Positions 1 through 64,000 of a stretch of 64,000 nucleotides of DNA are shown here, in pieces (the first letter of the stretch is position 1; each line of letters begins with the position of its first letter). A model generated the notes under the pieces. It searched no databases. It saw nothing but the letters and a program-made list of their open reading frames with translations, and was not told the origin of the DNA. This DNA comes from Companilactobacillus tucceti DSM 20183 (GTDB lineage Bacteria > Bacillota > Bacilli > Lactobacillales > Lactobacillaceae). Where the stretch lies: the NCBI RefSeq assembly GCF_001434665.1, contig NZ_AZDG01000011.1:1-64000 (forward strand), written 5' to 3'. The translations under genes and the position numbers were made by a program.

Positions 1-5
1 GATAC

Positions 6-41
6 AAAAAAACTGGTATTGATTTTATTCATCAATACCAG
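6..41 (-). terminator. Rho-independent terminator hairpin
   Basis: An 11-bp perfect stem CTGGTATTGAT/ATCAATACCAG (13-23 and 31-41) has a 7-base loop. On the minus strand it is followed by a run of seven T. It is a second, back-up terminator for the LysM/3D gene, or the terminator of something beyond the window edge. Confidence 0.75.
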
Positions 42-54
42 AAAGTGTAGAACC

Positions 55-88
55 AAAAAAAAGAGCCCGTAAGGACTCTTTTTTTTAT
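55..88 (-). terminator. Terminator of the LysM/3D gene
   Basis: AAAGAGCCC and GGACTCTTT (61-80 core) flank a short loop and are followed by a T run on both strands. The single C/A mismatch on the plus strand becomes a G-U wobble on the minus strand, so the structure is best as the terminator of the minus-strand gene that stops at 97. Confidence 0.8.
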
Positions 89-96
89 GCTCAAAT

Positions 97-762
97 TTAG
101 ATTACTTCAACTGTAGCTGAAGTAATACCGTATGAAGGGATTTGAGCATTTGGCATAGCAACGTCTAATTGTTGAGGGTTGCTATATGCAAATGTACCTG
201 TATCATTAACAGTTCTGTACAATACTGTACCATCTGCTAAAGTGATCTTAAGTTGTGTACCCTTAGGGAATACTGAAAGGTTGGCTGCAACACCACCATA
301 ACCCATGTTTGAACCTAATACAGCTGGATCATAAAAACTGATCTTGAATGTACCGTGTGAAGTACCTGTTGTACTTGATTGTGTACTTTGTGTTTGTGTT
401 TGTGTTGTTGCTTGTGTTTGTTGTGTTTGAGCTGCTTGTGTTGTGTTTGTTGTAGCAGCTTGTGTTGTTTGTGTACTTTGTGTTTGTGTACTTTGTGTTT
501 GTGTTGTTGCTTGAGCTGTTGGTAAAGTGATTGTTTCACCAGGGAAAATCAAATCAAATCCACCAATTTCTCTTCCGTTAGCTTGTTCAAGTTCGGCAAC
601 AGTTATACCATTTGCGGCTGCAATACTCTTATATGTATCACCTGCTTCAACACTTACATGAGTGCTGTCAATAGTTGTAGCAGCTTGGGCTGTTTTAGCA
701 GTTGCTCCCATAGCTGTTAGTGCCATAGTACTTAATAAAGCGATTGATAATACTTTTTTCAT
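97..762 (-). CDS. Secreted LysM and 3D (RlpA-like barrel) cell-wall protein
   Basis: The 221-residue product starts with a clear signal peptide (MKK, hydrophobic core, cleavage near the AQA-A site at about residue 27). Next comes one LysM peptidoglycan-binding domain at about 33-80 with the GDTYKSIA start and PGETITLP end. A low-complexity Thr/Gln linker follows (about 83-135, many TQTQST units). A C-terminal 3D / double-psi barrel domain ends with the conserved NDTG...LDVAMP core. Such proteins are exported wall-associated hydrolase or resuscitation-type factors in lactobacilli; catalysis is inferred from the family only. The gene is transcribed alone. The RBS GAGG lies at 777-781. The linker is repetitive and may vary in length between strains. 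Confidence 0.85.
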   Translation of the reverse strand: MKKVLSIALLSTMALTAMGATAKTAQAATTIDSTHVSVEAGDTYKSIAAANGITVAELEQANGREIGGFDLIFPGETITLPTAQATTQTQSTQTQSTQTTQAATTNTTQAAQTQQTQATTQTQTQSTQSSTTGTSHGTFKISFYDPAVLGSNMGYGGVAANLSVFPKGTQLKITLADGTVLYRTVNDTGTFAYSNPQQLDVAMPNAQIPSYGITSATVEVI

Positions 763-994
763 AAATTTAATTACATCCTCATTTGTTTATTTAGCTCTTA
801 ACGCTACGAGTGATATAGTAACAGGGTTATATTACATAAATAGCATTAATAGATTACAGTTTCGGAATTTTCTGTAATCTTAGTAACACAAATGAAACAT
901 TTGTTCTTATTATCATTGCTATATCAACAATCATAAAAGAAAAATAATTTATGAAAATAATGATTATTTACTAAATAGGCCTCTAAAAAATAGT
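763..994 (-). promoter_or_regulatory. Promoter region with repeated TGTWAY motifs
   Basis: This gap holds the promoter of the LysM/3D gene. On the minus strand the hexamer TGTWAY recurs: TGTTAC at 888-883, TGTAAT at 858-853, TGTAAT at 836-831 and TGTTAC at 823-818. The 853-858 copy lies in the inverted repeat AGATTACAG (851-859) / CTGTAATCT (872-880). WalR (YycF) boxes are paired TGTWAY-type hexamers and control 3D proteins such as Bacillus YocH, but the canonical 5-base spacing is not seen here (the closest pair is 7 apart). WalR control is therefore only a suggestion. Confidence 0.35.
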
Positions 995-1681
995 TTATTT
1001 GAAAAAATTATCCATTTTTAGAGCCATTTGGATCAATTCAAACGACTGTTTTAATTGTAAATTTGCCAATGAGAACTTTATTTCATGAATCTTATTCAAT
1101 TGATATAAATCCTGAAATGCTTTAGCAACTAATGAATAATCAGTGTATTTCTTAAATTGGACCTTAACTTCCCTATCTTTAAAACTTGGTGCTTGATATG
1201 GCTCTTCAACCAATTTATTCAAAAATTTCTTATCAAATTCATCCCAATCCTTTTGATAAAAACATTCCAAGCTGTCAAAGAGATTATGATTTAGTGAAGT
1301 AATAAAAGCTGTAATCAATATATGACTAAGTTTTTTGGATAACTTTAATTTTTGTGCTAATGCAGTTGCTAAATAAATTGGACCAAAATCATTTCTAATA
1401 GGATAACCTTCTAACTCATCGATCAATGTAAAGGCACTATCTAAATAAACACTCCCACAGGTTTTTTCATTCATAAAATCGTCTAATGTTTGCTGTTTAT
1501 ATACATAGAGATCTCCTAAGTCGATCAAATCGTCTAAAGAATACTTAATATCACCCTTTAATTTAACTAGAACCACATCATGATATCTCTTCAAAATATT
1601 TAAAATACTTCTATCATCAGTTTGCCAAGGCACGATCAATTTATCATGTTGCATGGCCGAATAATAAATTTTTTTAGGCAT
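995..1681 (-). CDS. Uncharacterised 228-residue cytoplasmic protein
   Basis: I do not recognise this family. The protein is 228 residues, rich in Lys, Leu and Phe, without a signal peptide, transmembrane segment or obvious catalytic motif. The second half is predicted mostly helical, with repeated hydrophobic heptads near the C-terminus. Its start codon overlaps the end of the upstream MerR regulator gene by 8 bases, so translation is probably coupled. It is the third gene of the operon that begins with the NAD(P)-binding protein at 2673. By position it may modulate the regulator or take part in the same stress response, but nothing in the sequence proves this. Confidence 0.7.
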   Translation of the reverse strand: MPKKIYYSAMQHDKLIVPWQTDDRSILNILKRYHDVVLVKLKGDIKYSLDDLIDLGDLYVYKQQTLDDFMNEKTCGSVYLDSAFTLIDELEGYPIRNDFGPIYLATALAQKLKLSKKLSHILITAFITSLNHNLFDSLECFYQKDWDEFDKKFLNKLVEEPYQAPSFKDREVKVQFKKYTDYSLVAKAFQDLYQLNKIHEIKFSLANLQLKQSFELIQMALKMDNFFK

Positions 1682-2066
1682 GTTCTATATTTTCAAGCTT
1701 CTCTTCTTCAAATTTGGCAATATGGTTATCGTAATTATCCACTTTCTTAGTTAGTCGATCATATGTTGCTTGCATATCCTTAAGTTTTTCAGCCATTATA
1801 GCTTGTTGATCGAGTAATATTTTCTTTCTTTGGGCAATCGTAGAATCTCCCTTTTGAAAAAGTGCCACATATTCTGACAGTGCTTCAATCGACATACCAG
1901 CATTTCTCATACACTTTGCAAATTCTACCCAATTTGTATCCTCTTCGGTAAAATCACGATAGCCAACTTCATTTCTGTTGACCTTAGGAATCAAACCTAC
2001 TTTTTCATAATATCTTAGTGTATCTGCTGTTAAATCATATTTTTGAGCTACTTCTTTAATATTCAT
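1674..2066 (-). CDS. MerR-family transcriptional regulator
   Basis: The 130-residue product has an N-terminal MerR winged-helix domain. The recognition helix segment is EVAQKYDLTADTLRYYEKVGLIP and the wing carries the typical GYRDFTEED. A long dimerisation coiled coil at about 75-125 follows. There is no Cys-rich metal-binding loop, so this is the AdhR/NmlR/YyaN-like type that responds to organic or electrophilic stress rather than a mercury sensor. It lies 10 bases after the NAD(P)-binding protein gene in the same operon. The operon promoter at 2700-2730 has the 19-bp MerR spacer with an internal dyad, which argues for autoregulation. Confidence 0.9.
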   Translation of the reverse strand: MNIKEVAQKYDLTADTLRYYEKVGLIPKVNRNEVGYRDFTEEDTNWVEFAKCMRNAGMSIEALSEYVALFQKGDSTIAQRKKILLDQQAIMAEKLKDMQATYDRLTKKVDNYDNHIAKFEEEKLENIEHA

Positions 2067-2076
2067 ATTATTTCTC

Positions 2077-2673
2077 CTATGCTCTTGCTAATCCTAAACT
2101 CTCATTCATATAAAGTGTTGGTTCGTTGATTATTCTTGTTGCAAGGTCAGCAACACTATTTCTCGAAACACCATGGCCCACAAAAGCCTCGCCTTTAAAG
2201 GTGATCTGATAATTAGTATCTGGTTCATCATCGAACCATCCCGGCCTCAAAATAGTATATTGAATGTCAGAAGCTTCTATTATATCTGCCGCTTTTCTGT
2301 ATGGTAATAAAACTTCTGGAATATCATCAATAAACCCGTTTGATTTTATTTCATTGTATATTCCCATTGATGTCATAAATATAACTCGACCAACTTTATT
2401 TTTATCCATAGCTTTAACAACATTTTCAGCAATTTCAGATAATCGACTACTTACGCTGACAAAAACAACATCTTGATTTTCTACTACATTATTTAACTCA
2501 TCAAAATTGGTAGCATCCCCGGCAACTGCGGTCTCTCTTTGTTCATCAATGCTACCCAATCTATCAATATTTCGTACAAACAACGTTAAATGACTATCAC
2601 TAGTATCTAATAGTTTTCGACGTACTAGTGATCCAATGGAACCACTCGCACCAATTATTAATACATTTTCCAT
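2077..2673 (-). CDS. NAD(P)-binding atypical SDR (NmrA-like) oxidoreductase
   Basis: This 198-residue protein begins with a beta strand and the nucleotide-binding glycine motif IIGASGSIGS at about residues 6-15. The body is typical of the atypical short-chain dehydrogenase group (YwnB/NmrA-like): ...VFVSVSS..., ...VIFMTSMGIY..., and YTILRPGWF at about 140-148. The substrate is unknown; relatives are NADPH-dependent quinone or flavin reductases or redox sensors. It is the first gene of a three-gene operon with MerR and the 228-residue protein. The paired flavodoxin diverges from the same intergenic region, so both sides may answer redox or electrophile stress. Confidence 0.85.
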   Translation of the reverse strand: MENVLIIGASGSIGSLVRRKLLDTSDSHLTLFVRNIDRLGSIDEQRETAVAGDATNFDELNNVVENQDVVFVSVSSRLSEIAENVVKAMDKNKVGRVIFMTSMGIYNEIKSNGFIDDIPEVLLPYRKAADIIEASDIQYTILRPGWFDDEPDTNYQITFKGEAFVGHGVSRNSVADLATRIINEPTLYMNESLGLARA

Positions 2674-2699
2674 TTAAATCGCCTCACTATTTGTAGAAT

Positions 2700-2730
2700 A
2701 ATATAAACCTTAAAGTACACTCTAAGGCAA
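2700..2730 (-). promoter_or_regulatory. MerR-type promoter with 19-bp spacer and dyad
   Basis: On the minus strand, -35 TTGCCT (2730-2725) and -10 TATATT (2705-2700) are separated by exactly 19 bases, the overlong spacing that MerR activators correct by DNA distortion. The spacer holds the imperfect palindrome CCTTAAAGTACACTCTAAGG (2708-2727), with 8 of 10 positions matching between half-sites. The adjacent operon encodes a MerR regulator, so this is its probable operator. Confidence 0.85.
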
Positions 2731-2811
2731 GAGTTTTATAAGTTTTAAAAATAATTCTTGCATTAACCGTAAAATTAAGGTCAATATGGACTTATATAAG
2801 GAGGAAATATC

Positions 2812-3252
2812 ATGAAATCGATCGTAATATATTTTACTCAATCAGGTACTACAAAAAATGCAGCTGAAAAAATTGCATCAAAAACTAATTCTAAAATCGT
2901 TGAGATGACTTCTAAGGATGATTATCCTGGTGACTTTGATGACTTAGTCGCCAAAGCTAAAGAACAAATTGACAATGACGAACGCCCTACTATAAATGAA
3001 GACTTTGATTTAAGCGATTACCAAACCATTTATTTGGGCTTTCCAATTTGGTATCGACAACCACCGATGATCATCCACAGTTTCTTTGACAAATTCGACT
3101 TAAAAGACAAATCTATTATTCCATTCATTACAAGTGCAAGTAGTGGATTCTCAGTTTGTACACCATATTTGAATAATATGAAAACTAATGCAAAAATCAA
3201 AGATGGATTTAGATCTAACTCTGATTTGGAAATAAAAAATGCTTTAAATTAA
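2812..3252 (+). CDS. Flavodoxin
   Basis: The 146-residue protein has the flavodoxin fold signature at its N-terminus, YFTQSGTTKNAAEKIA (residues about 7-22), which is the FMN phosphate-binding loop. LGFPIWYRQPP at about 76-86 is the second FMN loop, and ITSASSGF at about 106 the third. It is most like the Flavodoxin_4 group that replaces NADPH-dependent quinone or FMN reductases in lactobacilli. RBS AAGGAGG is at 2799-2805. It is monocistronic, diverges from the MerR-controlled operon, and could share its redox-stress role. An electron-transfer partner is not visible here. Confidence 0.9.
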   Translation: MKSIVIYFTQSGTTKNAAEKIASKTNSKIVEMTSKDDYPGDFDDLVAKAKEQIDNDERPTINEDFDLSDYQTIYLGFPIWYRQPPMIIHSFFDKFDLKDKSIIPFITSASSGFSVCTPYLNNMKTNAKIKDGFRSNSDLEIKNALN

Positions 3253-3255
3253 CTG

Positions 3256-3298
3256 AAAAAACGTCTGGGACAAAGAAAATTTTCCCAGGCGCTTTTTT
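3256..3298 (+). terminator. Flavodoxin terminator
   Basis: A-run, CGTCTGGGA (3262-3270), loop, TCCCAGGCG (3283-3291), then a T run. The T/G position is a wobble. The loop begins with GGGACAAA, a sequence that recurs at other 3' ends in this window. Confidence 0.85.
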
Positions 3299-3327
3299 CA
3301 ATTTAGAATAAATATTTTTATCAAAAT

Positions 3328-3386
3328 TGTTTAAACAAATAATAAAATAGCAGTTATAATGTAGTTAGCATAGATATGTTTAAACA
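3328..3386 (+). promoter_or_regulatory. GH65 promoter with two TGTTTAAACA operators
   Basis: The perfect 10-bp palindrome TGTTTAAACA occurs at 3328-3337 and again at 3377-3386, 49 bases centre to centre. The first copy overlaps the -35 position of a promoter whose -10 is TATAAT at 3355-3360. The second lies downstream of the start point. This arrangement fits repression, possibly by looping. The same 10-mer is found in front of the GPH transporter at 13529-13538. The regulator is not in this window. Confidence 0.65.
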
Positions 3387-3430
3387 TGTCTGTCAGGAAT
3401 TCAAATTTTATGAATTGGGAGAATATTATT

Positions 3431-6163
3431 ATGCTGCCATTATATTTAACAGTTACCGATAAATATTTAAAGTATTCATATAAAGATACCGACAGAAATG
3501 AATCTGTTAAAAAAATCTATAATCTTAATCCTGCACTAGATTTAGACGCTAACTTTAGCAACTTTAAATCAAAAGTTCCTGAATTTTTCGATGTCGTTGT
3601 GATTATGAATCCTATTGATATTGAAATAAGAGACACAATTGTCAGTTGTGCCAATAGACCTATTGATATTAGTCTCTACATGGAAAATCTCTTCCATGTA
3701 CCTACAGTTGGAATCCATAATGTTAAAAAGTATGGACTTCAAAAAGCTACAGATGACGAAAAAGATTATGCTGGATGGCACCTTGATTACTACGGAACAT
3801 ATGAAGGAAAGAAACAATATGGTCAAGAATCTCTTTTGACAATTGGAAATGGATACTTCGGAGTTCGTGGTGCTTATTTAGAGTCACGTGCAAATGATAA
3901 TGGTTATCCAGGTACTTATGTTGCTGGTGTTTATAATCAATTGACAACTTTCATAAATAACCAAGACATATCAAATGAAGATCTTGTCAATTTACCTAAC
4001 GCACAATATACAACCTTTAGCATCGATGATGGTGACTTCTTCGAACTAAGAGATGAAGATATTGAAACTGTTTATAGAACGCTAAACATGAAAAATGGAA
4101 TTTTATCTACTATTATGTATGTTTCACTTCAAAATGGTAAAAAACTAAAAGTAACTACAAAAAAAGTGGCACATATGCACCACTTCCACTGCTACTCTTT
4201 GCAGTACACTGTCGAACCATTAAATTTCTCCGGGAAAATCAAAATTTATACTGAGATCGATGGAGCGGTTTCTAATAAAAATGTAAAAAGATATCGTACT
4301 TTGGACCATCATCATCTAAGAATAGATAAAACTGAAGTATCAGATAATTTCGCATTATTACTTGCACATACTAGAAACTCACATGTGGATATTGCGGTTA
4401 GTTCCGTGATTTCTTCCCCAAATGAGGTTGAGCCAAAAATACACTCCGATAAATCGCAAGAAAAAATCGGTCAATACATGACATTTGAGGCTAAAGAGAA
4501 TCAATCATACACGATGGAAAAAACTGTCAGCATCTACACCTCCCTTGAAACAAAGGGTGATTTGATAGAAGTATTAAAGGCAAATACATATCATCATAAT
4601 TTTTCAGATATTATCAAAAATAGTACTCGTGCATGGAATGAAATTTGGGACGACGAATATTTGGAAATCGATGGAGATATAACATCTCAAAAATTGCTTA
4701 GAATGAATGCCTACCATCTAACGATCACAGCACATCAAAATGTCAACAAACATCTTGATGTATCAGTTGGATCACGTGGACTCCATGGTGAAGCATATCG
4801 TGGACATATCTTCTGGGATGAACTATTCATCCTTCCATACTATAATATCCACTATCCAAAATTAGTTAAATCATTGTTGATGTATCGTTACAATAGACTA
4901 GACGCAGCTAAAAAATATGCTCAAGAAAGTGGTTACCAAGGCGCAATGTACCCTTGGCAAAGTGCAATGTATGGTGATGAACAATCTCAATCAATTCACT
5001 TGAATCCTATCACTAATCATTGGGAACCAGATAATTCTAGAAAACAACACCACGTTTCATTAGCAATAGCTTACAATGTTTGGAATTACTATAATATGTC
5101 TAATGATGAAGAATTCTTACAAGAATATGGTCTAGAAATACTTCTTAATATCGCAAAATTCTGGATAAGCCTAGCTGAATACGATGGAGAAACTAAGAAA
5201 TATAGCATCAATGATGTTATGGGACCAGACGAATTCCATGAAGGTTATCCCGGAGCAAAGACTGGTGGTCTCAAGAATAATGCATATACAAATATCATGA
5301 CTAGCTGGCTATTTAAAAAGGTAGAACAAATCATCAATAACGAATCATCAGAAGTCTTAAGAGAAAACTTCAGCAGATCACATTTTACTGATGATGACCT
5401 AGATAAAATGCATGATATTAGATGTAATCTAAAACTAGAATATAGTAAAAATCAAATTTTAGGACAATTTGAAGGCTACTTCAAACTTAAACTTATCAAC
5501 TTTGATTTCTATCGTCGCCAATACGGCAATATTGAACGTATGGATCGTATTCTTAAAGCTGAAGGTGATTCACCTGATAATTACCAAGTTGCAAAACAAG
5601 CAGATGCTTTAATGCCTATTTACAATTTAAGAGTCGGTACTTTCCTTGAAATAATGAAGGATCTTGGATACGAAGTTGATGACGAAGATAAGTTTATCGA
5701 AAATAATATTCGTTATTACTTAAGCAGAACAACACATGGATCTAGCCTTTCAAGAATTGTTTATTCGATGTTAGCTTTAAAAGTTAATGATTTAGATTTA
5801 GCTTGGAAACTATTTGATGACTCACTTACAAGTGATTACTATGATATTCAAGGTGGAACAACCGCTGAAGGAATTCATTTAGGAGTTATGGGAGCAACAT
5901 TGAATGTTGTTATCGAATGCTTTGCGGGTGTTGATTATCGTGGTCAAGAATTAAAAATTGACCCTAAAGTACCTGAATCATGGAATAATATTAAATTCAA
6001 TATGAATTTTAAGAATATTCATTACTACTTTGAAGTTGATCATGAACAAATTAAAATCAAAGCTAACAAAGACACTCATGTTATCTTCAGAGAACAATCT
6101 ATTGATATCAAAGCTGACAAAGAGCGCATCATCAATTATTCAAAAGTAGCATTACAATCATAA
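3431..6163 (+). CDS. Glycoside hydrolase family 65 disaccharide phosphorylase
   Basis: The protein belongs to GH65, whose inverting phosphorylases split alpha-glucosides such as maltose, kojibiose, trehalose or nigerose into beta-glucose 1-phosphate and a sugar. Visible marks are the N-terminal super-sandwich start (QESLLTIGNGYFGVRGA), GHIFWDE, the (alpha/alpha)6 barrel, and NDVMGPDEFHEG with the general-acid Glu at about residue 601. I chose the ATG at 3431 because GGGAG sits 9 bases before it; the ATG at 3386 lacks an RBS. At about 910 residues it exceeds the usual 750-780; about 125 extra residues precede the canonical start. No beta-phosphoglucomutase or transporter is adjacent. Exact disaccharide specificity cannot be read from sequence. 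Confidence 0.88.
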   Translation: MLPLYLTVTDKYLKYSYKDTDRNESVKKIYNLNPALDLDANFSNFKSKVPEFFDVVVIMNPIDIEIRDTIVSCANRPIDISLYMENLFHVPTVGIHNVKKYGLQKATDDEKDYAGWHLDYYGTYEGKKQYGQESLLTIGNGYFGVRGAYLESRANDNGYPGTYVAGVYNQLTTFINNQDISNEDLVNLPNAQYTTFSIDDGDFFELRDEDIETVYRTLNMKNGILSTIMYVSLQNGKKLKVTTKKVAHMHHFHCYSLQYTVEPLNFSGKIKIYTEIDGAVSNKNVKRYRTLDHHHLRIDKTEVSDNFALLLAHTRNSHVDIAVSSVISSPNEVEPKIHSDKSQEKIGQYMTFEAKENQSYTMEKTVSIYTSLETKGDLIEVLKANTYHHNFSDIIKNSTRAWNEIWDDEYLEIDGDITSQKLLRMNAYHLTITAHQNVNKHLDVSVGSRGLHGEAYRGHIFWDELFILPYYNIHYPKLVKSLLMYRYNRLDAAKKYAQESGYQGAMYPWQSAMYGDEQSQSIHLNPITNHWEPDNSRKQHHVSLAIAYNVWNYYNMSNDEEFLQEYGLEILLNIAKFWISLAEYDGETKKYSINDVMGPDEFHEGYPGAKTGGLKNNAYTNIMTSWLFKKVEQIINNESSEVLRENFSRSHFTDDDLDKMHDIRCNLKLEYSKNQILGQFEGYFKLKLINFDFYRRQYGNIERMDRILKAEGDSPDNYQVAKQADALMPIYNLRVGTFLEIMKDLGYEVDDEDKFIENNIRYYLSRTTHGSSLSRIVYSMLALKVNDLDLAWKLFDDSLTSDYYDIQGGTTAEGIHLGVMGATLNVVIECFAGVDYRGQELKIDPKVPESWNNIKFNMNFKNIHYYFEVDHEQIKIKANKDTHVIFREQSIDIKADKERIINYSKVALQS

Positions 6164-6165
6164 AC

Positions 6166-6201
6166 TAAAAAACGCGGATATTAACTTATCCGCGTTTTTT
6201 T
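6166..6201. terminator. Bidirectional terminator between GH65 and WxL genes
   Basis: AAAAAACGCGGATA (6167-6180) pairs with TATCCGCG plus T run (to 6201) around a short loop. The A run on one side and the T run on the other serve both convergent genes. Confidence 0.9.
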
Positions 6202-6220
6202 GTGCTTACTATTAATTTGT

Positions 6221-9200
6221 CTAAACACTATCTGCTAGACCCCATTCAATATTTCCCGTATAAGAACCTGAAACATTTCTAGAGTTCAAATCAAGTAAGA
6301 CACCTTGATCAGAAGCCCAATTACCAGCAATATTGGTAACTTCACTATCAGTATCATCTTGATCACTTTGAATAAATGTTTGTGAACTTAAGTCATGTGT
6401 TACATTATCTTTTGACACATAGATCAAATCACCATCAAGCCTTGTTTCATCAGGCATTCCTGCATCTTTGACCATATCGCTTGCTTTAGCGGTCAAGGTC
6501 CACTTTGTCATGACACTATTTACTTTAAGATTCCAATTTCCTTCACGTTTTACTCGTGTAGGTCTGTCAATTGCATGAACATTCTGAAATCTGTAATCAC
6601 CATTTTCAATTGTAGCGGTCTTATCGATAATATTTACATTATACTCAACAGTATTAGACTTACGTCCATATGGATCAGTGAAATAAACTGAAATCTTATA
6701 TGGATTATCGTCTTGGTCAGTCATCCCGTTAACTGTTGAATCTACAGAAATATCTTGATCAACTGGTGTGACTACAGGCGTATTCCCACCATAACCTTTA
6801 ACATACTTATGATTATTTGCATCGATATTCCAAGTTAATTTACTTGGAGTAACTTGATAGTCACCTGTATATCCAACTTTACCATTCAAATCTATCGGGT
6901 CATCTTCAATAACACTGAATTCATTTTGATCAGTTGTTAAAGTAGGCGAAATATCTGGAACATTTATAATTACATCTTTATCAGTAGATTTATGACCTTC
7001 TTTGTCAACGATATGAATCGTTACTACATTCTTTCCTACCTTAAGACCAGTATTGCCTGTGTAGTCATCCAATGAAGTAGATGGATCTTTATCATAAGCA
7101 TATGGTTTCAAAGTAAAAGCGTATTTTCCGTTATTAGTTTGAGCTTCAGTTACAGTATCTTGTTTTGTACCATTATTAGTAATTGTATAAGATATTTGTG
7201 AATCTCCTCCTTCATCTGATGTCGTCGTATCATCAGAATGCAAATAACTTCCTGAAAGAATTACTGGTTCATTATCGTTAACTGTAATATTTGAATCATC
7301 TGGTGTAATTACAACACTCTTATTTGTTACCTTAATATGATATTCTAATACGTTTGATGATAACGTATCTTTAGTTCCATCAGATGCTGTATAGTTACTA
7401 TCAACTACTTGAACCTTAATAGTATGATCACCAATCCCTAGTTGATCAGAACCTGTACCTGTTTCAAAATCTGGAATAGTAAATTTACTACCACTGGAAT
7501 CATCACTAGCACGAAGATTAGAACCATCATCAATCGAATAATTGATATACATATCACCTTTATTTACTGTTGCTCCACTACCAAAACTGATATCACCGGT
7601 TAAATCAAATTTATCACCCAACTTAACTTCTGTCGGATCATCCATATTGGTTGTTATCTTCAGTGTATCAGCTGGCTTAACGATATCGAAAGCTGCAGTA
7701 TCAATATTTACCTTATAATTATCACCTTCGATTTGTGAAGTCGTCAATGGAACATTAAGCTTTGTGTCAGTATCATTAGCCGAGGCATTTATTTCAGCTC
7801 TAGCATATTCCCAATTATTGTTGTTAGGATCTCCCATGTCATCTATAGATGTAGAAATAACTCCATCTTTGAGATCTTCAACTGGAATATCAACATCTTT
7901 AGTCGTTCCAGTTTTACTAATATAATGCATTACACCGATTTTTCCGCTACTATCAGTATTCACTGTAATATTCTTTGGAACATTGAAAGTACTCTTAAGC
8001 CCAGTAGCCGGATCTTCACCATCTTTATAATGGAAAAGATAATTCAGTCTAAGATCATCTTTAGGATGGACCTTAGTAGTTGGCGTCAATGATAACGAAT
8101 CTTTATCATATAATTCATAATTTTGATTAACTTGTGCATCTTCATTTACTTCAATATTTGTTGGTTGTTTGATTCTTGTATTGGCTGTTTTATCAACTAC
8201 ATAAGCGTTAGACTCTGCATCTACAAGTGAAGGCATAGTCTCAAAGATCATTGCACTTACAGTATTAGCACCCTCACCAGTTGAAGCAGTGAATCCATAT
8301 CTTAATTTATTGTCTTTTACATCTCCAAACTTAGTTATATCAATATCGGCTGTTGCATCCATATCAGGAGTTTGTGCCTTACCAGTATCCGCAGCTTTGT
8401 CACCAAGTCTATATCTAAGTTTAGCCATATTACTTCCATCAGCTGGCGGCGTATAATCAACAGTAAAGTGTTTCCAAGACTTAGTATAATTTGATCCATC
8501 TAAGCTATTTCTTTGGAAATACATATTTCCACCATTAAAGTGATGTTTTAAAGCCATTACTGAATATGATTGATTTATAAAAATTCCACCAGTTCCTGGT
8601 GGTGTTAAACTTAATTGTTCATATGAATTCTTATCTGCTGGATATTGCCAAGCCATGTGTCCGTATTGCTGATCATTTGCAAAATAAATAAAGCTATTAT
8701 TATCTGAACCATAATTAATAGGCAAGAAATCAAACGCATCACCTGCATTAGGAAGATTGCTCTTTGTTGGATTATTATTAAAAGTATTCCATAGTTTTGG
8801 AGATTTTTTATCACCATAATGATTGGTCTCTGTATCAAATTCTATTGCAACACTATTTTGTATAGCTTGCTTTTGAATAGGGGTTACTCCACCGTAACCA
8901 GCATCAGTATTAGTAACATTTTTATTACCATCTGAACCCCATACACCTAGTGTTTCACCATTATTAACTTTACCGTTTAATTTAGAAATTGCATTGGCAC
9001 CTCTTTCATCATTTTGAAGAACAAATGCCATACCATCGGGAATACCTCTAGTATCCTTAACACTACCAAAATATAGCCACATAGAGAGAGTTTGCTTTTT
9101 CTTAATATTTAGATAATTTTTATCGTTATTGCTCCATACAGCACTAGTCTCATTTTCTCCATCTGTCATCCTTATAACATCCACACCATTACTATTGGGT

Positions 9201-9415
9201 TTAATGGTGGCGCTGTTCCCCGTAGTATCAACTCCATTAAATTTACCAATTGTAAAATAGTCATCCAATGACAGACCACTATTAGGTGGACTTTCAATGA
9301 CATTAGAATCAGGATAGGCTATTGTCGCATACGATGTTCGTTGCAAAACGCCAAAAAAAGCCATAATCGAAATTGTAATAAATAATAACCTTTCAGCAAT
9401 TTTTTTTGTTTGCAT
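6221..9415 (-). CDS. WxL-domain surface protein with L-type lectin domain
   Basis: This is a 1064-residue exported protein. A signal peptide occupies residues 1-30. A bacterial L-type lectin-like region at about 45-325 carries ...GMAFVLQND..., VAIEFDTETN and HFTVDYTP, the usual carbohydrate-lectin strands. Several Ig-like repeats follow (about 430-930, with VVITPDD..., DISPTLTTD...). The C-terminus is a WxL cell-wall-binding domain with WTL at 972-974 and the terminal YTGNIEWGLADS motif (WGL 1058-1060). WxL domains hold proteins non-covalently on peptidoglycan. These genes usually come in clusters with DUF916 and small WxL partners; none is seen here. RBS GGGGAGGAA is at 9422-9431. Likely role: adhesion to plant or host glycans (inference). 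Confidence 0.85.
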   Translation of the reverse strand: MQTKKIAERLLFITISIMAFFGVLQRTSYATIAYPDSNVIESPPNSGLSLDDYFTIGKFNGVDTTGNSATIKPNSNGVDVIRMTDGENETSAVWSNNDKNYLNIKKKQTLSMWLYFGSVKDTRGIPDGMAFVLQNDERGANAISKLNGKVNNGETLGVWGSDGNKNVTNTDAGYGGVTPIQKQAIQNSVAIEFDTETNHYGDKKSPKLWNTFNNNPTKSNLPNAGDAFDFLPINYGSDNNSFIYFANDQQYGHMAWQYPADKNSYEQLSLTPPGTGGIFINQSYSVMALKHHFNGGNMYFQRNSLDGSNYTKSWKHFTVDYTPPADGSNMAKLRYRLGDKAADTGKAQTPDMDATADIDITKFGDVKDNKLRYGFTASTGEGANTVSAMIFETMPSLVDAESNAYVVDKTANTRIKQPTNIEVNEDAQVNQNYELYDKDSLSLTPTTKVHPKDDLRLNYLFHYKDGEDPATGLKSTFNVPKNITVNTDSSGKIGVMHYISKTGTTKDVDIPVEDLKDGVISTSIDDMGDPNNNNWEYARAEINASANDTDTKLNVPLTTSQIEGDNYKVNIDTAAFDIVKPADTLKITTNMDDPTEVKLGDKFDLTGDISFGSGATVNKGDMYINYSIDDGSNLRASDDSSGSKFTIPDFETGTGSDQLGIGDHTIKVQVVDSNYTASDGTKDTLSSNVLEYHIKVTNKSVVITPDDSNITVNDNEPVILSGSYLHSDDTTTSDEGGDSQISYTITNNGTKQDTVTEAQTNNGKYAFTLKPYAYDKDPSTSLDDYTGNTGLKVGKNVVTIHIVDKEGHKSTDKDVIINVPDISPTLTTDQNEFSVIEDDPIDLNGKVGYTGDYQVTPSKLTWNIDANNHKYVKGYGGNTPVVTPVDQDISVDSTVNGMTDQDDNPYKISVYFTDPYGRKSNTVEYNVNIIDKTATIENGDYRFQNVHAIDRPTRVKREGNWNLKVNSVMTKWTLTAKASDMVKDAGMPDETRLDGDLIYVSKDNVTHDLSSQTFIQSDQDDTDSEVTNIAGNWASDQGVLLDLNSRNVSGSYTGNIEWGLADSV

Positions 9416-9439
9416 TGATTATTCCTCCCCACACACATT

Positions 9440-9540
9440 TGTGTAAACATATATCATTATTTATATTATGCCACATATACACTTATTCTGTGTACCAGTA
9501 TACGTAAATATTTTTATCGCATTATAAAAATATTGATACG
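9440..9540. promoter_or_regulatory. Divergent promoter region of WxL and MATE genes
   Basis: TGTGTAAACA at 9440-9449 differs by one base from the operator TGTTTAAACA of the GH65 and GPH genes. An imperfect inverted repeat with AT-rich arms spans 9503-9540 (AATATTTTTAT / ATAAAAATATT). Promoter boxes are not clear enough to place. Confidence 0.3.
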
Positions 9541-9648
9541 TTTTTTTGAATATCAATTTATTGGATCAAATTAAAATGCTTCAAATTTACCAAAAAAGGA
9601 GTATAGTTTTAGAATTGTCTAAATGAAACATAAGAGGGGGATACATTA

Positions 9649-11004
9649 TTGACAGATTTAACCAAGGGAAATCCCACTAAAATTATTTTCCTATATACGA
9701 TTCCACTACTATTAGGAAACTTCTTTCAACAATTTTATAGCTTTATTGATACCCTTATTGTAGGTAAAACAATTGGTGTCAATGCTCTTGCTAGTGTCGG
9801 TGCAACCGGTGGCCTAACTTTTTTGGTAATTGGATTTGCACAAGGTATAACTAGTGGCTTAACGATTTTAACGGCCCAAAGATATGGAGCCAACGATATA
9901 CGAGGTGTAACTAAAAGTTTTGCCTCTGGAATTATTATCTCTTTTGCTATAACGGTTATCTTTACTGCTATTGCTGTAGTAATTGCTTATCCACTATTAG
10001 TAGTGATGCAAACACCTAAGGTGTTAATTCACGATTCGTTTGTTTTCTTGGAAATAATTTTTGCTGGTATCTTTTCATTCATCGGATTTGATTTCTTAGG
10101 AAATACAATGAGGGCACTAGGAAATTCACGAGTTCCATTATTCTTTTTGATAGTCAGTACAATATTGAACATTGTCTTAGAATTATTCTTTATTCTGTAT
10201 CTACACATGGGTGTAGCTGGTGCCGGTTTAGCAACAGTAAGTGCTCAAACTATAACCTTTATAATTTTGTACTTTTATATAAGAAGAAAAGTACCGTATT
10301 TAATTTTGACTCGTCACGATTTTGTAATTGATCGAGCTGAAATAAAAGAACTATTAAGTATAAGTTTGCCAATGGGATTCCAGTCTTCAATCATCGCTAT
10401 TGGATCAATAATTTTACAATTCATGCTCAATACTTTAGGAGCAGATGCAGTCGCCGCATACACAGTTGCCGGGAGAGTTGAACAAATTGCCACCTTACCT
10501 GCTTTGAGTTTTGGTATTTCTTTAGTAAATTACACTGCTCAAAATTTAGGTGCAAAAAAATATCATCGTATCTTAAAAGGTGTTAAATCAGGAGTACTGT
10601 TATCAGCCAGTGCTAGTTTAGTAATTGGTTTATTACTAGTCTTCTTTGGACGAGGTTTATCTCATATGTTTATGAACGGTAGTGAAACTCATGTCTTAAA
10701 CTTAGTTCAAATTTATTATTACTTTAACGGAACTATGTACTTCTTACTTTCCATTCTATTCATCGTTAGATATACACTTCAAGGGCTTGGAAACCAAAAG
10801 GCTCCTACTATCGCAGGTATAGCCGAACTTATAATGAGAGTCTTTGCCAGCGTGGTATTAATAAATCTCTTTGGTTTCTATGGTGCTGCTTTAGCAAATC
10901 CACTAGCTTGGTTAGGCTCTTGTCTAGTGTTAGTAGGAACTTGGAGAATTGAATTAAAAAAATTACGAGATCTACAATCAGAAAGCAAAAATTCCACCCT
11001 TTAA
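9649..11004 (+). CDS. MATE-family multidrug/metabolite efflux transporter
   Basis: The 451-residue protein contains 12 predicted membrane helices in two matching halves, the multi-antimicrobial extrusion fold. The N-terminus DLTKGNPTKIIFLYTIPLLLG and GVNALASVGATGG are typical of the bacterial DinF/NorM-like branch found in lactobacilli. It would export cationic drugs or metabolites using an H+ or Na+ gradient; the substrate is not predictable. The start is TTG, supported by AAGAGGGGG 8-15 bases upstream. It is transcribed alone, divergently from the WxL gene, and ends in a shared terminator. Confidence 0.9.
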   Translation: MTDLTKGNPTKIIFLYTIPLLLGNFFQQFYSFIDTLIVGKTIGVNALASVGATGGLTFLVIGFAQGITSGLTILTAQRYGANDIRGVTKSFASGIIISFAITVIFTAIAVVIAYPLLVVMQTPKVLIHDSFVFLEIIFAGIFSFIGFDFLGNTMRALGNSRVPLFFLIVSTILNIVLELFFILYLHMGVAGAGLATVSAQTITFIILYFYIRRKVPYLILTRHDFVIDRAEIKELLSISLPMGFQSSIIAIGSIILQFMLNTLGADAVAAYTVAGRVEQIATLPALSFGISLVNYTAQNLGAKKYHRILKGVKSGVLLSASASLVIGLLLVFFGRGLSHMFMNGSETHVLNLVQIYYYFNGTMYFLLSILFIVRYTLQGLGNQKAPTIAGIAELIMRVFASVVLINLFGFYGAALANPLAWLGSCLVLVGTWRIELKKLRDLQSESKNSTL

Positions 11005-11021
11005 AAGGATGGAATTTTTTT
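10988..11021. terminator. Bidirectional terminator (MATE / esterase)
   Basis: AAAAATTCCACCCT and AGGATGGAATTTTT flank a 4-base loop. The one mismatch on the plus strand is a G-U wobble on the minus strand. Both convergent genes end here. Confidence 0.85.
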
Positions 11022-12072
11022 AATGAGCTAAGAATTTAGCACATTCGTGAATTGAATCTTCAGTGGCCGCTGCCTTACCGATCAAGTTCAAGTATGCATG
11101 ACCCATGCCACCATAGCGAATATATTTAGCATCACATCCAGCCATTCCTAATTTACTTAAGAACGCCTCATCTTGAAGTCTGAAAGGATCAAATTCACCC
11201 GTCATGACGAGAACTTTCTTAAAAATAGTTGGATCAGCATATAATGGTGAAACAACTGGTGAACGATAATTTACATGTCCTTCAGGCATATATAATTCAG
11301 TCATTTTTGTATCTAGTTGTTTAAATAACACGTAACTGTTGTGTAAAATCTTTCTCTGCTCATCCACGATAGGAATCTTATTATCATTCCATAACGAACC
11401 TTCAAGATCTGATCCATGGACGACAGTTGGATAAAATAAGATTTGGCTATCAACATCATATATCCCCATATAATGACTTAGTTCACTAACTCCTAATGCC
11501 ATAGATGCTCCTGCTGAATCTCCAGCAATTGTAATCTCAGTTTTTGATTTGGCGACCATCTTCAAAACTGATAGACAATCCATAAGTCCTAACGGATAAG
11601 GATTTTCTGGTGCCAAACGATAGTCAACACTATAAATAACTCCGTCATATTGACTTGCAAGCATTTTTAGCGGTACCAATGGATCAGCTGGACTACCTCC
11701 ATAATAAGCACCACCATGAATATAAATTAAAGCTTTGTGCTTATCTATATTTTCAGGTCGATATATTCTATAAAATCTAACGCTTTGATCTAATTCGTCC
11801 ATATATTTAGGTTCAACATTAATATCATTTGAACTAATATCCGTTATACCTTCAGCTACTGTTCCTGCACGTAAGGTATCAAGATTATTAGATAGAACTG
11901 GATCATCCCCCAGCTCTTTTAAAATTTCTAGTGTATGAGGCTCATAAGAATGAACATCAACACGATCTTTAACAACCATTTTTACATGTTCAAGTCTAGG
12001 TACATCAGAGGCCTCAATTTGTTTAAGACGATTTAATTCTGTGTCATAATCATTTTTTAACATCACATACAT
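11020..12072 (-). CDS. Alpha/beta-hydrolase carboxylesterase (HSL family)
   Basis: This 350-residue protein is a hormone-sensitive-lipase-type esterase. The oxyanion motif HGG is at 119-121, the nucleophile is Ser186 in GDSAGAS, the acid lies in EFDPF and the base in GHAYL near the C-terminus. It would hydrolyse short acyl esters in the cytoplasm. It follows the GPH transporter gene by 3 bases, so the pair is an operon: the transporter may import a glycoside or ester conjugate that the esterase de-acylates (inference). Start choice is uncertain: the ATG at 12072 is only 4 bases from AGGAG, whereas the ATG at 12063 has a 9-base spacing and may be the true start. Confidence 0.85.
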   Translation of the reverse strand: MYVMLKNDYDTELNRLKQIEASDVPRLEHVKMVVKDRVDVHSYEPHTLEILKELGDDPVLSNNLDTLRAGTVAEGITDISSNDINVEPKYMDELDQSVRFYRIYRPENIDKHKALIYIHGGAYYGGSPADPLVPLKMLASQYDGVIYSVDYRLAPENPYPLGLMDCLSVLKMVAKSKTEITIAGDSAGASMALGVSELSHYMGIYDVDSQILFYPTVVHGSDLEGSLWNDNKIPIVDEQRKILHNSYVLFKQLDTKMTELYMPEGHVNYRSPVVSPLYADPTIFKKVLVMTGEFDPFRLQDEAFLSKLGMAGCDAKYIRYGGMGHAYLNLIGKAAATEDSIHECAKFLAH

Positions 12073-12075
12073 CTC

Positions 12076-13446
12076 CTAGGCTTCTTTTAATTTAGAATTT
12101 TCTGCTTTTTCAGAAACGCTATCTTCTTTTTCGTTCAACTTATACATATGAAGAATAGCGATAATTACAATTGCCAAAACAATTGGTAGCCATACGAAAT
12201 TAATATTAATTGATGTCAAAGCTTTTGCAGATTGAACTTTATTACTGGATGAAAATCCACCCCATGTAAGAATCCAACCAGATAATGCTCCACCAAGTCC
12301 CATACCTATCTTAGCTCCCACAACAGGGACTGATGATAAGAATCCTGGCTCTTCAATATGGAGATTTGTTCTAGCATACTCAACAGTATCAGCAATCATA
12401 ACAAATGCTAATGTAAATACTGCACCCATAGCGATCATACCGATGATATTACCGGCAAATAATAGAATTAGATTACCCGATTTTTCACCTAATGGCATCA
12501 AGATAGAGCCAATAATGAACAATACAAGTGAAGCATCCATTAAATTACGATTTCTAAATTTCTTTGATAGTAGTGGTACAAGTAAATTACCAGGTACTGC
12601 AAAGATTGTCATTCCTAAGAATAGTCCAACAATATCAGCACGTTTGTAAACGTAATTGATATAGAAAACACCTGAGGCCATACGTACAACCCAAAATGTT
12701 TGAACTGCAATAAAACTAATTGTTAAAACCACCCATGGTTTATTCTTAAAGGCACCTTTGAATGATTCCTTAACTGATAGATACCCTTTAATTTCTTCAT
12801 TAGTATTCTCTTCTTCAATAGGACGTTCTCTCAAATTTAAGAATGCTAAGAAGAAGCATCCTGCAATAACAAGGCCAACAATTGCACCCCAGATCGTAAA
12901 TCCTAATTGCTGATTTTTACCACCGAAGAAACTTACCATTGGTAAAGTAATAGCACCAATGATAGCTGTACCCGTATTGGTCATAACCATTCTGGCAGAT
13001 GCCAAATTAGCACGTTCATCAGCGTCATCTGTTAAACTTGGTAAAATTGCTGTAATAGGTGTGTTTGAACCTGAATAGATCAAACTGAATAAAGTATAAA
13101 CTACACTTATCCAAATCATTTCGATGACCTTATTGCCACCAAAACTTGGATTAAAGAATAGTAAGAATGATAGAATTCCTAACGGAACTCCAAACCATAA
13201 AAAGTAAGGTCTTGCTTTACCATATTTGGAATGTGTATGATCAATTAAAAATCCGAAAAACATTCCATCAAAGGCATCGATGAATCTTACACAAAGGAAT
13301 AATGTTCCAACAAAAGCTGCTGAAATACCCAACACCGTTGTATAGTAAAACAAAAGATATAGTCCAACCATTTGCCAGATAAGATTTCCGGCCATATCGG
13401 TTGTCCCGTAAAATACACGCTGTTTCCATAACTGTAATTTAGTCAT
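12076..13446 (-). CDS. GPH-family glycoside/pentoside/hexuronide cation symporter
   Basis: The 456-residue membrane protein has 12 helices and the MelB/XynP-like N-terminus KQRVFYGTTDMAGNLIWQ, followed by the loop RFIDAFDGMFFGFLIDHTHSKYGKARPYFLW that binds the coupling cation and sugar. Members carry melibiose, xylosides, isoprimeverose or glucuronides. No PTS IIA domain is fused at the C-terminus. RBS AAGGAGG lies 8 bases before the ATG. It is the first gene of the operon with the esterase. The promoter carries a TGTTTAAACA operator and, further upstream, a cre-like site, which suggests sugar-specific induction plus carbon catabolite control. Confidence 0.88.
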   Translation of the reverse strand: MTKLQLWKQRVFYGTTDMAGNLIWQMVGLYLLFYYTTVLGISAAFVGTLFLCVRFIDAFDGMFFGFLIDHTHSKYGKARPYFLWFGVPLGILSFLLFFNPSFGGNKVIEMIWISVVYTLFSLIYSGSNTPITAILPSLTDDADERANLASARMVMTNTGTAIIGAITLPMVSFFGGKNQQLGFTIWGAIVGLVIAGCFFLAFLNLRERPIEEENTNEEIKGYLSVKESFKGAFKNKPWVVLTISFIAVQTFWVVRMASGVFYINYVYKRADIVGLFLGMTIFAVPGNLLVPLLSKKFRNRNLMDASLVLFIIGSILMPLGEKSGNLILLFAGNIIGMIAMGAVFTLAFVMIADTVEYARTNLHIEEPGFLSSVPVVGAKIGMGLGGALSGWILTWGGFSSSNKVQSAKALTSININFVWLPIVLAIVIIAILHMYKLNEKEDSVSEKAENSKLKEA

Positions 13447-13516
13447 TAGGCTTTCCTCCTTATACTAATTCTAGTACGCACATATTGAATTATTTATAAG
13501 ATTTTATTACGACTTT

Positions 13517-13538
13517 ATTATATACAGTTGTTTAAACA
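13517..13538 (-). promoter_or_regulatory. GPH operon -10 box and TGTTTAAACA operator
   Basis: On the minus strand the perfect palindrome TGTTTAAACA (13538-13529) is followed six bases later by -10 TATAAT (13522-13517). The operator therefore sits in the promoter spacer, as expected for a repressor. It is identical to the two copies before the GH65 gene. Confidence 0.65.
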
Positions 13539-13594
13539 TGTGTGGTGCTATTTTTAAAAAATCTTTTTACTTAATTTGACTAATCCTTACTCTA

Positions 13595-13608
13595 AGAAAG
13601 CGCTTACC
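13595..13608. promoter_or_regulatory. cre-like site (CcpA box)
   Basis: AGAAAGCGCTTACC matches 12 of 14 positions of the cre consensus TGWAANCGNTNWCA, including the central AANCGNT core. It lies about 75 bases upstream of the GPH promoter. Confidence 0.5.
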
Positions 13609-13614
13609 GGTATT

Positions 13615-13680
13615 TTAAAGACAAAAAAGAAAGGGCTTGCCGATTGGCAAGCCCTTTGTACCTGTTTTAATATTTTTCAT
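13615..13680 (-). CDS. Possible 21-residue peptide in a short transcript
   Basis: An ATG at 13680 has a good RBS (AGGAG, 7 bases upstream) and opens a 21-codon frame that begins MKNIKTGTKGLPIGKP and ends in FCL. The terminator hairpin at 13630-13657 lies inside the frame. Upstream on the minus strand a plausible promoter, TTCAAA - 16 bases - TATACA, lies around 13780-13810, so a transcript of roughly 170-190 bases with this peptide could be made. It could equally be a small RNA with a chance frame. An even shorter frame (ATG at 13717, five codons) precedes it. No family recognised. Confidence 0.3.
   Translation of the reverse strand: MKNIKTGTKGLPIGKPFLFCL
13622..13657 (-). terminator. Strong terminator hairpin in the GPH upstream gap
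   Basis: AAAGGGCTTGCC (13630-13641) and GGCAAGCCCTTT (13646-13657) form a perfect 12-bp stem with a 4-base loop, followed on the minus strand by CTTTTTTGT. The remainder of the gap between 13447 and 13924 holds the cre-like site, the GPH promoter and AT-rich DNA with no other gene that I can support. Confidence 0.85.
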
Positions 13681-13924
13681 AAGTAATGCTCCTATTTTTT
13701 TATTTTAAATTTGTCATGATTATTATCTCTATTAGTCACCTCTCATAATCAAGTACCTTGGTTCCTGTATTTGACTATGTATAAATAATAACCAACAGAT
13801 TTGAATAATTTTTTGCAAATCTAAGATAAAAAAGCAAAGATTATGTGAAGAAATTACGAGATTACCTTCAAACAGAAAAATAAATGAATATGCATATATT
13901 ATTTTAGAAAAATAAAAAGATACT

Positions 13925-14290
13925 TTAGAAGATTTCTTTTAAAATTCTAGTTACGATTTTTGAAGCATCACTTAAAATATTTTCACCTGTAGTCGTCAAA
14001 TGTATATAGATACCACGTTTGTCGTTCTTACAGATGCTTCTTTCAATTGCTCCAAAATCTTTTGATTCCAGGCGAGTAACTAATCGCGACATAGCACTTT
14101 GGCTTAATCCAACATGTTTTTGTAAATCTTGAAGACGTAATTTTTTATCGTCTTCAAAATTCAAAGCATATAAAACATAAAACTCGTTAAGTGACAAATC
14201 AGACTTAGCTAGTCCTGATTCAAGATTACTTTCGATCATTCTTTGTTTTTTTGAAAATTCTAGCCATTTTTCGATAGTTATATTGTTCAT
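13925..14290 (-). CDS. MarR-family transcriptional regulator
   Basis: The 121-residue protein is a short MarR-type winged helix. The DNA-binding part at about 50-95 reads LRLQDLQKHVGLSQSAMSRLVTRLESK, followed by a wing with KNDKRGIYIHLT and the usual C-terminal dimerisation helix. RBS GGGGGAG lies 6 bases before the ATG. It is monocistronic. Its ligand and targets are unknown; the nearest genes are the cobalamin adenosyltransferase on one side and the small transcript plus GPH operon on the other. A role as regulator of one of them is possible but nothing in the sequence decides it. Confidence 0.88.
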   Translation of the reverse strand: MNNITIEKWLEFSKKQRMIESNLESGLAKSDLSLNEFYVLYALNFEDDKKLRLQDLQKHVGLSQSAMSRLVTRLESKDFGAIERSICKNDKRGIYIHLTTTGENILSDASKIVTRILKEIF

Positions 14291-14374
14291 AGTTTACTCC
14301 CCCGATCCCAATTCATTATCATATCAATTTTTCACAAAGTCAATTTTAAAACACCGAAAGACTTCCGAAATATT

Positions 14375-14944
14375 TTATCTAAATACGGGTTTACTATTAC
14401 GATATTGAATATCGTCAACATCTTCTAAAACATTGGCGTATCTGGCAGCAATGAAGAAATAATCTGATAGACGATTTATAAATTTCAAAACTTCATCATT
14501 GATTGGCTCATCTTGCATAAGGCTAACGATTTCACGTTCTGCTCGTCTGGTTACAGTTCTTGCAACATGTAAATTAGCCGCAGTGATACATCCACCTGGT
14601 AAAATAAATTTTTGAATTTTAGTTGTTTTATCAGTATATTTATCGATATTCTTTTCTAGCCAATCGACAGCCTTATTATCTTCTTTGAAAATAAACTCAT
14701 GCTTTGTATCATTTTGCGAAATTGCTAAATCAGTTCCACAGTCAAATAGTAATTGTTGTATTTCCTCAAGCTCATCTTTCAATTCTTTAGTTTTAGTTGA
14801 TAAATTAGCAATTACCATACCAACTATCGAATTCAATTCATCCACAGTTCCGTATGCATTTATTCTCTTATCGGACTTATATAAAACATCATTCCCAATA
14901 ATTCTAGTTTTCCCTTTATCACCAGTTCTTGTATATATTTTCAT
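14375..14944 (-). CDS. pduO: PduO-type cob(I)alamin adenosyltransferase
   Basis: This enzyme transfers the adenosyl group of ATP to cob(I)alamin to make coenzyme B12. The 189-residue sequence has the family landmarks: the ATP-binding N-terminus YTRTGDKGKT (residues 4-13), DELNS, the RTVTRRAEREI motif at about 126-136 and NRLSDYFF at about 159-166 that shapes the cobalamin pocket. It lacks the C-terminal heme-binding domain of long PduO. The gene starts 3 bases after the stop of the ECF S component and is co-transcribed, which points to conversion of freshly imported cobalamin. The RBS is AAAAAGGAG. No B12-dependent dehydratase is in this window. Confidence 0.93.
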   Translation of the reverse strand: MKIYTRTGDKGKTRIIGNDVLYKSDKRINAYGTVDELNSIVGMVIANLSTKTKELKDELEEIQQLLFDCGTDLAISQNDTKHEFIFKEDNKAVDWLEKNIDKYTDKTTKIQKFILPGGCITAANLHVARTVTRRAEREIVSLMQDEPINDEVLKFINRLSDYFFIAARYANVLEDVDDIQYRNSKPVFR

Positions 14945-14947
14945 AAG

Positions 14948-15622
14948 CTACTCCTTTTTAAATAAATTGTATTTTGTACGATAATTGTTAAAAAGCTTGA
15001 TCCAACGTTTGCCGACCAAAAATAATAAGATAGCCGTAAACACCGCATGAATAAGATCAAAATAAAAACTTCCAGCAATCGAAATCCCAACACTTTTAAA
15101 AGTTATAGGATTTACGAATCCCAATATATAATAAATATCCATGATCCAACCCATAATAAATCCGCTCAAAAATCCCCAAACAACTAGTAACCATCTGTTA
15201 ATACCCTTATTTGAAAACAATCCTGAGACTAATCCAATAACTCCTAGTGCAAACATCTGCCACGGTGTCCAAGCTCCTTGTCCAAAATACATATTGGAAG
15301 CTAACGCTATAATTGTCCCCATTAAGAAACCAGTTTCTGGTCCACTAACTATTGCACCCATAATTAAAATAAATAATTCAGGTTTCACCGATGGCAATGC
15401 AGCAAACAACACTCGTCCACCAACGGCCAAAGCACAGATTATTGCTATGAATACAATTTCTTTAGCACTAGTTTTACGATGTTCAAATCTAATAAAGTAA
15501 ACTCCAATGGTCAATGCTAAAAATATGAATGACATTAACAAATAATTCTTATTACCAATTATACTTAAAGAAATTAATATAATTATTGCGATTATTATTA
15601 AAAATATAGATCTTTTCTTCAC
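14948..15622 (-). CDS. ECF transporter S component, probably cobalamin (CbrT-like)
   Basis: The 224-residue membrane protein has about six to seven helices; the second half carries the S-component style helices with ALAVGGRVLFAALPSVKPELFILIMGAIVSGPETGFLMG. S components bind a vitamin and dock on EcfT with two ATPases. Substrate is inferred from context: it is translationally close (3 bases) to the B12 adenosyltransferase and near an EcfA/EcfT pair and a DUF4430 protein. CbrT is the known B12-specific S component in lactobacilli. The start is GTG with GGAGG 7 bases upstream. It has an extra hydrophobic N-terminal hairpin of about 45 residues. No cobalamin riboswitch was found upstream. Confidence 0.8.
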   Translation of the reverse strand: MKKRSIFLIIIAIIILISLSIIGNKNYLLMSFIFLALTIGVYFIRFEHRKTSAKEIVFIAIICALAVGGRVLFAALPSVKPELFILIMGAIVSGPETGFLMGTIIALASNMYFGQGAWTPWQMFALGVIGLVSGLFSNKGINRWLLVVWGFLSGFIMGWIMDIYYILGFVNPITFKSVGISIAGSFYFDLIHAVFTAILLFLVGKRWIKLFNNYRTKYNLFKKE

Positions 15623-15666
15623 TAATTTACCTCCAATATTTTTTTCGATTATCAGCAGCTTAAAAA

Positions 15667-15695
15667 TAGATTTTAAGATATTGACTATGTATAAT
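15667..15695 (+). promoter_or_regulatory. Promoter of the glycerol facilitator gene
   Basis: -35 TAGATT (15667-15672) and -10 TATAAT (15690-15695) have 17-bp spacing. The leader then contains GTCTG/CAGAC arms near 15701-15718, a weak hairpin of unknown meaning. Confidence 0.5.
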
Positions 15696-15745
15696 GATGT
15701 CTGTAAGCGGTATCAGACCGTAATAGACTATAAGGGGTGTGTTTT

Positions 15746-16465
15746 ATGCAAGATAGCTTGATGTTACAGCTGTTGGGTGAATTTATTGGAACACTTGTAT
15801 TGATATTATTAGGTGACGGCGTTGTCGCTGCCGTGAGTTTGAAGAAATCAAAAGCCTATGGTTCTGGCTGGGTAGCCATTGCCTTAGGTTGGGGGCTGGC
15901 TGTTACCTTAGGTGTTTACTGTTCTGGATTTTTAAGTCCAGCACACTTAAACCCTGCCGTTACACTTGGAATGGCTATAGCTGGATTATTCCCATGGGCT
16001 TATGTAATACCTTATATTATTGCCCAAATTTTGGGAGGTATCGTAGGAGCTGTCTTAGTTTGGATCAACTACTACCCTCATTGGCAAGAAACTGACGATC
16101 CTGAAGCAATTTTGGGAGTATTTGCAACAGGACCTGCAATTAGAAATTATCCAATGAACTTTATTAGTGAGTTTATCGGCACTTTTGTTCTTGTATTTGC
16201 ATTACTTGCATTTACTAGAGGTAAATTTACTGATGGATTGAATCCAATGGTCGTTGGGGTATTGATCACATCGATCGGTTTCTCACTTGGTGGTACAACT
16301 GGTTATGCTATCAATCCTGCCAGAGATTTGGGTCCAAGAATTGCTCATCAAATCTTACCGATTGCTAACAAAGGCAAATCAGACTGGTCATACAGTTGGG
16401 TACCTATTTTAGGACCTATGGCCGGTGGTGCACTTGGTGCATTGATCTACTTACTTATTCCTTAA
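15746..16465 (+). CDS. glpF: Glycerol/diol uptake facilitator (aquaglyceroporin)
   Basis: This 239-residue MIP-family channel has six helices and both half-helix motifs, NPAVTLG at about 73 and NPARDLG at about 194. The Asp after the second NPAR is typical of glycerol-conducting GlpF rather than water-only aquaporins. In lactobacilli it also lets 1,2-propanediol, lactate or dihydroxyacetone pass. ATG 15746 is chosen because AAGGGG is 8 bases upstream; the GTG at 15737 is too close. It sits inside the B12-related cluster on the opposite strand and would supply substrates of B12-dependent diol/glycerol dehydratase (inference, PduF-like role). Its 3' end overlaps the ATPase gene by 15 bases. Confidence 0.9.
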   Translation: MQDSLMLQLLGEFIGTLVLILLGDGVVAAVSLKKSKAYGSGWVAIALGWGLAVTLGVYCSGFLSPAHLNPAVTLGMAIAGLFPWAYVIPYIIAQILGGIVGAVLVWINYYPHWQETDDPEAILGVFATGPAIRNYPMNFISEFIGTFVLVFALLAFTRGKFTDGLNPMVVGVLITSIGFSLGGTTGYAINPARDLGPRIAHQILPIANKGKSDWSYSWVPILGPMAGGALGALIYLLIP

Positions 16466-18043
16466 ATCGTTCCACACTAAAGCATCTGGGAAAACATCCC
16501 TAGATGCTTTATTTATTTCTGTAGTATAAAAGAACTTATCTTTAAAGAAATCCGATGTCGTTTGAAATGTTGTTAGTTTTCCATCAAACATCATAGAAAC
16601 ATAATCAAAATTTGTTGCAAAAACCAAATCATGACTGTTAGCAAAAACTATCCCACCATTTTTTAAATAATCATTTAATAGATCATTTACTTTTAAAATA
16701 ATATTAGGATCTAATCCCTTAGTGGGTTCATCCAAGAATAGTATCTGAGGACTTTTTATCAAACCGATGATTAAGGATAAATATTCTTGCTGACCACCAC
16801 TTAAATCATATGGACTAATATCTTTTAAATCTAATAAACCATATCTATTTAAAATACTCTCAACAGTATCGTTAGCTTCTTCTTTTTGTTCCAACTGAAA
16901 CTTTATCTCTCCAAAAACAGTATCAGAAACAAATAACAAGGCTGGATTTTGTGGCAAAATAAAAATATTTTTGAATAAACTATGATTGTTTTTGACATTA
17001 ACATTATTCAATTTTATTGAGCCAGACTGCTGAATCAATTGTTGTGATATTACTCTGATCAAAGTTGATTTACCCACACCGTTAGGACCAACCAAACAAT
17101 ATGATCTCCCCTCTTTTAGAGTGAAATTGACGTTATCTATTATTTTTTTAGATTCAAAATCAAATTTGAATGACAGATTTTTTACTTTTAATACTTTTTT
17201 CGAGTCTGCTAATTCACTAGATGTTCTTACACAGGTAAGTTGATTTTGATAATCATTTAGAATCCTGTTAAATTGACGATTATTTAATGGCAAAGATTTA
17301 TCTTTTTGTGAAAATTCGAGATATGCGCGATCTATTTGAGGTAAATAATTTTTATAGAAATCATTTTGAAAAATTGCCTTTAAAACACTATCGACATTAT
17401 TTTCTAAAATAATTGTTCCATTCTCAATAATTGCCATCTTATTAGCATAAAAAACATTTCTTTCCAAAGAATGTTCAACCAATATTACTGTGACATTTAA
17501 TTCTGCATTTACTTTATGGACCATCTGCAATATTTTTTCCGCAGCAATTGGATCTAGTTGTGAGGTAGGCTCATCTAATAATAAAATTTTAGGATCAGTT
17601 ATAAGAGCTGCTGCCAAATTGATCAATTGCTTTTGTCCACCAGACAACTCTTTTTCAGTTAGATCTAATAAATTAACAATGCCAAAATAACTGGCCACCT
17701 CGGCTATCTTTACGTGTCTTTGATTTTCTGTATAACCCATATTTTCTAAAATGAAATTAAATTCATCCCTAGCACATTCTGTAATCATTTGATTATCAAC
17801 GAATTGGGACAAGTAAGAAATACTTTTATCAGAAGGATCTATATTAATTGCTCCATCAATGACCTCTCCAACGACCAAACCATTTTTCAACTGCTTTAGT
17901 AAAGTACTTTTCCCACTACCAGTTTTTCCAATAAGTAATAAAAAATCCCCTTTATTAACAGTTAGATTCAGCTTATTTAACGAAAGTTTTTGACTGTTGG
18001 CGTATTTGAAGCTGTAATTTTTGAAACGTACCATTTCCAACAT
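16451..18043 (-). CDS. ECF-type double ABC ATPase (fused EcfA-EcfA')
   Basis: The 530-residue protein contains two complete ABC ATPase domains in one chain: Walker A GKTGSGKST at about 39 with signature LSGGQ at about 134, and GPNGVGKST at about 318 with LSGGQQ at about 428. Such fusions power ECF vitamin transporters together with EcfT. It overlaps the upstream EcfT gene by 67 bases, so the two are translationally linked. The RBS AGGAG is 13 bases before the ATG, somewhat far; a start at the ATG 18034 is not better. The cluster context (S component, PduO, DUF4430 protein) suggests it energises cobalamin uptake; the housekeeping EcfA1/A2/T of lactobacilli lie elsewhere in the genome. Confidence 0.88.
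   Translation of the reverse strand: MLEMVRFKNYSFKYANSQKLSLNKLNLTVNKGDFLLLIGKTGSGKSTLLKQLKNGLVVGEVIDGAINIDPSDKSISYLSQFVDNQMITECARDEFNFILENMGYTENQRHVKIAEVASYFGIVNLLDLTEKELSGGQKQLINLAAALITDPKILLLDEPTSQLDPIAAEKILQMVHKVNAELNVTVILVEHSLERNVFYANKMAIIENGTIILENNVDSVLKAIFQNDFYKNYLPQIDRAYLEFSQKDKSLPLNNRQFNRILNDYQNQLTCVRTSSELADSKKVLKVKNLSFKFDFESKKIIDNVNFTLKEGRSYCLVGPNGVGKSTLIRVISQQLIQQSGSIKLNNVNVKNNHSLFKNIFILPQNPALLFVSDTVFGEIKFQLEQKEEANDTVESILNRYGLLDLKDISPYDLSGGQQEYLSLIIGLIKSPQILFLDEPTKGLDPNIILKVNDLLNDYLKNGGIVFANSHDLVFATNFDYVSMMFDGKLTTFQTTSDFFKDKFFYTTEINKASRDVFPDALVWNDLRNK
16479..16516 (+). terminator. Terminator of the facilitator gene
   Basis: AAAGCATCT (16479-16487) pairs with AGATGCTTT (16502-16510), with inner GGG/CCC pairing and a T-rich tail. 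It lies inside the 3' end of the convergent ATPase coding region. Confidence 0.75.
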
Positions 18044-18888
18044 ATATATTGAAACACTCCTATCAAAATCGGAATTATTATTAAAATAAAATTGACCGAC
18101 CCAAGAATAATATTGTTCCCAAAAGCAATCTTTACATCCATTGAACCAAAATCAACTTTACCAATTTTCTGAATAACCATAATTATGTTAAAAATCATGC
18201 TAGTTATACTGGTTGCCAACAAAATATAATCTATCTTAGTATTACTGATCTTTTGCTTTATCCGATCATTCCCATATCCTTTAGTCACCAAAATATCCGA
18301 CATATTCATAAAACTAGCTACTGACTTGTTTAATACAGTCTCAAGTAAATCTAACTGTCTTTGTAACTTATTATTAATAGTATGATTGCTTCTAAACTTT
18401 ATTAAAAAGCTTGTACTTTCAAAGATGTCAATTATTTTGGGAATAAATTTGACCGTAAGAATGAAAACTATCGCTATATTTCGTAATTTATGTGACAACA
18501 GATCAAAAATGACCTTTACATTAGTCAACGAATCATAAATATAAAAAGCCATCAATAAATTGACAAAAGAAAATGCCAGAATGGCTGCATTTAAAAGTGA
18601 CTCAGTAGTTACTTTCAAAAATGGAATTTGGAATATTATTCCTGCACCCCTTTGATTGATAAGTAAATTAAAAATAATCGTTGTTACAAAAATAATCGTA
18701 AAAAACTTAAAATATCCACGTGAATTATCTTTTTTTGAATAAAGAACCATCAAGACTAAGGCTACAAAAATCATTAAAATAACTACAGGATCATTAAATA
18801 GCAAAGCAGAGAGGATAATTGACAGCAGATAAAATAAAATCGACAAATTATTAGTGCTACGCCGAAAGTTGAAAAATAACTTATTCAT
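17977..18888 (-). CDS. ECF transporter transmembrane component EcfT
   Basis: The 303-residue membrane protein has five to six helices and a cytoplasmic helical part (about 130-215) with VTKGYGNDRIKQK. The TKG there occupies the place of the Ala-Arg-Gly coupling motif that inserts into the ATPases. I chose the ATG at 18888 because GGGAGG lies 6 bases before it; the longer frame up to 18954 would add 22 polar residues with no RBS. It is followed by and overlaps the double ATPase. The divergent neighbour is the secreted DUF4430 protein. Role: scaffold of a dedicated ECF transporter, probably for B12. Confidence 0.85.
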   Translation of the reverse strand: MNKLFFNFRRSTNNLSILFYLLSIILSALLFNDPVVILMIFVALVLMVLYSKKDNSRGYFKFFTIIFVTTIIFNLLINQRGAGIIFQIPFLKVTTESLLNAAILAFSFVNLLMAFYIYDSLTNVKVIFDLLSHKLRNIAIVFILTVKFIPKIIDIFESTSFLIKFRSNHTINNKLQRQLDLLETVLNKSVASFMNMSDILVTKGYGNDRIKQKISNTKIDYILLATSITSMIFNIIMVIQKIGKVDFGSMDVKIAFGNNIILGSVNFILIIIPILIGVFQYICWKWYVSKITASNTPTVKNFR

Positions 18889-18966
18889 CTTCTGCCTCCC
18901 TTTCTGCTTATTAGCACTTTTAAGAATAACACAATTAAAAAAAATATTATCCACTTGAAATGCTTA

Positions 18967-18996
18967 TATATTGATAAACTAATTGTCTGATATAAT
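18967..18996 (+). promoter_or_regulatory. Extended -10 promoter of the DUF4430 gene
   Basis: TGATATAAT (18988-18996) is an extended -10 element, with a weak -35 (TATATT, 18967-18972, 18-base spacing). The region between EcfT and this gene is too short for a cobalamin riboswitch. Confidence 0.6.
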
Positions 18997-19035
18997 TAGA
19001 AACCGTTGGACAAAATATCAGAGGAGCGTTTATTT

Positions 19036-19416
19036 ATGAAGAAAAGAATTACGATTATTTTAATGTCATTGTTGATGCTTATAAGTGTCGTTGCACCAGC
19101 CACTGCTACAACGGTGGATGCTAAGACTAAAAACATCAAAGTCACATACGTTTTGAAAAAAAATAAGAAACAAATTGCTAAGAAAAAAGTTACTCTAAAA
19201 AAGAATGCTACCGTCATGGATGGAACAAAAAAAGCCTGGAAAGTAACTGAAAAAGGTGGTTTTATCTCTGCTATCGATGGTAAAAAGCAAAATAACAAGA
19301 AAAAAATTTATTGGACATTTAAAGTTAATGGTAAAAACGTTAATGTAAGTGCTGATAAGAAAAAGTTAAAGAATAAAGACAAAGTTACATTTACCTTAGC
19401 TAAGTATAATGGTTAA
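19036..19416 (+). CDS. Secreted DUF4430 (transcobalamin-like) protein
   Basis: The 126-residue product has a signal peptide of about 26 residues and one DUF4430 domain. That family resembles the C-terminal domain of human transcobalamin and intrinsic factor. The diagnostic WTFKVNGK (family form W.y.VNGk) lies at about 95-102, followed by the KLKNKDKVTFT strand. The mature protein is extremely rich in lysine (roughly one residue in four), so it is strongly basic and may stick to teichoic acids; there is no LPXTG, lipobox or WxL anchor. ATG 19036 follows GAGGAG; the TTG at 19006 lacks an RBS. Divergent from EcfT, it may capture cobalamin at the cell surface (inference). Confidence 0.8.
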   Translation: MKKRITIILMSLLMLISVVAPATATTVDAKTKNIKVTYVLKKNKKQIAKKKVTLKKNATVMDGTKKAWKVTEKGGFISAIDGKKQNNKKKIYWTFKVNGKNVNVSADKKKLKNKDKVTFTLAKYNG

Positions 19417-19554
19417 GAGAGCGCGACCAAACACGCCTAGCTTTCGAGCATTAAAACAAATGACCCTATCAATCCGATTTTGGATTGATAGGGTCATTTG
19501 TCTTAAGCGGAAAAAGCTGTGTTTGGTTGCGCGTTTATGCCGCATACTTAATAA
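19417..19554 (+). repeat. Structured dispersed repeat, family 1, copy A
   Basis: It begins directly after the DUF4430 stop codon. The outer stem is GCGCGACCAAACAC (19421-19434) with 19519-19532 (one G-U pair). Next come the conserved arms AGCTTTCGAGCATTAA and TTAAGCGGAAAAAGCT, the inner 20-bp stem 19456-19475/19482-19501 with loop GATTTT, and a 3' tail TTTATGCCGCATACTTAA. The same arms, loop and tail recur at 22843-22984 and 37758-37905 with different but still paired stems. It probably also terminates transcription. Short ORFs across it are not genes. Confidence 0.85.
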
Positions 19555-19668
19555 AAATAACTACGTCTTTCACATTTTTTTTCTTAAACCTAAATTTCAA
19601 AGCATTTTTATTAACTAATTCCACAATATGTTTATACTTAGGGACAAAAATACAAGAAGGTATAAATA

Positions 19669-20028
19669 ATGGATAAGAATATTAGTACCATTGAAGAATA
19701 TTTCAAATTATCGGATTTAGCCTCTTCAGACAAAGATTCTCTAAATAAAATACTTAAATTGTTCTCAGATGAAGCAACAATTAAGTCCGGAATGGACGAG
19801 ACTTCTTCAGGAAAAAAAGAGGTTTCAGATTTTTTTGAAGAATTCTTTGATAAATTTCTCCAATTGAAGCACTTGTTCAGAACTGAAATCGTAGATGATT
19901 TTTATCAAACTGAATGGGCGGTAATTGGTTTAAAAAAAGATAATAGCCTATTTTCACTACATGGATATGATTACTATAAATTTAACGAATCTGGTCAAAT
20001 AACTTCCTTAGTTGTTAACGTCAGCTGA
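19669..20028 (+). CDS. SnoaL/NTF2-like small protein
   Basis: The 119-residue protein has the NTF2-like pattern: an N-terminal helix (IEEYFKLSDLASSDKDSLNKILKLFSDEATIKSG), then GKKEVSDFFEEFFDKF, and a sheet ending in LHGYDYYKFNESGQITSL. The typical SnoaL end, F...GkI..., is visible. Members are small enzymes or binding proteins with a cone-shaped pocket; no catalytic residues can be assigned. RBS AAGAAGG is 7 bases upstream. It overlaps the convergent rpiA-like gene by 21 bases and has no terminator at its end. On the plus strand the next good terminator is at 20693-20722, so its transcript may run antisense to rpiA. Confidence 0.7.
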   Translation: MDKNISTIEEYFKLSDLASSDKDSLNKILKLFSDEATIKSGMDETSSGKKEVSDFFEEFFDKFLQLKHLFRTEIVDDFYQTEWAVIGLKKDNSLFSLHGYDYYKFNESGQITSLVVNVS

Positions 20029-20676
20029 AATAGAGATCACATTCTCACCATCCGCTAACAAAGCTCCAGAAATTAAATTACTAAAATATGACGTTCCGAC
20101 AACTCCATTGCAGGAACTCAATTCTTGGTTTATTCGGCTAATATTATCCCAATTTTTAAAAGTGCAATCGATTAAACAATTTCCTAGTCTAGTTCTAACT
20201 ACACCAGCAATATCACTAGATTGACGAATTTTACTACTGCCTCCTAAAGAATTAACTAAATTCATTACTTGTTTTATTGAGGGTTCAACTACTTCTAAAC
20301 TTAAGAAAACATCTGGATCTAGTTTGTCTTTCATTCTTTCTTTAGGACCTAAAATTATATATCTTGAAGATAGACTGGCATATATTTTTTCATAAGTATG
20401 GATGCCTCCATTACTCTTCAAAGCATTTAATTTAGTATCTATTGAGTCACATCCGTCAAAAGCTAGATCTATTTTATCCAATTGACTCAACTCACAAACT
20501 GAAAGGCCCAATTCTTGACATGTATTTTTCGTTACTTCTGAGGGAGTACAAATAATAATATCTAAATTGCGGGCGGCAACTTCTTTAAGCAATCTCCCTA
20601 CCGTGTTTCCTCCACCAAAACTCACAACCATTTTCGGTTGAATCATTTCAATAGCTTCTTCAAGTAATTTCTCCAT
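20008..20676 (-). CDS. rpiA: Divergent ribose-5-phosphate isomerase A
   Basis: The 222-residue protein follows the RpiA fold: GGGNTVGRLL near residue 21 (family GTGSTa), FDGCDSID at about 73 (family DGADEID), LKSNGGIHTYEK (family KGGGGaltREK) and GNCLIDC. The acidic pair of DGCD, the Lys before SNGG and the Glu of YEK match the catalytic Asp, Asp, Lys and Glu of E. coli RpiA. It should interconvert ribose 5-phosphate and ribulose 5-phosphate, but the motifs are unusual, so it is probably a paralogue with a shifted substrate. It follows a TetR gene by 25 bases on the same strand and overlaps a convergent gene at its 3' end. Confidence 0.8.
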   Translation of the reverse strand: MEKLLEEAIEMIQPKMVVSFGGGNTVGRLLKEVAARNLDIIICTPSEVTKNTCQELGLSVCELSQLDKIDLAFDGCDSIDTKLNALKSNGGIHTYEKIYASLSSRYIILGPKERMKDKLDPDVFLSLEVVEPSIKQVMNLVNSLGGSSKIRQSSDIAGVVRTRLGNCLIDCTFKNWDNISRINQELSSCNGVVGTSYFSNLISGALLADGENVISISADVNN

Positions 20677-20692
20677 TAAACTCTCCTGTTAT

Positions 20693-20722
20693 AAGTGGCC
20701 TTTATAGGTCACTTTTTTTATT
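20693..20722 (+). terminator. Hairpin between TetR and rpiA, oriented plus
   Basis: AAGTGGCC/GGTCACTT (20693-20700, 20707-20714) is followed by a seven-T run on the plus strand and uses a G-U wobble only in that orientation. On the minus strand it overlaps the TetR stop codon and has no T run, so TetR and rpiA can be co-transcribed. Confidence 0.6.
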
Positions 20723-21289
20723 TATCGGTTGGATTTGTACCATAATTGCATCACGAATAGCATTAATTGCCGCTGTAACCGCATCAATTTCTGATTCACC
20801 ATGTGATAGGGCCCATTCGATAACTGTCATTTGAAGATTCATCCCCATGGATGCCATCAAATCAACTGGGACATCCATATTAGATCCAGACTCTTTGATG
20901 AATTTCTTCCATTCTTGTAAAAGTAATGATTTAAAGTTAGCTTCAAGGTCAGCGTTTGGTTCATGTACTGTAAATAAGATAATAATTGCTCGTCTATTAT
21001 CTTCCATATCTTTTAATAAACCATGAACCAGTTCATTGATCTCACCTTGGACAATTTGATTAAAGCGTAAATTAACTCGGCTAGCAAATAATTTTGTAAA
21101 TCCATCTACCATTTTATCTAATAAGTCATATTTATCTAAGTAATGAGCATAAAAAGTAGAACGACTAGTCAAAGAAAGCTGGCAAATATCGGCTACAGTG
21201 ATTTGACGAAATGTCTTTGACTCCAATAACTTTAATAAAGCCTGTTGAATATCTCGTTCTGTTTTTATTTTTCTGACATCTTTAGTCAT
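20702..21289 (-). CDS. TetR/AcrR-family regulator
   Basis: The 195-residue protein has an N-terminal TetR helix-turn-helix (TERDIQQALLKLLESKTFRQITVADICQLSLTSRSTFYAHYLDKYDLLD, about 8-55) and an all-helical ligand domain of the TetR_C_7 / DhaS-like type. I place the start at ATG 21289, which has GGGG 7 bases upstream; the ATG at 21301 has no RBS. It forms a putative operon with the divergent rpiA gene downstream. The upstream 200-base gap to the small membrane protein gene contains the inverted repeat TTGAAAGC/GCTTTCAA (21448-21474), a possible target. Confidence 0.85.
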   Translation of the reverse strand: MTKDVRKIKTERDIQQALLKLLESKTFRQITVADICQLSLTSRSTFYAHYLDKYDLLDKMVDGFTKLFASRVNLRFNQIVQGEINELVHGLLKDMEDNRRAIIILFTVHEPNADLEANFKSLLLQEWKKFIKESGSNMDVPVDLMASMGMNLQMTVIEWALSHGESEIDAVTAAINAIRDAIMVQIQPINKKSDL

Positions 21290-21447
21290 AATTAACCCCA
21301 TTTTTTATAATTAATTTCAGCATAACACAGTCAATTTCTATTTAAATGTATGATTTCGAACAAAACGTATGAAAAGTGTCCGAAAACCAACAGTAGTAAC
21401 GTTTTTGCTAGTGTACCAAAAGTAGCTATCGTCCTATCATGTAGTTG

Positions 21448-21474
21448 TTGAAAGCGATAAGGAAAAGCTTTCAA
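21448..21474. promoter_or_regulatory. Inverted repeat upstream of small membrane protein
   Basis: TTGAAAGC (21448-21455) and GCTTTCAA (21467-21474) are perfect arms with an 11-base spacer, 28 bases before the downstream start codon. The left arm also gives a partial cre match (TGAAAGCGATAAGG). It could be an operator of the neighbouring TetR protein. Confidence 0.35.
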
Positions 21475-21501
21475 ATATAAATGAGAAATGGGGTAATCAA
21501 T

Positions 21502-21768
21502 ATGTTTACATGGATGTTTTGGATTTTAGCAATTTGGTTCATCATCAATGCCGTATGGATGTGGTTTGATCTCGATAACAAAACATTGCAAAAGACCTTC
21601 GCCTGGATCAATGTTGCAGCAATAATAATCGGTTTCTGGACATTCTATGGAGCAACACCCGTAGACAGCCTATCAACATGGTTCCAAGTTCTAAATTGGG
21701 TCAATATTGTACTAGCTGCTACTCAATTTTACTTCGGCTATCGTAAATCACAACATAAGGTTGCATAA
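21502..21768 (+). CDS. Small membrane protein, unknown
   Basis: This is an 88-residue protein with three hydrophobic segments (about 1-22, 31-50 and 62-78), rich in Trp and Phe, and a short basic tail GYRKSQHK. I do not recognise a family; size and topology recall small integral membrane proteins of lactobacilli. The ATG at 21502 is preferred (GGGG about 7 bases upstream); the in-frame ATG at 21481 would add seven polar residues. It is monocistronic, flanked by an inverted repeat upstream and a strong terminator downstream. Function unknown. Confidence 0.6.
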   Translation: MFTWMFWILAIWFIINAVWMWFDLDNKTLQKTFAWINVAAIIIGFWTFYGATPVDSLSTWFQVLNWVNIVLAATQFYFGYRKSQHKVA

Positions 21769-21805
21769 TTAAGAATTAATAACAAAATTTTAATAAACAG
21801 TTCGA

Positions 21806-21845
21806 TAAATACCTCATGATTATCTAATCATGAGGCATTTATTTT
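21806..21845 (+). terminator. Terminator
   Basis: AAATACCTCATGATT (21807-21821) pairs with AATCATGAGGCATTT (21826-21840) around ATCT, followed by ATTTTG. Confidence 0.85.
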
Positions 21846-21923
21846 GTAATTATTATCAAATAACGTTTTTAGTATCAACGATCTTTGGTACACTAAAAGA
21901 AAAATGAAAGAAGATCTTAGAAA

Positions 21924-22841
21924 ATGAGAAAATTTGGCATAATTGGTATTGGACATGTTGGAGTAACTATTGCCTATACCCTTGTTACTAAAGGTATCGC
22001 TGACGAATTAATTTTAATCGACAATAATGAAGGAAAAGCTGTTGCTGAACAACTTGATTTACAAGATGCACAAGCGCGTCTTGATACAACTACACAAATC
22101 AAGATTCAGGATTATTCTGAATTAAAAGATGTTGATATTTTATTCTTAACTGCCGGCAAGATCGACGCCGCAAAAGAGACTGGTAGTCGTTGGGCTGAAT
22201 TTGAATTTACTAACGCAATGGTTAAAGAAGTTGCACCAAAAATCAAAGAATCAGGATTCAATGGTATCGTAATAGATACTACAAATCCTTGCGATGCAAT
22301 AACGCAATATCTTCAAACATCTACTGGATTACCTCAACAACAAGTCTTTGGTACAGGCACATTCCTAGATACAGCTAGAATGCAACGTGTAGTTGCTAAA
22401 CAATTTAATGTTAATTCAAAAAATATTGCCGGTTACACACTTGGAGAACATGGCGACTCTCAATTCGTCGCTTGGTCAGGTGTTACAGTCAACAGCCATC
22501 CTTTAGTAGAATTTGCCAAACAACAAGGAAAGAACCTTGATTATGCCGCTATAGAGGAAGAAATAAGAAAAGGTGGCTGGTCAGTATACCAAGGTAAAGG
22601 ATACACAAGTTACGGTATTGCAACTTGTGCTGTCAAGTTAGCACAAGCAGTATTATCTGATGCACAATTGGAGTGTCCTGTATCTTGTTATAATGAAGAA
22701 TTTGATACATATATCGGACAACCAGCAGTTGTTGGTAAAAATGGTATCGAATATGTTAACCATGTTTCAATTACAGATGATGAAAAAGCCAAATTTAAAA
22801 ACTCTGCTGAAACAATCAAAAGTAAATTTGCTACTATGTAA
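21924..22841 (+). CDS. L-2-hydroxyisocaproate dehydrogenase (L-LDH family)
   Basis: The 305-residue NAD-dependent enzyme is of the lactate/malate dehydrogenase fold. The Rossmann motif is GIGHVG at residues 8-13, the NAD-ribose Asp is in ILIDNNEGKA, the active-site His176 lies in GEHGDSQFVAW, and substrate-loop residues include GSRWAEFEF. FGTGTFLDTARMQR and GKGYTSYGIAT resemble the L-HicDH of Weissella confusa more than true L-LDH. It would reduce branched 2-keto acids from Leu or Ile breakdown to hydroxy acids and regenerate NAD+. RBS AAGAAG precedes the ATG. It is monocistronic. The substrate remains inferred. Confidence 0.85.
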   Translation: MRKFGIIGIGHVGVTIAYTLVTKGIADELILIDNNEGKAVAEQLDLQDAQARLDTTTQIKIQDYSELKDVDILFLTAGKIDAAKETGSRWAEFEFTNAMVKEVAPKIKESGFNGIVIDTTNPCDAITQYLQTSTGLPQQQVFGTGTFLDTARMQRVVAKQFNVNSKNIAGYTLGEHGDSQFVAWSGVTVNSHPLVEFAKQQGKNLDYAAIEEEIRKGGWSVYQGKGYTSYGIATCAVKLAQAVLSDAQLECPVSCYNEEFDTYIGQPAVVGKNGIEYVNHVSITDDEKAKFKNSAETIKSKFATM

Positions 22842-22842
22842 T

Positions 22843-22984
22843 TTTTCTTAAATATGCTGTGTAAACGTGCAATGACACACAGCTTTTTCCGCTTAAAACA
22901 AAAGACTCCATCAATCCAAAATCGGATTGATGGAGTCTTTTGCCTTAATGCTCGAAAGCTGAACGTGTATCATTGCACTCTTTT
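22843..22984 (-). repeat. Structured dispersed repeat, family 1, copy B
   Basis: It begins at the gudD stop codon. Outer stem arms are 22867-22880 and 22965-22978 (one A-C on plus, hence G-U on minus). The conserved arms are the same as in copy A, reversed. The inner stem is 22899-22917/22924-22942 with loop AAAATC (GATTTT on minus). Tail ACACAGCATATTTAAG is read on the minus strand. It is opposite in orientation to copy A. It also separates the convergent dehydrogenase and gudD genes. Confidence 0.85.
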
Positions 22985-24313
22985 TTATCTAACCATTGAT
23001 GGTTTCTTTGCATCAAACTTCCAACCTGGGATCAAGAATTGCATTGCAGCGGCGTCATCACGTGCTCCAAGATTCTTATCAATATATAGTTGGTTAGCTT
23101 TCTTAATACTATCCAAATCAATTTCAACGCCAAGACCTTCATTAGTCTTTGGAACAGTTAACTGACCATTTTCGATCTTATATGGGTTCTTTGTTAGATT
23201 TTGACCATCTTGCCAAATCCAGTGAGTATCAACATCGAATACACGGCCTGGTGCAGCGGCTGCAGCATTAGCAACCATTGCAAGTGAAATATCAAAGTGA
23301 TTATTTGAATGAACTCCCCAGTTTAGGTTAAATTCATTACACAATTGAGCAACTCTTACAGCACCTTCCATTGTCCAGAAGTGCGGATCAGCTAATGGAA
23401 TTGAAACTGAATTCAAAGCGATTGCATGTGACATTTGACGCCAATCAGTATCAACCATATTTGTAGCTGTTGGCATATGAGTAATTTGTTGGAACTCTGC
23501 TAGAATTTCTCTACCTGAGAATCCATCTTCAGCACCACATGGATCTTCAATATAATGAAGAATATCTTTCATTTCATCTGCATAGTGAAGTGCTTGCTTC
23601 AATGACCAAGCACCATTTGGATCAAGATCAAGTTTGGCTTCTGGGAATGCCTTGTGCAAAGCTTTCATGGCAGCTACTTCTTCTTCACCATCAAAGACTC
23701 CACCCTTTAGTTTGAAAGTCTTAAATCCATATTTATCGTATGCGGCTTTAGCAAGTTTAACGATTGAATCTGGATCCATAGCTGGCTTACGACGTAATTT
23801 ACCCCAGTCACTAGTATTATCGTCATCTTGAATATAAGGAAGGTCAGTCTTACTTGAATCACCGACGTAGAATAGGTATCCTAATACACCAACTTTTTCT
23901 CTTTGTTGACCATCACCTAATAATGCGGCAACTGGAACGTGTAAATGTTTACCTAATAAATCAAGGAATGATGTTTCAATAGCAGTCAAAGCGTGCACCA
24001 TGATTCTTAAATCAAATGTTTGCTTACCTCTTCCACCTTTATCCAAATAAGAGAACTTCTCTTTTACTTTTTGAAGAACATCTTTGTATTCACCAATTGA
24101 ACGTCCGATAACTAAATCTTTAGATGCTTCCAAAGTACTTGTGATTTTTTCACCACCAGGAACTTCACCAACACCAATTTGTCCTTCGTCTGTTGTTAAA
24201 ACAACGATATTTCTTGTAAAGTATGGGCCATGGGCACCACTTAAATTCATCAACATGCTGTCATATCCGGCAACTGGATAGACATCCATTTTTGCTATTT
24301 TGGGAATACTCAT
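22985..24313 (-). CDS. gudD: Glucarate dehydratase
   Basis: The 442-residue enolase-superfamily enzyme closely follows E. coli GudD throughout: [31 protein letters not shown] (the KxK base, about 205-210), LDPNGAWS (metal-binding Asp), EDPCGAE, TNM.TDWRQM and the His-Asp dyad HSNNHFD. It dehydrates D-glucarate, and usually L-idarate, to 5-keto-4-deoxyglucarate. RBS AAAGGAG. It diverges from a LysR regulator gene, a common arrangement for sugar-acid dehydratases, with a TACAC-N9-GTGTA dyad between them. The aldolase of the classical pathway (GarL) is not in the window. Confidence 0.95.
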
Positions 24314-24427
24314 AATAAAATCTCCTTTAAGTTGTTTGTGATTTAATTAACATTATTTCTTAACTCTATTATATTGTGTCTTTTAAAACTAAAACAGTCA
24401 CACTTTGGACGTATGATGAACTAAAGG

Positions 24428-24450
24428 TACACATATTATTAGTGTATAAT
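24428..24450. promoter_or_regulatory. LysR-type operator and LysR promoter
   Basis: TACAC (24428-24432) and GTGTA (24442-24446) form a T-N11-A style dyad between the divergent gudD and LysR genes. TATAAT at 24445-24450 is the LysR gene -10. On the minus strand, TATAAT near 24367-24375 serves gudD. Confidence 0.55.
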
Positions 24451-24490
24451 TAGAATCATTAGACATATCAAAATTTAGGGGTTGAATAAT

Positions 24491-25390
24491 ATGGACATAA
24501 ATAAGCTGAAGACGTTTTTAACCGTCTCTAAGTCTGGAAGCTTTAAATCCGCTGCTGAAAAGCTCTTCTTATCTCCCAGAGCTGTTTCTAAACAAATGGA
24601 TCAAATTGAAAACGAATTAGGTGTTGAATTATTCAACCGAAATAAAAATAGTACTGAATTAAACGCTACAGGTAGACAATTCATTGTGACAGCTCAAGAC
24701 ATTGTTAACAGTTATAATGATGCTTTAACAAGGATCCAAGCAATCGACAATATTCCGGAAAATAAGTTACAAGTCGGTTTTTCATCAATGAATCAGGCTA
24801 CTATACTACAAAAGACTTTTCTTCCTTATATGACTAAAAATCCAAATATCAAAATTGAATTAAAAGAAGAAAGTGGTAAACGACTTGTTAATTTAATTGA
24901 CCGCGATGCGCTGGATTTTGCCGTGACTCCTTTTTATGCGATCGACCAAGATATTGAGAATTTTAGTATGGTCAAATCTATCAAATTAGTTGAAGGGGAA
25001 TTACTAGTAGGAATCAGTCGTGCCAATCCTTTAAGTAATGGTGACACTATTAGTTTGAAACAAATAAAAGGCATGAAACTTCTATATTATAGTTCATCTG
25101 ATTCAATCTATTTAAGAGATGTCTTCTTCAAAAAATTCGAAGGCTATTTTGAAAAGGAACAAATAAATCGTGTCTCATCATTGGAGCAAAGAGACATGTT
25201 GGTCGCATCAAATAATGGCATTGGATTTTACCCGAGTCCTCTACTAAAAAAGGAACAATCACAAAATCCAATGGTTAAATTTCTTAGAATAAGTGATGAC
25301 GTAAATAAATATTATGCATCTACCTTCCTATATAATAAGAATAATAAAAATCCTATTTTAAAGAAACTCGTTGGTGAGCTATCTAAATGA
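24491..25390 (+). CDS. LysR-family regulator, probably of gudD
   Basis: The 299-residue protein has an N-terminal winged helix (INKLKTFLTVSKSGSFKSAAEKLFLSPRAVSKQMDQIENELGVELFNR) followed by the periplasmic-binding-like effector domain with LQVGFSSMNQAT at about 92. ATG 24491 lies 9 bases after AGGGG; the TTG at 24482 is too close. It diverges from gudD, so it most likely activates that gene in response to glucarate or a related acid. It may also act on the lactonase-dehydratase operon at 25563-27931 on the far side. A terminator and a family 2 repeat follow it. Confidence 0.85.
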   Translation: MDINKLKTFLTVSKSGSFKSAAEKLFLSPRAVSKQMDQIENELGVELFNRNKNSTELNATGRQFIVTAQDIVNSYNDALTRIQAIDNIPENKLQVGFSSMNQATILQKTFLPYMTKNPNIKIELKEESGKRLVNLIDRDALDFAVTPFYAIDQDIENFSMVKSIKLVEGELLVGISRANPLSNGDTISLKQIKGMKLLYYSSSDSIYLRDVFFKKFEGYFEKEQINRVSSLEQRDMLVASNNGIGFYPSPLLKKEQSQNPMVKFLRISDDVNKYYASTFLYNKNNKNPILKKLVGELSK

Positions 25391-25397
25391 GTAATTA

Positions 25398-25430
25398 GAC
25401 TGGTGATATATGTCACCAGTCTCATTTTTT
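25398..25430 (+). terminator. LysR gene terminator
   Basis: GACTGGTGATA/TGTCACCAGTC forms a near-perfect stem (25398-25421), followed by a T run. The GTGAY...GTCAC centre recurs in the terminators at 32197 and 61004. Confidence 0.85.
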
Positions 25431-25434
25431 ATAG

Positions 25435-25558
25435 CCTAAACGTGTAATAAAAGGCTGCAACCTCCACGTAGCTACGAGCCACAAACGATTGATGGCACCA
25501 TCATTTGTGGCTCTAGGCTATGTTCCGGTGGCAAACCGCCTTTTTTCACACTCTTCTT
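25435..25558 (-). repeat. Structured dispersed repeat, family 2, copy 1
   Basis: This roughly 124-bp element lies just after the lactonase stop codon (25563). It contains three nested stems: GTGTAATAAAAGG with the distal CCTTTTTTCACAC, GGC...CCAC with GTGG...GCC, and GAGCCACAAA (25476-25485) with TTTGTGGCTC (25504-25513). The second copy is at 37590-37714 in inverse orientation, with differing but compatible stems. In minus polarity the outer stem has a G-U pair. Confidence 0.75.
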
Positions 25559-25562
25559 TTTA

Positions 25563-26690
25563 CTATTTCAAGAAATCTGTAGCTTCAAGAACACGAACAC
25601 ATGCATCATGCTTAATATTTCTTTGTGATACAGATAAGTATCCACTTTCCTTATCACGTTTATAAAGAATCAAGTCATTTGTATTTTGGTTTGCACATAG
25701 CAAGTAATCTTCATTGTAACTCAAGCTAAAGTCACGTGGGAATACACCTTCGGTTTTAATTTGTTGGATTTTTTCTAGATGTTTTCCACCATCAATAACT
25801 TTATAAACAGTCAATGAATTATGACCACGATTTGAAATATAAAGGAATTTTTCGTCCGATGTTAAACGAATTGCGGCTGAACCATTGTGACCAACATAAC
25901 CTTCAGGAATATTTGAGTAATCAGCAATACGTGACAATGTTCCTGTCTTAGGATCATATTCAACAACCCCTACACGACTAGCTAATTCACCTAAAACATA
26001 TACATAATTGCTGTTCTTAGCAATGGCCAATTGACGTGGACCAAATCCTGGTTTTGTATCAAATTCTGAAACCAAAGTAATTTCGGCTGTATCAAAGTTA
26101 ACATCATAAATAAATAACTTATCACAACCCAATCCACAAACCATTAATCTACCATCTGGCAATTGTCTAGCAAAGTGAATATGTGCATGGTCTTGTTCAA
26201 CTAATGGACCGTTACCTTCGATTGGATATGTATGACTGTCAGTGATGTTATAGTCATCGTCCATCTTATATGTATGAATAGCATTAGTATTGTAATTTGC
26301 TGCAAATAATACTTTATGTTTAGTATCAATTGAAATATATGATGGAACAGTATATGGCAATTCATTCCAGAAATATAAATTCTTTGAAGCATCATAGGCT
26401 TCATATGAACCATGTTTCTTTGGAAGATAACTATCAGAAATCAATTTACCAGTTTTAACATCAATAATACCTACTCCACCTTGATTATTGTTCTTAGTCA
26501 AAACAGTGGCTATTTTTTTATCTTCAGTCGATAGATTAAAGAAAGCTGGATTTTGAACCTTTGCTAATAAACTAATATCTGTAATTTCACCTTTGTCAGT
26601 ATCAAGAGTTGCTTCATAAACACCCTCTGATTGATTATTTGGAGTGTAATTATCCTCTGTATATCCACCTAAAATAAACTTATCTAACAT
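25563..26690 (-). CDS. Lactonase-family beta-propeller (6-phosphogluconolactonase-like)
   Basis: The 375-residue protein is a seven-bladed propeller of the Pgl/YbhE family. Repeating blades carry SPLPYTVPSYISIDTKHKVLFAANYN-type and GPRQLAIAKNSNYVYVLGEL stretches. The family hallmark H..HIHFARQLPDGR (metal and substrate site) is at about 165-178 and GHNGSAAIRLTSDEKFLYISNRGHNS at about 267-292. It should open a sugar lactone, but the substrate need not be 6-phosphogluconolactone. It lies 23 bases after the galactonate-dehydratase-like gene in one operon and next to gudD, so an aldonolactone or aldarolactone is plausible. RBS GGAGG. Confidence 0.85.
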   Translation of the reverse strand: MLDKFILGGYTEDNYTPNNQSEGVYEATLDTDKGEITDISLLAKVQNPAFFNLSTEDKKIATVLTKNNNQGGVGIIDVKTGKLISDSYLPKKHGSYEAYDASKNLYFWNELPYTVPSYISIDTKHKVLFAANYNTNAIHTYKMDDDYNITDSHTYPIEGNGPLVEQDHAHIHFARQLPDGRLMVCGLGCDKLFIYDVNFDTAEITLVSEFDTKPGFGPRQLAIAKNSNYVYVLGELASRVGVVEYDPKTGTLSRIADYSNIPEGYVGHNGSAAIRLTSDEKFLYISNRGHNSLTVYKVIDGGKHLEKIQQIKTEGVFPRDFSLSYNEDYLLCANQNTNDLILYKRDKESGYLSVSQRNIKHDACVRVLEATDFLK

Positions 26691-26713
26691 ATCTGAATAC
26701 CTCCATTAATTTA

Positions 26714-27931
26714 TTATTTAATTGTGACCATCTTGCACTTAGCAATAACTTCTGGCTTTAATTCTTGTCCAATACCTGGGCGATCTGGAATATCAATAAA
26801 GCCGTTAACTGGTTGATAATCATCATAAATACATGTTGCACGATCTTTAGCATTAATAGCACGTTGGTAAACTTCATGGATCAAGAAGTTTGGAATTACT
26901 GCTTCAACTTGTAAAGCAGCTGCAATAGCAATTGGTCCACCACAAACATGAACTTGAGCATTAATGTCATATGTATATGCCATGTCACAGATCTTCTTAG
27001 CTTCAGAAATACCACCAGCCAAACAAAGATCAGGTTGTGCAACCTTAATTGAACGATCCTCAAAGAACTTGCGGAATCCAAATCTTGTAAAGACACGTTC
27101 ACCTGCAGCAACAGGAATATTAACTTTTTGTGAAACTTCTAAAGTATTATCTGGATTCAATGTACTTACTGGCTCTTCATAATAAAGAATATTCAAATCC
27201 TCAAGAGCTTGACCTATTTTAATAGCTGAAGTTGTATCTGAGTTAGCATGCATGTCAATGATAATATCTAGATCATCTCCGCCAGCTTCTCTCATTGCCT
27301 TAACACGGTTGTAAGCAACATCAATAACATGTTTTGAAACTGTACCTTTAGTTATCCATTGACCGCCGCCATCAGGTTGATCACTTAGCATAATAGGATC
27401 AAATTTCAAAGCATCATAACCTTCAGATCTAACTTTCTTAGTAACTTCAGCATAATCTTCTGGAGTAATCAGCTTTAATTTATCAATATGTTCACCCCAG
27501 TTATATTGAAGCTGACTTGCGTAGGCTCTCAAGTGGTCATTAGTCTTACCACCAAGAATTTCATATGTAGGAGTGTTGTAATACTTACCTTTGATATCCC
27601 ATAATGCGATATCGATGGCACTAATAGCAGCATCTACAACTACTCCGCCAGCAATACCCCAATATGTTGTAGTAAGTAATTTGTCCCAAATTTTTTCAAT
27701 ATTTAATGGATCTTCACCGATAATAACTTCACTGAAATCTTGAAGCATACCAAATCCGCCTCGCCAGCCTTTTCCGTATGCTAACCCGGCTTCACCAAAG
27801 CCTGAAATACCTTTATCAGTATTAACTCTAATTACTAATGGGCACCAAGCCTCTTTTGAGCCTTGACCATTTCCACTGAAACTAGGATCTTCACTAGGAA
27901 CCTTCATAATATCTACACTAATGATTTTCAT
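26714..27931 (-). CDS. Sugar-acid dehydratase, galactonate dehydratase-like
   Basis: This 405-residue enolase-superfamily protein is of the mandelate racemase group. The N-terminal capping domain carries KISGFGEAG and IDIALWDIKGK. The barrel carries ALKFDPI, DMHANSD (metal Asp and catalytic His, about 236-242), YYEEPVS (metal Glu), AAGERVF (metal Glu), QPDLCLAGGISE and the catalytic His in VHVCGGP. The D.H plus later H pattern follows D-galactonate/gluconate dehydratase (DgoD) rather than GudD. It would turn an aldonate into a 2-keto-3-deoxy acid. It is the first gene of an operon with the lactonase, and its 386-base upstream gap holds a cre site. Confidence 0.85.
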   Translation of the reverse strand: MKIISVDIMKVPSEDPSFSGNGQGSKEAWCPLVIRVNTDKGISGFGEAGLAYGKGWRGGFGMLQDFSEVIIGEDPLNIEKIWDKLLTTTYWGIAGGVVVDAAISAIDIALWDIKGKYYNTPTYEILGGKTNDHLRAYASQLQYNWGEHIDKLKLITPEDYAEVTKKVRSEGYDALKFDPIMLSDQPDGGGQWITKGTVSKHVIDVAYNRVKAMREAGGDDLDIIIDMHANSDTTSAIKIGQALEDLNILYYEEPVSTLNPDNTLEVSQKVNIPVAAGERVFTRFGFRKFFEDRSIKVAQPDLCLAGGISEAKKICDMAYTYDINAQVHVCGGPIAIAAALQVEAVIPNFLIHEVYQRAINAKDRATCIYDDYQPVNGFIDIPDRPGIGQELKPEVIAKCKMVTIK

Positions 27932-28317
27932 TTTTATCCTCCGCTCTCTTTTGCGAATAAACGCTTCAGAAATAAAATTTGTTAACGAATATTTCTTGGT
28001 AACCGTTTACAGCATCGATTATAGTTAATAATTTCACTAATTCACAGTCACTACTAATTCCCCTGATGAACTATTTATGTATACAGGAATTATTGTTTTC
28101 ATAATTTATATTTCTCTAATTCGTCTATAAACTAGGTGATTCCCTATTTTAGTAGTACAATTGTTTTCATGATTTTTTATCACATGTCATATTTAGTTCG
28201 TCAGGCGTCCATTCCGTAACTGTTTGTTAGTGAATTTGTTAACTATAATGATATTTGAAAGCGTTCCACTAGCTTTAAAAAATCATTTAAAAAGTGTCTT
28301 ACTGGGAGGATCACAAT
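27932..28317. promoter_or_regulatory. Divergent regulatory region with cre sites and direct repeats
   Basis: GGTAACCGTTTACA (27998-28011) matches 13 of 14 cre positions. A second partial cre, TGAAAGCGTTCCA, starts near 28256, just after TATAAT (28244-28249, -35 TGTTTG at 28221-28226) of the hydroxyacid dehydrogenase gene. AATTTGTTAAC occurs at 27977-27987 and 28231-28241, symmetrically near each promoter. ATTGTTTTCATNATTT is repeated at 28092-28107 and 28160-28175. The repeats may bind the local regulator (LysR or other). No gene fits in this gap. Confidence 0.6.
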
Positions 28318-29295
28318 ATGAAGAAAGTTCTATTAAGTGAAAAAATAGATGAAAAGGGAATTCAACTTCTAAAAGATAATGGCTTTGACGTAAAAATCTC
28401 TGCCGATACAGATGTTGAAACAATGAAAAAGGAAATCGCTGATGCTTACGCTGTTATCATGCGTTCATCCGAATTACCTGCAGAAGTCATTGATGCTGGT
28501 AAGGAACTAAAGATAATTTCAAGAAACGGTACTGGTATCAACAACGTTGATGTATCTGAAGCAACTAAGAAGAATATTATGGTTGCTAAAGTCAATGGAG
28601 CTAACGCATTTTCCGTTGCTGAATATGTCATTACTACTATGCTGATGTTAAGTAGAAAGATCATGTCTGCTAACAATTTGATCCACGACAAAAAAGAAGA
28701 ATTAGCAGCTGATGGTTCACTACCAGGTTTCTCAACAAAATATAATTTGAATGGTAATCAATTAAAAGACAAGACTTTAGCCATTTTAGGCTTAGGTAAA
28801 ATTGGTCAAGTTCTAGTAAAACTAGCCGAAGCATTTGGTATGAATGTTGTTGGATATGATCCATACATTAAGAATTCACCTGTAAAACTTTATGACAACC
28901 TTGAAGACATCTATAAAGTTGCCGACTTCTTGTCTATCAATATGCCTCTAACACCAGAAACAAAGAATATGATCACTGCTAAGGAACTTAAGACTATGAA
29001 GAAGAATGTCTTCATTATTAATTCTGCACGTGGTGGCATTATTAATGAAAAAGATTTAGCACAAGCTTTAAATAATGACGAAATTGCCGGTGCTGCTATT
29101 GATTCATTCAATCCAGAACCACCAGCTCCCGATAATCCATTATTTACAAGCAAAAATACAATTTTAACAACACATTTGGCTGGTACTACTGTTGAAGCAA
29201 ATCAAGCTCTAGGATTAGGTGCTGCTCAAGCCATCATCGACTTTTCTAATGGTAAGACACCTGAATTTCCAGTAAATGCAAAAGATTTAAAATAA
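28318..29295 (+). CDS. D-isomer 2-hydroxyacid dehydrogenase (SerA/GhrB-like)
   Basis: The 325-residue NAD-dependent enzyme has the catalytic Arg in NSARGGIINE, the Glu in the FNPEPP region and the His in THLAGTT, plus the Rossmann motif LGLGKIGQ at about 157-164. The substrate is unknown; in this context it could reduce tartronate semialdehyde or hydroxypyruvate, or oxidise an aldonate at C2. ATG 28318 has GGGAGGA 7 bases upstream; the earlier in-frame start at 28294 has no RBS. It is the first gene of a likely operon with the DASS and GntP permeases and lies downstream of a partial cre, so glucose repression is likely. Confidence 0.85.
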   Translation: MKKVLLSEKIDEKGIQLLKDNGFDVKISADTDVETMKKEIADAYAVIMRSSELPAEVIDAGKELKIISRNGTGINNVDVSEATKKNIMVAKVNGANAFSVAEYVITTMLMLSRKIMSANNLIHDKKEELAADGSLPGFSTKYNLNGNQLKDKTLAILGLGKIGQVLVKLAEAFGMNVVGYDPYIKNSPVKLYDNLEDIYKVADFLSINMPLTPETKNMITAKELKTMKKNVFIINSARGGIINEKDLAQALNNDEIAGAAIDSFNPEPPAPDNPLFTSKNTILTTHLAGTTVEANQALGLGAAQAIIDFSNGKTPEFPVNAKDLK

Positions 29296-29325
29296 TAAGT
29301 TATTCATAAAAGGAGGTATTCCATT

Positions 29326-30723
29326 ATGAAACACAAAAAATCAATTGCTGGTATTATTGGAATTATCTTAGGGGTCGTAATTGCTTTCTTGATTCCAACA
29401 CCAGATGGTTTAACTCATGCTGGAATGATTGTTCTAGCTTCACTAGTTACTGCAAATATCTTTTGGATATTCAATGTAATACCTAGTTTTGCTACTGGTT
29501 TACTAATGTTGTCATCTTGGGTAGCATTAGGAGCCGTTAAATTTGAAGTATCATTTGCAATTTTCTCTTCTACTACTATGTGGATCATTATTGGTGGTTT
29601 AGGCTTAGGTGCCGCTGCTACAAAAACAGGATTGATCAAGAGAATTGCTCTTAAAATTATGACTTACTTCCCGGCTAATTTTAGAGGTCAAACTCTAGCA
29701 TTATTCACAGCCGGAACTATTGTTGCTCCAATGATTCCAAGTGCTCACCCAAAGGCTGCTATGAGTACACCAATTGCTAAAGGAATCAGTAACGCTTTAG
29801 GATACAAGGAACATGATAAAGGCAGTTCAGGTATTTTCTTAGCTGCTATGTGGGGATTTTTTGTTACTGAAGCCAGTTTCTTAAGTGCTACTGCACAAAA
29901 CTACGCCTTTAAGGGATTGATTCCTGCTAGCGCCCAAAAGGTTTTAAGCTGGGGTAATTGGTTTGTTATGATGATCCCTTGGACGATCATTATCTTAGTC
30001 GGTGGTTATTTCTTACTTAAATTATTATTTAAACCTAAGGATGACAAACCTATCTCAAAGGAATTCATTTCTAAACAACTAACTGAATTAGGACCTATGT
30101 CACGTGATGAAAAAATTACAGCTGCGGTTATCCTAGTTTCAATTATTTTCTGGATCTTGGAATCTGCAGTTAACATACCTGCCGCAGTCACTGCTTTGAT
30201 TGGTGTCAGTGTTCTAGTTGCTTGCAAAGTTCTCACACCTGATGACTTTAAGAATCGTTTAAGCTGGAGTACGATCATCTTCATCGGTACTGTTATGGCT
30301 TTAGGTAATGTTATGCAATCTGCTGGTTTAACTACTTGGTTACGTACAGTTCTACAACCAGTTATTAGCCCTATTATCGGTAACATTTATATTACAGTTA
30401 TTGCTTTACCTATTATTATTTACCTATGCAAGTTTGTTGTTGTTTCACTTATTTCAACAGGTACCTTAATTACAATTGGACTATTACCATTCTTTAGTAC
30501 CATGAGTTTCAGTCCCGCAATTATCGCTATTATTGTTACAACTAGTGTTAATGTTTGGTTACTTTCATACATGAATGCCCCATTCTTAACTGGTGGAGCT
30601 GCTGTCAATGATAGTATGGTTTCAAGAAGTGCCATGGCTAAATCATCTATTGGATATATGCTGATAAATATTGTTGGATTGCTTGTCTGTGTACCACTTT
30701 GGCAAGTTATGGGAATTGCATAA
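29326..30723 (+). CDS. DASS/SLC13-family anion symporter
   Basis: The 465-residue membrane protein has 11-12 helices and the divalent anion:Na+ symporter pattern, with two duplicated halves each bearing a Ser/Thr-rich re-entrant loop (SAHPKAAMSTPIAKG at about 146-160 and MNAPFLTGGAAVNDS at about 425-440). Members import citrate, succinate, tartrate or other carboxylates. It lies 30 bases after the hydroxyacid dehydrogenase gene with RBS AAAGGAGG. Together with the dehydratases it may import an aldarate or hydroxydicarboxylate (inference). Confidence 0.85.
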   Translation: MKHKKSIAGIIGIILGVVIAFLIPTPDGLTHAGMIVLASLVTANIFWIFNVIPSFATGLLMLSSWVALGAVKFEVSFAIFSSTTMWIIIGGLGLGAAATKTGLIKRIALKIMTYFPANFRGQTLALFTAGTIVAPMIPSAHPKAAMSTPIAKGISNALGYKEHDKGSSGIFLAAMWGFFVTEASFLSATAQNYAFKGLIPASAQKVLSWGNWFVMMIPWTIIILVGGYFLLKLLFKPKDDKPISKEFISKQLTELGPMSRDEKITAAVILVSIIFWILESAVNIPAAVTALIGVSVLVACKVLTPDDFKNRLSWSTIIFIGTVMALGNVMQSAGLTTWLRTVLQPVISPIIGNIYITVIALPIIIYLCKFVVVSLISTGTLITIGLLPFFSTMSFSPAIIAIIVTTSVNVWLLSYMNAPFLTGGAAVNDSMVSRSAMAKSSIGYMLINIVGLLVCVPLWQVMGIA

Positions 30724-30727
30724 AATA

Positions 30728-30758
30728 CAAAAAGGGATGCATTATGCAGTCCCTTTTA
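30728..30758 (+). terminator. Terminator after DASS gene
   Basis: AAAAAGGGATGCAT / ATGCAGTCCCTTTT with one bulged G and a short loop, then ATTTT. It may attenuate read-through into the GntP gene. Confidence 0.7.
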
Positions 30759-30813
30759 TTTTGAGAATGTATGTGAAAAATATCACTTTTGAGGATTGAG
30801 AGGAGGATCCATT

Positions 30814-32151
30814 ATGTCGATCTACATCATGCTACTGGGTGTTTTTATCTTATTTTTCTTAATCATAAAATTAAAATTAAACACCTTCTTTTCTCTTGTC
30901 ATTGTTTCCGTCATCGTTGGTCTGCTACTTGGGATACCCTATACAAAATTACCAGGGATCATCGAACAAGGTATTGGAGATCAAGTTGGACATTTAATAA
31001 TTATCTTTGGATTAGGATCAATGCTTGGGATGTTGATATCTGATTCTGGAGCTGGGATCTCCATAGCTAATACATTTACCAAAAGAATCGGTCGAAAGTA
31101 TATTGTCTGGGCGGTCGTACTAACTTCATTTATCATTGGATTAGCTTTATTCTTTGAAGTTGGCCTAGTAATTTTACTTCCAATAATTTTTGTTATTGCT
31201 GAAGAATTAAACGTGGCATTCTTATATCTTGCTTTACCAATGGCAGTTTCTTTGAATGTAGCTCACTCCTTCTTGCCACCTCATCCTGCACCAACAGCCG
31301 TTGCTGAAATTCTTGGTGCTCCAATTGGACACGTCATCTTATTAGGAATCTTAGCCGCAATTCCAGTAGCAATTTTGATGGGTCCTATCTATAATCACTA
31401 CTTAAAGAAAATTTATCCAAAGGTTTACCGTAAAAATATTGAAATTACTGCATTAGGAAATATCAAAACAACGAAAACTGAAGGAAAAATACCACGTTTT
31501 TCAACTAGTATTTTAACTGCAACAATGCCTTTAATTTTAATTATTGTTGCCACTATTTTTAAATACATCTTACCTGCAACAAATCCATTCAACATTTTCA
31601 TTCAATTCATAGGTAACGCGGATATAGCAATGATTATTTCATTATTAATAGCCATTTATACATTAGGTATCGCACAAAAAGCTCCTATGAAAAGTATTGG
31701 TTTAACAATGGAGACAGCTATCAAACAAATTTCCATGATGCTACTAATAATTGGTGGAGCTGGTGCTTTCAAACAAGTTCTAATCAGTGGTGGAGTTTCT
31801 AAAGATGTTTCTGCTTTATTTATCAATTCTAATTTTCCAATTTTAATTGCTGCATGGATAATTCCAGCGGCACTTCACTTCTGTCTTGGTTCGACCACTG
31901 TTGCTGCTTTAACCGGTGCTGGATTAGTAGCACCTTTAGTTGCAAGTTCTGCAATTAATTCAGCACTGATGGTTTTAGCTGTTGGAGCAGGATCAGTATT
32001 TTGCGACCACGTTAATGGAGCCGGTTTTTGGATGATAAAACAGTATTTTGGATTGTCACTAAAGGAGACTTTACTAACTTGGACTATACTTTCAATGGCA
32101 ATGTCTGTCACGGGATTAATTATTGTATTATTGCTATCTTTATTCTTTTAA
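30814..32151 (+). CDS. GntP-family gluconate/sugar-acid permease
   Basis: The 445-residue protein has about 12-14 helices and GntP-family motifs: LGSMLGMLISDSGAGISIA at about 66-84, FFEVGLVILLPIIF at about 110-123, LPPHPAPTAVAE at about 145-156, and GAGSVFCDHVNGAGFW near the C-terminus. GntP carriers import gluconate, idonate, galactonate or similar aldonates with H+. ATG 30814 has GAGAGGAGG 8 bases upstream; the earlier start is unsupported. It completes the permease pair of the sugar-acid island. A terminator follows within 50 bases. Confidence 0.9.
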   Translation: MSIYIMLLGVFILFFLIIKLKLNTFFSLVIVSVIVGLLLGIPYTKLPGIIEQGIGDQVGHLIIIFGLGSMLGMLISDSGAGISIANTFTKRIGRKYIVWAVVLTSFIIGLALFFEVGLVILLPIIFVIAEELNVAFLYLALPMAVSLNVAHSFLPPHPAPTAVAEILGAPIGHVILLGILAAIPVAILMGPIYNHYLKKIYPKVYRKNIEITALGNIKTTKTEGKIPRFSTSILTATMPLILIIVATIFKYILPATNPFNIFIQFIGNADIAMIISLLIAIYTLGIAQKAPMKSIGLTMETAIKQISMMLLIIGGAGAFKQVLISGGVSKDVSALFINSNFPILIAAWIIPAALHFCLGSTTVAALTGAGLVAPLVASSAINSALMVLAVGAGSVFCDHVNGAGFWMIKQYFGLSLKETLLTWTILSMAMSVTGLIIVLLLSLFF

Positions 32152-32196
32152 ATATAGGAGAGTGTGACAAAAGGCTATAAAAAAGTTTGGAAATGC

Positions 32197-32234
32197 AAAA
32201 TGGGGCTGTGACATATGTCACAGCCCTATTTTGA
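32197..32234 (+). terminator. Terminator after GntP gene
   Basis: AAAATGGGGCTGTGAC / GTCACAGCCCTATTTT, a long stem with a GTGACATATGTCAC core. The segment from the stop codon to this hairpin starts with GGAGAGTGTGACAAAA, the same border found on the dispersed repeats. Confidence 0.85.
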
Positions 32235-32322
32235 TCATTTACTAACTAAATTGTATACAATACTTAAAGCACAAAAAAACCACAGTCTCATTACGAAGAC
32301 AAATGTTCAGTTTTAGTAGACT

Positions 32323-32336
32323 GTTAAGCGATTACA
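32323..32336. promoter_or_regulatory. Possible cre site upstream of aspartate decarboxylase
   Basis: GTTAAGCGATTACA matches 12 of 14 cre positions with an intact AANCGNT core. It lies 115 bases before the aspD start. The rest of the 299-base gap is AT-rich with no further gene. Confidence 0.4.
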
Positions 32337-32450
32337 TATATTTTGAGATTTTGTAGTGATTATTTTCACATTTAAGGCAAAATATAGTATCTTTTTTGTC
32401 ATTTACCGTTACAATAAAACTGATAGAAACTATTTATCAGGAGGATACTC

Positions 32451-34058
32451 ATGAAAATCTCTGAAGAAAAAAAGCTTGAAGATCTAGAATCATTTGTAAT
32501 TAGCAGTAAAATGACTGCTCTAGCAAAAGAAAATGCAAAAAATAATATTTTTTTAGATGCTGGACGTGGAAATCCAAATTGGATCAATAAGAAAGCTCGA
32601 CTTGCCTTCAATCGATTAGTTGAATTTGGAATTATCGAATCAGAACGTACGATCAATAAAGGTGATATGGCGGGATACACTGAACAACATGGAATGCGTC
32701 AGCGTTTTGAAGCTTTTTTACGACCAGAAGAATATAAAATCGATGATTTTTGGTTAGACATATTAGACTATATTCGTGACGATTTAAAGCTTAATCAAGA
32801 CGAAGTAATCAAAGAATTTGTGGATGGGGCAATTGGTAATAATTATCCTATGCCAGCACGAGTTTTAAAAAATACTGGTAAAATTATCAATCAATATTTG
32901 CAAACTACTTTGTATAACGGTGTGGATTTAAAAGATGAAACTGACGTATTCGCTACTGAAGGTGGAACTGCTGCAATCGTCTATATTTTTAACACACTAA
33001 GAGAAAATAAATTGATCAATTATGGGGATAAGATTGCTATTAATACACCAATTTTTACGCCTTATATTGAAATTCCTACCTTAAATGATTATCAAATGGT
33101 AGAAGTTGATCTTAATTCTGACGCTTCAAATCATTGGGAAATAGCTCCTGGAGAAATCGACAAACTATTAGACCCCTCTATTAAACTATTTGTAGTTGTA
33201 AATCCAAGCAACCCTGGTTCTAAAGCCTTTAGTAAAAAGGACTTAGCAGAAATAAAAGAAGTCATCAAGAAGCGTCCTGACCTAATGATTGTCACGGATG
33301 ACGTCTATGGTACATTCGTGGAAAATTTCCAAACATTATACAGTGTTGTACCTGATAACACCCTATTAGTTTATTCATTCTCTAAACTATTTGGTGCCAC
33401 AGGTTGGCGTTTAGGATTAGTAGCAGCACATGAAGAAAATGTCTTTGACAGATTAATATCACAACTACCAAATAAGGATAAACAAGAATTAAACAAGCGC
33501 TATGGATCAGTTGAATTTGAGCCATCAAAAATGAAGTTTATTGACCGACTCGTGGCGGATTCTCGTTCTATTAGTTTGTATCACACAGCTGGGCTTTCTA
33601 CTCCTCAACAAATAATGGAAGATCTGTTTAGTTTGACTCATTTAGTCAATAGAAATAAAACCGATAAATATATCGAAACCTCCAAGAATATTGTTGGCAA
33701 ACGTTATACTGATCTGCACGACTCCTTAAATTATCCTAAGGATGAAAGCAACGATAATTCAAAGTACTATTCAATCATTGATATTTATACTATTGCAGAG
33801 CGTAAATACGGTAAAGAATTCCGTAGTTTTTTGGAAAATAACTTTGAACAATTAGACTTTTTGATAAATCTAGCGCAAAAAAATGGTGTCGTTTTAATGG
33901 ATGGTGTTGGATTCGGTACTCATCCTGGTTGTTTAAGAGTGTCGCAAGCTAATCTTCCGACTGAAGATTATCGTCTAATTGGTAATCAAATGATGCAACT
34001 ACTTGCTGACTATCATAAACAGTTTATTGAACACAAAGTTAAAATAAAAAACAAGTAA
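32451..34058 (+). CDS. aspD: Aspartate 4-decarboxylase (bifunctional aminotransferase)
   Basis: The 535-residue PLP enzyme belongs to the AspD group: class I aminotransferase fold with the extended N-terminus DAGRGNPNW, TEGGTAAIVYIF, NPSNPGSKAFS, DDVYGTF and the PLP lysine in SFSKLFGATGWRLG. It converts L-aspartate to alanine and CO2. Paired with an aspartate:alanine antiporter (AspT) this yields proton motive force and acid resistance. No aspT lies next to it here, so the exchanger, if any, must be elsewhere. RBS AGGAGG. The downstream AlkD-like gene is 10 bases away and may be co-transcribed. Confidence 0.93.
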   Translation: MKISEEKKLEDLESFVISSKMTALAKENAKNNIFLDAGRGNPNWINKKARLAFNRLVEFGIIESERTINKGDMAGYTEQHGMRQRFEAFLRPEEYKIDDFWLDILDYIRDDLKLNQDEVIKEFVDGAIGNNYPMPARVLKNTGKIINQYLQTTLYNGVDLKDETDVFATEGGTAAIVYIFNTLRENKLINYGDKIAINTPIFTPYIEIPTLNDYQMVEVDLNSDASNHWEIAPGEIDKLLDPSIKLFVVVNPSNPGSKAFSKKDLAEIKEVIKKRPDLMIVTDDVYGTFVENFQTLYSVVPDNTLLVYSFSKLFGATGWRLGLVAAHEENVFDRLISQLPNKDKQELNKRYGSVEFEPSKMKFIDRLVADSRSISLYHTAGLSTPQQIMEDLFSLTHLVNRNKTDKYIETSKNIVGKRYTDLHDSLNYPKDESNDNSKYYSIIDIYTIAERKYGKEFRSFLENNFEQLDFLINLAQKNGVVLMDGVGFGTHPGCLRVSQANLPTEDYRLIGNQMMQLLADYHKQFIEHKVKIKNK

Positions 34059-34068
34059 AGGGAAATCT

Positions 34069-34782
34069 ATGGAATTAGAAAATATCAATTGTTCAAAAGA
34101 CACCTATCAGGAATTTCTCCACTACTTAAATAGTCTTGGTGATGAAAATAAAAAAATCAGATCTGAAAAAATCATCCCTACCAAATATGAAATTTTAGGA
34201 ATAACTATGGGTGATCTTGATCGAATCTCAAAGAAAATCTGTCGTGGAAATCCTCTAGAATTCTTAAAAATGGCCGACGATAGTAATTATGAAACTATTA
34301 TCATTCAAGGATATGTCATTAGTCATTTAAAATTAACCGCTGACGAATTTGAAAATTACTGCTATAAGTACATATCTAAAGCCGATTGCTGGTCAATTTG
34401 CGATATGGTGATCCACTTCAAACAAATATTAAATTTCCCTAGCCAATTTTTTATAACCATAAAAAACTATTTAAAATCAGATAATCCCTGGTTTCAAAGG
34501 ACCGGACTCGTTTTCCTATTGAAGTTTTATATCAAAACTGATTTTTATTCCGACTCACTAAACCTAGCCACGAAAATAAATAGTAGTCACAAATACGTTG
34601 AACTAGGACAAGCCTGGTTCTACTCAGTCGCCTTTCAAACACATCAATCCGATATATATCAAGTTATCGCTAATTCGAACCCTCACTTAGCTAAATTGAC
34701 GATCAGTAAAATCAAATCATCAAGTAAAACTTCTCCCGAGGAAAAATTAAAATTGACCAAAATAAGAAAAAATATTAAGTAA
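34069..34782 (+). CDS. DNA alkylation repair (AlkD-like HEAT-repeat) protein
   Basis: The 237-residue all-helical protein is of the AlkC/AlkD family, which removes bulky or cationic alkylated bases without base flipping. LGITMGDLDRISKKI at about 43-57, ADCWSICDMVI at about 114-124 (Trp and Asp in the AlkD active-site positions) and WFQRTGLVFLLKFYI at about 142-156 (the conserved Arg) are recognisable. It follows aspD by 10 bases with RBS AAAGGG. It is smaller than some homologues but appears complete. Repair activity is inferred from the family. Confidence 0.8.
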   Translation: MELENINCSKDTYQEFLHYLNSLGDENKKIRSEKIIPTKYEILGITMGDLDRISKKICRGNPLEFLKMADDSNYETIIIQGYVISHLKLTADEFENYCYKYISKADCWSICDMVIHFKQILNFPSQFFITIKNYLKSDNPWFQRTGLVFLLKFYIKTDFYSDSLNLATKINSSHKYVELGQAWFYSVAFQTHQSDIYQVIANSNPHLAKLTISKIKSSSKTSPEEKLKLTKIRKNIK

Positions 34783-34833
34783 ATGAAGTGATACCAACGT
34801 AAGTTATCAAACATCTAAACTGGGGGAATAATT

Positions 34834-36036
34834 ATGAAAATATTACATATTCAAGCTCAATTACCATCAAAAAGTGGTAGTGGAGTTTACTTTTCAAACG
34901 TTATAAAGGGTTTAAAGGATAATCATCAACAAGCCTGTATCTACGGTCAATTTGCTGACTTCAGCTATGATATGTTACCTAAGGATTTACAATATCCAGT
35001 AACTTTTCCTAATGATACATGTGATTTTCCAATGCCTGGTATGAGTGATGTTATGCCTTATAAGAGCACAATTTATAAGGATATGACACCTGAGATGGTT
35101 GGAAATTGGCAAAACGTATTTCGTAAAAAGATTCATCAAGCTATTGATGAATTTAAACCCGATGTCATTTTCTGTCATCATCTTTGGTATTTAACATCTT
35201 TAGTTTGTCAGGAAATAAAGGATATTCCAATCTACGTATTTTGCCACGGTACAGACATTAGACAAGCAATGCAACATCCCGACCTTTTAAATAAATATGT
35301 TACTGACTTTGATCGTTTATCCCACGTTTTTGCACTAAGTCACCCACAAGTTAGTCAAATTCATGATATTTATCATATACCTTCAGAAAAAATAACTGTT
35401 ATCGGAGGTGGATTTGATCCTGAGATTTTTTACCCCGCACCAAAGCCTAAAAAGAAAACTATTGATATAGTTTATGCTGGCAAGATGTCATCTGCAAAAG
35501 GAATCTTTGCCTTAGCAAAAGCCTTTGACATTATCAGTTCAGACTACCCTCAAGTTATTTTGCACTTGATCGGCAATGCTTCAGACGAGGCACAAAAGAA
35601 ATTACAACCTTATCTCAAAAATCCACAAATCAAAGTTTATAACGTGATAAATCAAAGAAAACTTGCTGATACTTTTAGAAAATCAGATATATTTGTACTC
35701 CCTTCTTACTATGAAGGACTTGGATTAGTTGCAATCGAAGCATTAGCGTGTGACCTTAGAGTCGTCGTAACAACAATCCCTCCACTTCAAGAGCAATTAG
35801 GCAAGCTTGTTAATCAAAGTGGATTCATAAGTTATGTTGATTTGCCTAGATTGGTTAATCAAGATGAACCAGTTAAAGAAGATCTACCTGCGTTCTATGA
35901 CAGATTGGAAGCTGCCCTACGCACACAGATCGAGGGAGTTATAAATCATCCCCAATTCCCAGAAGATGTTAAAGAATCGATTTTAACTAATAGCTGGCCT
36001 CAATTGATAAATCACATAGAACAAGTTCTTGAATAA
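34834..36036 (+). CDS. GT4-family glycosyltransferase
   Basis: The 400-residue protein is a GT-B glycosyltransferase: N-terminal Rossmann half from MKILHIQAQLPSKSGSGVY, then in the C-terminal half VYAGKMSSAKGIFALAKAF (about 213-231) and the donor-binding E-x7-E motif PSYYEGLGLVAIEALAC at about 289-305. It probably uses a UDP-sugar to modify a lipid, wall polymer or exopolysaccharide; the acceptor is unknown and no polysaccharide genes surround it. RBS GGGGG. It ends before a bidirectional terminator shared with the purine permease gene. Confidence 0.85.
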   Translation: MKILHIQAQLPSKSGSGVYFSNVIKGLKDNHQQACIYGQFADFSYDMLPKDLQYPVTFPNDTCDFPMPGMSDVMPYKSTIYKDMTPEMVGNWQNVFRKKIHQAIDEFKPDVIFCHHLWYLTSLVCQEIKDIPIYVFCHGTDIRQAMQHPDLLNKYVTDFDRLSHVFALSHPQVSQIHDIYHIPSEKITVIGGGFDPEIFYPAPKPKKKTIDIVYAGKMSSAKGIFALAKAFDIISSDYPQVILHLIGNASDEAQKKLQPYLKNPQIKVYNVINQRKLADTFRKSDIFVLPSYYEGLGLVAIEALACDLRVVVTTIPPLQEQLGKLVNQSGFISYVDLPRLVNQDEPVKEDLPAFYDRLEAALRTQIEGVINHPQFPEDVKESILTNSWPQLINHIEQVLE

Positions 36037-36056
36037 AGAATGCAGGAAAAAAATAA

Positions 36057-36098
36057 GTCTAGCAATCCGATTTTGGATTACTAGACTTATTTATTTTA
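36057..36098. terminator. Bidirectional terminator with family 1 loop
   Basis: AATAAGTCTAG(C)AATCC - GATTTT - GGATT(A)CTAGACTTATT with A and T runs on both sides. The AATCC-GATTTT-GGATT tip is identical to the inner tip of family 1 repeats, but the conserved outer arms are absent. The single mismatch is a wobble on the minus strand. Confidence 0.85.
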
Positions 36099-37445
36099 GC
36101 TTTGTGGCAAAACATTAATAATATAAAGTAATAAAGCGAAAACGAAGAATAAACCATACATAATTCCGTTAACTTCTTTTCTTCTACCCGCTGCAATCAT
36201 TGTCAAAGGATAAGCTAAAAATCCAAAGGCAATACCATAAGTAATATTATATGTTAGTGGCATTGCTAAAACGGTTAGAAATGCTGGTAATGCAATTTCG
36301 AATTTCTCCCAATGAATTCCTTTCATTGATTGTGCCATCAAAGCACCTACAATAATAAGAACTGGCGCTGTCACGTTAGATGTAACAACGGTTAGTAAAG
36401 GTGAGAAAAACATAGAAATGGCAAAGAATCCACCGACTACTATTGAAGTTAGTCCGGTTCTACCACCAATCGCAATACCGGCACTAGATTCAACATAAGC
36501 TGTTGGAGGAGTAGTACCCATTACCGCACCACTGACCATCGAAATAGAATCAGCCATTAATGCTCGACCTATTCTAGGCATTTTACCATTTTCCATTAAG
36601 TGTGCTTGTTCAGCTAGTCCGATCAATGTACCTGCAGTATCAAAGAAAGCAACTAATAAGAAGATAATAACAACTGCCCATAATTGTGGTTGTTTAATAT
36701 CTCCAACATGAGCAATACCAACGCCAAATGTAGGTTTCAAACTTGGAACACCAGAAACAATATGACTTGGTAATGGAATGAGCTTTGTTACCAAACCGGC
36801 AATTGTAGTAAAGACCATTCCGATAAAAATAGCACCCGGAACTTTGCGGCACATAAGACCAGCGGTAACGATCAAACCGGCAATTGTCAACAATGTCGTT
36901 GGATTAGTAAATGAACCAATCTCAACTAATGATGATTTACTAGCTTCGATCAAACCTCCACCTTGTAAACCAACAAATGCAATAAATAATCCTAAACCAG
37001 CAGATACAGCCAGTTTTAAATCTTGTGGAATTGAGTTAATAACTAATTCACGAAGCTTCAATAACGAAATGATCAAGAAAATTATACTGGCAACAAATAC
37101 ACCCGCCATCGCTGTTTGCCAAGGAATACCCATGGCGATAACAACTGAATAACTAAAGAAAGCATTATCACCTAATCCTGGTGCAATGGCAATTGGATAG
37201 TTTGCTAAAATCCCCATCAAAACTGATCCGATTACACCGGTCAAAGCCGTTGCAGTGAATAAAGCTCCTTTATCCATACCTGAAGCTCCCAAAACTTGTG
37301 GGTTAACAAACAAAATATATGCCATAGACACAAACGTTGTTAATCCTGCTAAAAATTCACGTTTTACCGTCGTTCCCGCCTGATTTAGGTGGAATAAACG
37401 CTCAATAAAGCTTAAATTCTTACCATTATTATTTAATGATTCCAA
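36096..37445 (-). CDS. pbuG: Purine permease (AzgA/PbuG-type NCS2 transporter)
   Basis: The 449-residue, 12-14-helix protein has the AzgA-subfamily signature VSMAYILFVNPQVLGASGMDKGA, the IAPGLGDNAFFSYSVV motif (family GMGLNAFF, here GLGDNA) and FFDTAGTLIGLAEQAHL. It imports hypoxanthine, guanine or adenine with protons. The start is TTG with GGGGG 8 bases upstream. The upstream gap contains a promoter (TTGAAA - 16 - TAATAC on the minus strand) and three ATGTT(T)CT repeats; weak PurBox-like CGAAC elements lie at about 37471 and 37547. The gene symbol is by similarity. Confidence 0.88.
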   Translation of the reverse strand: MESLNNNGKNLSFIERLFHLNQAGTTVKREFLAGLTTFVSMAYILFVNPQVLGASGMDKGALFTATALTGVIGSVLMGILANYPIAIAPGLGDNAFFSYSVVIAMGIPWQTAMAGVFVASIIFLIISLLKLRELVINSIPQDLKLAVSAGLGLFIAFVGLQGGGLIEASKSSLVEIGSFTNPTTLLTIAGLIVTAGLMCRKVPGAIFIGMVFTTIAGLVTKLIPLPSHIVSGVPSLKPTFGVGIAHVGDIKQPQLWAVVIIFLLVAFFDTAGTLIGLAEQAHLMENGKMPRIGRALMADSISMVSGAVMGTTPPTAYVESSAGIAIGGRTGLTSIVVGGFFAISMFFSPLLTVVTSNVTAPVLIIVGALMAQSMKGIHWEKFEIALPAFLTVLAMPLTYNITYGIAFGFLAYPLTMIAAGRRKEVNGIMYGLFFVFALLLYIINVLPQS

Positions 37446-37580
37446 AATAAACGCCCCCGAAGAAATATTACGAACTTATCTAGTATTACAGAAACATTTT
37501 ATTTTTTCAAGACAATTAGAAACATTTATTACATAATTTTAATTATAGTTCGTGTTTTACAGAACATTATTTTGAGTTAT
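37446..37580 (-). promoter_or_regulatory. Promoter region of the purine permease gene
   Basis: Read on the minus strand it contains AATGTTCTGTAAA, AAATGTTTCTAAT and AAATGTTTCTGTAAT in one direction, the last overlapping the -10 of TTGAAA - 16 - TAATAC. CGAAC occurs once on each strand (near 37471 plus and 37547 minus), as in PurR boxes, but the flanks match only 10-11 of 13 positions. No purine riboswitch core was seen. Confidence 0.4.
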
Positions 37581-37589
37581 CCACAGAAA

Positions 37590-37714
37590 AGAGAGAGTGT
37601 AATAAAGGGCGGTCTGCCACCGGATCATAACCTAGAATCACGAATGATTGGTACCATCAATCTTTTGTGGTTCTAATATATGTGGAGGTTGCAGCCATTT
37701 ATTACACGTTTAGG
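37590..37714 (+). repeat. Structured dispersed repeat, family 2, copy 2
   Basis: It is inverse in orientation to copy 1 at 25435-25558 with high similarity: shared GTGTAATAAA, GGCGGT, TGCCACCGGA, GATTG.TACCATCAATC, GTGGAGGTTGCAGCC, TTATTACACGTTTAGG. Stem differences stay paired (GTGTAATAAA with TTTATTACAC is perfect here). It lies side by side with family 1 copy C. No gene precedes it on the plus strand. Confidence 0.75.
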
Positions 37715-37757
37715 ATAAAAAAATTAGAACCGCAAAAAAGTTTGGGACAAAATTATT

Positions 37758-37905
37758 ATTTCCTTTAAGTATGCAGCATAAACGTGCAACAAAACATAGC
37801 TTTTTCCGCTTAACCAAAACAAGACCCGCAATCCAAAATCGGATTACGAGTCTTGTTTTCCTTAATGCTCGAAAGCTGAACATGTTTTGTCCCACTCTTT
37901 TTGCA
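37758..37905 (-). repeat. Structured dispersed repeat, family 1, copy C
   Basis: It begins about 10 bases after the stop of the 42-residue protein gene. The outer stem arms are 37784-37797 and 37882-37895; the inner stem is 37817-37834/37841-37858 with loop AAAATC (GATTTT on minus). Two inner and one outer position are C-A on plus but G-U on minus. The conserved arms AGCTTTTTCCGCTTAA and TTAATGCTCGAAAGCT and the 3' tail match copies A and B. Confidence 0.85.
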
Positions 37906-37915
37906 TTTATCACTT

Positions 37916-38044
37916 TTACGATCTTTGTTTCAATTTATCAACGGCTTCTTGAATCGTTCTACCGTTTTCAAAAACATTCGAATTATTCTTGTCCACAGCC
38001 GTAAATAATTGATCTTTTAAGTCTAACAAAATTCTATACTTCAC
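37916..38044 (-). CDS. 42-residue protein downstream of clpL
   Basis: A GTG start at 38044 with an ideal RBS (AAGGAGG, 8 bases upstream) opens a 43-codon frame that stops at 37916, 19 bases after clpL. The product begins VKYRILLDLKDQLFTAVDKN and ends IQEAVDKLKQRS. It has a mixed charged composition and no signal or membrane segment. I do not recognise it; it looks like a beta hairpin followed by a helix. The strong RBS and tight spacing to clpL argue for real translation and a link to the stress operon. A family 1 repeat follows as its 3' UTR. Confidence 0.65.
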   Translation of the reverse strand: MKYRILLDLKDQLFTAVDKNNSNVFENGRTIQEAVDKLKQRS

Positions 38045-38063
38045 GATCAATTACCTCCTTGGA

Positions 38064-40148
38064 CTAAGCTTTTGCAATTTTGATTGTACCTTTAGATAAT
38101 TCAGCTTTAAGATTTTTGACATCTAAATTATCCAAATAGAATTCAGCTACTTTGTCTCTAATTTGTTGTTCGATTACTCTTCTTAATGGTCTTGCACCCA
38201 TGGCTTCATCGTATCCTTCATCAATCAACCATTCTTTGGCTTCAGGTGTTACTTCCAAAGTAATTTGCTTCTTAGCCAAATTCTTATTAACATCATCTAA
38301 CATAAGATTTACGATTTGATTCAAATCATCTTTTGAAAGATGTGTAAATTCAACGATACCATTGAATCTGTTTAAAAATTCAGGACGGAAGTATGGTGCT
38401 AATTTATCCATTAACTTCTTATCTTTATCAGATTTTTCACCGAATCCAGCATTAGACGTAGCAATGATAATTGTATTCTTGAAATCAACTACATTACCTT
38501 GTCCATCAGTCAAACGACCATCATCCATAACTTGCAAAAGTAAGGTCAAAACTTGTGGGTTTGCTTTTTCTATTTCATCAAGTAATACGATGGAATATGG
38601 ATTACGTCTTACTCTTTCAGTTAAAGTATTGCCGTTATCCTCATAACCAACATAACCAGCTGAAGTACCGATCAACTTAGATACCGCAGTTAAATCAGAA
38701 TACTCACTCATATCTAAACGTACAATGGCATTTTTACTACCAAACATATCGCTAGCCAATTGTTTTACTAATTCTGTTTTACCAACACCAGTTGGACCAA
38801 CAAACAAGAAACTACCAATTGGACGGTTACCTTCGTCAAATCCAGCACGATTACGACGAATAGCCCTAACAACCATATCAACGGCTTCATCTTGACCAAT
38901 AACATGACCCTTTAATCTCTTGCCCATGTCCTTTAGTCTTTCAATATCGCTGGCTCCCATTTGTGAAACTGGAACCCCAGTTAATCTTTGAACGGATTGA
39001 GCTATATCATTAACATTTGCCACTGGTTCAGTCGAATCATCACTATTTAACTTCTTGTTGATATCCTCAATTTGTTTCTTCAAATCGGCAGCCTTCTCAA
39101 AGTCTTCGCGCTTGGCAGCTTCTTCTTTTTTGGTTTCTGCTACCTTCAAAGACTTTTCGAGGCTTACTTTATCAGTAACCGGATGTTTAGCAGCCAAATG
39201 AGCAGCTGTCATATCAATCAAGTCAATTGCCTTATCAGGAAGTGATCTTTGTGGAATGTATTGAACTGAATAATCCACAGCAGCCTTCAAAACATCATCA
39301 GGCAATTTAACGTTATGATGATCTTCGTAAGCTTTACGTAATCCCTTCAAAATTGCTACTGTAGCATCTTTACTTGGTTCATTGATCGTTACATCATTGA
39401 ATCTTCTTGCTAAAGCAGCATCTTTCATAATGGTATTACGATACTCGTCTTGGGTCGTAGCACCAATAACTGCTAGATCACCACGGCTCAAAGCTGGCTT
39501 GATAATGTCTGATAAACCCTTGCTTCCGGCTTCACCACCAGCAGCACCAGTCCCTATAATTTGGTGAATTTCATCAAAGAATAAGACAACATTTCCAGCT
39601 TTTTTAACTTCTTTAAGTAAGTTTTGAACATTTTCTTCAAATGAACCACGATACTGAGTACCTGCTTCAAGTGCAGAAACATCAACTGAAATAATCTCCT
39701 TATCTTTGATTGCTGCAGGAACATCGCCTTTGACGATGGCTTGTGCTAAACCTTCAACAACAGCAGTCTTACCAACACCAGCATCACCAACTAAAATTGG
39801 ATTATTTTTTGTACGACGGCTTAAAACTTCCGCCGTTTCTTGAATTTCTTTATCACGACCGATGACGGGGTCAAGTAAACCATCACGAGCCTCTTGTGTT
39901 AAATTACGTCCTAATTTGTCTAGTAACTTGCCGTTACTCCTAGTACCAGATTGCTTTTGTTCATCAACTGAAATACTTTTACCAGCTGTACGCATCTCTT
40001 GATACTTTGCTAGTTCTTCAGGTGTCAATTCATGTCCGTTAACATAATACTTTGTACCTGAACCGTTTTGGTCACCCATTAAACTATTAAAAATATTGTT
40101 CATATCGTTATTTGAAAATAAATCGTCATCCCAAAATGATCTTGCCAT
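38064..40148 (-). CDS. clpL: ATP-dependent chaperone ClpL
   Basis: The 694-residue protein is an HSP100 disaggregase with two AAA+ modules. Walker A motifs are GDAGVGKT at about 115 and GPTGVGKT at about 430. Between them is the short middle coiled coil ([29 protein letters not shown]). The N-terminus is the short Asn/Asp-rich ClpL type with [17 protein letters not shown] rather than a Clp N domain or the ClpE zinc finger. It lacks a ClpP-binding IGF loop that I can identify, as expected for ClpL. It confers heat and acid tolerance. It is co-transcribed with the small HTH gene 12 bases upstream; no CtsR or CIRCE box was found. Confidence 0.95.
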
Positions 40149-40160
40149 ATATTTGCCTCC

Positions 40161-40382
40161 TCACTTCAGATAATGTAACTCCAATTCACGTAGAACTCTC
40201 CACATCTCAATATCTTGCGCTTTGGCAATAGCCTCAATATCACGCAAATTAAGCGGAGTCGCGGAAGATTGGTCTTTATTAAATGACTTATGTAAGGTTG
40301 TGTAACCATATCCACTTTTCTTTGCTATAAAGTAGATCGTCAAGTGATTATCCTCTAAGTACGATTTAATATCTATTTCCAT
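40161..40382 (-). CDS. Small HTH protein, likely repressor of clpL
   Basis: This 73-residue protein (start ATG 40382, GGAGG 8 bases upstream; a longer frame to 40445 would run through the promoter) contains one XRE-like helix-turn-helix, IKSYLEDNHLTIYFIAKKSGYGYTTLHKSFNKD, followed by LNLRDIEAIAKAQDIEMWRVLRELE. It resembles a stand-alone DNA-binding domain with no effector part. It is the first gene of the clpL transcript. Three copies of ACATYTGTRATA cover its promoter (40412-40451), so autoregulation of the operon is likely. What relieves repression is unknown. Confidence 0.75.
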   Translation of the reverse strand: MEIDIKSYLEDNHLTIYFIAKKSGYGYTTLHKSFNKDQSSATPLNLRDIEAIAKAQDIEMWRVLRELELHYLK

Positions 40383-40403
40383 ATCTCCAACCTCCACAAA
40401 TAC

Positions 40404-40451
40404 AGTATAGCACATCTGTGATATATTACAAATGTGAAGTATCACAGATGT
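40404..40451 (-). promoter_or_regulatory. clpL operon promoter with three ACATYTGTRATA operators
   Basis: Site 1 is ACATCTGTGATA (40412-40423, plus). Site 2 is TATTACAAATGT (40424-40435) and site 3 TATCACAGATGT (40440-40451); both read ACATYTGTRATA on the minus strand. Sites 1 and 2 form a contiguous 24-bp inverted repeat. -35 TTGTAA (40431-40426) and -10 TATACT (40409-40404), 16 bases apart on the minus strand, are embedded in it. Confidence 0.75.
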
Positions 40452-40519
40452 AACATAATGTATTTATCTTCTTATTTTTATAAAAGTTTTGTTACACTAA
40501 TAATAGCAGAGGTGATCAA

Positions 40520-42229
40520 ATGCGAGAATTACTCAAATCACTGGACAAATTGAATCATGTCTATGAACAATTTGACTTGTTAAATTTTCGAGCTCATAAA
40601 GTTATGCCGTTAACCTTTAACAAAAAGGACAGTAAATCTTTATTACCTCAAAACAAGCGACTTTACTTTAGCTACTCATATCTTGATAAAGAAAAAACTA
40701 GACTGACAAATCTGATTCTGTCACAGACAATCAACTTGAAAGATCCACTTTTTAAACAAAAAAAGATGCTTCATCCAAAGTTGATAGATAAAGCATTAAA
40801 GTTGAAAAATATTGATGAAACTCACAAAAAAGAAGAATCACAATTACCAAATAGGAATCGTAAGATCAACAAATTAAAACGTCTGATAAATATGATCGAT
40901 GACGAAAATGTTGGCCTTTGCCAGGGATACTTAACACAAATGAAAGTGTTGATATATCACAATAAAGCCTCTTTATTTGATGAACGTTCAGAAAAGTATC
41001 ATCCAAAAGAATTACTAGACGACGTAGATTTTAGAATGAAAATCATGCAATTTGATTACGACCGCTATCTATATGATGATTTCACACCTGAAGATTTTTT
41101 AGACTATCTTATTTTTGAAAAAACTCAACGACATGCCAGTTTTATTAAATCTTACGATGCAAGAGTCCTACTGCCAGATGCTGAAAATTGTGGTTTTTCA
41201 GGAATTGCTTATGAAGTAAAAATTGATGGAATTCGTGAATGTTACGTAACCTTTAAAGGTACAGAAGCAGACATGGATTACACTGAGAACTCTAGAAGTA
41301 AACGTTTAGAAAAATTTTTACTAGAAGGATATAAAGATTGGAACTATAACGTTAATGCAATTCTAGTCGGTAAATCAGAGGAAAATGATCAATTAGTGGT
41401 GGCTAGAAAATTTATGAGTTATTTGAATGAACACTTAAAAGAAAATTGCCTCGTATATGGCCTTGGCCACTCTTTAGGAGGACATTTCGTTCAAACCTTA
41501 CAACTAACTGATGATTACTTTAAAGCCGGTTATACCTTAAATTCTGCACCGGTAAACCTAAAACAAGTTCAACAAATAAAGCCTGATTTATTTGACGAAA
41601 CAACTTGGAAAAAGTTATTTGAATTAACCAATCAAAAAACAGTAACTAATATCCTCAACCGAGAAATCAAACGATTGCTACCAAGAGAATATCCTGAAAT
41701 AATCAATCAAAGTTTTGAACAAGACTTAACACAGGTATTTTACGAAATACCTTATACAATTTGGGTCGGACAAAAATTAGAGTACAACTTAAATAATTGG
41801 AAATACCCATTTAAACAGCATTTAGCTTCATATTTAAGTGAAGAGGAAATTCATTCCTATCAACATTTCTTTGAGCAATTATTTGTATATTTACAAGACT
41901 CAAATACTAGTACACAGCTTATGCGCAGTACCTTAGGTTTTTTAGGAGCACGAGTTAAGATATTGCAAGCTGATATAGATAAACCAATAACATCGCAATT
42001 TTTCTACGACTATTCAAATTATATATATGAATCAGGAATTTTCCTAGATCGACCACAAGAAATAACTGAAGATTTAAATACATCCCAACTAACAATGTGG
42101 AAATCGTCAAGAAGGGAATGGCCATTTTTGAAGAGTTTAAATATGGATATGTTAGACTTGTCAGTTTATTTCCATATTATTTCAGGAGTTAAATATTTTT
42201 TGAATAAAAAACCTAATAAAATCGAATAA
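40520..42229 (+). CDS. Lipase-like alpha/beta-hydrolase, uncharacterised
   Basis: The 569-residue cytoplasmic protein has a central lipase-like region. The nucleophile elbow GLGHSLGGHFVQTLQL is at about 315-330, preceded by YVTFKGTEADMDYTENSR (the class 3 lipase GTE oxyanion stretch, about 249-266). The N-terminal ~200 residues are charged and helical and unlike known enzymes; the C-terminal ~200 residues are helical. The Asp and His of a triad are not assignable by eye. No signal peptide, so it would act inside the cell. It diverges from the clpL operon, whose operators may also affect it. RBS AGAGGTGATC. It resembles Mbeg1/DUF2974-like proteins; function unknown. Confidence 0.7.
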   Translation: MRELLKSLDKLNHVYEQFDLLNFRAHKVMPLTFNKKDSKSLLPQNKRLYFSYSYLDKEKTRLTNLILSQTINLKDPLFKQKKMLHPKLIDKALKLKNIDETHKKEESQLPNRNRKINKLKRLINMIDDENVGLCQGYLTQMKVLIYHNKASLFDERSEKYHPKELLDDVDFRMKIMQFDYDRYLYDDFTPEDFLDYLIFEKTQRHASFIKSYDARVLLPDAENCGFSGIAYEVKIDGIRECYVTFKGTEADMDYTENSRSKRLEKFLLEGYKDWNYNVNAILVGKSEENDQLVVARKFMSYLNEHLKENCLVYGLGHSLGGHFVQTLQLTDDYFKAGYTLNSAPVNLKQVQQIKPDLFDETTWKKLFELTNQKTVTNILNREIKRLLPREYPEIINQSFEQDLTQVFYEIPYTIWVGQKLEYNLNNWKYPFKQHLASYLSEEEIHSYQHFFEQLFVYLQDSNTSTQLMRSTLGFLGARVKILQADIDKPITSQFFYDYSNYIYESGIFLDRPQEITEDLNTSQLTMWKSSRREWPFLKSLNMDMLDLSVYFHIISGVKYFLNKKPNKIE

Positions 42230-42262
42230 AAAGTCGCTAATCGAATTGATTAGCGACTTTTT
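42230..42262. terminator. Bidirectional terminator
   Basis: AAAAAGTCGCTAATC - GAATT - GATTAGCGACTTTTTT, a perfect 15-bp stem serving the convergent lipase-like and SLAP genes. Confidence 0.9.
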
Positions 42263-43947
42263 TAAACCGTATCATCAGATAATAACCACTCATTAGTTGA
42301 AACACGATAAGCATGTTTTCCGTTAATTGTTGTAGATTTATCAGTTCTCCAAGAAGAATTTGGTCTCAAAGCACGATTATTTACTTTTTTACCCTTAGAA
42401 TCATAGAGATATTTGATCTTGCCATCAGATGTTGTTACAGATGCATTGATTGAAGTGTATTCAAACACATCACTAGCTTTGACATACTCATAAGTTGAGA
42501 CACCATAATATGTTTGACCTTTAATTACTATTTTCTTATCAACATGCCAATCTGAATTTTCGGCTAATCCTCTATTTTCAACTACTTCCCCATCTTTTGT
42601 ATAAAGCTTTGAAAGATTATGAGTTGTAACATTAGTTCTAAACGCAGTGACATTTTTTGGTCTTTTGACTAGCTTTATATTTATATTATTTTTAGATTTA
42701 TCAATCGTTACTTCACTTGACTCATTTTCAGCTAAATCATAGCCTTCAGGAACTATTAGGCTATATTTTTGACCATGTTTTCCGTGTAAGTTTAACGTTG
42801 TAATCCCTTTCTTTGTGGATTGATCTATGAAGTTTACTGTTGTGTGGTATTTTTTTTCTGGTTTTGGTTTGATTAGTTCTGGTGTTGGACTTGGATTTTT
42901 TTGCAAGAAAACAGTAACCAAGTTATCGTCTATTTCAAAAGGATTATATTCAAGTAATTTATAACTATCAAATTTAGATTTATTTTCGTTAAGAATTCCC
43001 AATACTTGTTCTTTCAAAATGTAATTTGAATTTTTCTTGACTTTCGTTGAAATCAAATCAACAACTTCATTACTAAAATTATCTATAAACTTAATTTTAA
43101 TATCTTTGTATGGCATAGCTTTAAGTGGTACTACAACTGATTCATCTTTTATTGGTACATTTATGTCCTCAGTAATATCATATTCTGATAGTTGACTATT
43201 ATATTTTAGCAAACTCAAAATAGTATCACTTGATACATACGAACTATCCTTTGTTACGTAAATCTTAGTAGAATTGAATTTAGCTCCCTTTTCATCTGTA
43301 AACACTACATTTATCGGTTTAAAAATATCATCTACCACTTCATCGGGATTTGTTTCAATAGCATTGTCATCTTTTGAAATTATATCAGCAAATATATTGT
43401 TCCCCCAACTATGAGGTCGTGAAACTAATTTAAACCCACTTGGAATTAGATTTTTAGGTAACTCCAATTCGTGATCATAATCAAAGAAATCAATAAATAA
43501 AGGGGATGCATATTCATTTGGCTTAACATTTCTTATCCTGAAATTTACTATATGTAAACTTTTTTTACTAGTATCAAGAGGTGGTATTTTTTTTAATTTA
43601 ACAACTAATGTATCAATATGCTTAATATCAAAATCATATCCACCGTTAGATTGCAAATCTTCTTCAAACTCATACACATCAGTGTCAAATCCTTCCATCA
43701 GATCACTTGAAGATATAAAGTTTTCACCCGACCTAACTTCTAATGTCACTTTACCTATTTCAGAGTCACCAAGTTTATATATAATATTAATATACCCAAA
43801 ATCATTTTTCTTAATTTCATTACTTACTTTTATACTTTTCTCTGTTGAACTAGCTGCAACATAATTCATCATTCCTTGAACTAATAATGAGCTGAACATA
43901 ATATTACCGACAGCCAATGCAGCAAATATAACTGACTTATTTTTCAT
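42262..43947 (-). CDS. Secreted SLAP-domain surface protein 1
   Basis: The 561-residue exported protein has a signal peptide (about 1-33). An N-terminal region with no known domain follows, then short beta-rich repeats of the MucBP/ubiquitin-like kind (VNFIDQSTKKGITTLNLHGKHGQ at about 373). Two C-terminal SLAP repeats carry YTKDGEVVENRGLAENSDWHVD...YYGVSTYEYV and YDSKGKKVNNRALRPNSSWRTD...AYRVSTNEWL. SLAP domains bind non-covalently to wall polysaccharide or teichoic acid. It is a paralogue of the next gene (44084-45352). RBS GGGAG. Likely an adhesion or wall-associated function; partner S-layer genes are not seen. Confidence 0.85.
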   Translation of the reverse strand: MKNKSVIFAALAVGNIMFSSLLVQGMMNYVAASSTEKSIKVSNEIKKNDFGYINIIYKLGDSEIGKVTLEVRSGENFISSSDLMEGFDTDVYEFEEDLQSNGGYDFDIKHIDTLVVKLKKIPPLDTSKKSLHIVNFRIRNVKPNEYASPLFIDFFDYDHELELPKNLIPSGFKLVSRPHSWGNNIFADIISKDDNAIETNPDEVVDDIFKPINVVFTDEKGAKFNSTKIYVTKDSSYVSSDTILSLLKYNSQLSEYDITEDINVPIKDESVVVPLKAMPYKDIKIKFIDNFSNEVVDLISTKVKKNSNYILKEQVLGILNENKSKFDSYKLLEYNPFEIDDNLVTVFLQKNPSPTPELIKPKPEKKYHTTVNFIDQSTKKGITTLNLHGKHGQKYSLIVPEGYDLAENESSEVTIDKSKNNINIKLVKRPKNVTAFRTNVTTHNLSKLYTKDGEVVENRGLAENSDWHVDKKIVIKGQTYYGVSTYEYVKASDVFEYTSINASVTTSDGKIKYLYDSKGKKVNNRALRPNSSWRTDKSTTINGKHAYRVSTNEWLLSDDTV

Positions 43948-43979
43948 TAATTTCTCCCAAATAAAATATTTTGATATAC

Positions 43980-44013
43980 AAAAGGGGCCAATCTTAAGGA
44001 CTGGCCCTTTTGA
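43980..44013 (-). terminator. Terminator between the two SLAP genes
   Basis: CAAAAGGGGCCAATC - TTAAG - GACTGGCCCTTTTG, stem with one wobble on the minus strand. It indicates that the paralogues are transcribed separately. Confidence 0.8.
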
Positions 44014-44083
44014 GGTTTTGTTTTATTTAAAATGTGAATTTGATGAATTTATTGGAGGATAATTTCAAACAAACTTACTTTAA

Positions 44084-45352
44084 TTACACAAGATCACTTT
44101 CAAGTACCCATTCATTCGTTGAAACACGATAGGCAACTTGATTATTGATCATTGCTTTTTTATCAGTTCTCCAGTATGTATTAGGAGCTAATGCACGATT
44201 ACTTACCATTTCACCTTTACTATTGTAAAGATGTTTTGAGATACCTCTTGATGTTCCAATAATTGAGAAACCTGCTTGAAATTCAAAAACATCACTAGCT
44301 TTAACGAATTCATTTGTTGAAACTCCATAGTATGTTTCACCGTTTAATACCAATTTCTTATCTGTTACCCAATCACTATTAGCTGATAGTCCTCTATTAG
44401 CAATTCTTTTACCATCTTTTGAATAAAGTACAGATGGATTCTTTGTTGAAATTAGACCTTTAAAGGCTGTTACCTTACCGGCTACATTTTTAACAACTTT
44501 TACTTCAACTGTTGATTTATTCTTATCGATTTTAACGCTCTTTGATTCACCTTTGGCTAATTCATAACCCTTTGGAATTGTAAACGATACAATTTGTCCA
44601 TTCTTACCAGAGATATTTGTCGAATTAACTTTTTTCTTTGTTGCTTGATCAATAAAGTTAACTGTCATCTTGTATGTTTTCTTATCTGTAACTGAAGGTT
44701 TAGTTGTTGGTTTTGATGTTCCTGGGTTTGGAGCTTCTTTTACTTCTACACTAATAAACCATTCAGCCTCGCTCTTATCGATCTTAAATGATTTATTTTT
44801 ATCCGTAACTATCACATATCCATTCGGATTTGTTAATTTACTAGCATCTATTTCAGTACCATCTTCAGAAACATTTTTCACAGTTCCTTCTGGGATTTTA
44901 TCTGTTACTTTTCCATTAATTGTATATTTAATTTTTACAGTCTTAGTTTGAACTTTATTTTTCAATTTAACAGTAACAATATTACTTGTTTCTACAGTAT
45001 AAAATTCAACACTACCAGCTAATTCATAGGTATTAGACAATTTAGAGTTTTCAAAAAATGTTACAACATCATTCTTTGAAATCTTACTCTCATTAACTTT
45101 TACGCGATCTTTTAATTCTTTATCAGGCAGTGTAGTAATTGGATCGCCTTTTTCATCTAAAAATTTATACGTTATATCAGTTTTTCCATCTTCTGTTTCT
45201 TGACCTGGTGTTGGAGCTGGATTTTCTGGTGCAGTTACTTCACTGCCCGCACCATCAGCAGCTTGAACAACCAATCCCTGAACTGTACTTGGATTTAAAA
45301 CCATGGCACTAAATAATAAACTCGTTATAACAAGGGACTTTGTTTTCTTCAT
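44084..45352 (-). CDS. Secreted SLAP-domain surface protein 2
   Basis: The 422-residue paralogue of the preceding protein has a signal peptide (about 1-32), a short Pro/Thr-rich stretch with APENPAPTPGQE, MucBP-like beta repeats (ITYKFLDEKGDPI, VKIKYTINGKV, MTVNFIDQATKKK) and two C-terminal SLAP repeats (YSKDGKRIANRGLSANSDW and YNSKGEMVSNRALAPNTYW, each followed by .VSTNE.V). The N-terminal part differs from protein 1, so the pair arose by duplication and diverged in the exposed region while keeping the wall anchor. RBS TTAGGAGAG. Confidence 0.85.
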   Translation of the reverse strand: MKKTKSLVITSLLFSAMVLNPSTVQGLVVQAADGAGSEVTAPENPAPTPGQETEDGKTDITYKFLDEKGDPITTLPDKELKDRVKVNESKISKNDVVTFFENSKLSNTYELAGSVEFYTVETSNIVTVKLKNKVQTKTVKIKYTINGKVTDKIPEGTVKNVSEDGTEIDASKLTNPNGYVIVTDKNKSFKIDKSEAEWFISVEVKEAPNPGTSKPTTKPSVTDKKTYKMTVNFIDQATKKKVNSTNISGKNGQIVSFTIPKGYELAKGESKSVKIDKNKSTVEVKVVKNVAGKVTAFKGLISTKNPSVLYSKDGKRIANRGLSANSDWVTDKKLVLNGETYYGVSTNEFVKASDVFEFQAGFSIIGTSRGISKHLYNSKGEMVSNRALAPNTYWRTDKKAMINNQVAYRVSTNEWVLESDLV

Positions 45353-45461
45353 AAAATCTCTCCTAAGTGTTTAATTATTTGATACCTAATAATCATATTT
45401 CACCATTGTATAATTAATGTAAAACTAGTGTAATTGTGATGTAAATTTTCAGAAAATAAAA

Positions 45462-45508
45462 AAAGGATTTAAGCAAAATTTTAATTTCTGCTTAAATCCT
45501 TTTTACTT
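45462..45508 (-). terminator. Terminator of the mntH-tetR operon
   Basis: AAAAAGGATTTAAGCA and TGCTTAAATCCTTTTT form a 16-bp stem whose arm overlaps the last codons of the TetR gene, with T runs on both strands. Confidence 0.85.
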
Positions 45509-46107
45509 ATCAACTGGATCATTAATTCGATTTCCGATTCGGTCAATTCTTTAACTTCTTTACTTATAACTTTGTTATTTTTTAAAATCAGCTCATCATA
45601 AAGTGACTTCTGAATAATTGAAATTATTATACCCGTAGCGTATTTAAAGTCTTTCACATCAACATTAAGTTGATTATCGATTGCACTTAACTCTTTAATC
45701 AACTTATCTTGAATATTACTCAAAACTTCTATTAACCAATCTGTCTGGCTATCACTAAGTAGAGGGCGTTCACGAATGGTTATCATGAATGATCGATAAC
45801 TATTCTCATCTTCAAATATTCTACAAATACGTTCATACAGATCAACGATTTGTTTTTTTAAATCATCTACGGTTTTAACCTCTGAAAACCAATCGTCTAT
45901 AACAACAGTTCTACTTTCGATACCTTGATGAACAATAGTATCTAATATTTCACGTTTACCATCAGGAAAATAATAGTACAATGACCCATCAGATATTCCC
46001 GCTTCACGACTGATTTCTCTAGTAGTCGTTGCTTCAAATCCCTGTTCGGAAAACATACTCTGAGCAACTTTTAAAATCTTATCTTTTTGAAGTTCACTTT
46101 TTTCCAT
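45481..46107 (-). CDS. TetR-family regulator linked to mntH
   Basis: The 208-residue protein starts with a classical TetR helix-turn-helix (KILKVAQSMFSEQGFEATTTREISREAGISDGSLYYYFPDGKREILD, residues about 10-55) and continues with a helical ligand domain rich in acidic residues. It lies 10 bases after mntH on the same strand and has RBS TAGGAG. A palindrome of the TetR kind, TTGAGCG-TG-CGCTCAA, lies in front of mntH (47622-47637), suggesting that it represses its own operon. Manganese uptake is normally controlled by MntR (DtxR family), so a TetR partner is unusual; the ligand is unknown. Confidence 0.85.
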   Translation of the reverse strand: MEKSELQKDKILKVAQSMFSEQGFEATTTREISREAGISDGSLYYYFPDGKREILDTIVHQGIESRTVVIDDWFSEVKTVDDLKKQIVDLYERICRIFEDENSYRSFMITIRERPLLSDSQTDWLIEVLSNIQDKLIKELSAIDNQLNVDVKDFKYATGIIISIIQKSLYDELILKNNKVISKEVKELTESEIELMIQLISKKDLSRN

Positions 46108-46117
46108 AAGCTCGCTC

Positions 46118-47482
46118 CTACATTCCTGTTATTGTTTGTACAATTAAATAGATGTTCAAGATGATCAAGACAATTGTGGCAAACCAAGCACTGTATTTGA
46201 CCCACTTCTTATTAATAAACTCTCCCATCAACTTCTTATCACTAGTAAAAATTACTAATGGAATAATTGCAAACGGAAGTGCAACACTTAAGAATACTTG
46301 TGAAAATGTCAAAAGGTTTTCAATTTTGGCTTCATTATCATGGTAATAAATAGCAAATATCAAAACTGGTGTTACTGATAGAAGTCTTGTCAAAAGACGT
46401 TGTGCCCACAAAGGCATCTTTAATCTGATGAAACCTTCCATAATGATTTGTCCAGAAAGTGTACCAGTAATAGTTGAACTTTGACCTGATGATAACAAGG
46501 CCACAGCGAAAAGCATACTTAAAATCGGACTAGCAATTGCACCAACAACTTGCTTGTTACTCAATGCGTTGAACAAATCAACGAATCGTCCCAAATCACT
46601 ATTTGTACCATAGAATAATGCTGCACCTAATATCAATAGCAAACTATTAACGATAAATGCTAAGAATAGTTGAATGTTTGAATCAATAGTTGAGAACTTA
46701 ATTGCCTTAGCAATGTCCTTCTTACTTTCACGATCAACTTTTCTGGTCTGTGAAATCGATGAACCTAAGTACAAATCATGGGGCATAACAGTTGCACCAA
46801 CAATACCTAATGAAAGATAAAGCATTGATTTGTTTGTAACAATACTGCTGGCTGGAACATATCCACCCATAATTCCTGAAACGCTAGGTTTAGCCAAAAA
46901 AACTTCATACAAGAAAACTAACAAAATAACTGCAACTAATGTAGCAACAATAGCTTCAATTTTACGAAATCCTAATTTCATTAATAACAAAAGAATCAAA
47001 ACATCGGCGGCAGTAATTAAAATACCAACTATCAAAGGTATATTAAATAGTAACTTAATAGCAATACCTGAACCGATGATTTCAGCAATATCCGTTGCCA
47101 TAATAGCAAGTTCAGCAATGATCCAAAGGATGAAACCGCCAACTTTGGAAGTTCTTTCTCTAGTTAATTGAGCTAAATCCTTACCTGTTACGATACCTAA
47201 TTTAGCTGACATTGATTGCAATAACATAGCAATTAAACTGGAAATAAGTACAACAGATAAAAGTGTGTACTTAAACTGTGCACCACCAGCAATCGATGTT
47301 ATCCAGTTACCCGGATCCATATAACCGACAGCAATTAAAACTCCAGGTCCTGTGAAAGTCATTAAAGTTCTCCAGAATCCCGCACCTTCTGGAACTTCAA
47401 TACTTCCATTAATTTCGTCCAAACTCTTATTGTCTGCAGAATTAGAGCTCACGAATTTCTTTGTTTCACCACTATTTTTCAT
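46118..47482 (-). CDS. mntH: NRAMP-family manganese transporter
   Basis: The 454-residue, 11-helix transporter has the metal-binding motif DPGNW in helix 1 (about residue 56), and [13 protein letters not shown] in helix 6 (about 234-246), whose Met and neighbouring His coordinate Mn2+. The conserved transport motif region [19 protein letters not shown] follows. It imports Mn2+ with protons; lactobacilli accumulate Mn in place of superoxide dismutase and often have several MntH paralogues. A charged 30-residue N-terminal tail precedes helix 1. RBS AAAGAGG. It heads the operon with the TetR gene. Confidence 0.93.
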
Positions 47483-47621
47483 AGTAGTACCTCTTTTCTA
47501 TTGGTTTAGAAATTCGGCGATATATTATCATTTCAACTTATGACGTTATCTCCGTATTTTTTAGATAATTAAGCACACGATTAAACTATGCAGCGATATA
47601 AACTTTATTATATTGAATAAT

Positions 47622-47637
47622 TTGAGCGTGCGCTCAA
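47622..47637. promoter_or_regulatory. TetR-type operator in front of mntH
   Basis: TTGAGCG (47622-47628) and CGCTCAA (47631-47637) are perfect inverted arms around TG. On the minus strand TATAAT follows about 19 bases after TTGAGC, so the operator covers the likely promoter, 140 bases before mntH. Confidence 0.65.
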
Positions 47638-47718
47638 TTGACCATTGATACTATATCATGATTTACTGAAAAAAACATTATTTTTTTGGTAATACTAAAA
47701 ATATTTTTGCAGAAACTA

Positions 47719-47752
47719 AAAAATACCCAAGATTTGATCTTGAGTATCTTTT
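47719..47752 (-). terminator. L,D-transpeptidase gene terminator
   Basis: AAAATACCCAAGAT - TTG - ATCTTGAGTATCTTTT, near-perfect stem with T run on the minus strand, directly at the stop codon. Confidence 0.8.
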
Positions 47753-47753
47753 A

Positions 47754-48365
47754 TTATTCAACGACGACTTTCATACCTTCGGGAATATTCGTATTGATCC
47801 ATTTTGCATCGGGAATTGTTAATCTAACACAGCCATGACTAGAAGACTTGCCTAATTTGTGAGCCTCATTTTCAACATATTTTCCATCTTTATCTGTCGG
47901 AACGGAGTGAAATAAGTAGACTCCCCAGTCTTTAAAGGACGTCCAATAATTGGCTCCTTCATCTGATTCAGCATTATAAAATGATTCACCACGATTTTGA
48001 ATTTCAAAGGTGCCCTTTGGAGTTGGTGACTTATTTTCTCCAGTTGCTGCAAACATTGTATATAAAACTCTTTGGTTATCAATGATATAAACACGTTGAT
48101 CTGCAATTGAAACTTTAATATATGCATTTTTATGCTCATTCATATTTGGATAGGGTTTACTTTCAGACGGATATTTCCATGCATCTTCAGAAACTTTTAC
48201 GTCTTCTTTATAAGTTGCCTTATTAGATTGTTGCTTCTTATCATCATTTTTTTCAGTAACTTGTGCGTTAGTAGTTGTTACATTACCAGAATATGTAGCA
48301 TAACCAATTGTTAGTAATGCCATCATTGTAAGAACCGTAATTATAAAAACTTTTATTTTACTCAT
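47754..48365 (-). CDS. L,D-transpeptidase (YkuD family)
   Basis: The 203-residue protein has an N-terminal membrane anchor or signal segment (about 6-26), a Lys/Gln-rich linker, and a C-terminal YkuD domain (about 80-203). The catalytic motif SSSHGCVRLT (His and Cys, about residue 177-186) and the upstream TPKGTFEIQNRGESF strand are intact. It would form 3-3 peptide cross-links or attach proteins to peptidoglycan, or act as a carboxypeptidase. RBS TTGGAGAG. It is transcribed alone. Confidence 0.92.
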   Translation of the reverse strand: MSKIKVFIITVLTMMALLTIGYATYSGNVTTTNAQVTEKNDDKKQQSNKATYKEDVKVSEDAWKYPSESKPYPNMNEHKNAYIKVSIADQRVYIIDNQRVLYTMFAATGENKSPTPKGTFEIQNRGESFYNAESDEGANYWTSFKDWGVYLFHSVPTDKDGKYVENEAHKLGKSSSHGCVRLTIPDAKWINTNIPEGMKVVVE

Positions 48366-48433
48366 TAAAACTCTCCAAATATTTATCGTAATTAATATTA
48401 TTACACTCTTATTAATTCCTTACAACGAGAAAA

Positions 48434-48470
48434 AAAGATGATAGCCAAATTGGCTATCATCTTTAATACT
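48434..48470 (-). terminator. pgi terminator
   Basis: AAAGATGATAGCCA - AAT - TGGCTATCATCTTT (48434-48464) is followed by a T run on the minus strand. Confidence 0.9.
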
Positions 48471-48494
48471 TTTTATTAATTTAAGAAATACAAA

Positions 48495-49835
48495 TTATAG
48501 GCGATCGTTTAACTCTTTACCCAGTTCTTCAAAGCCTGGTTTGCCAAGCAATGCGAACATGTTCTTCTTATATGCTTCAACACCTGGTTGGTTAAATGGA
48601 TTGATTCCGTTTAAGTAACCAGAAATACCAACAGCAATTTCAAAGAAGTAGATCAAGTAACCTAATGTGTATGCGTTTTGTTCTGGAATATGAACACTCA
48701 TTACAGGAACGCCACCATCTGTATGGGCAAGAACAACACCTTCATAAGCACGCTTGTTTACGTAATCCATTGTCTTTCCTTCTAGATAGCCAAGACCATC
48801 AAGATCTTTTTCTTCCTTAGGAATTTCAAGTTCAAAACGAGGTTTGTCGATCATAACAACTGTTTCCATCAAGTTACGACGACCTTCTTGGATATATTGA
48901 CCCAATGAGTGAAGATCAGTTGAGAAGTTAGCTGATGATGGGTAGATACCTTTTTGGTCTTTACCTTCTGATTCACCCATCAATTGCTTCCACCATTCAC
49001 CAAAGTATTGTAGGTTTGGTTCGTAGTTTTCAAGCAATTCAGTAGTATAACCCTTACGATACAAGATGTTTCTTAAAGCAGCATACTTGTAAGCTTCATT
49101 CTTTGTTAAGTCCGCTGATGAATAATCAGTACGTGCAGCAGCAGCACCTTCCATCAACTTATCAATGTCGATACCAGCAACGGCAATTGGCAATAGACCA
49201 ACGGCTGTAAGAACTGAGAAACGACCACCGATGTCATCAGGAACAACGAATTCTTCGTAACCCTCTGCATCAGATTCGCTCTTTAGAGCACCCTTAGCAC
49301 GGTCAGTTGTAGCAAAGATACGTTCCTTTGCTCCTTCTTTACCATACTTTTCAACTAATTTAGCCTTCAAAATTCTAAATGCAATTGAAGGTTCTGTTGT
49401 TGTACCAGATTTTGAAATAACGTTAATACTGAAATCACGATCACCGATAACATCGATCAAGTCAGAAAGATAGTTAGGAGAAATTGAGTTACCTGCAAAG
49501 TAAACTTCTGGAACATCCTTACTGTTTTTGATGTTATAGAATGATGAGTTTAAGAAATCGACAGCAGCGCGAGCACCTAAGTATGAGCCACCAATACCAA
49601 TTCCAACAAATACTTCTGAGTTAGATTGGATCTTCTTAGCAGCTTTCTTGATACGAGCAAATTCATCCTTGTCATAATCAACGGGTAAGTCGATAAAACC
49701 ACGGAAGTCATTACCAGCACCAGTACCCTTACGTAATTCTTCGTCGGCGGCGTTTACAAGTGCTTGCATTTCGCCAAGTTCATTTTCATGAACAAATTTG
49801 CCCAACTTAGAATCGTCAAATTTAATGTGTGTCAT
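48495..49835 (-). CDS. pgi: Glucose-6-phosphate isomerase
   Basis: The 446-residue enzyme interconverts glucose 6-phosphate and fructose 6-phosphate. The phosphate-binding motif [14 protein letters not shown] (family [10 protein letters not shown]), [14 protein letters not shown], the catalytic Glu in MGESEGK and [14 protein letters not shown] near the C-terminal Lys are all present. ATG 49835 is clear: GGAGGAGATAAT precedes it directly. The longer frame to 49928 would overlap the upstream gene without an RBS. Length matches the Gram-positive type (about 450). It is a housekeeping gene, transcribed alone or with the VanZ gene. Confidence 0.95.
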
Positions 49836-49888
49836 ATTATCTCCTCCATATTCTTCAAAAACTAGATTAATCATTTTCGATGAAAATT

Positions 49889-50506
49889 TCAAATATTTAT
49901 TCGTTTTTTTACCTTGTAACACACCCAATATAACAAAAAACCGATGGCGGTTCCAATAGTATTGAATATAACGTCGTCTATATCTGTCACACCGGTATTG
50001 AGTATAAACTGCATAGCTTCAATCGATACAGAGATCAAAGCACCCATGACAATGACATTTATAAAGCCTTTTTTTATACCTAATGCAGGTATGAAAAATC
50101 CCATTGGAATAAACCAAAAAATATTTCCATACAGATTATAAACAAAGTCCACTAGAGACTTTGCACCGGCTAATTTAACTGTCTCTACTAAAGGTTTAAG
50201 ATTTATATCTGAAAGCGAACGATGCCAATAAAATTTAAACTGCCAGATAAAATATCCATCCCTAAAGACAGTCAACGCAAACAGTAGTAAAACATAGAAT
50301 GCAAATACAACGATCCAAAATTCTTTAAACGCAGTAGTCTTTTTATGCTTTAGTTTTAACCAAATAACCCTTAATATTATAAAAAATAACGTATATAATA
50401 TAGCTTTGTCTATTGCGTAAAATGAAAGTCGAATCAACGGAAAATGATTGATTCTATCAGCATATGCATTAGCTATATAATTATATAACGGTCCTAAGAA
50501 TAACAT
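49889..50506 (-). CDS. VanZ-family membrane protein
   Basis: The 205-residue protein has five to six hydrophobic helices and the VanZ-like pattern: [20 protein letters not shown] at about 125-144, [33 protein letters not shown] at about 161-193. VanZ gives low-level teicoplanin resistance in enterococci, but most homologues are of unknown role in envelope biology. RBS GGAGG, and GGGAAA just before the ATG. It lies 53 bases upstream of pgi and diverges from ltaS. Confidence 0.85.
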
Positions 50507-50611
50507 TTTCCCATTCTTCCTCCATTTTCTAACTAATACGTATTATACTAACAATTAAGTAATTTATTTAGAAGTAGTTATAAGTAATTTTAATAAATAA
50601 GGATTCTTTAA

Positions 50612-52756
50612 ATGAATAAAATCAAAAATTTTTTAAACAAACGTTTAGGCTTCATGACGATGTTGATTGCTTTTCTTTGGATCAAAACAGTCATTGCCTA
50701 CTATATAGATTTTTCACTAGGTGCTTCCGATATTCTTCAACACTTAATAATGATTATTAATCCTATCGCTACAGCGGTCATTCTGCTTAGTCTAGCGTTA
50801 TACATAAATAGAGCGCGTATCTCATATATCGTTATGGGAATAATTTATTTACTTGAAACGGTACTTCTTTACTCTAATATTTTATACTATCGTGAATTTA
50901 GTGACTTTATTTCGTTCAATACGATCATGGGTGTTTCTAAAGTTTCAAAGGGTCTTGGTACTAGTGCAATGACCTCTGCTTCGCCTCATGATTTTATTTA
51001 TTGGATTGATTTCATCGTTATAGCACTACTATTTGCATTCCATTTTATAAAAATAGATAAACGTCCTTTACGCAAACTAACAGCGGCTGCAACAACAGTC
51101 CTTGGAATCATGTTATTCTCATTTAACCTAATGTTATCTGAAAGTAACCGTCCTCAACTATTAGGTCGTACTTTTGATCGTGCATATATTGTTAAATATT
51201 TAGGATTCAACTCATTTTTAGCATATGACTCTATAAAAACAGCTCAAAATAATCAAGTTCGTTCTTCGGCTGTGGGAACAGATATGGATAATGTTTTACA
51301 GTACACCAGTCAAAACTATGCTAAGCCCAATCCAGTTTACTTTGGCAAAGCTAAGGGAAAAAATATTATCATTATTCATCTAGAAAGTTTTCAACAGTTT
51401 TTGATCAATATGAAGGTCAATGGACAAGAAGTAACTCCATTTTTAAATAGCTTATACTCTGACAAAAATACCATGTCCTTTGACAACTTTTATCATGAAG
51501 TTGGACAAGGAAAAACAAGTGATGCTGAAACAATGTTAGAAACAGGACTTTTCGGTACATCTGAAGGTTCATTCTTCCAATCACTCGGTGGAGACAATAC
51601 TTTACAGGCGGCACCAGCTATCCTTAGCCAAAAAGAGGGTTATACCAGTGCTGTATTCCATGGTAATGTTGGTAGTTTTTGGAACCGAGATAACGTCTAC
51701 AAAAATATGGGTTACAACTACTTCTTTGACGAATCTTATTATAATAAGACAGATAACTCCAACACTGGTTATGGTATGAAAGATAAGATTATGTTGTCAG
51801 AGAGTGTTAAATATCTTGAACAGCTACAACAACCTTTCTATGCAAAATATATAACTGTTACAAATCATTATCCTTTTGAATTGGCTGATGAAGATAACGA
51901 TGGCTTTGCTAAGCCAAATACTAATGCTGAGACAGTTAACAACTACTTCCTGACTGCTCATTATCTTGATAATTCAATCAAAGAATTCTTCAACTACTTA
52001 AAAGACAGTGGCCTATATGATAATTCGATGATCGTCTTGTACGGTGATCATTATGGTATATCAAATGATAAAAACCCTGATCTAGCACCATTACTAGGCT
52101 ATAACGCTGACGACTGGAATGACTTCAATAATTCTCAACTACAGCGTGTTCCTTTTATGATCCACATGAAGGGTCTTAAAGGTGGGATAAATCATACTTA
52201 TGGTGGAGAAATTGATGTTCTTCCAACAATAATGCATCTTGCCGGAGTAAATACTAGAGATTACATTCAAGTTGGAACTGACCTTCTTTCTAAAGATCAT
52301 AAACAAATAGTTGCCTTTAGAAATAAAACCTTTGTTACAAACAAATATACTGTTCTGAAAGGTACTGATGGCAAGCCAGAAGTTTATGAAAACAAGACTG
52401 GTGAACTAATGGACTTAGACACTAACCCTAAACTTAAAGAACAAGTTGAAAAGTGGCAACAAGAGGTAAATGAAAAGCTTAAGATATCAGATGTAACCAA
52501 CAATAAGAATTTACTTAGATTCTATACACCTACTGGATTTACGCCAGTTGATCCAAAGAACTACAGTTATCAAAATGAGATTCAACAATTAATTGATACC
52601 AGAAGTAAATTAGGTCTTAAATCTACCAGCGTCTATTCAAAAAATGGAAATCAATCCACTACTCCGCTATATAATACCGACGCTCCAGAAATTGGTAATG
52701 ACCGCACTAATATTGATAGTTGGGAGAATATTCTAAAAGAGGATGCAAAGAATTAA
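50612..52756 (+). CDS. ltaS: Lipoteichoic acid synthase-type phosphoglycerol transferase
   Basis: The 714-residue protein has five N-terminal membrane helices (about 1-185), followed by an extracellular sulfatase-fold domain. IIIHLESFQQF (metal Glu), GQGKTSDAE with the catalytic Thr, FWNRDNVYKNMGY, and YGDHYGI (metal Asp-His) follow S. aureus LtaS. It polymerises glycerol phosphate from phosphatidylglycerol onto the lipid anchor, or primes the chain. A hydrophilic C-terminal tail of about 90 residues is longer than usual. RBS AAGGATTC. The symbol is by family; lactobacilli often have several paralogues. Confidence 0.9.
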   Translation: MNKIKNFLNKRLGFMTMLIAFLWIKTVIAYYIDFSLGASDILQHLIMIINPIATAVILLSLALYINRARISYIVMGIIYLLETVLLYSNILYYREFSDFISFNTIMGVSKVSKGLGTSAMTSASPHDFIYWIDFIVIALLFAFHFIKIDKRPLRKLTAAATTVLGIMLFSFNLMLSESNRPQLLGRTFDRAYIVKYLGFNSFLAYDSIKTAQNNQVRSSAVGTDMDNVLQYTSQNYAKPNPVYFGKAKGKNIIIIHLESFQQFLINMKVNGQEVTPFLNSLYSDKNTMSFDNFYHEVGQGKTSDAETMLETGLFGTSEGSFFQSLGGDNTLQAAPAILSQKEGYTSAVFHGNVGSFWNRDNVYKNMGYNYFFDESYYNKTDNSNTGYGMKDKIMLSESVKYLEQLQQPFYAKYITVTNHYPFELADEDNDGFAKPNTNAETVNNYFLTAHYLDNSIKEFFNYLKDSGLYDNSMIVLYGDHYGISNDKNPDLAPLLGYNADDWNDFNNSQLQRVPFMIHMKGLKGGINHTYGGEIDVLPTIMHLAGVNTRDYIQVGTDLLSKDHKQIVAFRNKTFVTNKYTVLKGTDGKPEVYENKTGELMDLDTNPKLKEQVEKWQQEVNEKLKISDVTNNKNLLRFYTPTGFTPVDPKNYSYQNEIQQLIDTRSKLGLKSTSVYSKNGNQSTTPLYNTDAPEIGNDRTNIDSWENILKEDAKN

Positions 52757-52849
52757 TTTAATATTAACTGTTTTATAATTTAAAATGGTGGAACTCTTCT
52801 TACAATGCACGCAACCCGACAGTTATTATTAAAATATTTTAATTTAGCC

Positions 52850-52878
52850 TTGACATATTATTTAATAAAAACTATATT
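52850..52878 (+). promoter_or_regulatory. Consensus promoter of the T-box leader
   Basis: -35 TTGACA (52850-52855), 17-bp spacer, -10 TATATT (52873-52878). Transcription should start near 52885 and give a leader of about 300 bases before the permease gene. Confidence 0.85.
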
Positions 52879-52879
52879 G

Positions 52880-53165
52880 AATAGCAACAAGAAAAGTTCA
52901 AACAATGAGATTCGGAAAGTAGTTTCGAATAAGCGAAAAAGAGAGTTGTCATTTGGTGAAAGGCAATCACTTATGAAGAACGAAAATGGCCGATGATTGG
53001 TTAGTATGATCAATTGGAGAATACTAAACGGTTTGGTCCACGTTATTAGGACACGCCTTTATTTTTAATGAAGGTTGTTAAGGCTTATTTGGGTAACCAG
53101 ATAAACAGTCCAGAATGGTAACGTGCTAAAGCACTTCTGTATACTACAGAAGTGCTTTTTTTGTT
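52880..53165 (+). ncRNA. T-box riboswitch, specifier AUG (methionine)
   Basis: The leader has T-box hallmarks in order: AGTA of the 5' specifier-loop side (52918-52921), the AGAGAG bulge motif (about 52940), the distal loop GGTGAAAG (52955-52962), and the 3' specifier side GAA-A-ATG-GCC, giving AUG (52986-52988) as specifier. The T-box core is TGGTAACG (TGGT 53116-53119, pairs with an ACCA tRNA end), and the terminator AAGCACTTCTGTA / TACAGAAGTGCTT with T run (53129-53161). By one-base shift UGG (Trp) is the alternative, but the GAA-N-NNN-GCC layout favours AUG. It senses uncharged tRNA and switches on the permease. Confidence 0.85.
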
Positions 53166-53194
53166 GTTTGGCCTAAGAAAGAGGCTTGATAATA

Positions 53195-54583
53195 TTGTTA
53201 AGTAAGACTAGTGAAATTGAAATCAATGCAGACGGTACAAGAAGAGGATTGTCAAATTTGGCGGTTCAAATGATTGCATTTGGTGGATCGATCGGAACCG
53301 GATTATTTTTAGGAGCCGGAAGTACTATTCACAAAACTGGACCATCAATCATGTTGATCTATTTAGTTATTGGAGTATTCTTCTTCTTTATGATGAGAGC
53401 AATTGGTGAAATGATGTATTCTGATCCAGAGCAGCATACTTTTGTGTCATTTATTGGAAAATATATCAGTCCACGTTTTGGATATTTTGCTGCTTGGAGT
53501 TACTGGGCTGAATTGATTTTAGCAGGTATGGCCGAATTGACTGCTATCTCTACTTACATCAAATATTGGTTACCAAATACACCCGCATGGATAGTACAAA
53601 TATTCTTTCTAGCAACTTTAACCATTGTCAATCTATCGATGGTTCGCTCATTTGGAAGATCAGAAACATTCTTATCTGGTATAAAAATCGTTGCCATTTT
53701 AGTATTAATAGTTGTTGGTATTTATATGATTGCTGTACATCATGAAAATCCTGCTGGAACACATGCTTCTTTGTCTAATTTAACTGATGGTTTCACAATG
53801 TTTCCAAACGGATTTCACTCATTTATAAATGCTTTTCCAATGGTATTCTTTGCATTTCAAGGAATGGAATTTGTTGGAATAACTACCGCTGAAACAAAAC
53901 AACCTTTAAAAGTTTTACCACATGCTGTTAATCAAATTATTGGCAGAATTCTATTATTTTATATTGGCGCCCTATTTATCATCATGACTATCACACCTTG
54001 GAGATCACTTAGCCAATCACAAAGTCCTTTTGTACAAATATTTGAACTTGCTGGACTTCCTGCTGCATCACAAATAATTAATCTAGTTGTAATTGCCGCA
54101 GCTTGTTCCACTTTGAATAGTGCCATCTTTTCAACTGGAAGACACTTATATCAACTTGCTCAAGAATCTACTGGTAAAACGATGAATCCTTTTGAAAAAG
54201 TATCTAAAAGTGGTATCCCTTATGGAAGCGTCTTGTTCTCTGCTGGAATGATGATCTTAGCTCCAATCATTAGTTCTTTTAACAGTTTAGGTGAAGCTTT
54301 TACTTTCATTGCCTCTATTTCAAGTGATATATATATTCTTGTATGTATTTTGACTATGGTGGCTCATTGGAAATATCGTCACTCTAAAGACTTTTTAGAT
54401 AATGGTTTCAAAATGCCTCACTACAAGATAACTAATCCATTAACTATCCTATTGTTTGTCGGCATATTTATTACTTTATTTTTCAATAAAGAAACACTCT
54501 TACCTGCCGTCGGAGCTTTAGTATGGCTAGTCGGATTTAATATAATTCTATCTTTCTCCAACAAAAAAGAGCTTGATTCGTAA
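53195..54583 (+). CDS. Amino acid permease (APC family), probably methionine
   Basis: The 462-residue, 12-helix protein has the amino acid transporter signature RGLSNLAVQMIAFGGSIGTGLFLGAGSTIHKTGPS in helix 1 and GEMMYSDPEQHTF, typical of the AAT subfamily (proline, aromatic, GABA-type permeases). The start is set at TTG 53195, 10 bases after AAAGAGG; the TTG at 53186 is too close to it. The T-box upstream specifies methionine, so methionine import under starvation is the best guess; the sequence alone does not show substrate. A terminator overlaps the stop codon. Confidence 0.88.
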   Translation: MLSKTSEIEINADGTRRGLSNLAVQMIAFGGSIGTGLFLGAGSTIHKTGPSIMLIYLVIGVFFFFMMRAIGEMMYSDPEQHTFVSFIGKYISPRFGYFAAWSYWAELILAGMAELTAISTYIKYWLPNTPAWIVQIFFLATLTIVNLSMVRSFGRSETFLSGIKIVAILVLIVVGIYMIAVHHENPAGTHASLSNLTDGFTMFPNGFHSFINAFPMVFFAFQGMEFVGITTAETKQPLKVLPHAVNQIIGRILLFYIGALFIIMTITPWRSLSQSQSPFVQIFELAGLPAASQIINLVVIAAACSTLNSAIFSTGRHLYQLAQESTGKTMNPFEKVSKSGIPYGSVLFSAGMMILAPIISSFNSLGEAFTFIASISSDIYILVCILTMVAHWKYRHSKDFLDNGFKMPHYKITNPLTILLFVGIFITLFFNKETLLPAVGALVWLVGFNIILSFSNKKELDS

Positions 54584-54600
54584 GAATCAGGCTCTTTTTA
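54563..54600. terminator. Bidirectional terminator
   Basis: AAAAAGAGCTTGATTC - GTAA - GAATCAGGCTCTTTTT. It overlaps the permease stop codon and serves the convergent operon that ends at 54603. Confidence 0.9.
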
Positions 54601-54602
54601 AA

Positions 54603-55343
54603 TTACTTAACTAGTTCTTCAACTATTTCAAATAATTGTTGAACATCTTGAGGACGTGTATTACCGGTTACTTTATCAATAATTGAACTGTAAATATGTG
54701 GAATGATTTTTTTAACTCCAGCATCTAAAGCAATTTGTAAAATCTCTTCAAAATTATCTAAATCAATTCCACCTGTAGGCTCTAATGAAAAATCATGCTC
54801 AGCACATGCTTTTGCAACTACTTTGAATTCATCAACACAAGCTAAACCTTTCATCGGGAAAAATTTAATTGAGCTTCCTCCCATATCTTTAAGCATGGCT
54901 ATTGCTGTTTCAATTGGAACATTTCCTGCTGTTTCTTGGCTACTTAATGGACCAGTAGCAATATTAACGTATCCTACTTTGCCAGTTGGTGAAACTAATC
55001 CATTAATAAATGTATCATTTTGACCAAGTAGAGCACGACTAATACCAACACCAGTGAATACTTGATTAATATGTTGAGGTTGTAATTCTGCTGAAATACG
55101 GCTGACCATTTGACTTTGTCTAGGATCTCCTGCACCCAAACCAACTGATAATGCATTATTAGTTTCAGCTTGATACAATTTCATATCTTTAATTGCTTCA
55201 TCATCTGAATCGTAGTTTTTGGATAATACTCCTAAAACAACATGATGTTCAGCTGCCTCATAACAATCTTTGGCGTTTTGAACTGAATTTGCTAGAACAT
55301 TTAAACATACACGATCTTTATAAAAATTAGGTTTATTTGACAT
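54603..55343 (-). CDS. KDGP aldolase (DagF/DgaF family)
   Basis: The 246-residue protein belongs to the small KDGP aldolase family (PF07071 type; EF_0839-like by memory), which splits 2-keto-3-deoxy-6-phosphogluconate to pyruvate and glyceraldehyde 3-phosphate. Typical stretches are VLGVLSKNYDSD, LSVGLGAGDPRQ, VSPTGKVGYVNIATGP, SSIKFFPMKGL (probable Schiff-base Lys) and LEPTGGIDLDNF. It is the last gene of the operon starting at 60895. In Salmonella the homologue DgaF works with the PLP lyase DgaE, whose homologue lies at 57899-58999 here. RBS GAGGAG. Confidence 0.9.
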   Translation of the reverse strand: MSNKPNFYKDRVCLNVLANSVQNAKDCYEAAEHHVVLGVLSKNYDSDDEAIKDMKLYQAETNNALSVGLGAGDPRQSQMVSRISAELQPQHINQVFTGVGISRALLGQNDTFINGLVSPTGKVGYVNIATGPLSSQETAGNVPIETAIAMLKDMGGSSIKFFPMKGLACVDEFKVVAKACAEHDFSLEPTGGIDLDNFEEILQIALDAGVKKIIPHIYSSIIDKVTGNTRPQDVQQLFEIVEELVK

Positions 55344-55361
55344 AATTTGCTCCTCAGTTTT

Positions 55362-56018
55362 TTATTTTAATGAAATTGGGAAGAAAGCACCTAATACCAT
55401 AGCTCCCAAAATGGCACCACCAGCGATAGGTTTTTTCCAAAGGTAAAATATAACTGCACCGATAATCGAACCAATACCAATAGGAATCGATGCTGTTGCG
55501 GCACTAATAAGGATCAGTGGACCTAAGAAACGTCCAGATGAATTCCCTGCCCCCATCATGACATCAGCGCCAAAACTAGCTTTAGATTGATTAATAGTAT
55601 ATTTACGTACTAATGTAATAATTCCACCAATTGCTAATCCCAAGACCAAACCCGTTGCAATCGCAAACGAAAAATTAGTAATTGGTGCTTTAATACCTAC
55701 ACTTAACAAAATAGCTGGTATTCCAATTCCGACACCCGTCAAAATTGAACCACCTAAATCCAAAATTCCAACTAGAGAACCTTCCAATATTCTGGCAAAT
55801 AAGAAACTAGCACCAAAAGCTGCGGCTGCACCATATGAGCCCCCATCCATACCAGCTTTTAACATAGCAACGATTGCCACTTCATTGAATGCACCTACAC
55901 CATATTGGTAGTACATATGTGTCCCGGCAAAAACTCCTGCAGACATTAATCCGACTAGAATCGGAAATGACCACTCGGAATACCAAAAACTCTTCTTATC
56001 TATTTCCATCGATTCCAT
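55362..56018 (-). CDS. DUF4310 membrane protein of an uncharacterised transporter
   Basis: The 218-residue integral membrane protein has about six helices and many Gly/Ala small-residue motifs (MDGGSYGAAAAFGASF at about 57-72, DLGGSILTGVGIGIPAI at about 88-104, GADVMMGAGNSSGRFLGPL at about 149-167). I recognise it as DUF4310 (EF_0833-like). It occurs only with DUF4311, DUF4312 and the SFCGS protein. The glycine-rich re-entrant-like loops recall membrane subunits of PTS or ion-coupled carriers, but no transport has been shown. It lies 13 bases after the DUF4311 gene. Confidence 0.82.
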   Translation of the reverse strand: MESMEIDKKSFWYSEWSFPILVGLMSAGVFAGTHMYYQYGVGAFNEVAIVAMLKAGMDGGSYGAAAAFGASFLFARILEGSLVGILDLGGSILTGVGIGIPAILLSVGIKAPITNFSFAIATGLVLGLAIGGIITLVRKYTINQSKASFGADVMMGAGNSSGRFLGPLILISAATASIPIGIGSIIGAVIFYLWKKPIAGGAILGAMVLGAFFPISLK

Positions 56019-56031
56019 TTAATCTACTCTC

Positions 56032-56811
56032 CTATTTAACATTGAATAATCCATGCAAACTGTCTAACCAATTAGGAACTGGTAGTTTAAAGCTCTCAAT
56101 CATTTGAACATCGAATCCTCTAAAGAAAGCACTTAGAACAAATAGCACAATAATTACAGTGAACATAACCTTTGTAAGTTTTACCCAGCCTAATTCATCA
56201 ACACCTTTACCAATCAAAATTCCTAATACAACACCAGGAACAGCATTTCCCATAATCATAGCTGATAATCCACCAAAAACAGTTGCCCATAGACCACTTC
56301 TTTTACCGGCATCAATAGCTGCTAACCAAAAAATAATCGGCATAACAATATTGATCAATAACTCAGCGGCTGGTACTAAAACCTTAACAGCAGTAATTTG
56401 TAATGACTTAGGAATAGCAGAAGCAGTAGTGTTTAAAAATACGACAACTACCATACCGATAATGGCACTAGCAAAAGCCATCTTCTTTGGGTTATGCATT
56501 GTTTCTTCAATTTTTTTATTACGCATCAACAATGCTGCGGTTGCCCAATTAGGTATTACACGATGAGTGATATCTTGAGTAAATGCACCAGCTCCAACCG
56601 TAGAAGCCCAAGCATTAAAGAAAAAACCCAATCCAAATGAAAAATGTGATGCTGGATCTCCTTCACAGGCATTCATTTCTCCAAGAGTTCTAAAAGCACC
56701 TAATGCTTGAACGTTTGGTGCATTAAACATTCTGGCGGCTCCCATTCCAGCGGCAAAACCAACTAGACCACCAATTAAAATCGACTTCAATAATATAAGT
56801 ACAAACGTCAT
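56032..56811 (-). CDS. DUF4311 membrane protein of an uncharacterised transporter
   Basis: The 259-residue protein has about six to seven helices. Landmarks are GFAAGMGAARMFNAPNVQALGAFRTLGEMNACEGDPASHFSFGLGFFFNAWAS (about 18-68, an unusual polar loop with Glu, Cys, Asp and His) and GNAVPGVVLGILIGKGVDELGW at about 192-213. It matches DUF4311 (EF_0832-like). The invariant-looking polar loop between helices is a good candidate for a substrate or metal site. It starts 2 bases after the DUF4312 stop codon and is therefore translationally coupled. RBS GGGAGG. Confidence 0.82.
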   Translation of the reverse strand: MTFVLILLKSILIGGLVGFAAGMGAARMFNAPNVQALGAFRTLGEMNACEGDPASHFSFGLGFFFNAWASTVGAGAFTQDITHRVIPNWATAALLMRNKKIEETMHNPKKMAFASAIIGMVVVVFLNTTASAIPKSLQITAVKVLVPAAELLINIVMPIIFWLAAIDAGKRSGLWATVFGGLSAMIMGNAVPGVVLGILIGKGVDELGWVKLTKVMFTVIIVLFVLSAFFRGFDVQMIESFKLPVPNWLDSLHGLFNVK

Positions 56812-56813
56812 CC

Positions 56814-57179
56814 TTATTCCTCCCTTTGCCGACTAAAAAACCTTGGTAGCTGAATTCCGTTAGGATCAGCTACTTGATTCTTGATAAATTCAATTTCCTT
56901 TAAATCTAAGTATTTGATTTCTGTCTTTACCCTGAGTGTGACCTGATACATCTCCCGTTTTCTTGGCAAAAAGAAAAATAAAAAATGTTCAATATATTCG
57001 TTTACTCTTGCTTCTACAACTTCAACTGAAACTGGGGTAATTTGAATGGTTAAGTCCATATCCTGACTAATAGATTTTGAAATTTTAGATAATGCGTCAG
57101 CCATCGCTTCTTTTTTACCTTTACCATTACCCGAAACTGTCAAAATTTTTTCTTGAATCTTTTGAGAATCAGATTTCAT
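56814..57179 (-). CDS. DUF4312 cytoplasmic/peripheral protein
   Basis: The 121-residue protein has GNGKGKKEAMADALSKISKSI at about 17-37, then a beta strand-rich part with PVSVEVVEARVNEYIEHFLFFFLPRKREMYQVTLRVKTEIKYLDL. It matches DUF4312 (EF_0831-like). There is one short hydrophobic patch (HFLFFFLP) but no real membrane helix, so it is probably a soluble or membrane-attached subunit of the DUF4310/4311 system. It lies 9 bases downstream of the SFCGS gene with RBS AGGGG. Role unknown. Confidence 0.8.
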   Translation of the reverse strand: MKSDSQKIQEKILTVSGNGKGKKEAMADALSKISKSISQDMDLTIQITPVSVEVVEARVNEYIEHFLFFFLPRKREMYQVTLRVKTEIKYLDLKEIEFIKNQVADPNGIQLPRFFSRQREE

Positions 57180-57188
57180 CGTTTTCCC

Positions 57189-57542
57189 CTAACCATTAAC
57201 GCGATTATATGCTTCTACTAACTTTTGACCGAGCTCTTCAGTATCCATAAAGCCAAATCCTAGGGCTTGGATACCATCTTCAATCGCAGTTACTCCTTCT
57301 TGAACTGAACGCATACTATGACGTTCTGTATATCCATATTTATTCTTTGCAGTGATTGCTCCAGCACCACCACTACCACAAAATGAAATACCAATATCAG
57401 CGTTCTCTTGTTTCATAACGTCACCTAAACGCATATCTGCACCCATTCCTGGAACAATGACTGCAACTCCTCCAGCTTTTTCTACTCCGGCTGCCACATG
57501 TTGGCCTTTTCCCATACGATCAGCAATTACAACTTTTGTCAT
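57189..57542 (-). CDS. Glycine-rich SFCGS-family protein
   Basis: The 117-residue soluble protein starts with a beta-alpha unit (TKVVIADRMGKGQHVAAGVEKAGG). It bears the family motif ISFCGSGGAGAIT with Cys55, followed by YGYTERHSMRSVQEGVTAIEDGI. It matches the SFCGS family (EF_0830-like). The Cys-Gly-Ser-Gly loop resembles the phosphocysteine loop CGTG of galactitol/ascorbate-type PTS IIB proteins, though its position in the chain differs. It might carry a phosphate or bind the substrate for the DUF4310/4311 membrane pair. RBS TAGGAGG directly after the broken PRD gene. Confidence 0.82.
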   Translation of the reverse strand: MTKVVIADRMGKGQHVAAGVEKAGGVAVIVPGMGADMRLGDVMKQENADIGISFCGSGGAGAITAKNKYGYTERHSMRSVQEGVTAIEDGIQALGFGFMDTEELGQKLVEAYNRVNG

Positions 57543-57554
57543 TTGTTTTTCCTC

Positions 57555-57893
57555 CTAGTTTTTAGCAACTTCAAAATGTACAGCTAAAATATATTTTTCT
57601 TGTTCATTCAAATTTCCAATTCTAGTAGCTACTCGATCAGCTGCATCCAAACTTTCTTGTGATAATCCATCAAACATTGATATATCAACGTCTTCTAATT
57701 TTTATTGAGTTTCTGATCGTTTAACCATTTCTGCTAAATGATTAGTTAATACTTCTACTTGTGTTTCATCTGGATTAGCACCAATTACTTCCATTTCTAT
57801 AAGAGCTTGATCCAAGATTTGTTTAACTTTTTTTGAATAGGGACTTGCTTCAATTATTTTCTTAGTATTCTCACTGATTGGTACAACTTTCAT
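57555..57893 (-). pseudogene. PRD-domain protein broken by an in-frame TAA
   Basis: The frame from ATG 57893 runs for 113 codons to TAG 57555-57557 but has a TAA at codon 64 (57702-57704). Both halves fit one small PRD (PTS regulation domain) protein of the EF_0829 kind. The first half ends TNHLAEMVKRSETQ and the second reads KLEDVDISMFDGLSQ...LNEQEKYILAVHFEVAKN, each holding one conserved PRD His. A single G-to-T change in a GAA codon would explain it. RBS GAGG. As it stands only the first 63 residues are made. Its intact form would probably sense phosphorylation state. Confidence 0.8.
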
Positions 57894-57898
57894 TCTAT

Positions 57899-58999
57899 TT
57901 ACCTCATGATTTCCGTTATTTTTTCAATAATAGTTTTCATTTCTTCTTCATGGACAGCTCTAACATCAAATTCAATAATTCCCATATTTGCACGATACTC
58001 ACGTGTGTAAATGGCAGGACTATCAACTTTCATTTTTTCAATTAGCTCTTTAGCATCAATTGGAGAATTTTTATCCACCGTTACGCTAGCGCGATAAATA
58101 TCTCTACCAGCTGAATCCTGTGTGATTTTGGCTTCTAAATGATTTATTTTATTTATCTGTTCAACGAATGGGGCCAATCTAGTTTTCATAGAATCGCCGC
58201 TTTCAGGACCGAACTCTACATAATCTTCAATGGCTCTAGTTAATCCAAGTATATTGTCCTTACCAACTTTCATGGCACGACCAATACCTTTAGATTGAAG
58301 TCTGATCCATTCAATATATGGTTTTTTACCTAAAACTAAGCATGATGATGGACCAGAAAATGCCTTTGCACCACTATACATAACAATATCAACACCCATA
58401 TTGATATATTTGTATAAATCTTCTTCAGCAGCAGCGTCTAATATCAAAGGTAAATTATTATCGTGTGCAACATCCAAAGCTTCTTGGATCGTTAACATAC
58501 TTTTTTGAACAGCGTGATGACTTTTAACATACAAAATTGAACTAGTTTGAGGGGTGATCATCATTTTTAAATGCTCAGCTGAACACATATTGGCATATCC
58601 GGCTTCAATCATTTTTCCACCGCCAAGTTCGATCATCACTTCTTCTGGAGCACCGTAATCAACGTTTTGACCTTTAGGTATCACTACTTCACGATCTGTA
58701 AATTTATCACTGAATGGATGATAAACATGATACATACTTCCCTTACCAATGATTCCAGCAATACTTTCCGCAATGGCTGCTGAAGCAGATGGTAAAATCA
58801 CACCGTCTTCTGCACCAATCAATTTAGCAAGATGTTGACCTGTTTTTAATACCAGATCACTCATCTCAAAGAAATGTTGACCGCCAAATTTTTGAGCTTC
58901 TAAAACTGAATCGGATACTTTTGAAACTCCTAAAATAGTCATTTTTCCACTAGCATTAATAACTTGCTTTAAATCATATTTCTCATAAATATCGTTCAT
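57899..58999 (-). CDS. DgaE-like PLP-dependent ammonia-lyase
   Basis: The 366-residue enzyme is a fold-type I PLP protein related to selenocysteine synthase SelA. Visible are INASGKMTILG, GAEDGVILPSASAA (phosphate cup), ILYVKSHHAVQK, LILDAAAEED (PLP-ring Asp) and the PLP lysine Lys212 in MYSGAKAFSGPSS. The Salmonella homologue DgaE converts D-glucosaminate 6-phosphate to KDGP and ammonia. The KDGP aldolase gene in the same operon supports that reaction type. Its start overlaps the amidohydrolase stop by one base (TAATG), so it is translationally coupled. Confidence 0.9.
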   Translation of the reverse strand: MNDIYEKYDLKQVINASGKMTILGVSKVSDSVLEAQKFGGQHFFEMSDLVLKTGQHLAKLIGAEDGVILPSASAAIAESIAGIIGKGSMYHVYHPFSDKFTDREVVIPKGQNVDYGAPEEVMIELGGGKMIEAGYANMCSAEHLKMMITPQTSSILYVKSHHAVQKSMLTIQEALDVAHDNNLPLILDAAAEEDLYKYINMGVDIVMYSGAKAFSGPSSCLVLGKKPYIEWIRLQSKGIGRAMKVGKDNILGLTRAIEDYVEFGPESGDSMKTRLAPFVEQINKINHLEAKITQDSAGRDIYRASVTVDKNSPIDAKELIEKMKVDSPAIYTREYRANMGIIEFDVRAVHEEEMKTIIEKITEIMR

Positions 59000-60126
59000 T
59001 AAAATTCCTCCAAATTTGTCTCGTAAACTTCTCCGGCAACTACTGCAAAATGAGGAACAATCGACATATCTGTAGTTTTTTCATTGCCGTTGGAATCGAT
59101 TAAAACTTTAGATTTACTTTCGACATCAAAAATTGTTAAATCACCATCAAATCCTGATTTTAATTGACCTTTATTTTTTAAATTAAAATTCTCAGCTGGA
59201 TTTGTTGTGATCATTGGCAATATATCGGGTAAGGTGTATCCAAGATAAAGCATCTTATCTAAACAAGTTGCCAAGTTATAGACTGGACCATTCTCACGAT
59301 TGTGATGATAAAGATCACTACTGATAGACTTTGGAGTTAGTCCAATACTTCGAGCTTCTTGCGCTACTTCAAAATTAAAACTATCGGTTCCGTGTCCAAC
59401 ATCAAAAATTATTCCGCGATTATATCCTTCAATTGCAAAATCCTTAATCCTATGCAAATCAAGGTTCATGATTCCATTTTGTTTACCGTTATAACAGTGA
59501 GTCATAATATCTCCTGGACTCATTAAGGACATAATTTCACTCAATTCAGGAGGATTACTTCCGATATGGACCATCAATGGTAAATCATGATTTAGTTTTT
59601 GAATTGCTTTAGCTCTTTCTAGTGGATGTACACCATTACCAGAAACAACTGATTTACTTATTCGAGCCTTAATACCAACCACAAACTCGGAATATTCTTC
59701 AATCATCTTTGTTACTAAATCATCTTTTATCCGTGTCATATCACCTAATTCATCTTGAGCAATAATGCCGGTTTTAGAAATATTACACATTGCATAAACA
59801 TTCGTTCTAGCATTTTTGCTTAATTTATAAAAATCAGGTAAATTATCATATCCGGTTGAACCAGCATCAATAACAGTTGTTACGCCAGCATCGACACCGT
59901 CTAAATCTGGTTTATCATAGTATAAACTTAATTTTTCATAACAATGAACATGATCATCGATCCAACCGGAACTGACATAGTATTTTGAATGGAGGTCAAA
60001 AACTTTTTTGGCCTCAACATTACCGGGAATCTTAGTCGCAACATCAATAATCTTGCCTTGATCTATTAATACTTCAATTGATTGACCAGTAATGGTTTTT
60101 CCATTCTTCACATATAAATCGACCAT
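58999..60126 (-). CDS. Amidohydrolase/deacetylase-family metallohydrolase
   Basis: The 375-residue TIM-barrel metal hydrolase is of the EF_0837 type. Metal ligands are His59 and His61 (DDHVHCYE), a probable carboxylated Lys in VVGIKARISK, His in LMVHIGSNPP, His in THCYNGKQNG and Asp in SSDLYHH. It is related to dihydroorotase and N-acetylglucosamine-6-phosphate deacetylase. In this operon it likely removes an acyl group or opens a lactam of an amino-sugar acid before the DgaE step (inference). RBS AGGAGG. It is the first enzyme gene behind the operon promoter at 60160-60190. Confidence 0.88.
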   Translation of the reverse strand: MVDLYVKNGKTITGQSIEVLIDQGKIIDVATKIPGNVEAKKVFDLHSKYYVSSGWIDDHVHCYEKLSLYYDKPDLDGVDAGVTTVIDAGSTGYDNLPDFYKLSKNARTNVYAMCNISKTGIIAQDELGDMTRIKDDLVTKMIEEYSEFVVGIKARISKSVVSGNGVHPLERAKAIQKLNHDLPLMVHIGSNPPELSEIMSLMSPGDIMTHCYNGKQNGIMNLDLHRIKDFAIEGYNRGIIFDVGHGTDSFNFEVAQEARSIGLTPKSISSDLYHHNRENGPVYNLATCLDKMLYLGYTLPDILPMITTNPAENFNLKNKGQLKSGFDGDLTIFDVESKSKVLIDSNGNEKTTDMSIVPHFAVVAGEVYETNLEEF

Positions 60127-60149
60127 GATATCCTCCTATTTTTTGTTCG

Positions 60150-60192
60150 AATAGATAATAACATTATAATGTTTATATGTAAAACGCTTTCT
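60150..60192 (-). promoter_or_regulatory. Operon promoter with palindromic operator and cre-like site
   Basis: On the minus strand, TTTACA and TATTAT are 17 bases apart (about 60183-60155). The perfect 14-bp palindrome AACATTATAATGTT (60160-60173) lies in the spacer and -10, a natural target for the adjacent GntR protein. GTAAAACGCTTTCT (60179-60192) is a weak (11/14) cre match just upstream. Confidence 0.7.
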
Positions 60193-60895
60193 AAATCTCA
60201 TATTTAATTTTATATGGATTTAGAGACGTTAAATAAATGGCCTCTGAATATTCAATTAAGTGACCATGATGATTAAATGACTTTCTGATTCTTCTAATGC
60301 CAATGTCTTCTGAACTTTCCAATTGTTTTTGTTCGTCAGAATTTAGTTTATAAGCAAAAAACTCATCATCAAAATTATTTACCATTTCCCCTATCTCTTT
60401 GATAACTTGGTACAGAGAGACTTTTTCTAATTCGTACTTCATTTCATCATTCAATTTGAACGGCAAATAATGATGTAATAAAATATATGGTCTTCCATTA
60501 AGTCGATATATTTTTGTGATACGCGTTATAGATCCAGTAAGACGATTTAGGTCGAATTTAACCGGACTTTCATCAGCTGATATTTCATCAACTGACAAAA
60601 TCTCTTTTTGTAGTTCGCTACCTTCATGCTCCAGAATACTACTAAATGATTGAGCTTTTGATAGCCTATTAAATAAGCGATTACTGATAACAGTAGTCCC
60701 CTTACCACTTTGTTTTTCTACATATCCTTCGCTTACTAAGACTTTTATAGCGTTGCGAACGGTTATTTTACTAACATCATAAATTTTTTCTAACTCTGTC
60801 TCAGTAGGTAAAAAATCTCCTACGTCATATTCACCAGATAAAATTTTTCTTTTTAAATCATCAGCAACTTGTTGGTACAAAATAATACGTTCCAT
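60191..60895 (-). CDS. GntR/HutC-family regulator of the DUF4310 operon
   Basis: The 234-residue protein has an N-terminal GntR winged helix (LYQQVADDLKRKILSGEYDVGDFLPTETELEKIYDVSKITVRNAIKVLVSEGYVEKQSGKGTTV, about 6-69) and a C-terminal UTRA ligand domain (about 85-230). HutC/NagR-like members sense phosphorylated sugars, amino sugars or histidine derivatives. It lies 64 bases upstream of the amidohydrolase gene, same strand, with a separate promoter between them. An N-acetylated or phosphorylated amino-sugar acid is a plausible inducer. RBS GGAG. Confidence 0.9.
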   Translation of the reverse strand: MERIILYQQVADDLKRKILSGEYDVGDFLPTETELEKIYDVSKITVRNAIKVLVSEGYVEKQSGKGTTVISNRLFNRLSKAQSFSSILEHEGSELQKEILSVDEISADESPVKFDLNRLTGSITRITKIYRLNGRPYILLHHYLPFKLNDEMKYELEKVSLYQVIKEIGEMVNNFDDEFFAYKLNSDEQKQLESSEDIGIRRIRKSFNHHGHLIEYSEAIYLTSLNPYKIKYEI

Positions 60896-60919
60896 ATTTA
60901 TTCTCCAATAATACTTTCT

Positions 60920-60947
60920 ATAATGATTATATTATCATAATCATTAT
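60920..60947. promoter_or_regulatory. Inverted repeat upstream of the GntR gene
   Basis: ATAATGATTAT (60920-60930) and ATAATCATTAT (60937-60947) are perfect 11-bp arms with a 6-base spacer. A second dyad GTTAG-TTATAAG-CTAAC lies at about 60955-60971. The first could be an autoregulatory site. Confidence 0.5.
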
Positions 60948-61003
60948 TTTAATAGTTAGTTATAAGCTAACTAACATTACTTATTTGTAAATCGCAAAAA
61001 GAG

Positions 61004-61047
61004 TGTGACAAAAAAGGGATCATGACTTATGTCACACCCCTTTTTAC
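61004..61047 (-). terminator. Terminator of the two-component operon
   Basis: On the minus strand AAAAAGGGGTGTGACATAAGTC pairs back through TGA..CCCTTTTTT: arms AAAAAAGGG and CCCTTTTT with an inner GTGAC/TGAC helix, then T run. The border GAGTGTGACAAAA lies at 61000-61011. Confidence 0.6.
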
Positions 61048-61078
61048 TTCAAATCATATCTCGCCAGATTCTAACTAC

Positions 61079-62572
61079 CTACTCTTCATCATCGGATTTG
61101 TTATGTTCATAACCCTCATCAAAGAATGTAACGGTAAAGGTAGTACCTTTATCCAACTCACTCTTAACTTTTATTTCGCCACCATGATTTTCTATCAACT
61201 GATGAACAATTGATAATCCTAGACCAGATTCACCATACTTACGGTTCTTACGTGAAGGATCGGCTTTATAATAACGATCCCAAATATTTTTAACTTGATC
61301 TTCAGACATACCAATACCGGTATCTTTGATCTCAAAAATAGATGCATGCTTATCATCTTTACGATAACCGGAAACAGTAACTTCACCATCATTAGTAAAT
61401 TGAATAGAATTTTGAATAATATTAAACATCACTTGGACAAAGCGATCGTAATCCGCATAAGTCATCAATTTATCTTCTGGAGTTTTTAAAGTGATTTTAT
61501 CATTAGATTCTCCTGCTTTTTTCTCTAACTGTGATGTAATGTCCTTCAATGGAACAGTAGCATCAAATTCTCTTCTAGCTAAAGTAATTTGATTAGTTCT
61601 GATTTTTTCATAATCAAGATTTTCATTAACTAAACGAATCAAACGATTAGTCTCATTTCTCATTAACTCAATGCTTTGACCCTTGGATTCTTCAGGAATA
61701 GCATCATAAGCAAGTCCCTCCAATAATCCATTGATAGTAGTTAATGGAGTTCTCATTTCATGAGATGCATCTGCCATAAATTCTTTTCGACGTTGTTCTT
61801 GACGTTTTATTTCTTTATCAGAGGCTTCAAGTGACTTGACCATCTTATTAAAATCATCAGCCAAATCATCCAATTCGTCTCGATTTTTACTTTCAATTTG
61901 AACAGAGAAATCATTATTAGCAACTCTTCTTGTAGCGCCACGTAAGCGATTGATTCTATTAACTTGATACCTAGACAACAAGAAACTTAAAATTATCGCT
62001 GCTAACAAGGAGATCAACAAGGCAAAATAAAGCCGACTATTGATTTCACCAATATTAGTCTGCAATTCACTAACATCTGAACCAGCCCAAACAGCGGCAA
62101 CTAATTTACCGTTTTGGAACCACGGAGTAAGAACATAAACATAACTAATATCACCCTTCTTACTTAATTGCGGATTCCCTTCCGTTCCTTCAGGCTTTTG
62201 AATATTTCGAATTGTCTTTCCTTGCTTTAACTTATTCCAATATGATTTCTTTAAATGCAGTTTTACATTACTTGGATGAGATGGATATACTTGATTATTC
62301 TTATAATCAAACACAGCAAACTGAACATTGCGTTCTGATAAAACTTGTTCAACAGTACGAATGTTATCACCAGTAATATTATGTATCTCACCAGTATTTG
62401 GATCTGTTTTTAAAGCTATCTTCTCCAAATTTCCTGCGTAACTCTCTAAACTCTTATAAGTTCGATTGTATTCCCACGTTGTAGAAGTACTAGTAACCGA
62501 ATAGAGAATGATTCCAAGAGTTGTTAAAATAACAATCAAGAAACTCAGCATATTTTGATAAATTAATTTCAT
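61079..62572 (-). CDS. Sensor histidine kinase
   Basis: The 497-residue kinase has two membrane helices (about 8-28 and 177-199) around an extracytoplasmic sensor domain of about 150 residues. A HAMP domain follows (about 200-255, RDELDDLADDFNKMVKSL). Then come the HisKA domain with FMADASHEMRTPLTTI and an HATPase domain with N box NIIQNSIQFT, G1 DTGIGM and G2 GLGLSI. It phosphorylates the response regulator encoded 3 bases upstream. The signal is unknown; the sensor domain resembles none I can name. The C-terminus is very acidic. Confidence 0.92.
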   Translation of the reverse strand: MKLIYQNMLSFLIVILTTLGIILYSVTSTSTTWEYNRTYKSLESYAGNLEKIALKTDPNTGEIHNITGDNIRTVEQVLSERNVQFAVFDYKNNQVYPSHPSNVKLHLKKSYWNKLKQGKTIRNIQKPEGTEGNPQLSKKGDISYVYVLTPWFQNGKLVAAVWAGSDVSELQTNIGEINSRLYFALLISLLAAIILSFLLSRYQVNRINRLRGATRRVANNDFSVQIESKNRDELDDLADDFNKMVKSLEASDKEIKRQEQRRKEFMADASHEMRTPLTTINGLLEGLAYDAIPEESKGQSIELMRNETNRLIRLVNENLDYEKIRTNQITLARREFDATVPLKDITSQLEKKAGESNDKITLKTPEDKLMTYADYDRFVQVMFNIIQNSIQFTNDGEVTVSGYRKDDKHASIFEIKDTGIGMSEDQVKNIWDRYYKADPSRKNRKYGESGLGLSIVHQLIENHGGEIKVKSELDKGTTFTVTFFDEGYEHNKSDDEE

Positions 62573-62575
62573 ATT

Positions 62576-63322
62576 TTAATCAGCCTTGACTCCTGAATCA
62601 TCAAATTTGTAACCAACACCCCAAACTGTTTCTATAACTTGAGGACCGACCTTTTCTATTTTTTGACGTAATTTCTTAATATGAGCATCAACTGTACGCT
62701 CCTCACCAAAGTAATCATAATCCCAAACTTGTTCCAAAAGCTGTTCTCTTGAAAATACTTGTTTAGGTTTACTAGAAAGAGTTTTCAACAAATCAAATTC
62801 TTTTGGTGTCAAATCAGGTATTTCTTTACCATCCAAAAATGCTTCACGAGTATTTGAATTTAGTTTGAAGTATCCAGTGTTAACGTCAAAGCCTTCATTA
62901 TTTTCATCTGTATCTGGTTTATCACTATTAGTTTTAGCAGCTTCTTTTGCGACACTTTCGTTTCTTCTGTGAATAGCCTTCATCCTTGCAATTAAAGTAA
63001 TTGGGCTGAATGGCTTAGTTACATAATCATCAGCACCAAATTCCAATCCTAAGACTTGATCACTTTCGGTATCACGGGCAGTTAACATAATTATTGGGAC
63101 AGTTTTAGAAACTTTACGGATCTCTTTAGCAACTTCCATTCCATCTTTACCAGGTAAGTTTAAATCTAAAGTTATCATATCCCACTCATCAGCGTGTTCG
63201 TTGAACATATCAACAGCTTCATTACCATCATATGCAAAACTAGCATCCCAATTTTCTTTTTGGAAAAACATACTCATCATTTCCGAAACAGATTTATTAT
63301 CTTCTATCATTAATATTTTCAT
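62576..63322 (-). CDS. OmpR-family response regulator
   Basis: The 248-residue protein has a receiver domain (1-120) with phosphorylation site Asp53 in ITLDLNLPGKDG and the signalling Lys in VTKPFSP. A C-terminal winged helix (about 150-245) carries LTPKEFDLLKTLSSKPKQVFSREQLLEQVWDYDYFGEERTVDAHIKKLRQKI. An unusual polar linker of about 25 residues, rich in Asn, Asp and Glu, separates the two. It is the first gene of the operon with the kinase. Targets are unknown. The weak RBS GTGGAAAA precedes the ATG. Confidence 0.93.
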   Translation of the reverse strand: MKILMIEDNKSVSEMMSMFFQKENWDASFAYDGNEAVDMFNEHADEWDMITLDLNLPGKDGMEVAKEIRKVSKTVPIIMLTARDTESDQVLGLEFGADDYVTKPFSPITLIARMKAIHRRNESVAKEAAKTNSDKPDTDENNEGFDVNTGYFKLNSNTREAFLDGKEIPDLTPKEFDLLKTLSSKPKQVFSREQLLEQVWDYDYFGEERTVDAHIKKLRQKIEKVGPQVIETVWGVGYKFDDSGVKAD

Positions 63323-63415
63323 TTATTTTCCACTCCATATAGTTACCACTACCTCAAACAGGTAAAACTTGTTACTATGAATAAGTATACAAAATAAATT
63401 GAGGTCGGTGATTTT

Positions 63416-64000
63416 TTGAATAAGAACTATCAAGGCACAGTATTTTTTTATCTTGACGGCACATTACTAAACGAACACTCGCAAGTTGATCCAGATGTAG
63501 CAGATGCAATTCATCAATTACGAGAAAACAACTATCTTCCAGTTATCTGTACAGGTCGTGCACCTGACGAAATTGTTGATATATCTAAAGCAACTGGTAT
63601 TGATACTAATATTACTTTAAATGGCGCACTTGTCCAATCAGAACAAGAAATTATTTATGAAAATATTCTTGAACCTGAACTTATTGAAAAAGTAATTGAT
63701 ACAGCTACAAAATTCGATGATGTTGTCGGTATGCATTCATACACATCAACATCTATTAATCGCAGAACTGATGTAGTCGAGGACTTTTATCAAATGGTGC
63801 ATTTGCCATTACCAAAAGTTGACGCTGATTTTTACAAAAAAGTAAAAGTTCCTATGATCGTCGTTGTATCACCTGAAAAAGAAGATCGTTACCAGGTAAA
63901 ATATCCAGAATTGAAATTCTATAAAACAGGTACCTACTCTATTGACGTTGTAAAAAACGGTATTACCAAAATGAGTGGTATCAATAATCTAATTAAGAAT
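63416..64000 (+). CDS. HAD (Cof-type) hydrolase, partial, nucleophile Asp replaced
   Basis: The frame opens with TTG 63416 (GAGG 11 bases upstream) and runs off the window end at 64000, so at least 195 residues are encoded and the 3' part is missing. It is a class IIB HAD phosphatase by TLL...ICTGRAPDEI (motif II Thr) and a cap domain. Motif I reads VFFYLDGTLL: the first Asp of DxDGT, the nucleophile that takes the phosphate, is Tyr (TAT at 63449-63451). Either the protein lost phosphatase activity or the base is an error. It diverges from the response regulator gene. Confidence 0.85.
   Translation, partial: MNKNYQGTVFFYLDGTLLNEHSQVDPDVADAIHQLRENNYLPVICTGRAPDEIVDISKATGIDTNITLNGALVQSEQEIIYENILEPELIEKVIDTATKFDDVVGMHSYTSTSINRRTDVVEDFYQMVHLPLPKVDADFYKKVKVPMIVVVSPEKEDRYQVKYPELKFYKTGTYSIDVVKNGITKMSGINNLIKN

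Follow-up and report, generated by a model that had tools for sequence, protein, structure and literature searches.

A separable five-gene set that may stand in for a sugar importer beside a probable amino-sugar acid pathway in Companilactobacillus tucceti

Gene content of the locus

The window, which is the whole 64,000-nucleotide stretch of Companilactobacillus tucceti DSM 20183 DNA analysed, carries a block of nine genes on its minus strand between positions 54603 and 60895 (Table 1). The Pfam and NCBIfam names agree with the identities given in the earlier note, its coordinates are correct, and none of the nine genes is assigned to a PTS Enzyme II (EII) family, as it had stated. The spacing of 1–64 bases described there requires one correction: the genes of the DgaE-family lyase and the amidohydrolase share one base. 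The nearest genomes found for the nine-gene block belong to Companilactobacillus. Rfam and terminator scans gave no matches, the promoter scan returned 14 sites against a shuffle mean of 28.7, and no viral contig was found by the corresponding scan.

Table 1. Features of the nine-gene block and its upstream region
Feature	Position	Strand	Basis
GntR-UTRA regulator	60191..60895	-	PF00392, PF07702
Possible operator: 11-bp inverted repeat with 6-bp spacer, upstream of GntR	60920..60947	-	Sequence and script; function inferred
GntR-amidohydrolase intergenic region: palindrome AACATTATAATGTT at 60160-60173 and cre-like site	60127..60190	-	
Amidohydrolase/deacetylase family metallohydrolase, EF_0837 family	58999..60126	-	TIGR03583 above cut-off
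DgaE-family PLP ammonia lyase	57899..58999	-	TIGR01437 above cut-off; NF047797 equivalog below
Single-PRD protein gene, in-frame TAA at 57702-57704	57555..57893	-	
SFCGS protein with an invariant Cys55; related to YhfU (DUF2620) and weakly to RpiB/LacAB	57189..57542	-	
DUF4312 small protein	56814..57179	-	TIGR03578 just above cut-off; alignment
DUF4311 polytopic membrane protein (by hydrophobic helices)	56032..56811	-	TIGR03580; helical model
DUF4310 polytopic membrane protein (by hydrophobic helices)	55362..56018	-	TIGR03579; helical model
KDGP aldolase, DgaF/DagF type	54603..55343	-	PF07071; NF047796 above equivalog cut-off

The block carries the known EF_0829–EF_0839/AHA_3910–3917 set (TIGR03577–TIGR03583), the function of which is not described. 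This identity, for EF_0829–EF_0839 already given in the earlier note, is present in the names of the NCBIfam models. Scores exceed the cut-offs for SFCGS (TIGR03577, 199 bits, cut-off 141), DUF4312 (TIGR03578, 92.0 bits, cut-off 89.65), DUF4311 (TIGR03580, 468 bits, cut-off 301), DUF4310 (TIGR03579, 369 bits, cut-off 215), the amidohydrolase (TIGR03583, 512 bits, cut-off 432) and the aldolase (NF047796 equivalog, 406 bits, cut-off 300). Unlike the EF_0829–EF_0839 set, the window has a GntR in place of a BglG-type regulator, its membrane genes and their partners sit between those of DgaE and the aldolase, and its PRD gene is interrupted. A literature search, with subscription journals mostly outside its scope, found no paper containing DUF4310, DUF4311 or DUF4312; its matches to SFCGS were unrelated, judging by their titles, and no functional study of the EF_0829–EF_0839 set was found in it, the available parts of PMC7701990 and PMC2912369 included.

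Enzymes and regulator

The dga operon serves D-glucosaminate and combines a mannose-family PTS with DgaE and DgaF. The window block shares the DgaE and KDGP aldolase families with the dga operon, but has an additional amidohydrolase, whose best PDB sequence match is 2ics, and no mannose-type EII genes. The pathway encoded beside the membrane proteins probably breaks down an amino-sugar acid, and the pairing of a DgaE-family lyase (TIGR01437, 542 bits, cut-off 385) with a KDGP aldolase is consistent with this part of the earlier proposal. However, the lyase scores 362 bits with the D-glucosaminate-6-phosphate ammonia lyase equivalog NF047797, far below the cut-off of 600, and D-glucosaminate 6-phosphate is therefore at most a candidate substrate. 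Since a mannose-PTS-linked DgaE copy in a near relative (L024) also remains under 600, with 377 bits, the cut-off may be strict.

Outside Companilactobacillus, the closest kin of the window GntR in the loci searched are regulators heading EIIC-type operons without DUF genes, and the identity to those of L210, L211 and L213 is 42–45%. The Companilactobacillus operon appears to be a hybrid, in which a GntR related to the regulator of the EIIC-type sister operon takes the place of the usual PRD/BglG regulator. In this one sense, the description of the set as fused into an amino-sugar acid operon is apt. The inverted repeat upstream of the GntR gene is imperfect in the relatives L021 and L022, and the intergenic palindrome is conserved in both, together with the stretch that we take to be cre-like from the cre consensus.

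A module separable from the enzymes

The genes for PRD, SFCGS, DUF4312, DUF4311 and DUF4310 are contiguous in 73 of 80 loci, which range from Lactobacillales to Yersinia, Providencia and Chromobacterium; this contiguity is beyond chance. Gene presence was counted in the 68 loci with flanks of at least 4.5 kb, after 12 of the 80 with less than 4.5 kb on one side had been dropped. PRD is present in 66 of these loci, SFCGS in 67, DUF4312 in 66, DUF4310 in all 68, and BglG-type regulators in 64. The earlier note would have taken its model as refuted if the set were never linked to DgaE or the aldolase in other genomes. This is not the case, since both enzymes are encoded within the fetched DNA of 65 loci. 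The three loci that have the five genes without the pathway enzymes (L025, L030 and L043) come from genomes that each carry a KDGP aldolase elsewhere, in an operon of the order GntR-EIIC-(small ORF)-MupG-AH-DgaE-aldolase-kinase. The genome of L025 (G302) has a second aldolase setting, a mannose-PTS operon, and in L024 a cluster of mannose-PTS, DagR-like, DgaE and aldolase genes adjoins the five genes. The five-gene set is a module separable from the enzymes, recognised here for the first time.

Three kinds of uptake part accompany the DgaE/aldolase cassette in different loci: a mannose-family PTS, a PTS EIIC with MupG and a kinase, or the five-gene module. The exchange of parts around one cassette suggests that the module stands in for a sugar importer, in line with the importer role proposed in the earlier note. 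A PfkB-type kinase, the only type sought, is encoded in 13 of the 15 MupG loci and in one of the 53 others, which fits the delivery of a phosphorylated substrate.

The predicted models of DUF4311 (pLDDT 82.6) and DUF4310 (pLDDT 70.4) are helical. Foldseek searches with both models gave no match at E ≤ 0.001, and VIA-align of the DUF4311 model gave no fold match, with a best Z of 5.0. Alignment of DUF4312 reveals a hydrophobic F-L-F-F-F-L stretch and an invariant arginine. Phmmer searches of the PDB with the DUF4312 and SFCGS genes returned nothing at E < 0.5. A dodecin-like nature of DUF4312 was rejected, as the PDB profile search produced RecA repeats only, with no shared Pfam family. Below-cut-off matches in the genomes G204 and G275 were discarded, as their neighbourhoods lack a DUF4311- or YhfT-like gene.

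The PRD protein

The break in the PRD gene reported in the earlier note is a single in-frame TAA. The second of the conserved histidines falls downstream of it, and the remaining fragment scores 31.7 bits with TIGR03582 against a cut-off of 69.35, so that the intact PRD gene of the EF_0829–EF_0839 set is not found in the window. The three near relatives examined for this (L021, L022 and L024) have an uninterrupted PRD frame, and PF00874 is above its cut-off in the L021 protein. His45 and His99 (E. faecalis numbering) are invariant in 90 of 90 rows. The PRD protein is fused to SFCGS in one locus (L017), in which the DUF4311 gene has an in-frame TAG, and to a BglG-type regulator in L025. A long SFCGS reading frame in L063 was rejected as a further PRD fusion, since its extra N-terminus looks unlike a PRD by eye.

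Kinship of SFCGS and the yhf operon

SFCGS is homologous to YhfU of E. coli, as judged from sequence profiles (hhalign probability 91%, E 1.1e-6, after length filtering of the alignments). Cys55 is invariant in 90 of 90 SFCGS rows, with an equivalent cysteine in nine of nine YhfU rows. The PRD protein matches YhfY at 97% by hhalign, and the PRD and cysteine protein families of module and yhf type cross-match in Pfam. The yhf operon (YhfY PRD, YhfU/DUF2620, YhfT, PHP, YhfS and others) is annotated as uncharacterised or putative. Like the module operons, it combines a PRD protein, the homologous cysteine protein, a membrane protein, a metallohydrolase and a PLP enzyme. In contrast to them, it has a single membrane protein, YhfT, with no likeness to DUF4310 or DUF4311 detectable by hhalign, other enzymes and another regulator, and no DUF4312 match nearby. 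The idea that DUF4311 and DUF4310 represent a split YhfT was set aside on the empty hhalign result. A search of 229 genomes from the same class as a Klebsiella genome found no YhfT; YhfT has a below-cut-off match in the genome G142, and PF14188 has one in the E. coli control.

SFCGS also shows weak profile similarity to the RpiB/LacAB isomerases around the cysteine loop, where its CGSG aligns with RpiB in a common CG[ST]G motif. PF02502 (LacAB_rpiB) matches four of nine SFCGS members, the best at E 3.5e-5 and 24.2 bits, just below the cut-off of 24.7. A mixed SFCGS and YhfU profile retrieved 18 PDB sequences, 14 of them RpiB/LacAB (best E 0.0029). One SFCGS-only profile reached E 0.17, with five of seven matches to RpiB, and another retrieved nothing; the YhfU-only profile ranked two unrelated chains first. 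The RpiB/LacAB matches begin near residue 39, leaving the N-terminal third of SFCGS unmatched. PDB profile searches with alignments A3 (the window and 37 of the 80 loci), A4 (the window and 37 of 76 rows) and A5 gave no lead.

Links to the phosphotransferase system

The invariant PRD histidines, the PRD-SFCGS fusion of L017 and the gene neighbourhoods of some loci suggest that the five-gene set is tied to PTS machinery. On two closely similar Bartonella plasmids, an HPr-EI fusion gene follows the operon; it is the sole gene named PTS phosphotransferase in the table of the HY406 record. Among Bacillota, HPr and EI genes are positioned downstream of the operon in the genome G159 and upstream of it in E. 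ratti, the EI there being the only one above the cut-off in the genome. Such adjacency is limited to a few loci. The MAG G316 contains the module and neither HPr nor an EI above the cut-off; its size of 1.7 Mb and the presence of a PTS EIIC suggest that it may be incomplete.

The EI search covered 42 entries, namely 35 of the 80 loci and seven others, with L072 left out. EI is present in all 11 Bacillota genomes with DUF4311 (six) or YhfT (five) above the cut-off, compared with 112 of 299 genomes overall (p 1.5e-5). KdgT, a non-PTS sugar-acid permease with matches in 43 of the 299 genomes, served as a control. EI accompanies it in 19 of 22 genomes with strong matches (E < 1e-80; Fisher p 0.53) and in 24 of 30 above the cut-off (p 0.17). 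EI co-occurrence therefore mainly marks users of sugar acids and is not diagnostic, and its use as proof of PTS dependence was rejected. The module resembles PTS EII complexes in its operon position, its PRD/BglG regulation and the HPr/EI neighbours of some loci. However, profile comparison of the module parts with E. coli ManX/Y/Z, GatA/B and UlaA/B/C, and with the EIIC encoded in the sister operon, detected no EIIA, EIIB or EIIC similarity, a negative result weakened by the single-sequence templates and by the positive controls (GatA-UlaC failed and GatB-UlaB reached only 46%).

Proposed function and alternatives

We propose, with a probability of about one half, that the module is a PTS-linked uptake system for an amino-sugar acid, possibly N-acylated, which delivers its substrate phosphorylated before entry into the pathway. 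DUF4311 and DUF4310 would form the membrane part, and SFCGS, of the YhfU and probably the RpiB/LacAB superfamily, would work with DUF4312 at its cytoplasmic face. Histidine phosphorylation of the PRD protein would couple the module to HPr and EI. The amidohydrolase may remove an acyl group from the already phosphorylated substrate or open a ring, the DgaE homologue would form 2-keto-3-deoxy-6-phosphogluconate by eliminating ammonia, and the aldolase would split this product into pyruvate and glyceraldehyde 3-phosphate. The Companilactobacillus operon would be driven by its GntR, a relative of the regulator in the EIIC-type sister operon. With this proposal, four families of unknown function gain a role that can be tested and a link to an orphan operon, yhf, in the readily manipulated E. 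coli K-12. A bolder version is improbable: a class of PTS permease unrelated to the known Enzyme II families, in which HPr would phosphorylate the PRD protein and the phosphate would move first to the cysteine of SFCGS, a phosphocarrier with the RpiB fold, and then to the substrate held by DUF4310/4311, with the E. coli yhf operon as a second branch of the class.

It is conceivable, at somewhat lower probability than PTS-linked delivery of a phosphorylated substrate, that the module imports without phosphorylating, perhaps a substrate that is already a phosphate ester. The PTS would then merely adjust the module and the operon by way of the PRD protein and the BglG-type regulator, and any kinase would be encoded at an unlinked site. 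The usual regulatory role of PRD domains, together with the frequency of BglG-type regulators and the lack of detected EII homology in the comparisons made, favours such an importer, as do the yhf operons, which encode phosphotriesterase-like and phosphopentomutase-like proteins, also with no annotated kinase. Against it, the PRD protein persists without a nearby BglG-type regulator in L021, L022 and L024, the L017 fusion joins it to SFCGS, and nearly all non-MupG loci are devoid of a PfkB-type kinase. If the module phosphorylates its substrate, it would add a further, non-homologous coupling of PEP to sugar uptake in bacteria; otherwise, it is still a candidate transporter that swaps with PTS permeases and for which no relative of known structure was detected.

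That sequence searches point SFCGS most strongly to an isomerase family, not to EIIB, counts against PTS-linked uptake. Instead, SFCGS with DUF4312 could belong to the RpiB/LacAB superfamily as an enzyme that isomerises or epimerises a sugar phosphate, leaving transport to DUF4310/4311. The PF02502 and mixed-profile matches, the shared cysteine motif and an SFCGS-DUF4312 fusion in L092 point this way. We nevertheless consider it unlikely, given the retention of SFCGS in enzyme-free modules, its fusion to the PRD protein, the late start of the matches and the poor yield of the unmixed profiles; to our knowledge, the conversion of glucosaminate 6-phosphate to KDGP requires no isomerisation. Least probable is a membrane-bound sensor or signalling complex for the PRD antiterminator that transports nothing. 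It would explain why the module adjoins BglG-type regulators even without the enzymes, and the BglG-PRD fusion in L025. However, it would leave most non-MupG operons without an importer in the block, and PRD and membrane genes are retained with no BglG-type regulator nearby not only in L021, L022 and L024 but also in the eight yhf-type loci examined.

Gene order and distribution of the module

The nine minus-strand genes in the window have the coordinates and identities that an earlier note gave them, as Pfam and NCBIfam searches bore out. Seven of the families are named in NCBIfam in the style EF_0829 ... EF_0839, which marks the group as a conserved set that was already recognized but has no described function. 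No mention of DUF4310, DUF4311, or DUF4312 was found in the literature searched; the ef_0839/ef_2975 promoter was recovered in a screen for urine-induced genes (PMC2912369). The nearest genomes among the matches listed are those of Companilactobacillus kedongensis and C. keshanensis (97 and 96% for DUF4311).

The five-gene core PRD-SFCGS-DUF4312-DUF4311-DUF4310, here called the module, is contiguous in 73 of the best 80 loci from 500 confirmed relatives in a genome contig scan. Of the seven other loci, L028 and L063 lie at contig starts, L025 has a BglG-PRD fusion, and L092 has an SFCGS-DUF4312 fusion. The blocks are tight, with an unassigned ORF in 11 of the 80 loci. When genes were counted anywhere in the 68 loci flanked by 4.5 kb or more on each side, PRD was present in 66, SFCGS in 67, DUF4312 in 66, DUF4310 in 68, a BglG-type regulator in 64, and the amidohydrolase, DgaE-family lyase, and KDGP aldolase in 65 each. 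DUF4311 is rare: it exceeds the cut-off in 6/299 Bacillota genomes and in 12/398 genomes from the same phylum as a Chromobacterium genome.

Coordinates of the operon in the window and of features in the loci compared
Locus	Positions	Feature
Window, minus strand	54603-60895	Nine-gene operon
L009, E. coli K-12	4936-12345	Orphan yhf operon, yhfS-yhfZ
L167	8294-16657	Same plan as yhf operon
L024, C. jidongensis	13699-20738	DagR-like regulator, mannose-type EIIA/B/C, second DgaE/KDGP aldolase pair, adjoining module operon
L092, Providencia stuartii record	9281-9958	Single ORF of SFCGS and DUF4312; BglG-type gene there also two ORFs
L010, Enterococcus faecalis record	15486-16228	KDGP aldolase as two overlapping ORFs
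L014	12669-13469	HAD-phosphatase-like ORF (by eye), 3' of aldolase; 264-268 aa in three distant Bacillota loci
L017	6078-6884	As L014
L018	6546-7340	As L014
L210	5791-6054	Small ORF between EIIC and MupG
L211	13434-13709	As L210; begins with hydrophobic stretch
L213	6053-6325	As L210

The module as a putative importer

In three loci (L025, L030, L043) the module adjoins a BglG-type regulator without the enzymes. Their genomes (G302, G309, and G244, the last assigned by shared sequence) each encode KDGP aldolase elsewhere, and each contains a GntR-EIIC-small ORF-MupG-amidohydrolase-DgaE-aldolase-kinase operon without DUF genes; G302 additionally has a DagR-like/mannose-PTS/DgaE/aldolase operon. 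Taken together, the enzyme-free loci and the mannose-PTS and EIIC operons indicate one catabolic cassette with three different uptake parts; the module is in the permease position. C. jidongensis has two amino-sugar-acid systems side by side. The E. faecalis form of the small ORF (L010) matched no Pfam or NCBIfam family.

The module and MupG occur together in 15/68 loci, all from Enterococcus or Lactococcus, and 14 of these also have EIIC. A PfkB-type kinase, the only kinase family counted, is present in 13 of the 15 MupG loci versus 1 of the 53 others; it scored best, though always under cut-off, against NCBIfam models of KDG kinases and of an aldolase-kinase fusion. Where a linked kinase is absent, the substrate would have to arrive phosphorylated, be phosphorylated at entry, or use an unlinked kinase. 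The module would be a PTS-linked importer, with phosphorylation at or before entry suggested by pathway logic.

The earlier proposal of a possibly phosphorylating importer of an amino-sugar acid is partly supported: import is likely, given the separability of the module and its permease position, an amino-sugar acid is plausible, and phosphorylation is possible. DgaE and the aldolase presumably act on D-glucosaminate-6-P and KDGP, as their known biochemistry and NCBIfam names imply; the DgaE homologue of the window is under the equivalog cut-off, as is the mannose-PTS-linked copy of C. jidongensis. An aldonic acid or lactone would fit as substrate, because a lactonase-family gene (PF10282) lies inside the operon of some enterobacterial and related loci (4/68 well-flanked loci, with more in a further set of loci).

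Links to the phosphotransferase system

PRD domains generally undergo histidine phosphorylation. In the module PRD protein, His45 and His99 (E. faecalis numbering) are conserved in 90/90 rows, as is Cys55 of SFCGS; His56 and His83 of DUF4311 are conserved in 95/95. Locus L017 contains a PRD-SFCGS fusion and a DUF4311 gene with an in-frame TAG.

On a plasmid of Bartonella sp. HY406, an HPr-EI fusion lies 3' of the operon, 64 bases past the BglG-type gene, and is the only gene named PTS phosphotransferase in the record's possibly incomplete table; Bartonella HY761 has the same arrangement. One statement in PMC2405797 is that Bartonella has ptsH and lacks ptsI; a figure legend there nonetheless lists Bartonella multi-domain sequences. 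The bat-isolate plasmids with operon and fusion (L012, L199, L200) also contain genes for type VI secretion, and their rep/parA genes form an inverted duplication. HPr and EI genes are positioned 3' of the aldolase and a HAD-like ORF in G159, which has further EI and HPr copies, and immediately upstream of the operon in E. ratti, where this EI is the only one above cut-off. HPr-like genes are near the operon on the opposite strand in L013, L080, and L155. Such adjacency is limited to a few loci.

EI exceeds the cut-off in 40/41 module genomes or records searched, and in 11/11 Bacillota with DUF4311 or YhfT versus 112/299. As proof of a PTS link, this co-occurrence was undone by the control: genomes with KdgT, a non-PTS permease, are EI-positive in 19/22 (strong) or 24/30 (over cut-off) cases.

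Similarity to the yhf operon and, weakly, to RpiB

The module operon resembles the orphan E. coli yhf operon in combining a PRD protein, a homologous Cys protein, a membrane protein, a metallohydrolase, and a PLP enzyme. The alignment of SFCGS with YhfU (DUF2620; hhalign 91%, E 1.1e-6, 119 columns, Cys aligned) and Pfam cross-matches (DUF2620 in 3/9 SFCGS members, SFCGS in 6/8 DUF2620 members) indicate that the two are homologous. PRD aligns with YhfY (hhalign 97%), in which the first His is kept in 9/9 and the second in 5/9 sequences. Eight yhf-type loci were compared, five of them from Bacillota and one each from E. coli, Vibrio halioticoli, and Cetobacterium; PRD-DUF2620-YhfT are consecutive in six, and enzymes are interposed in two.

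SFCGS and YhfU both lean toward RpiB/LacAB, in which the RpiB Cys is catalytic. PF02502 matches 4/9 SFCGS (best 3.5e-5) and 2/8 YhfU members (best 0.065), and 14 of the 18 PDB sequences found with a mixed profile were RpiB/LacAB (best E 0.0029). SFCGS-only profiles were weaker (E 0.17 with RpiB 5/7 in one, none in another), a YhfU-only profile had no clear PDB match, and direct hhalign to RpiB was weak (E 0.01 and 0.004). DUF4311 and DUF4310 were predicted as helical bundles (pLDDT 82.6 and 70.4), and Foldseek found no match for either at E<=0.001. No module part matched the Man, Gat A/B, and Ula proteins in a weak test with single-sequence templates.

Interrupted PRD gene and apparently exchanged regulator

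One in-frame TAA splits the PRD gene of the window, with the second conserved histidine 3' of it; C. kedongensis, C. keshanensis, and C. jidongensis have an uninterrupted frame. Past the stop, the window differs from C. kedongensis (L021) by 15 synonymous and 7 non-synonymous changes, which suggests a stop of recent origin, or an error. The near relatives L021, L022, and L024 retain the PRD gene although their locus has no BglG-type regulator, so that regulator is unlikely to be the sole PRD partner.

The GntR of the window shares 88, 87, and 66% identity with its counterparts in L021, L022, and L024, respectively. Next closest are GntRs of EIIC-type operons (42-45% over full length) and the one adjoining EIIC-MupG genes in L037 (38%), both exceeding every other GntR of the searched loci. 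For the enzymes, the closest matches are in module-bearing loci rather than EIIC-type operons (lactobacilli for the amidohydrolase and DgaE, Enterococcus for the aldolase), and because of this discrepancy the operon seems to be a hybrid with an exchanged regulator. The GntR-amidohydrolase gap contains a palindrome and a site resembling the cre consensus, both kept in L021 and L022.
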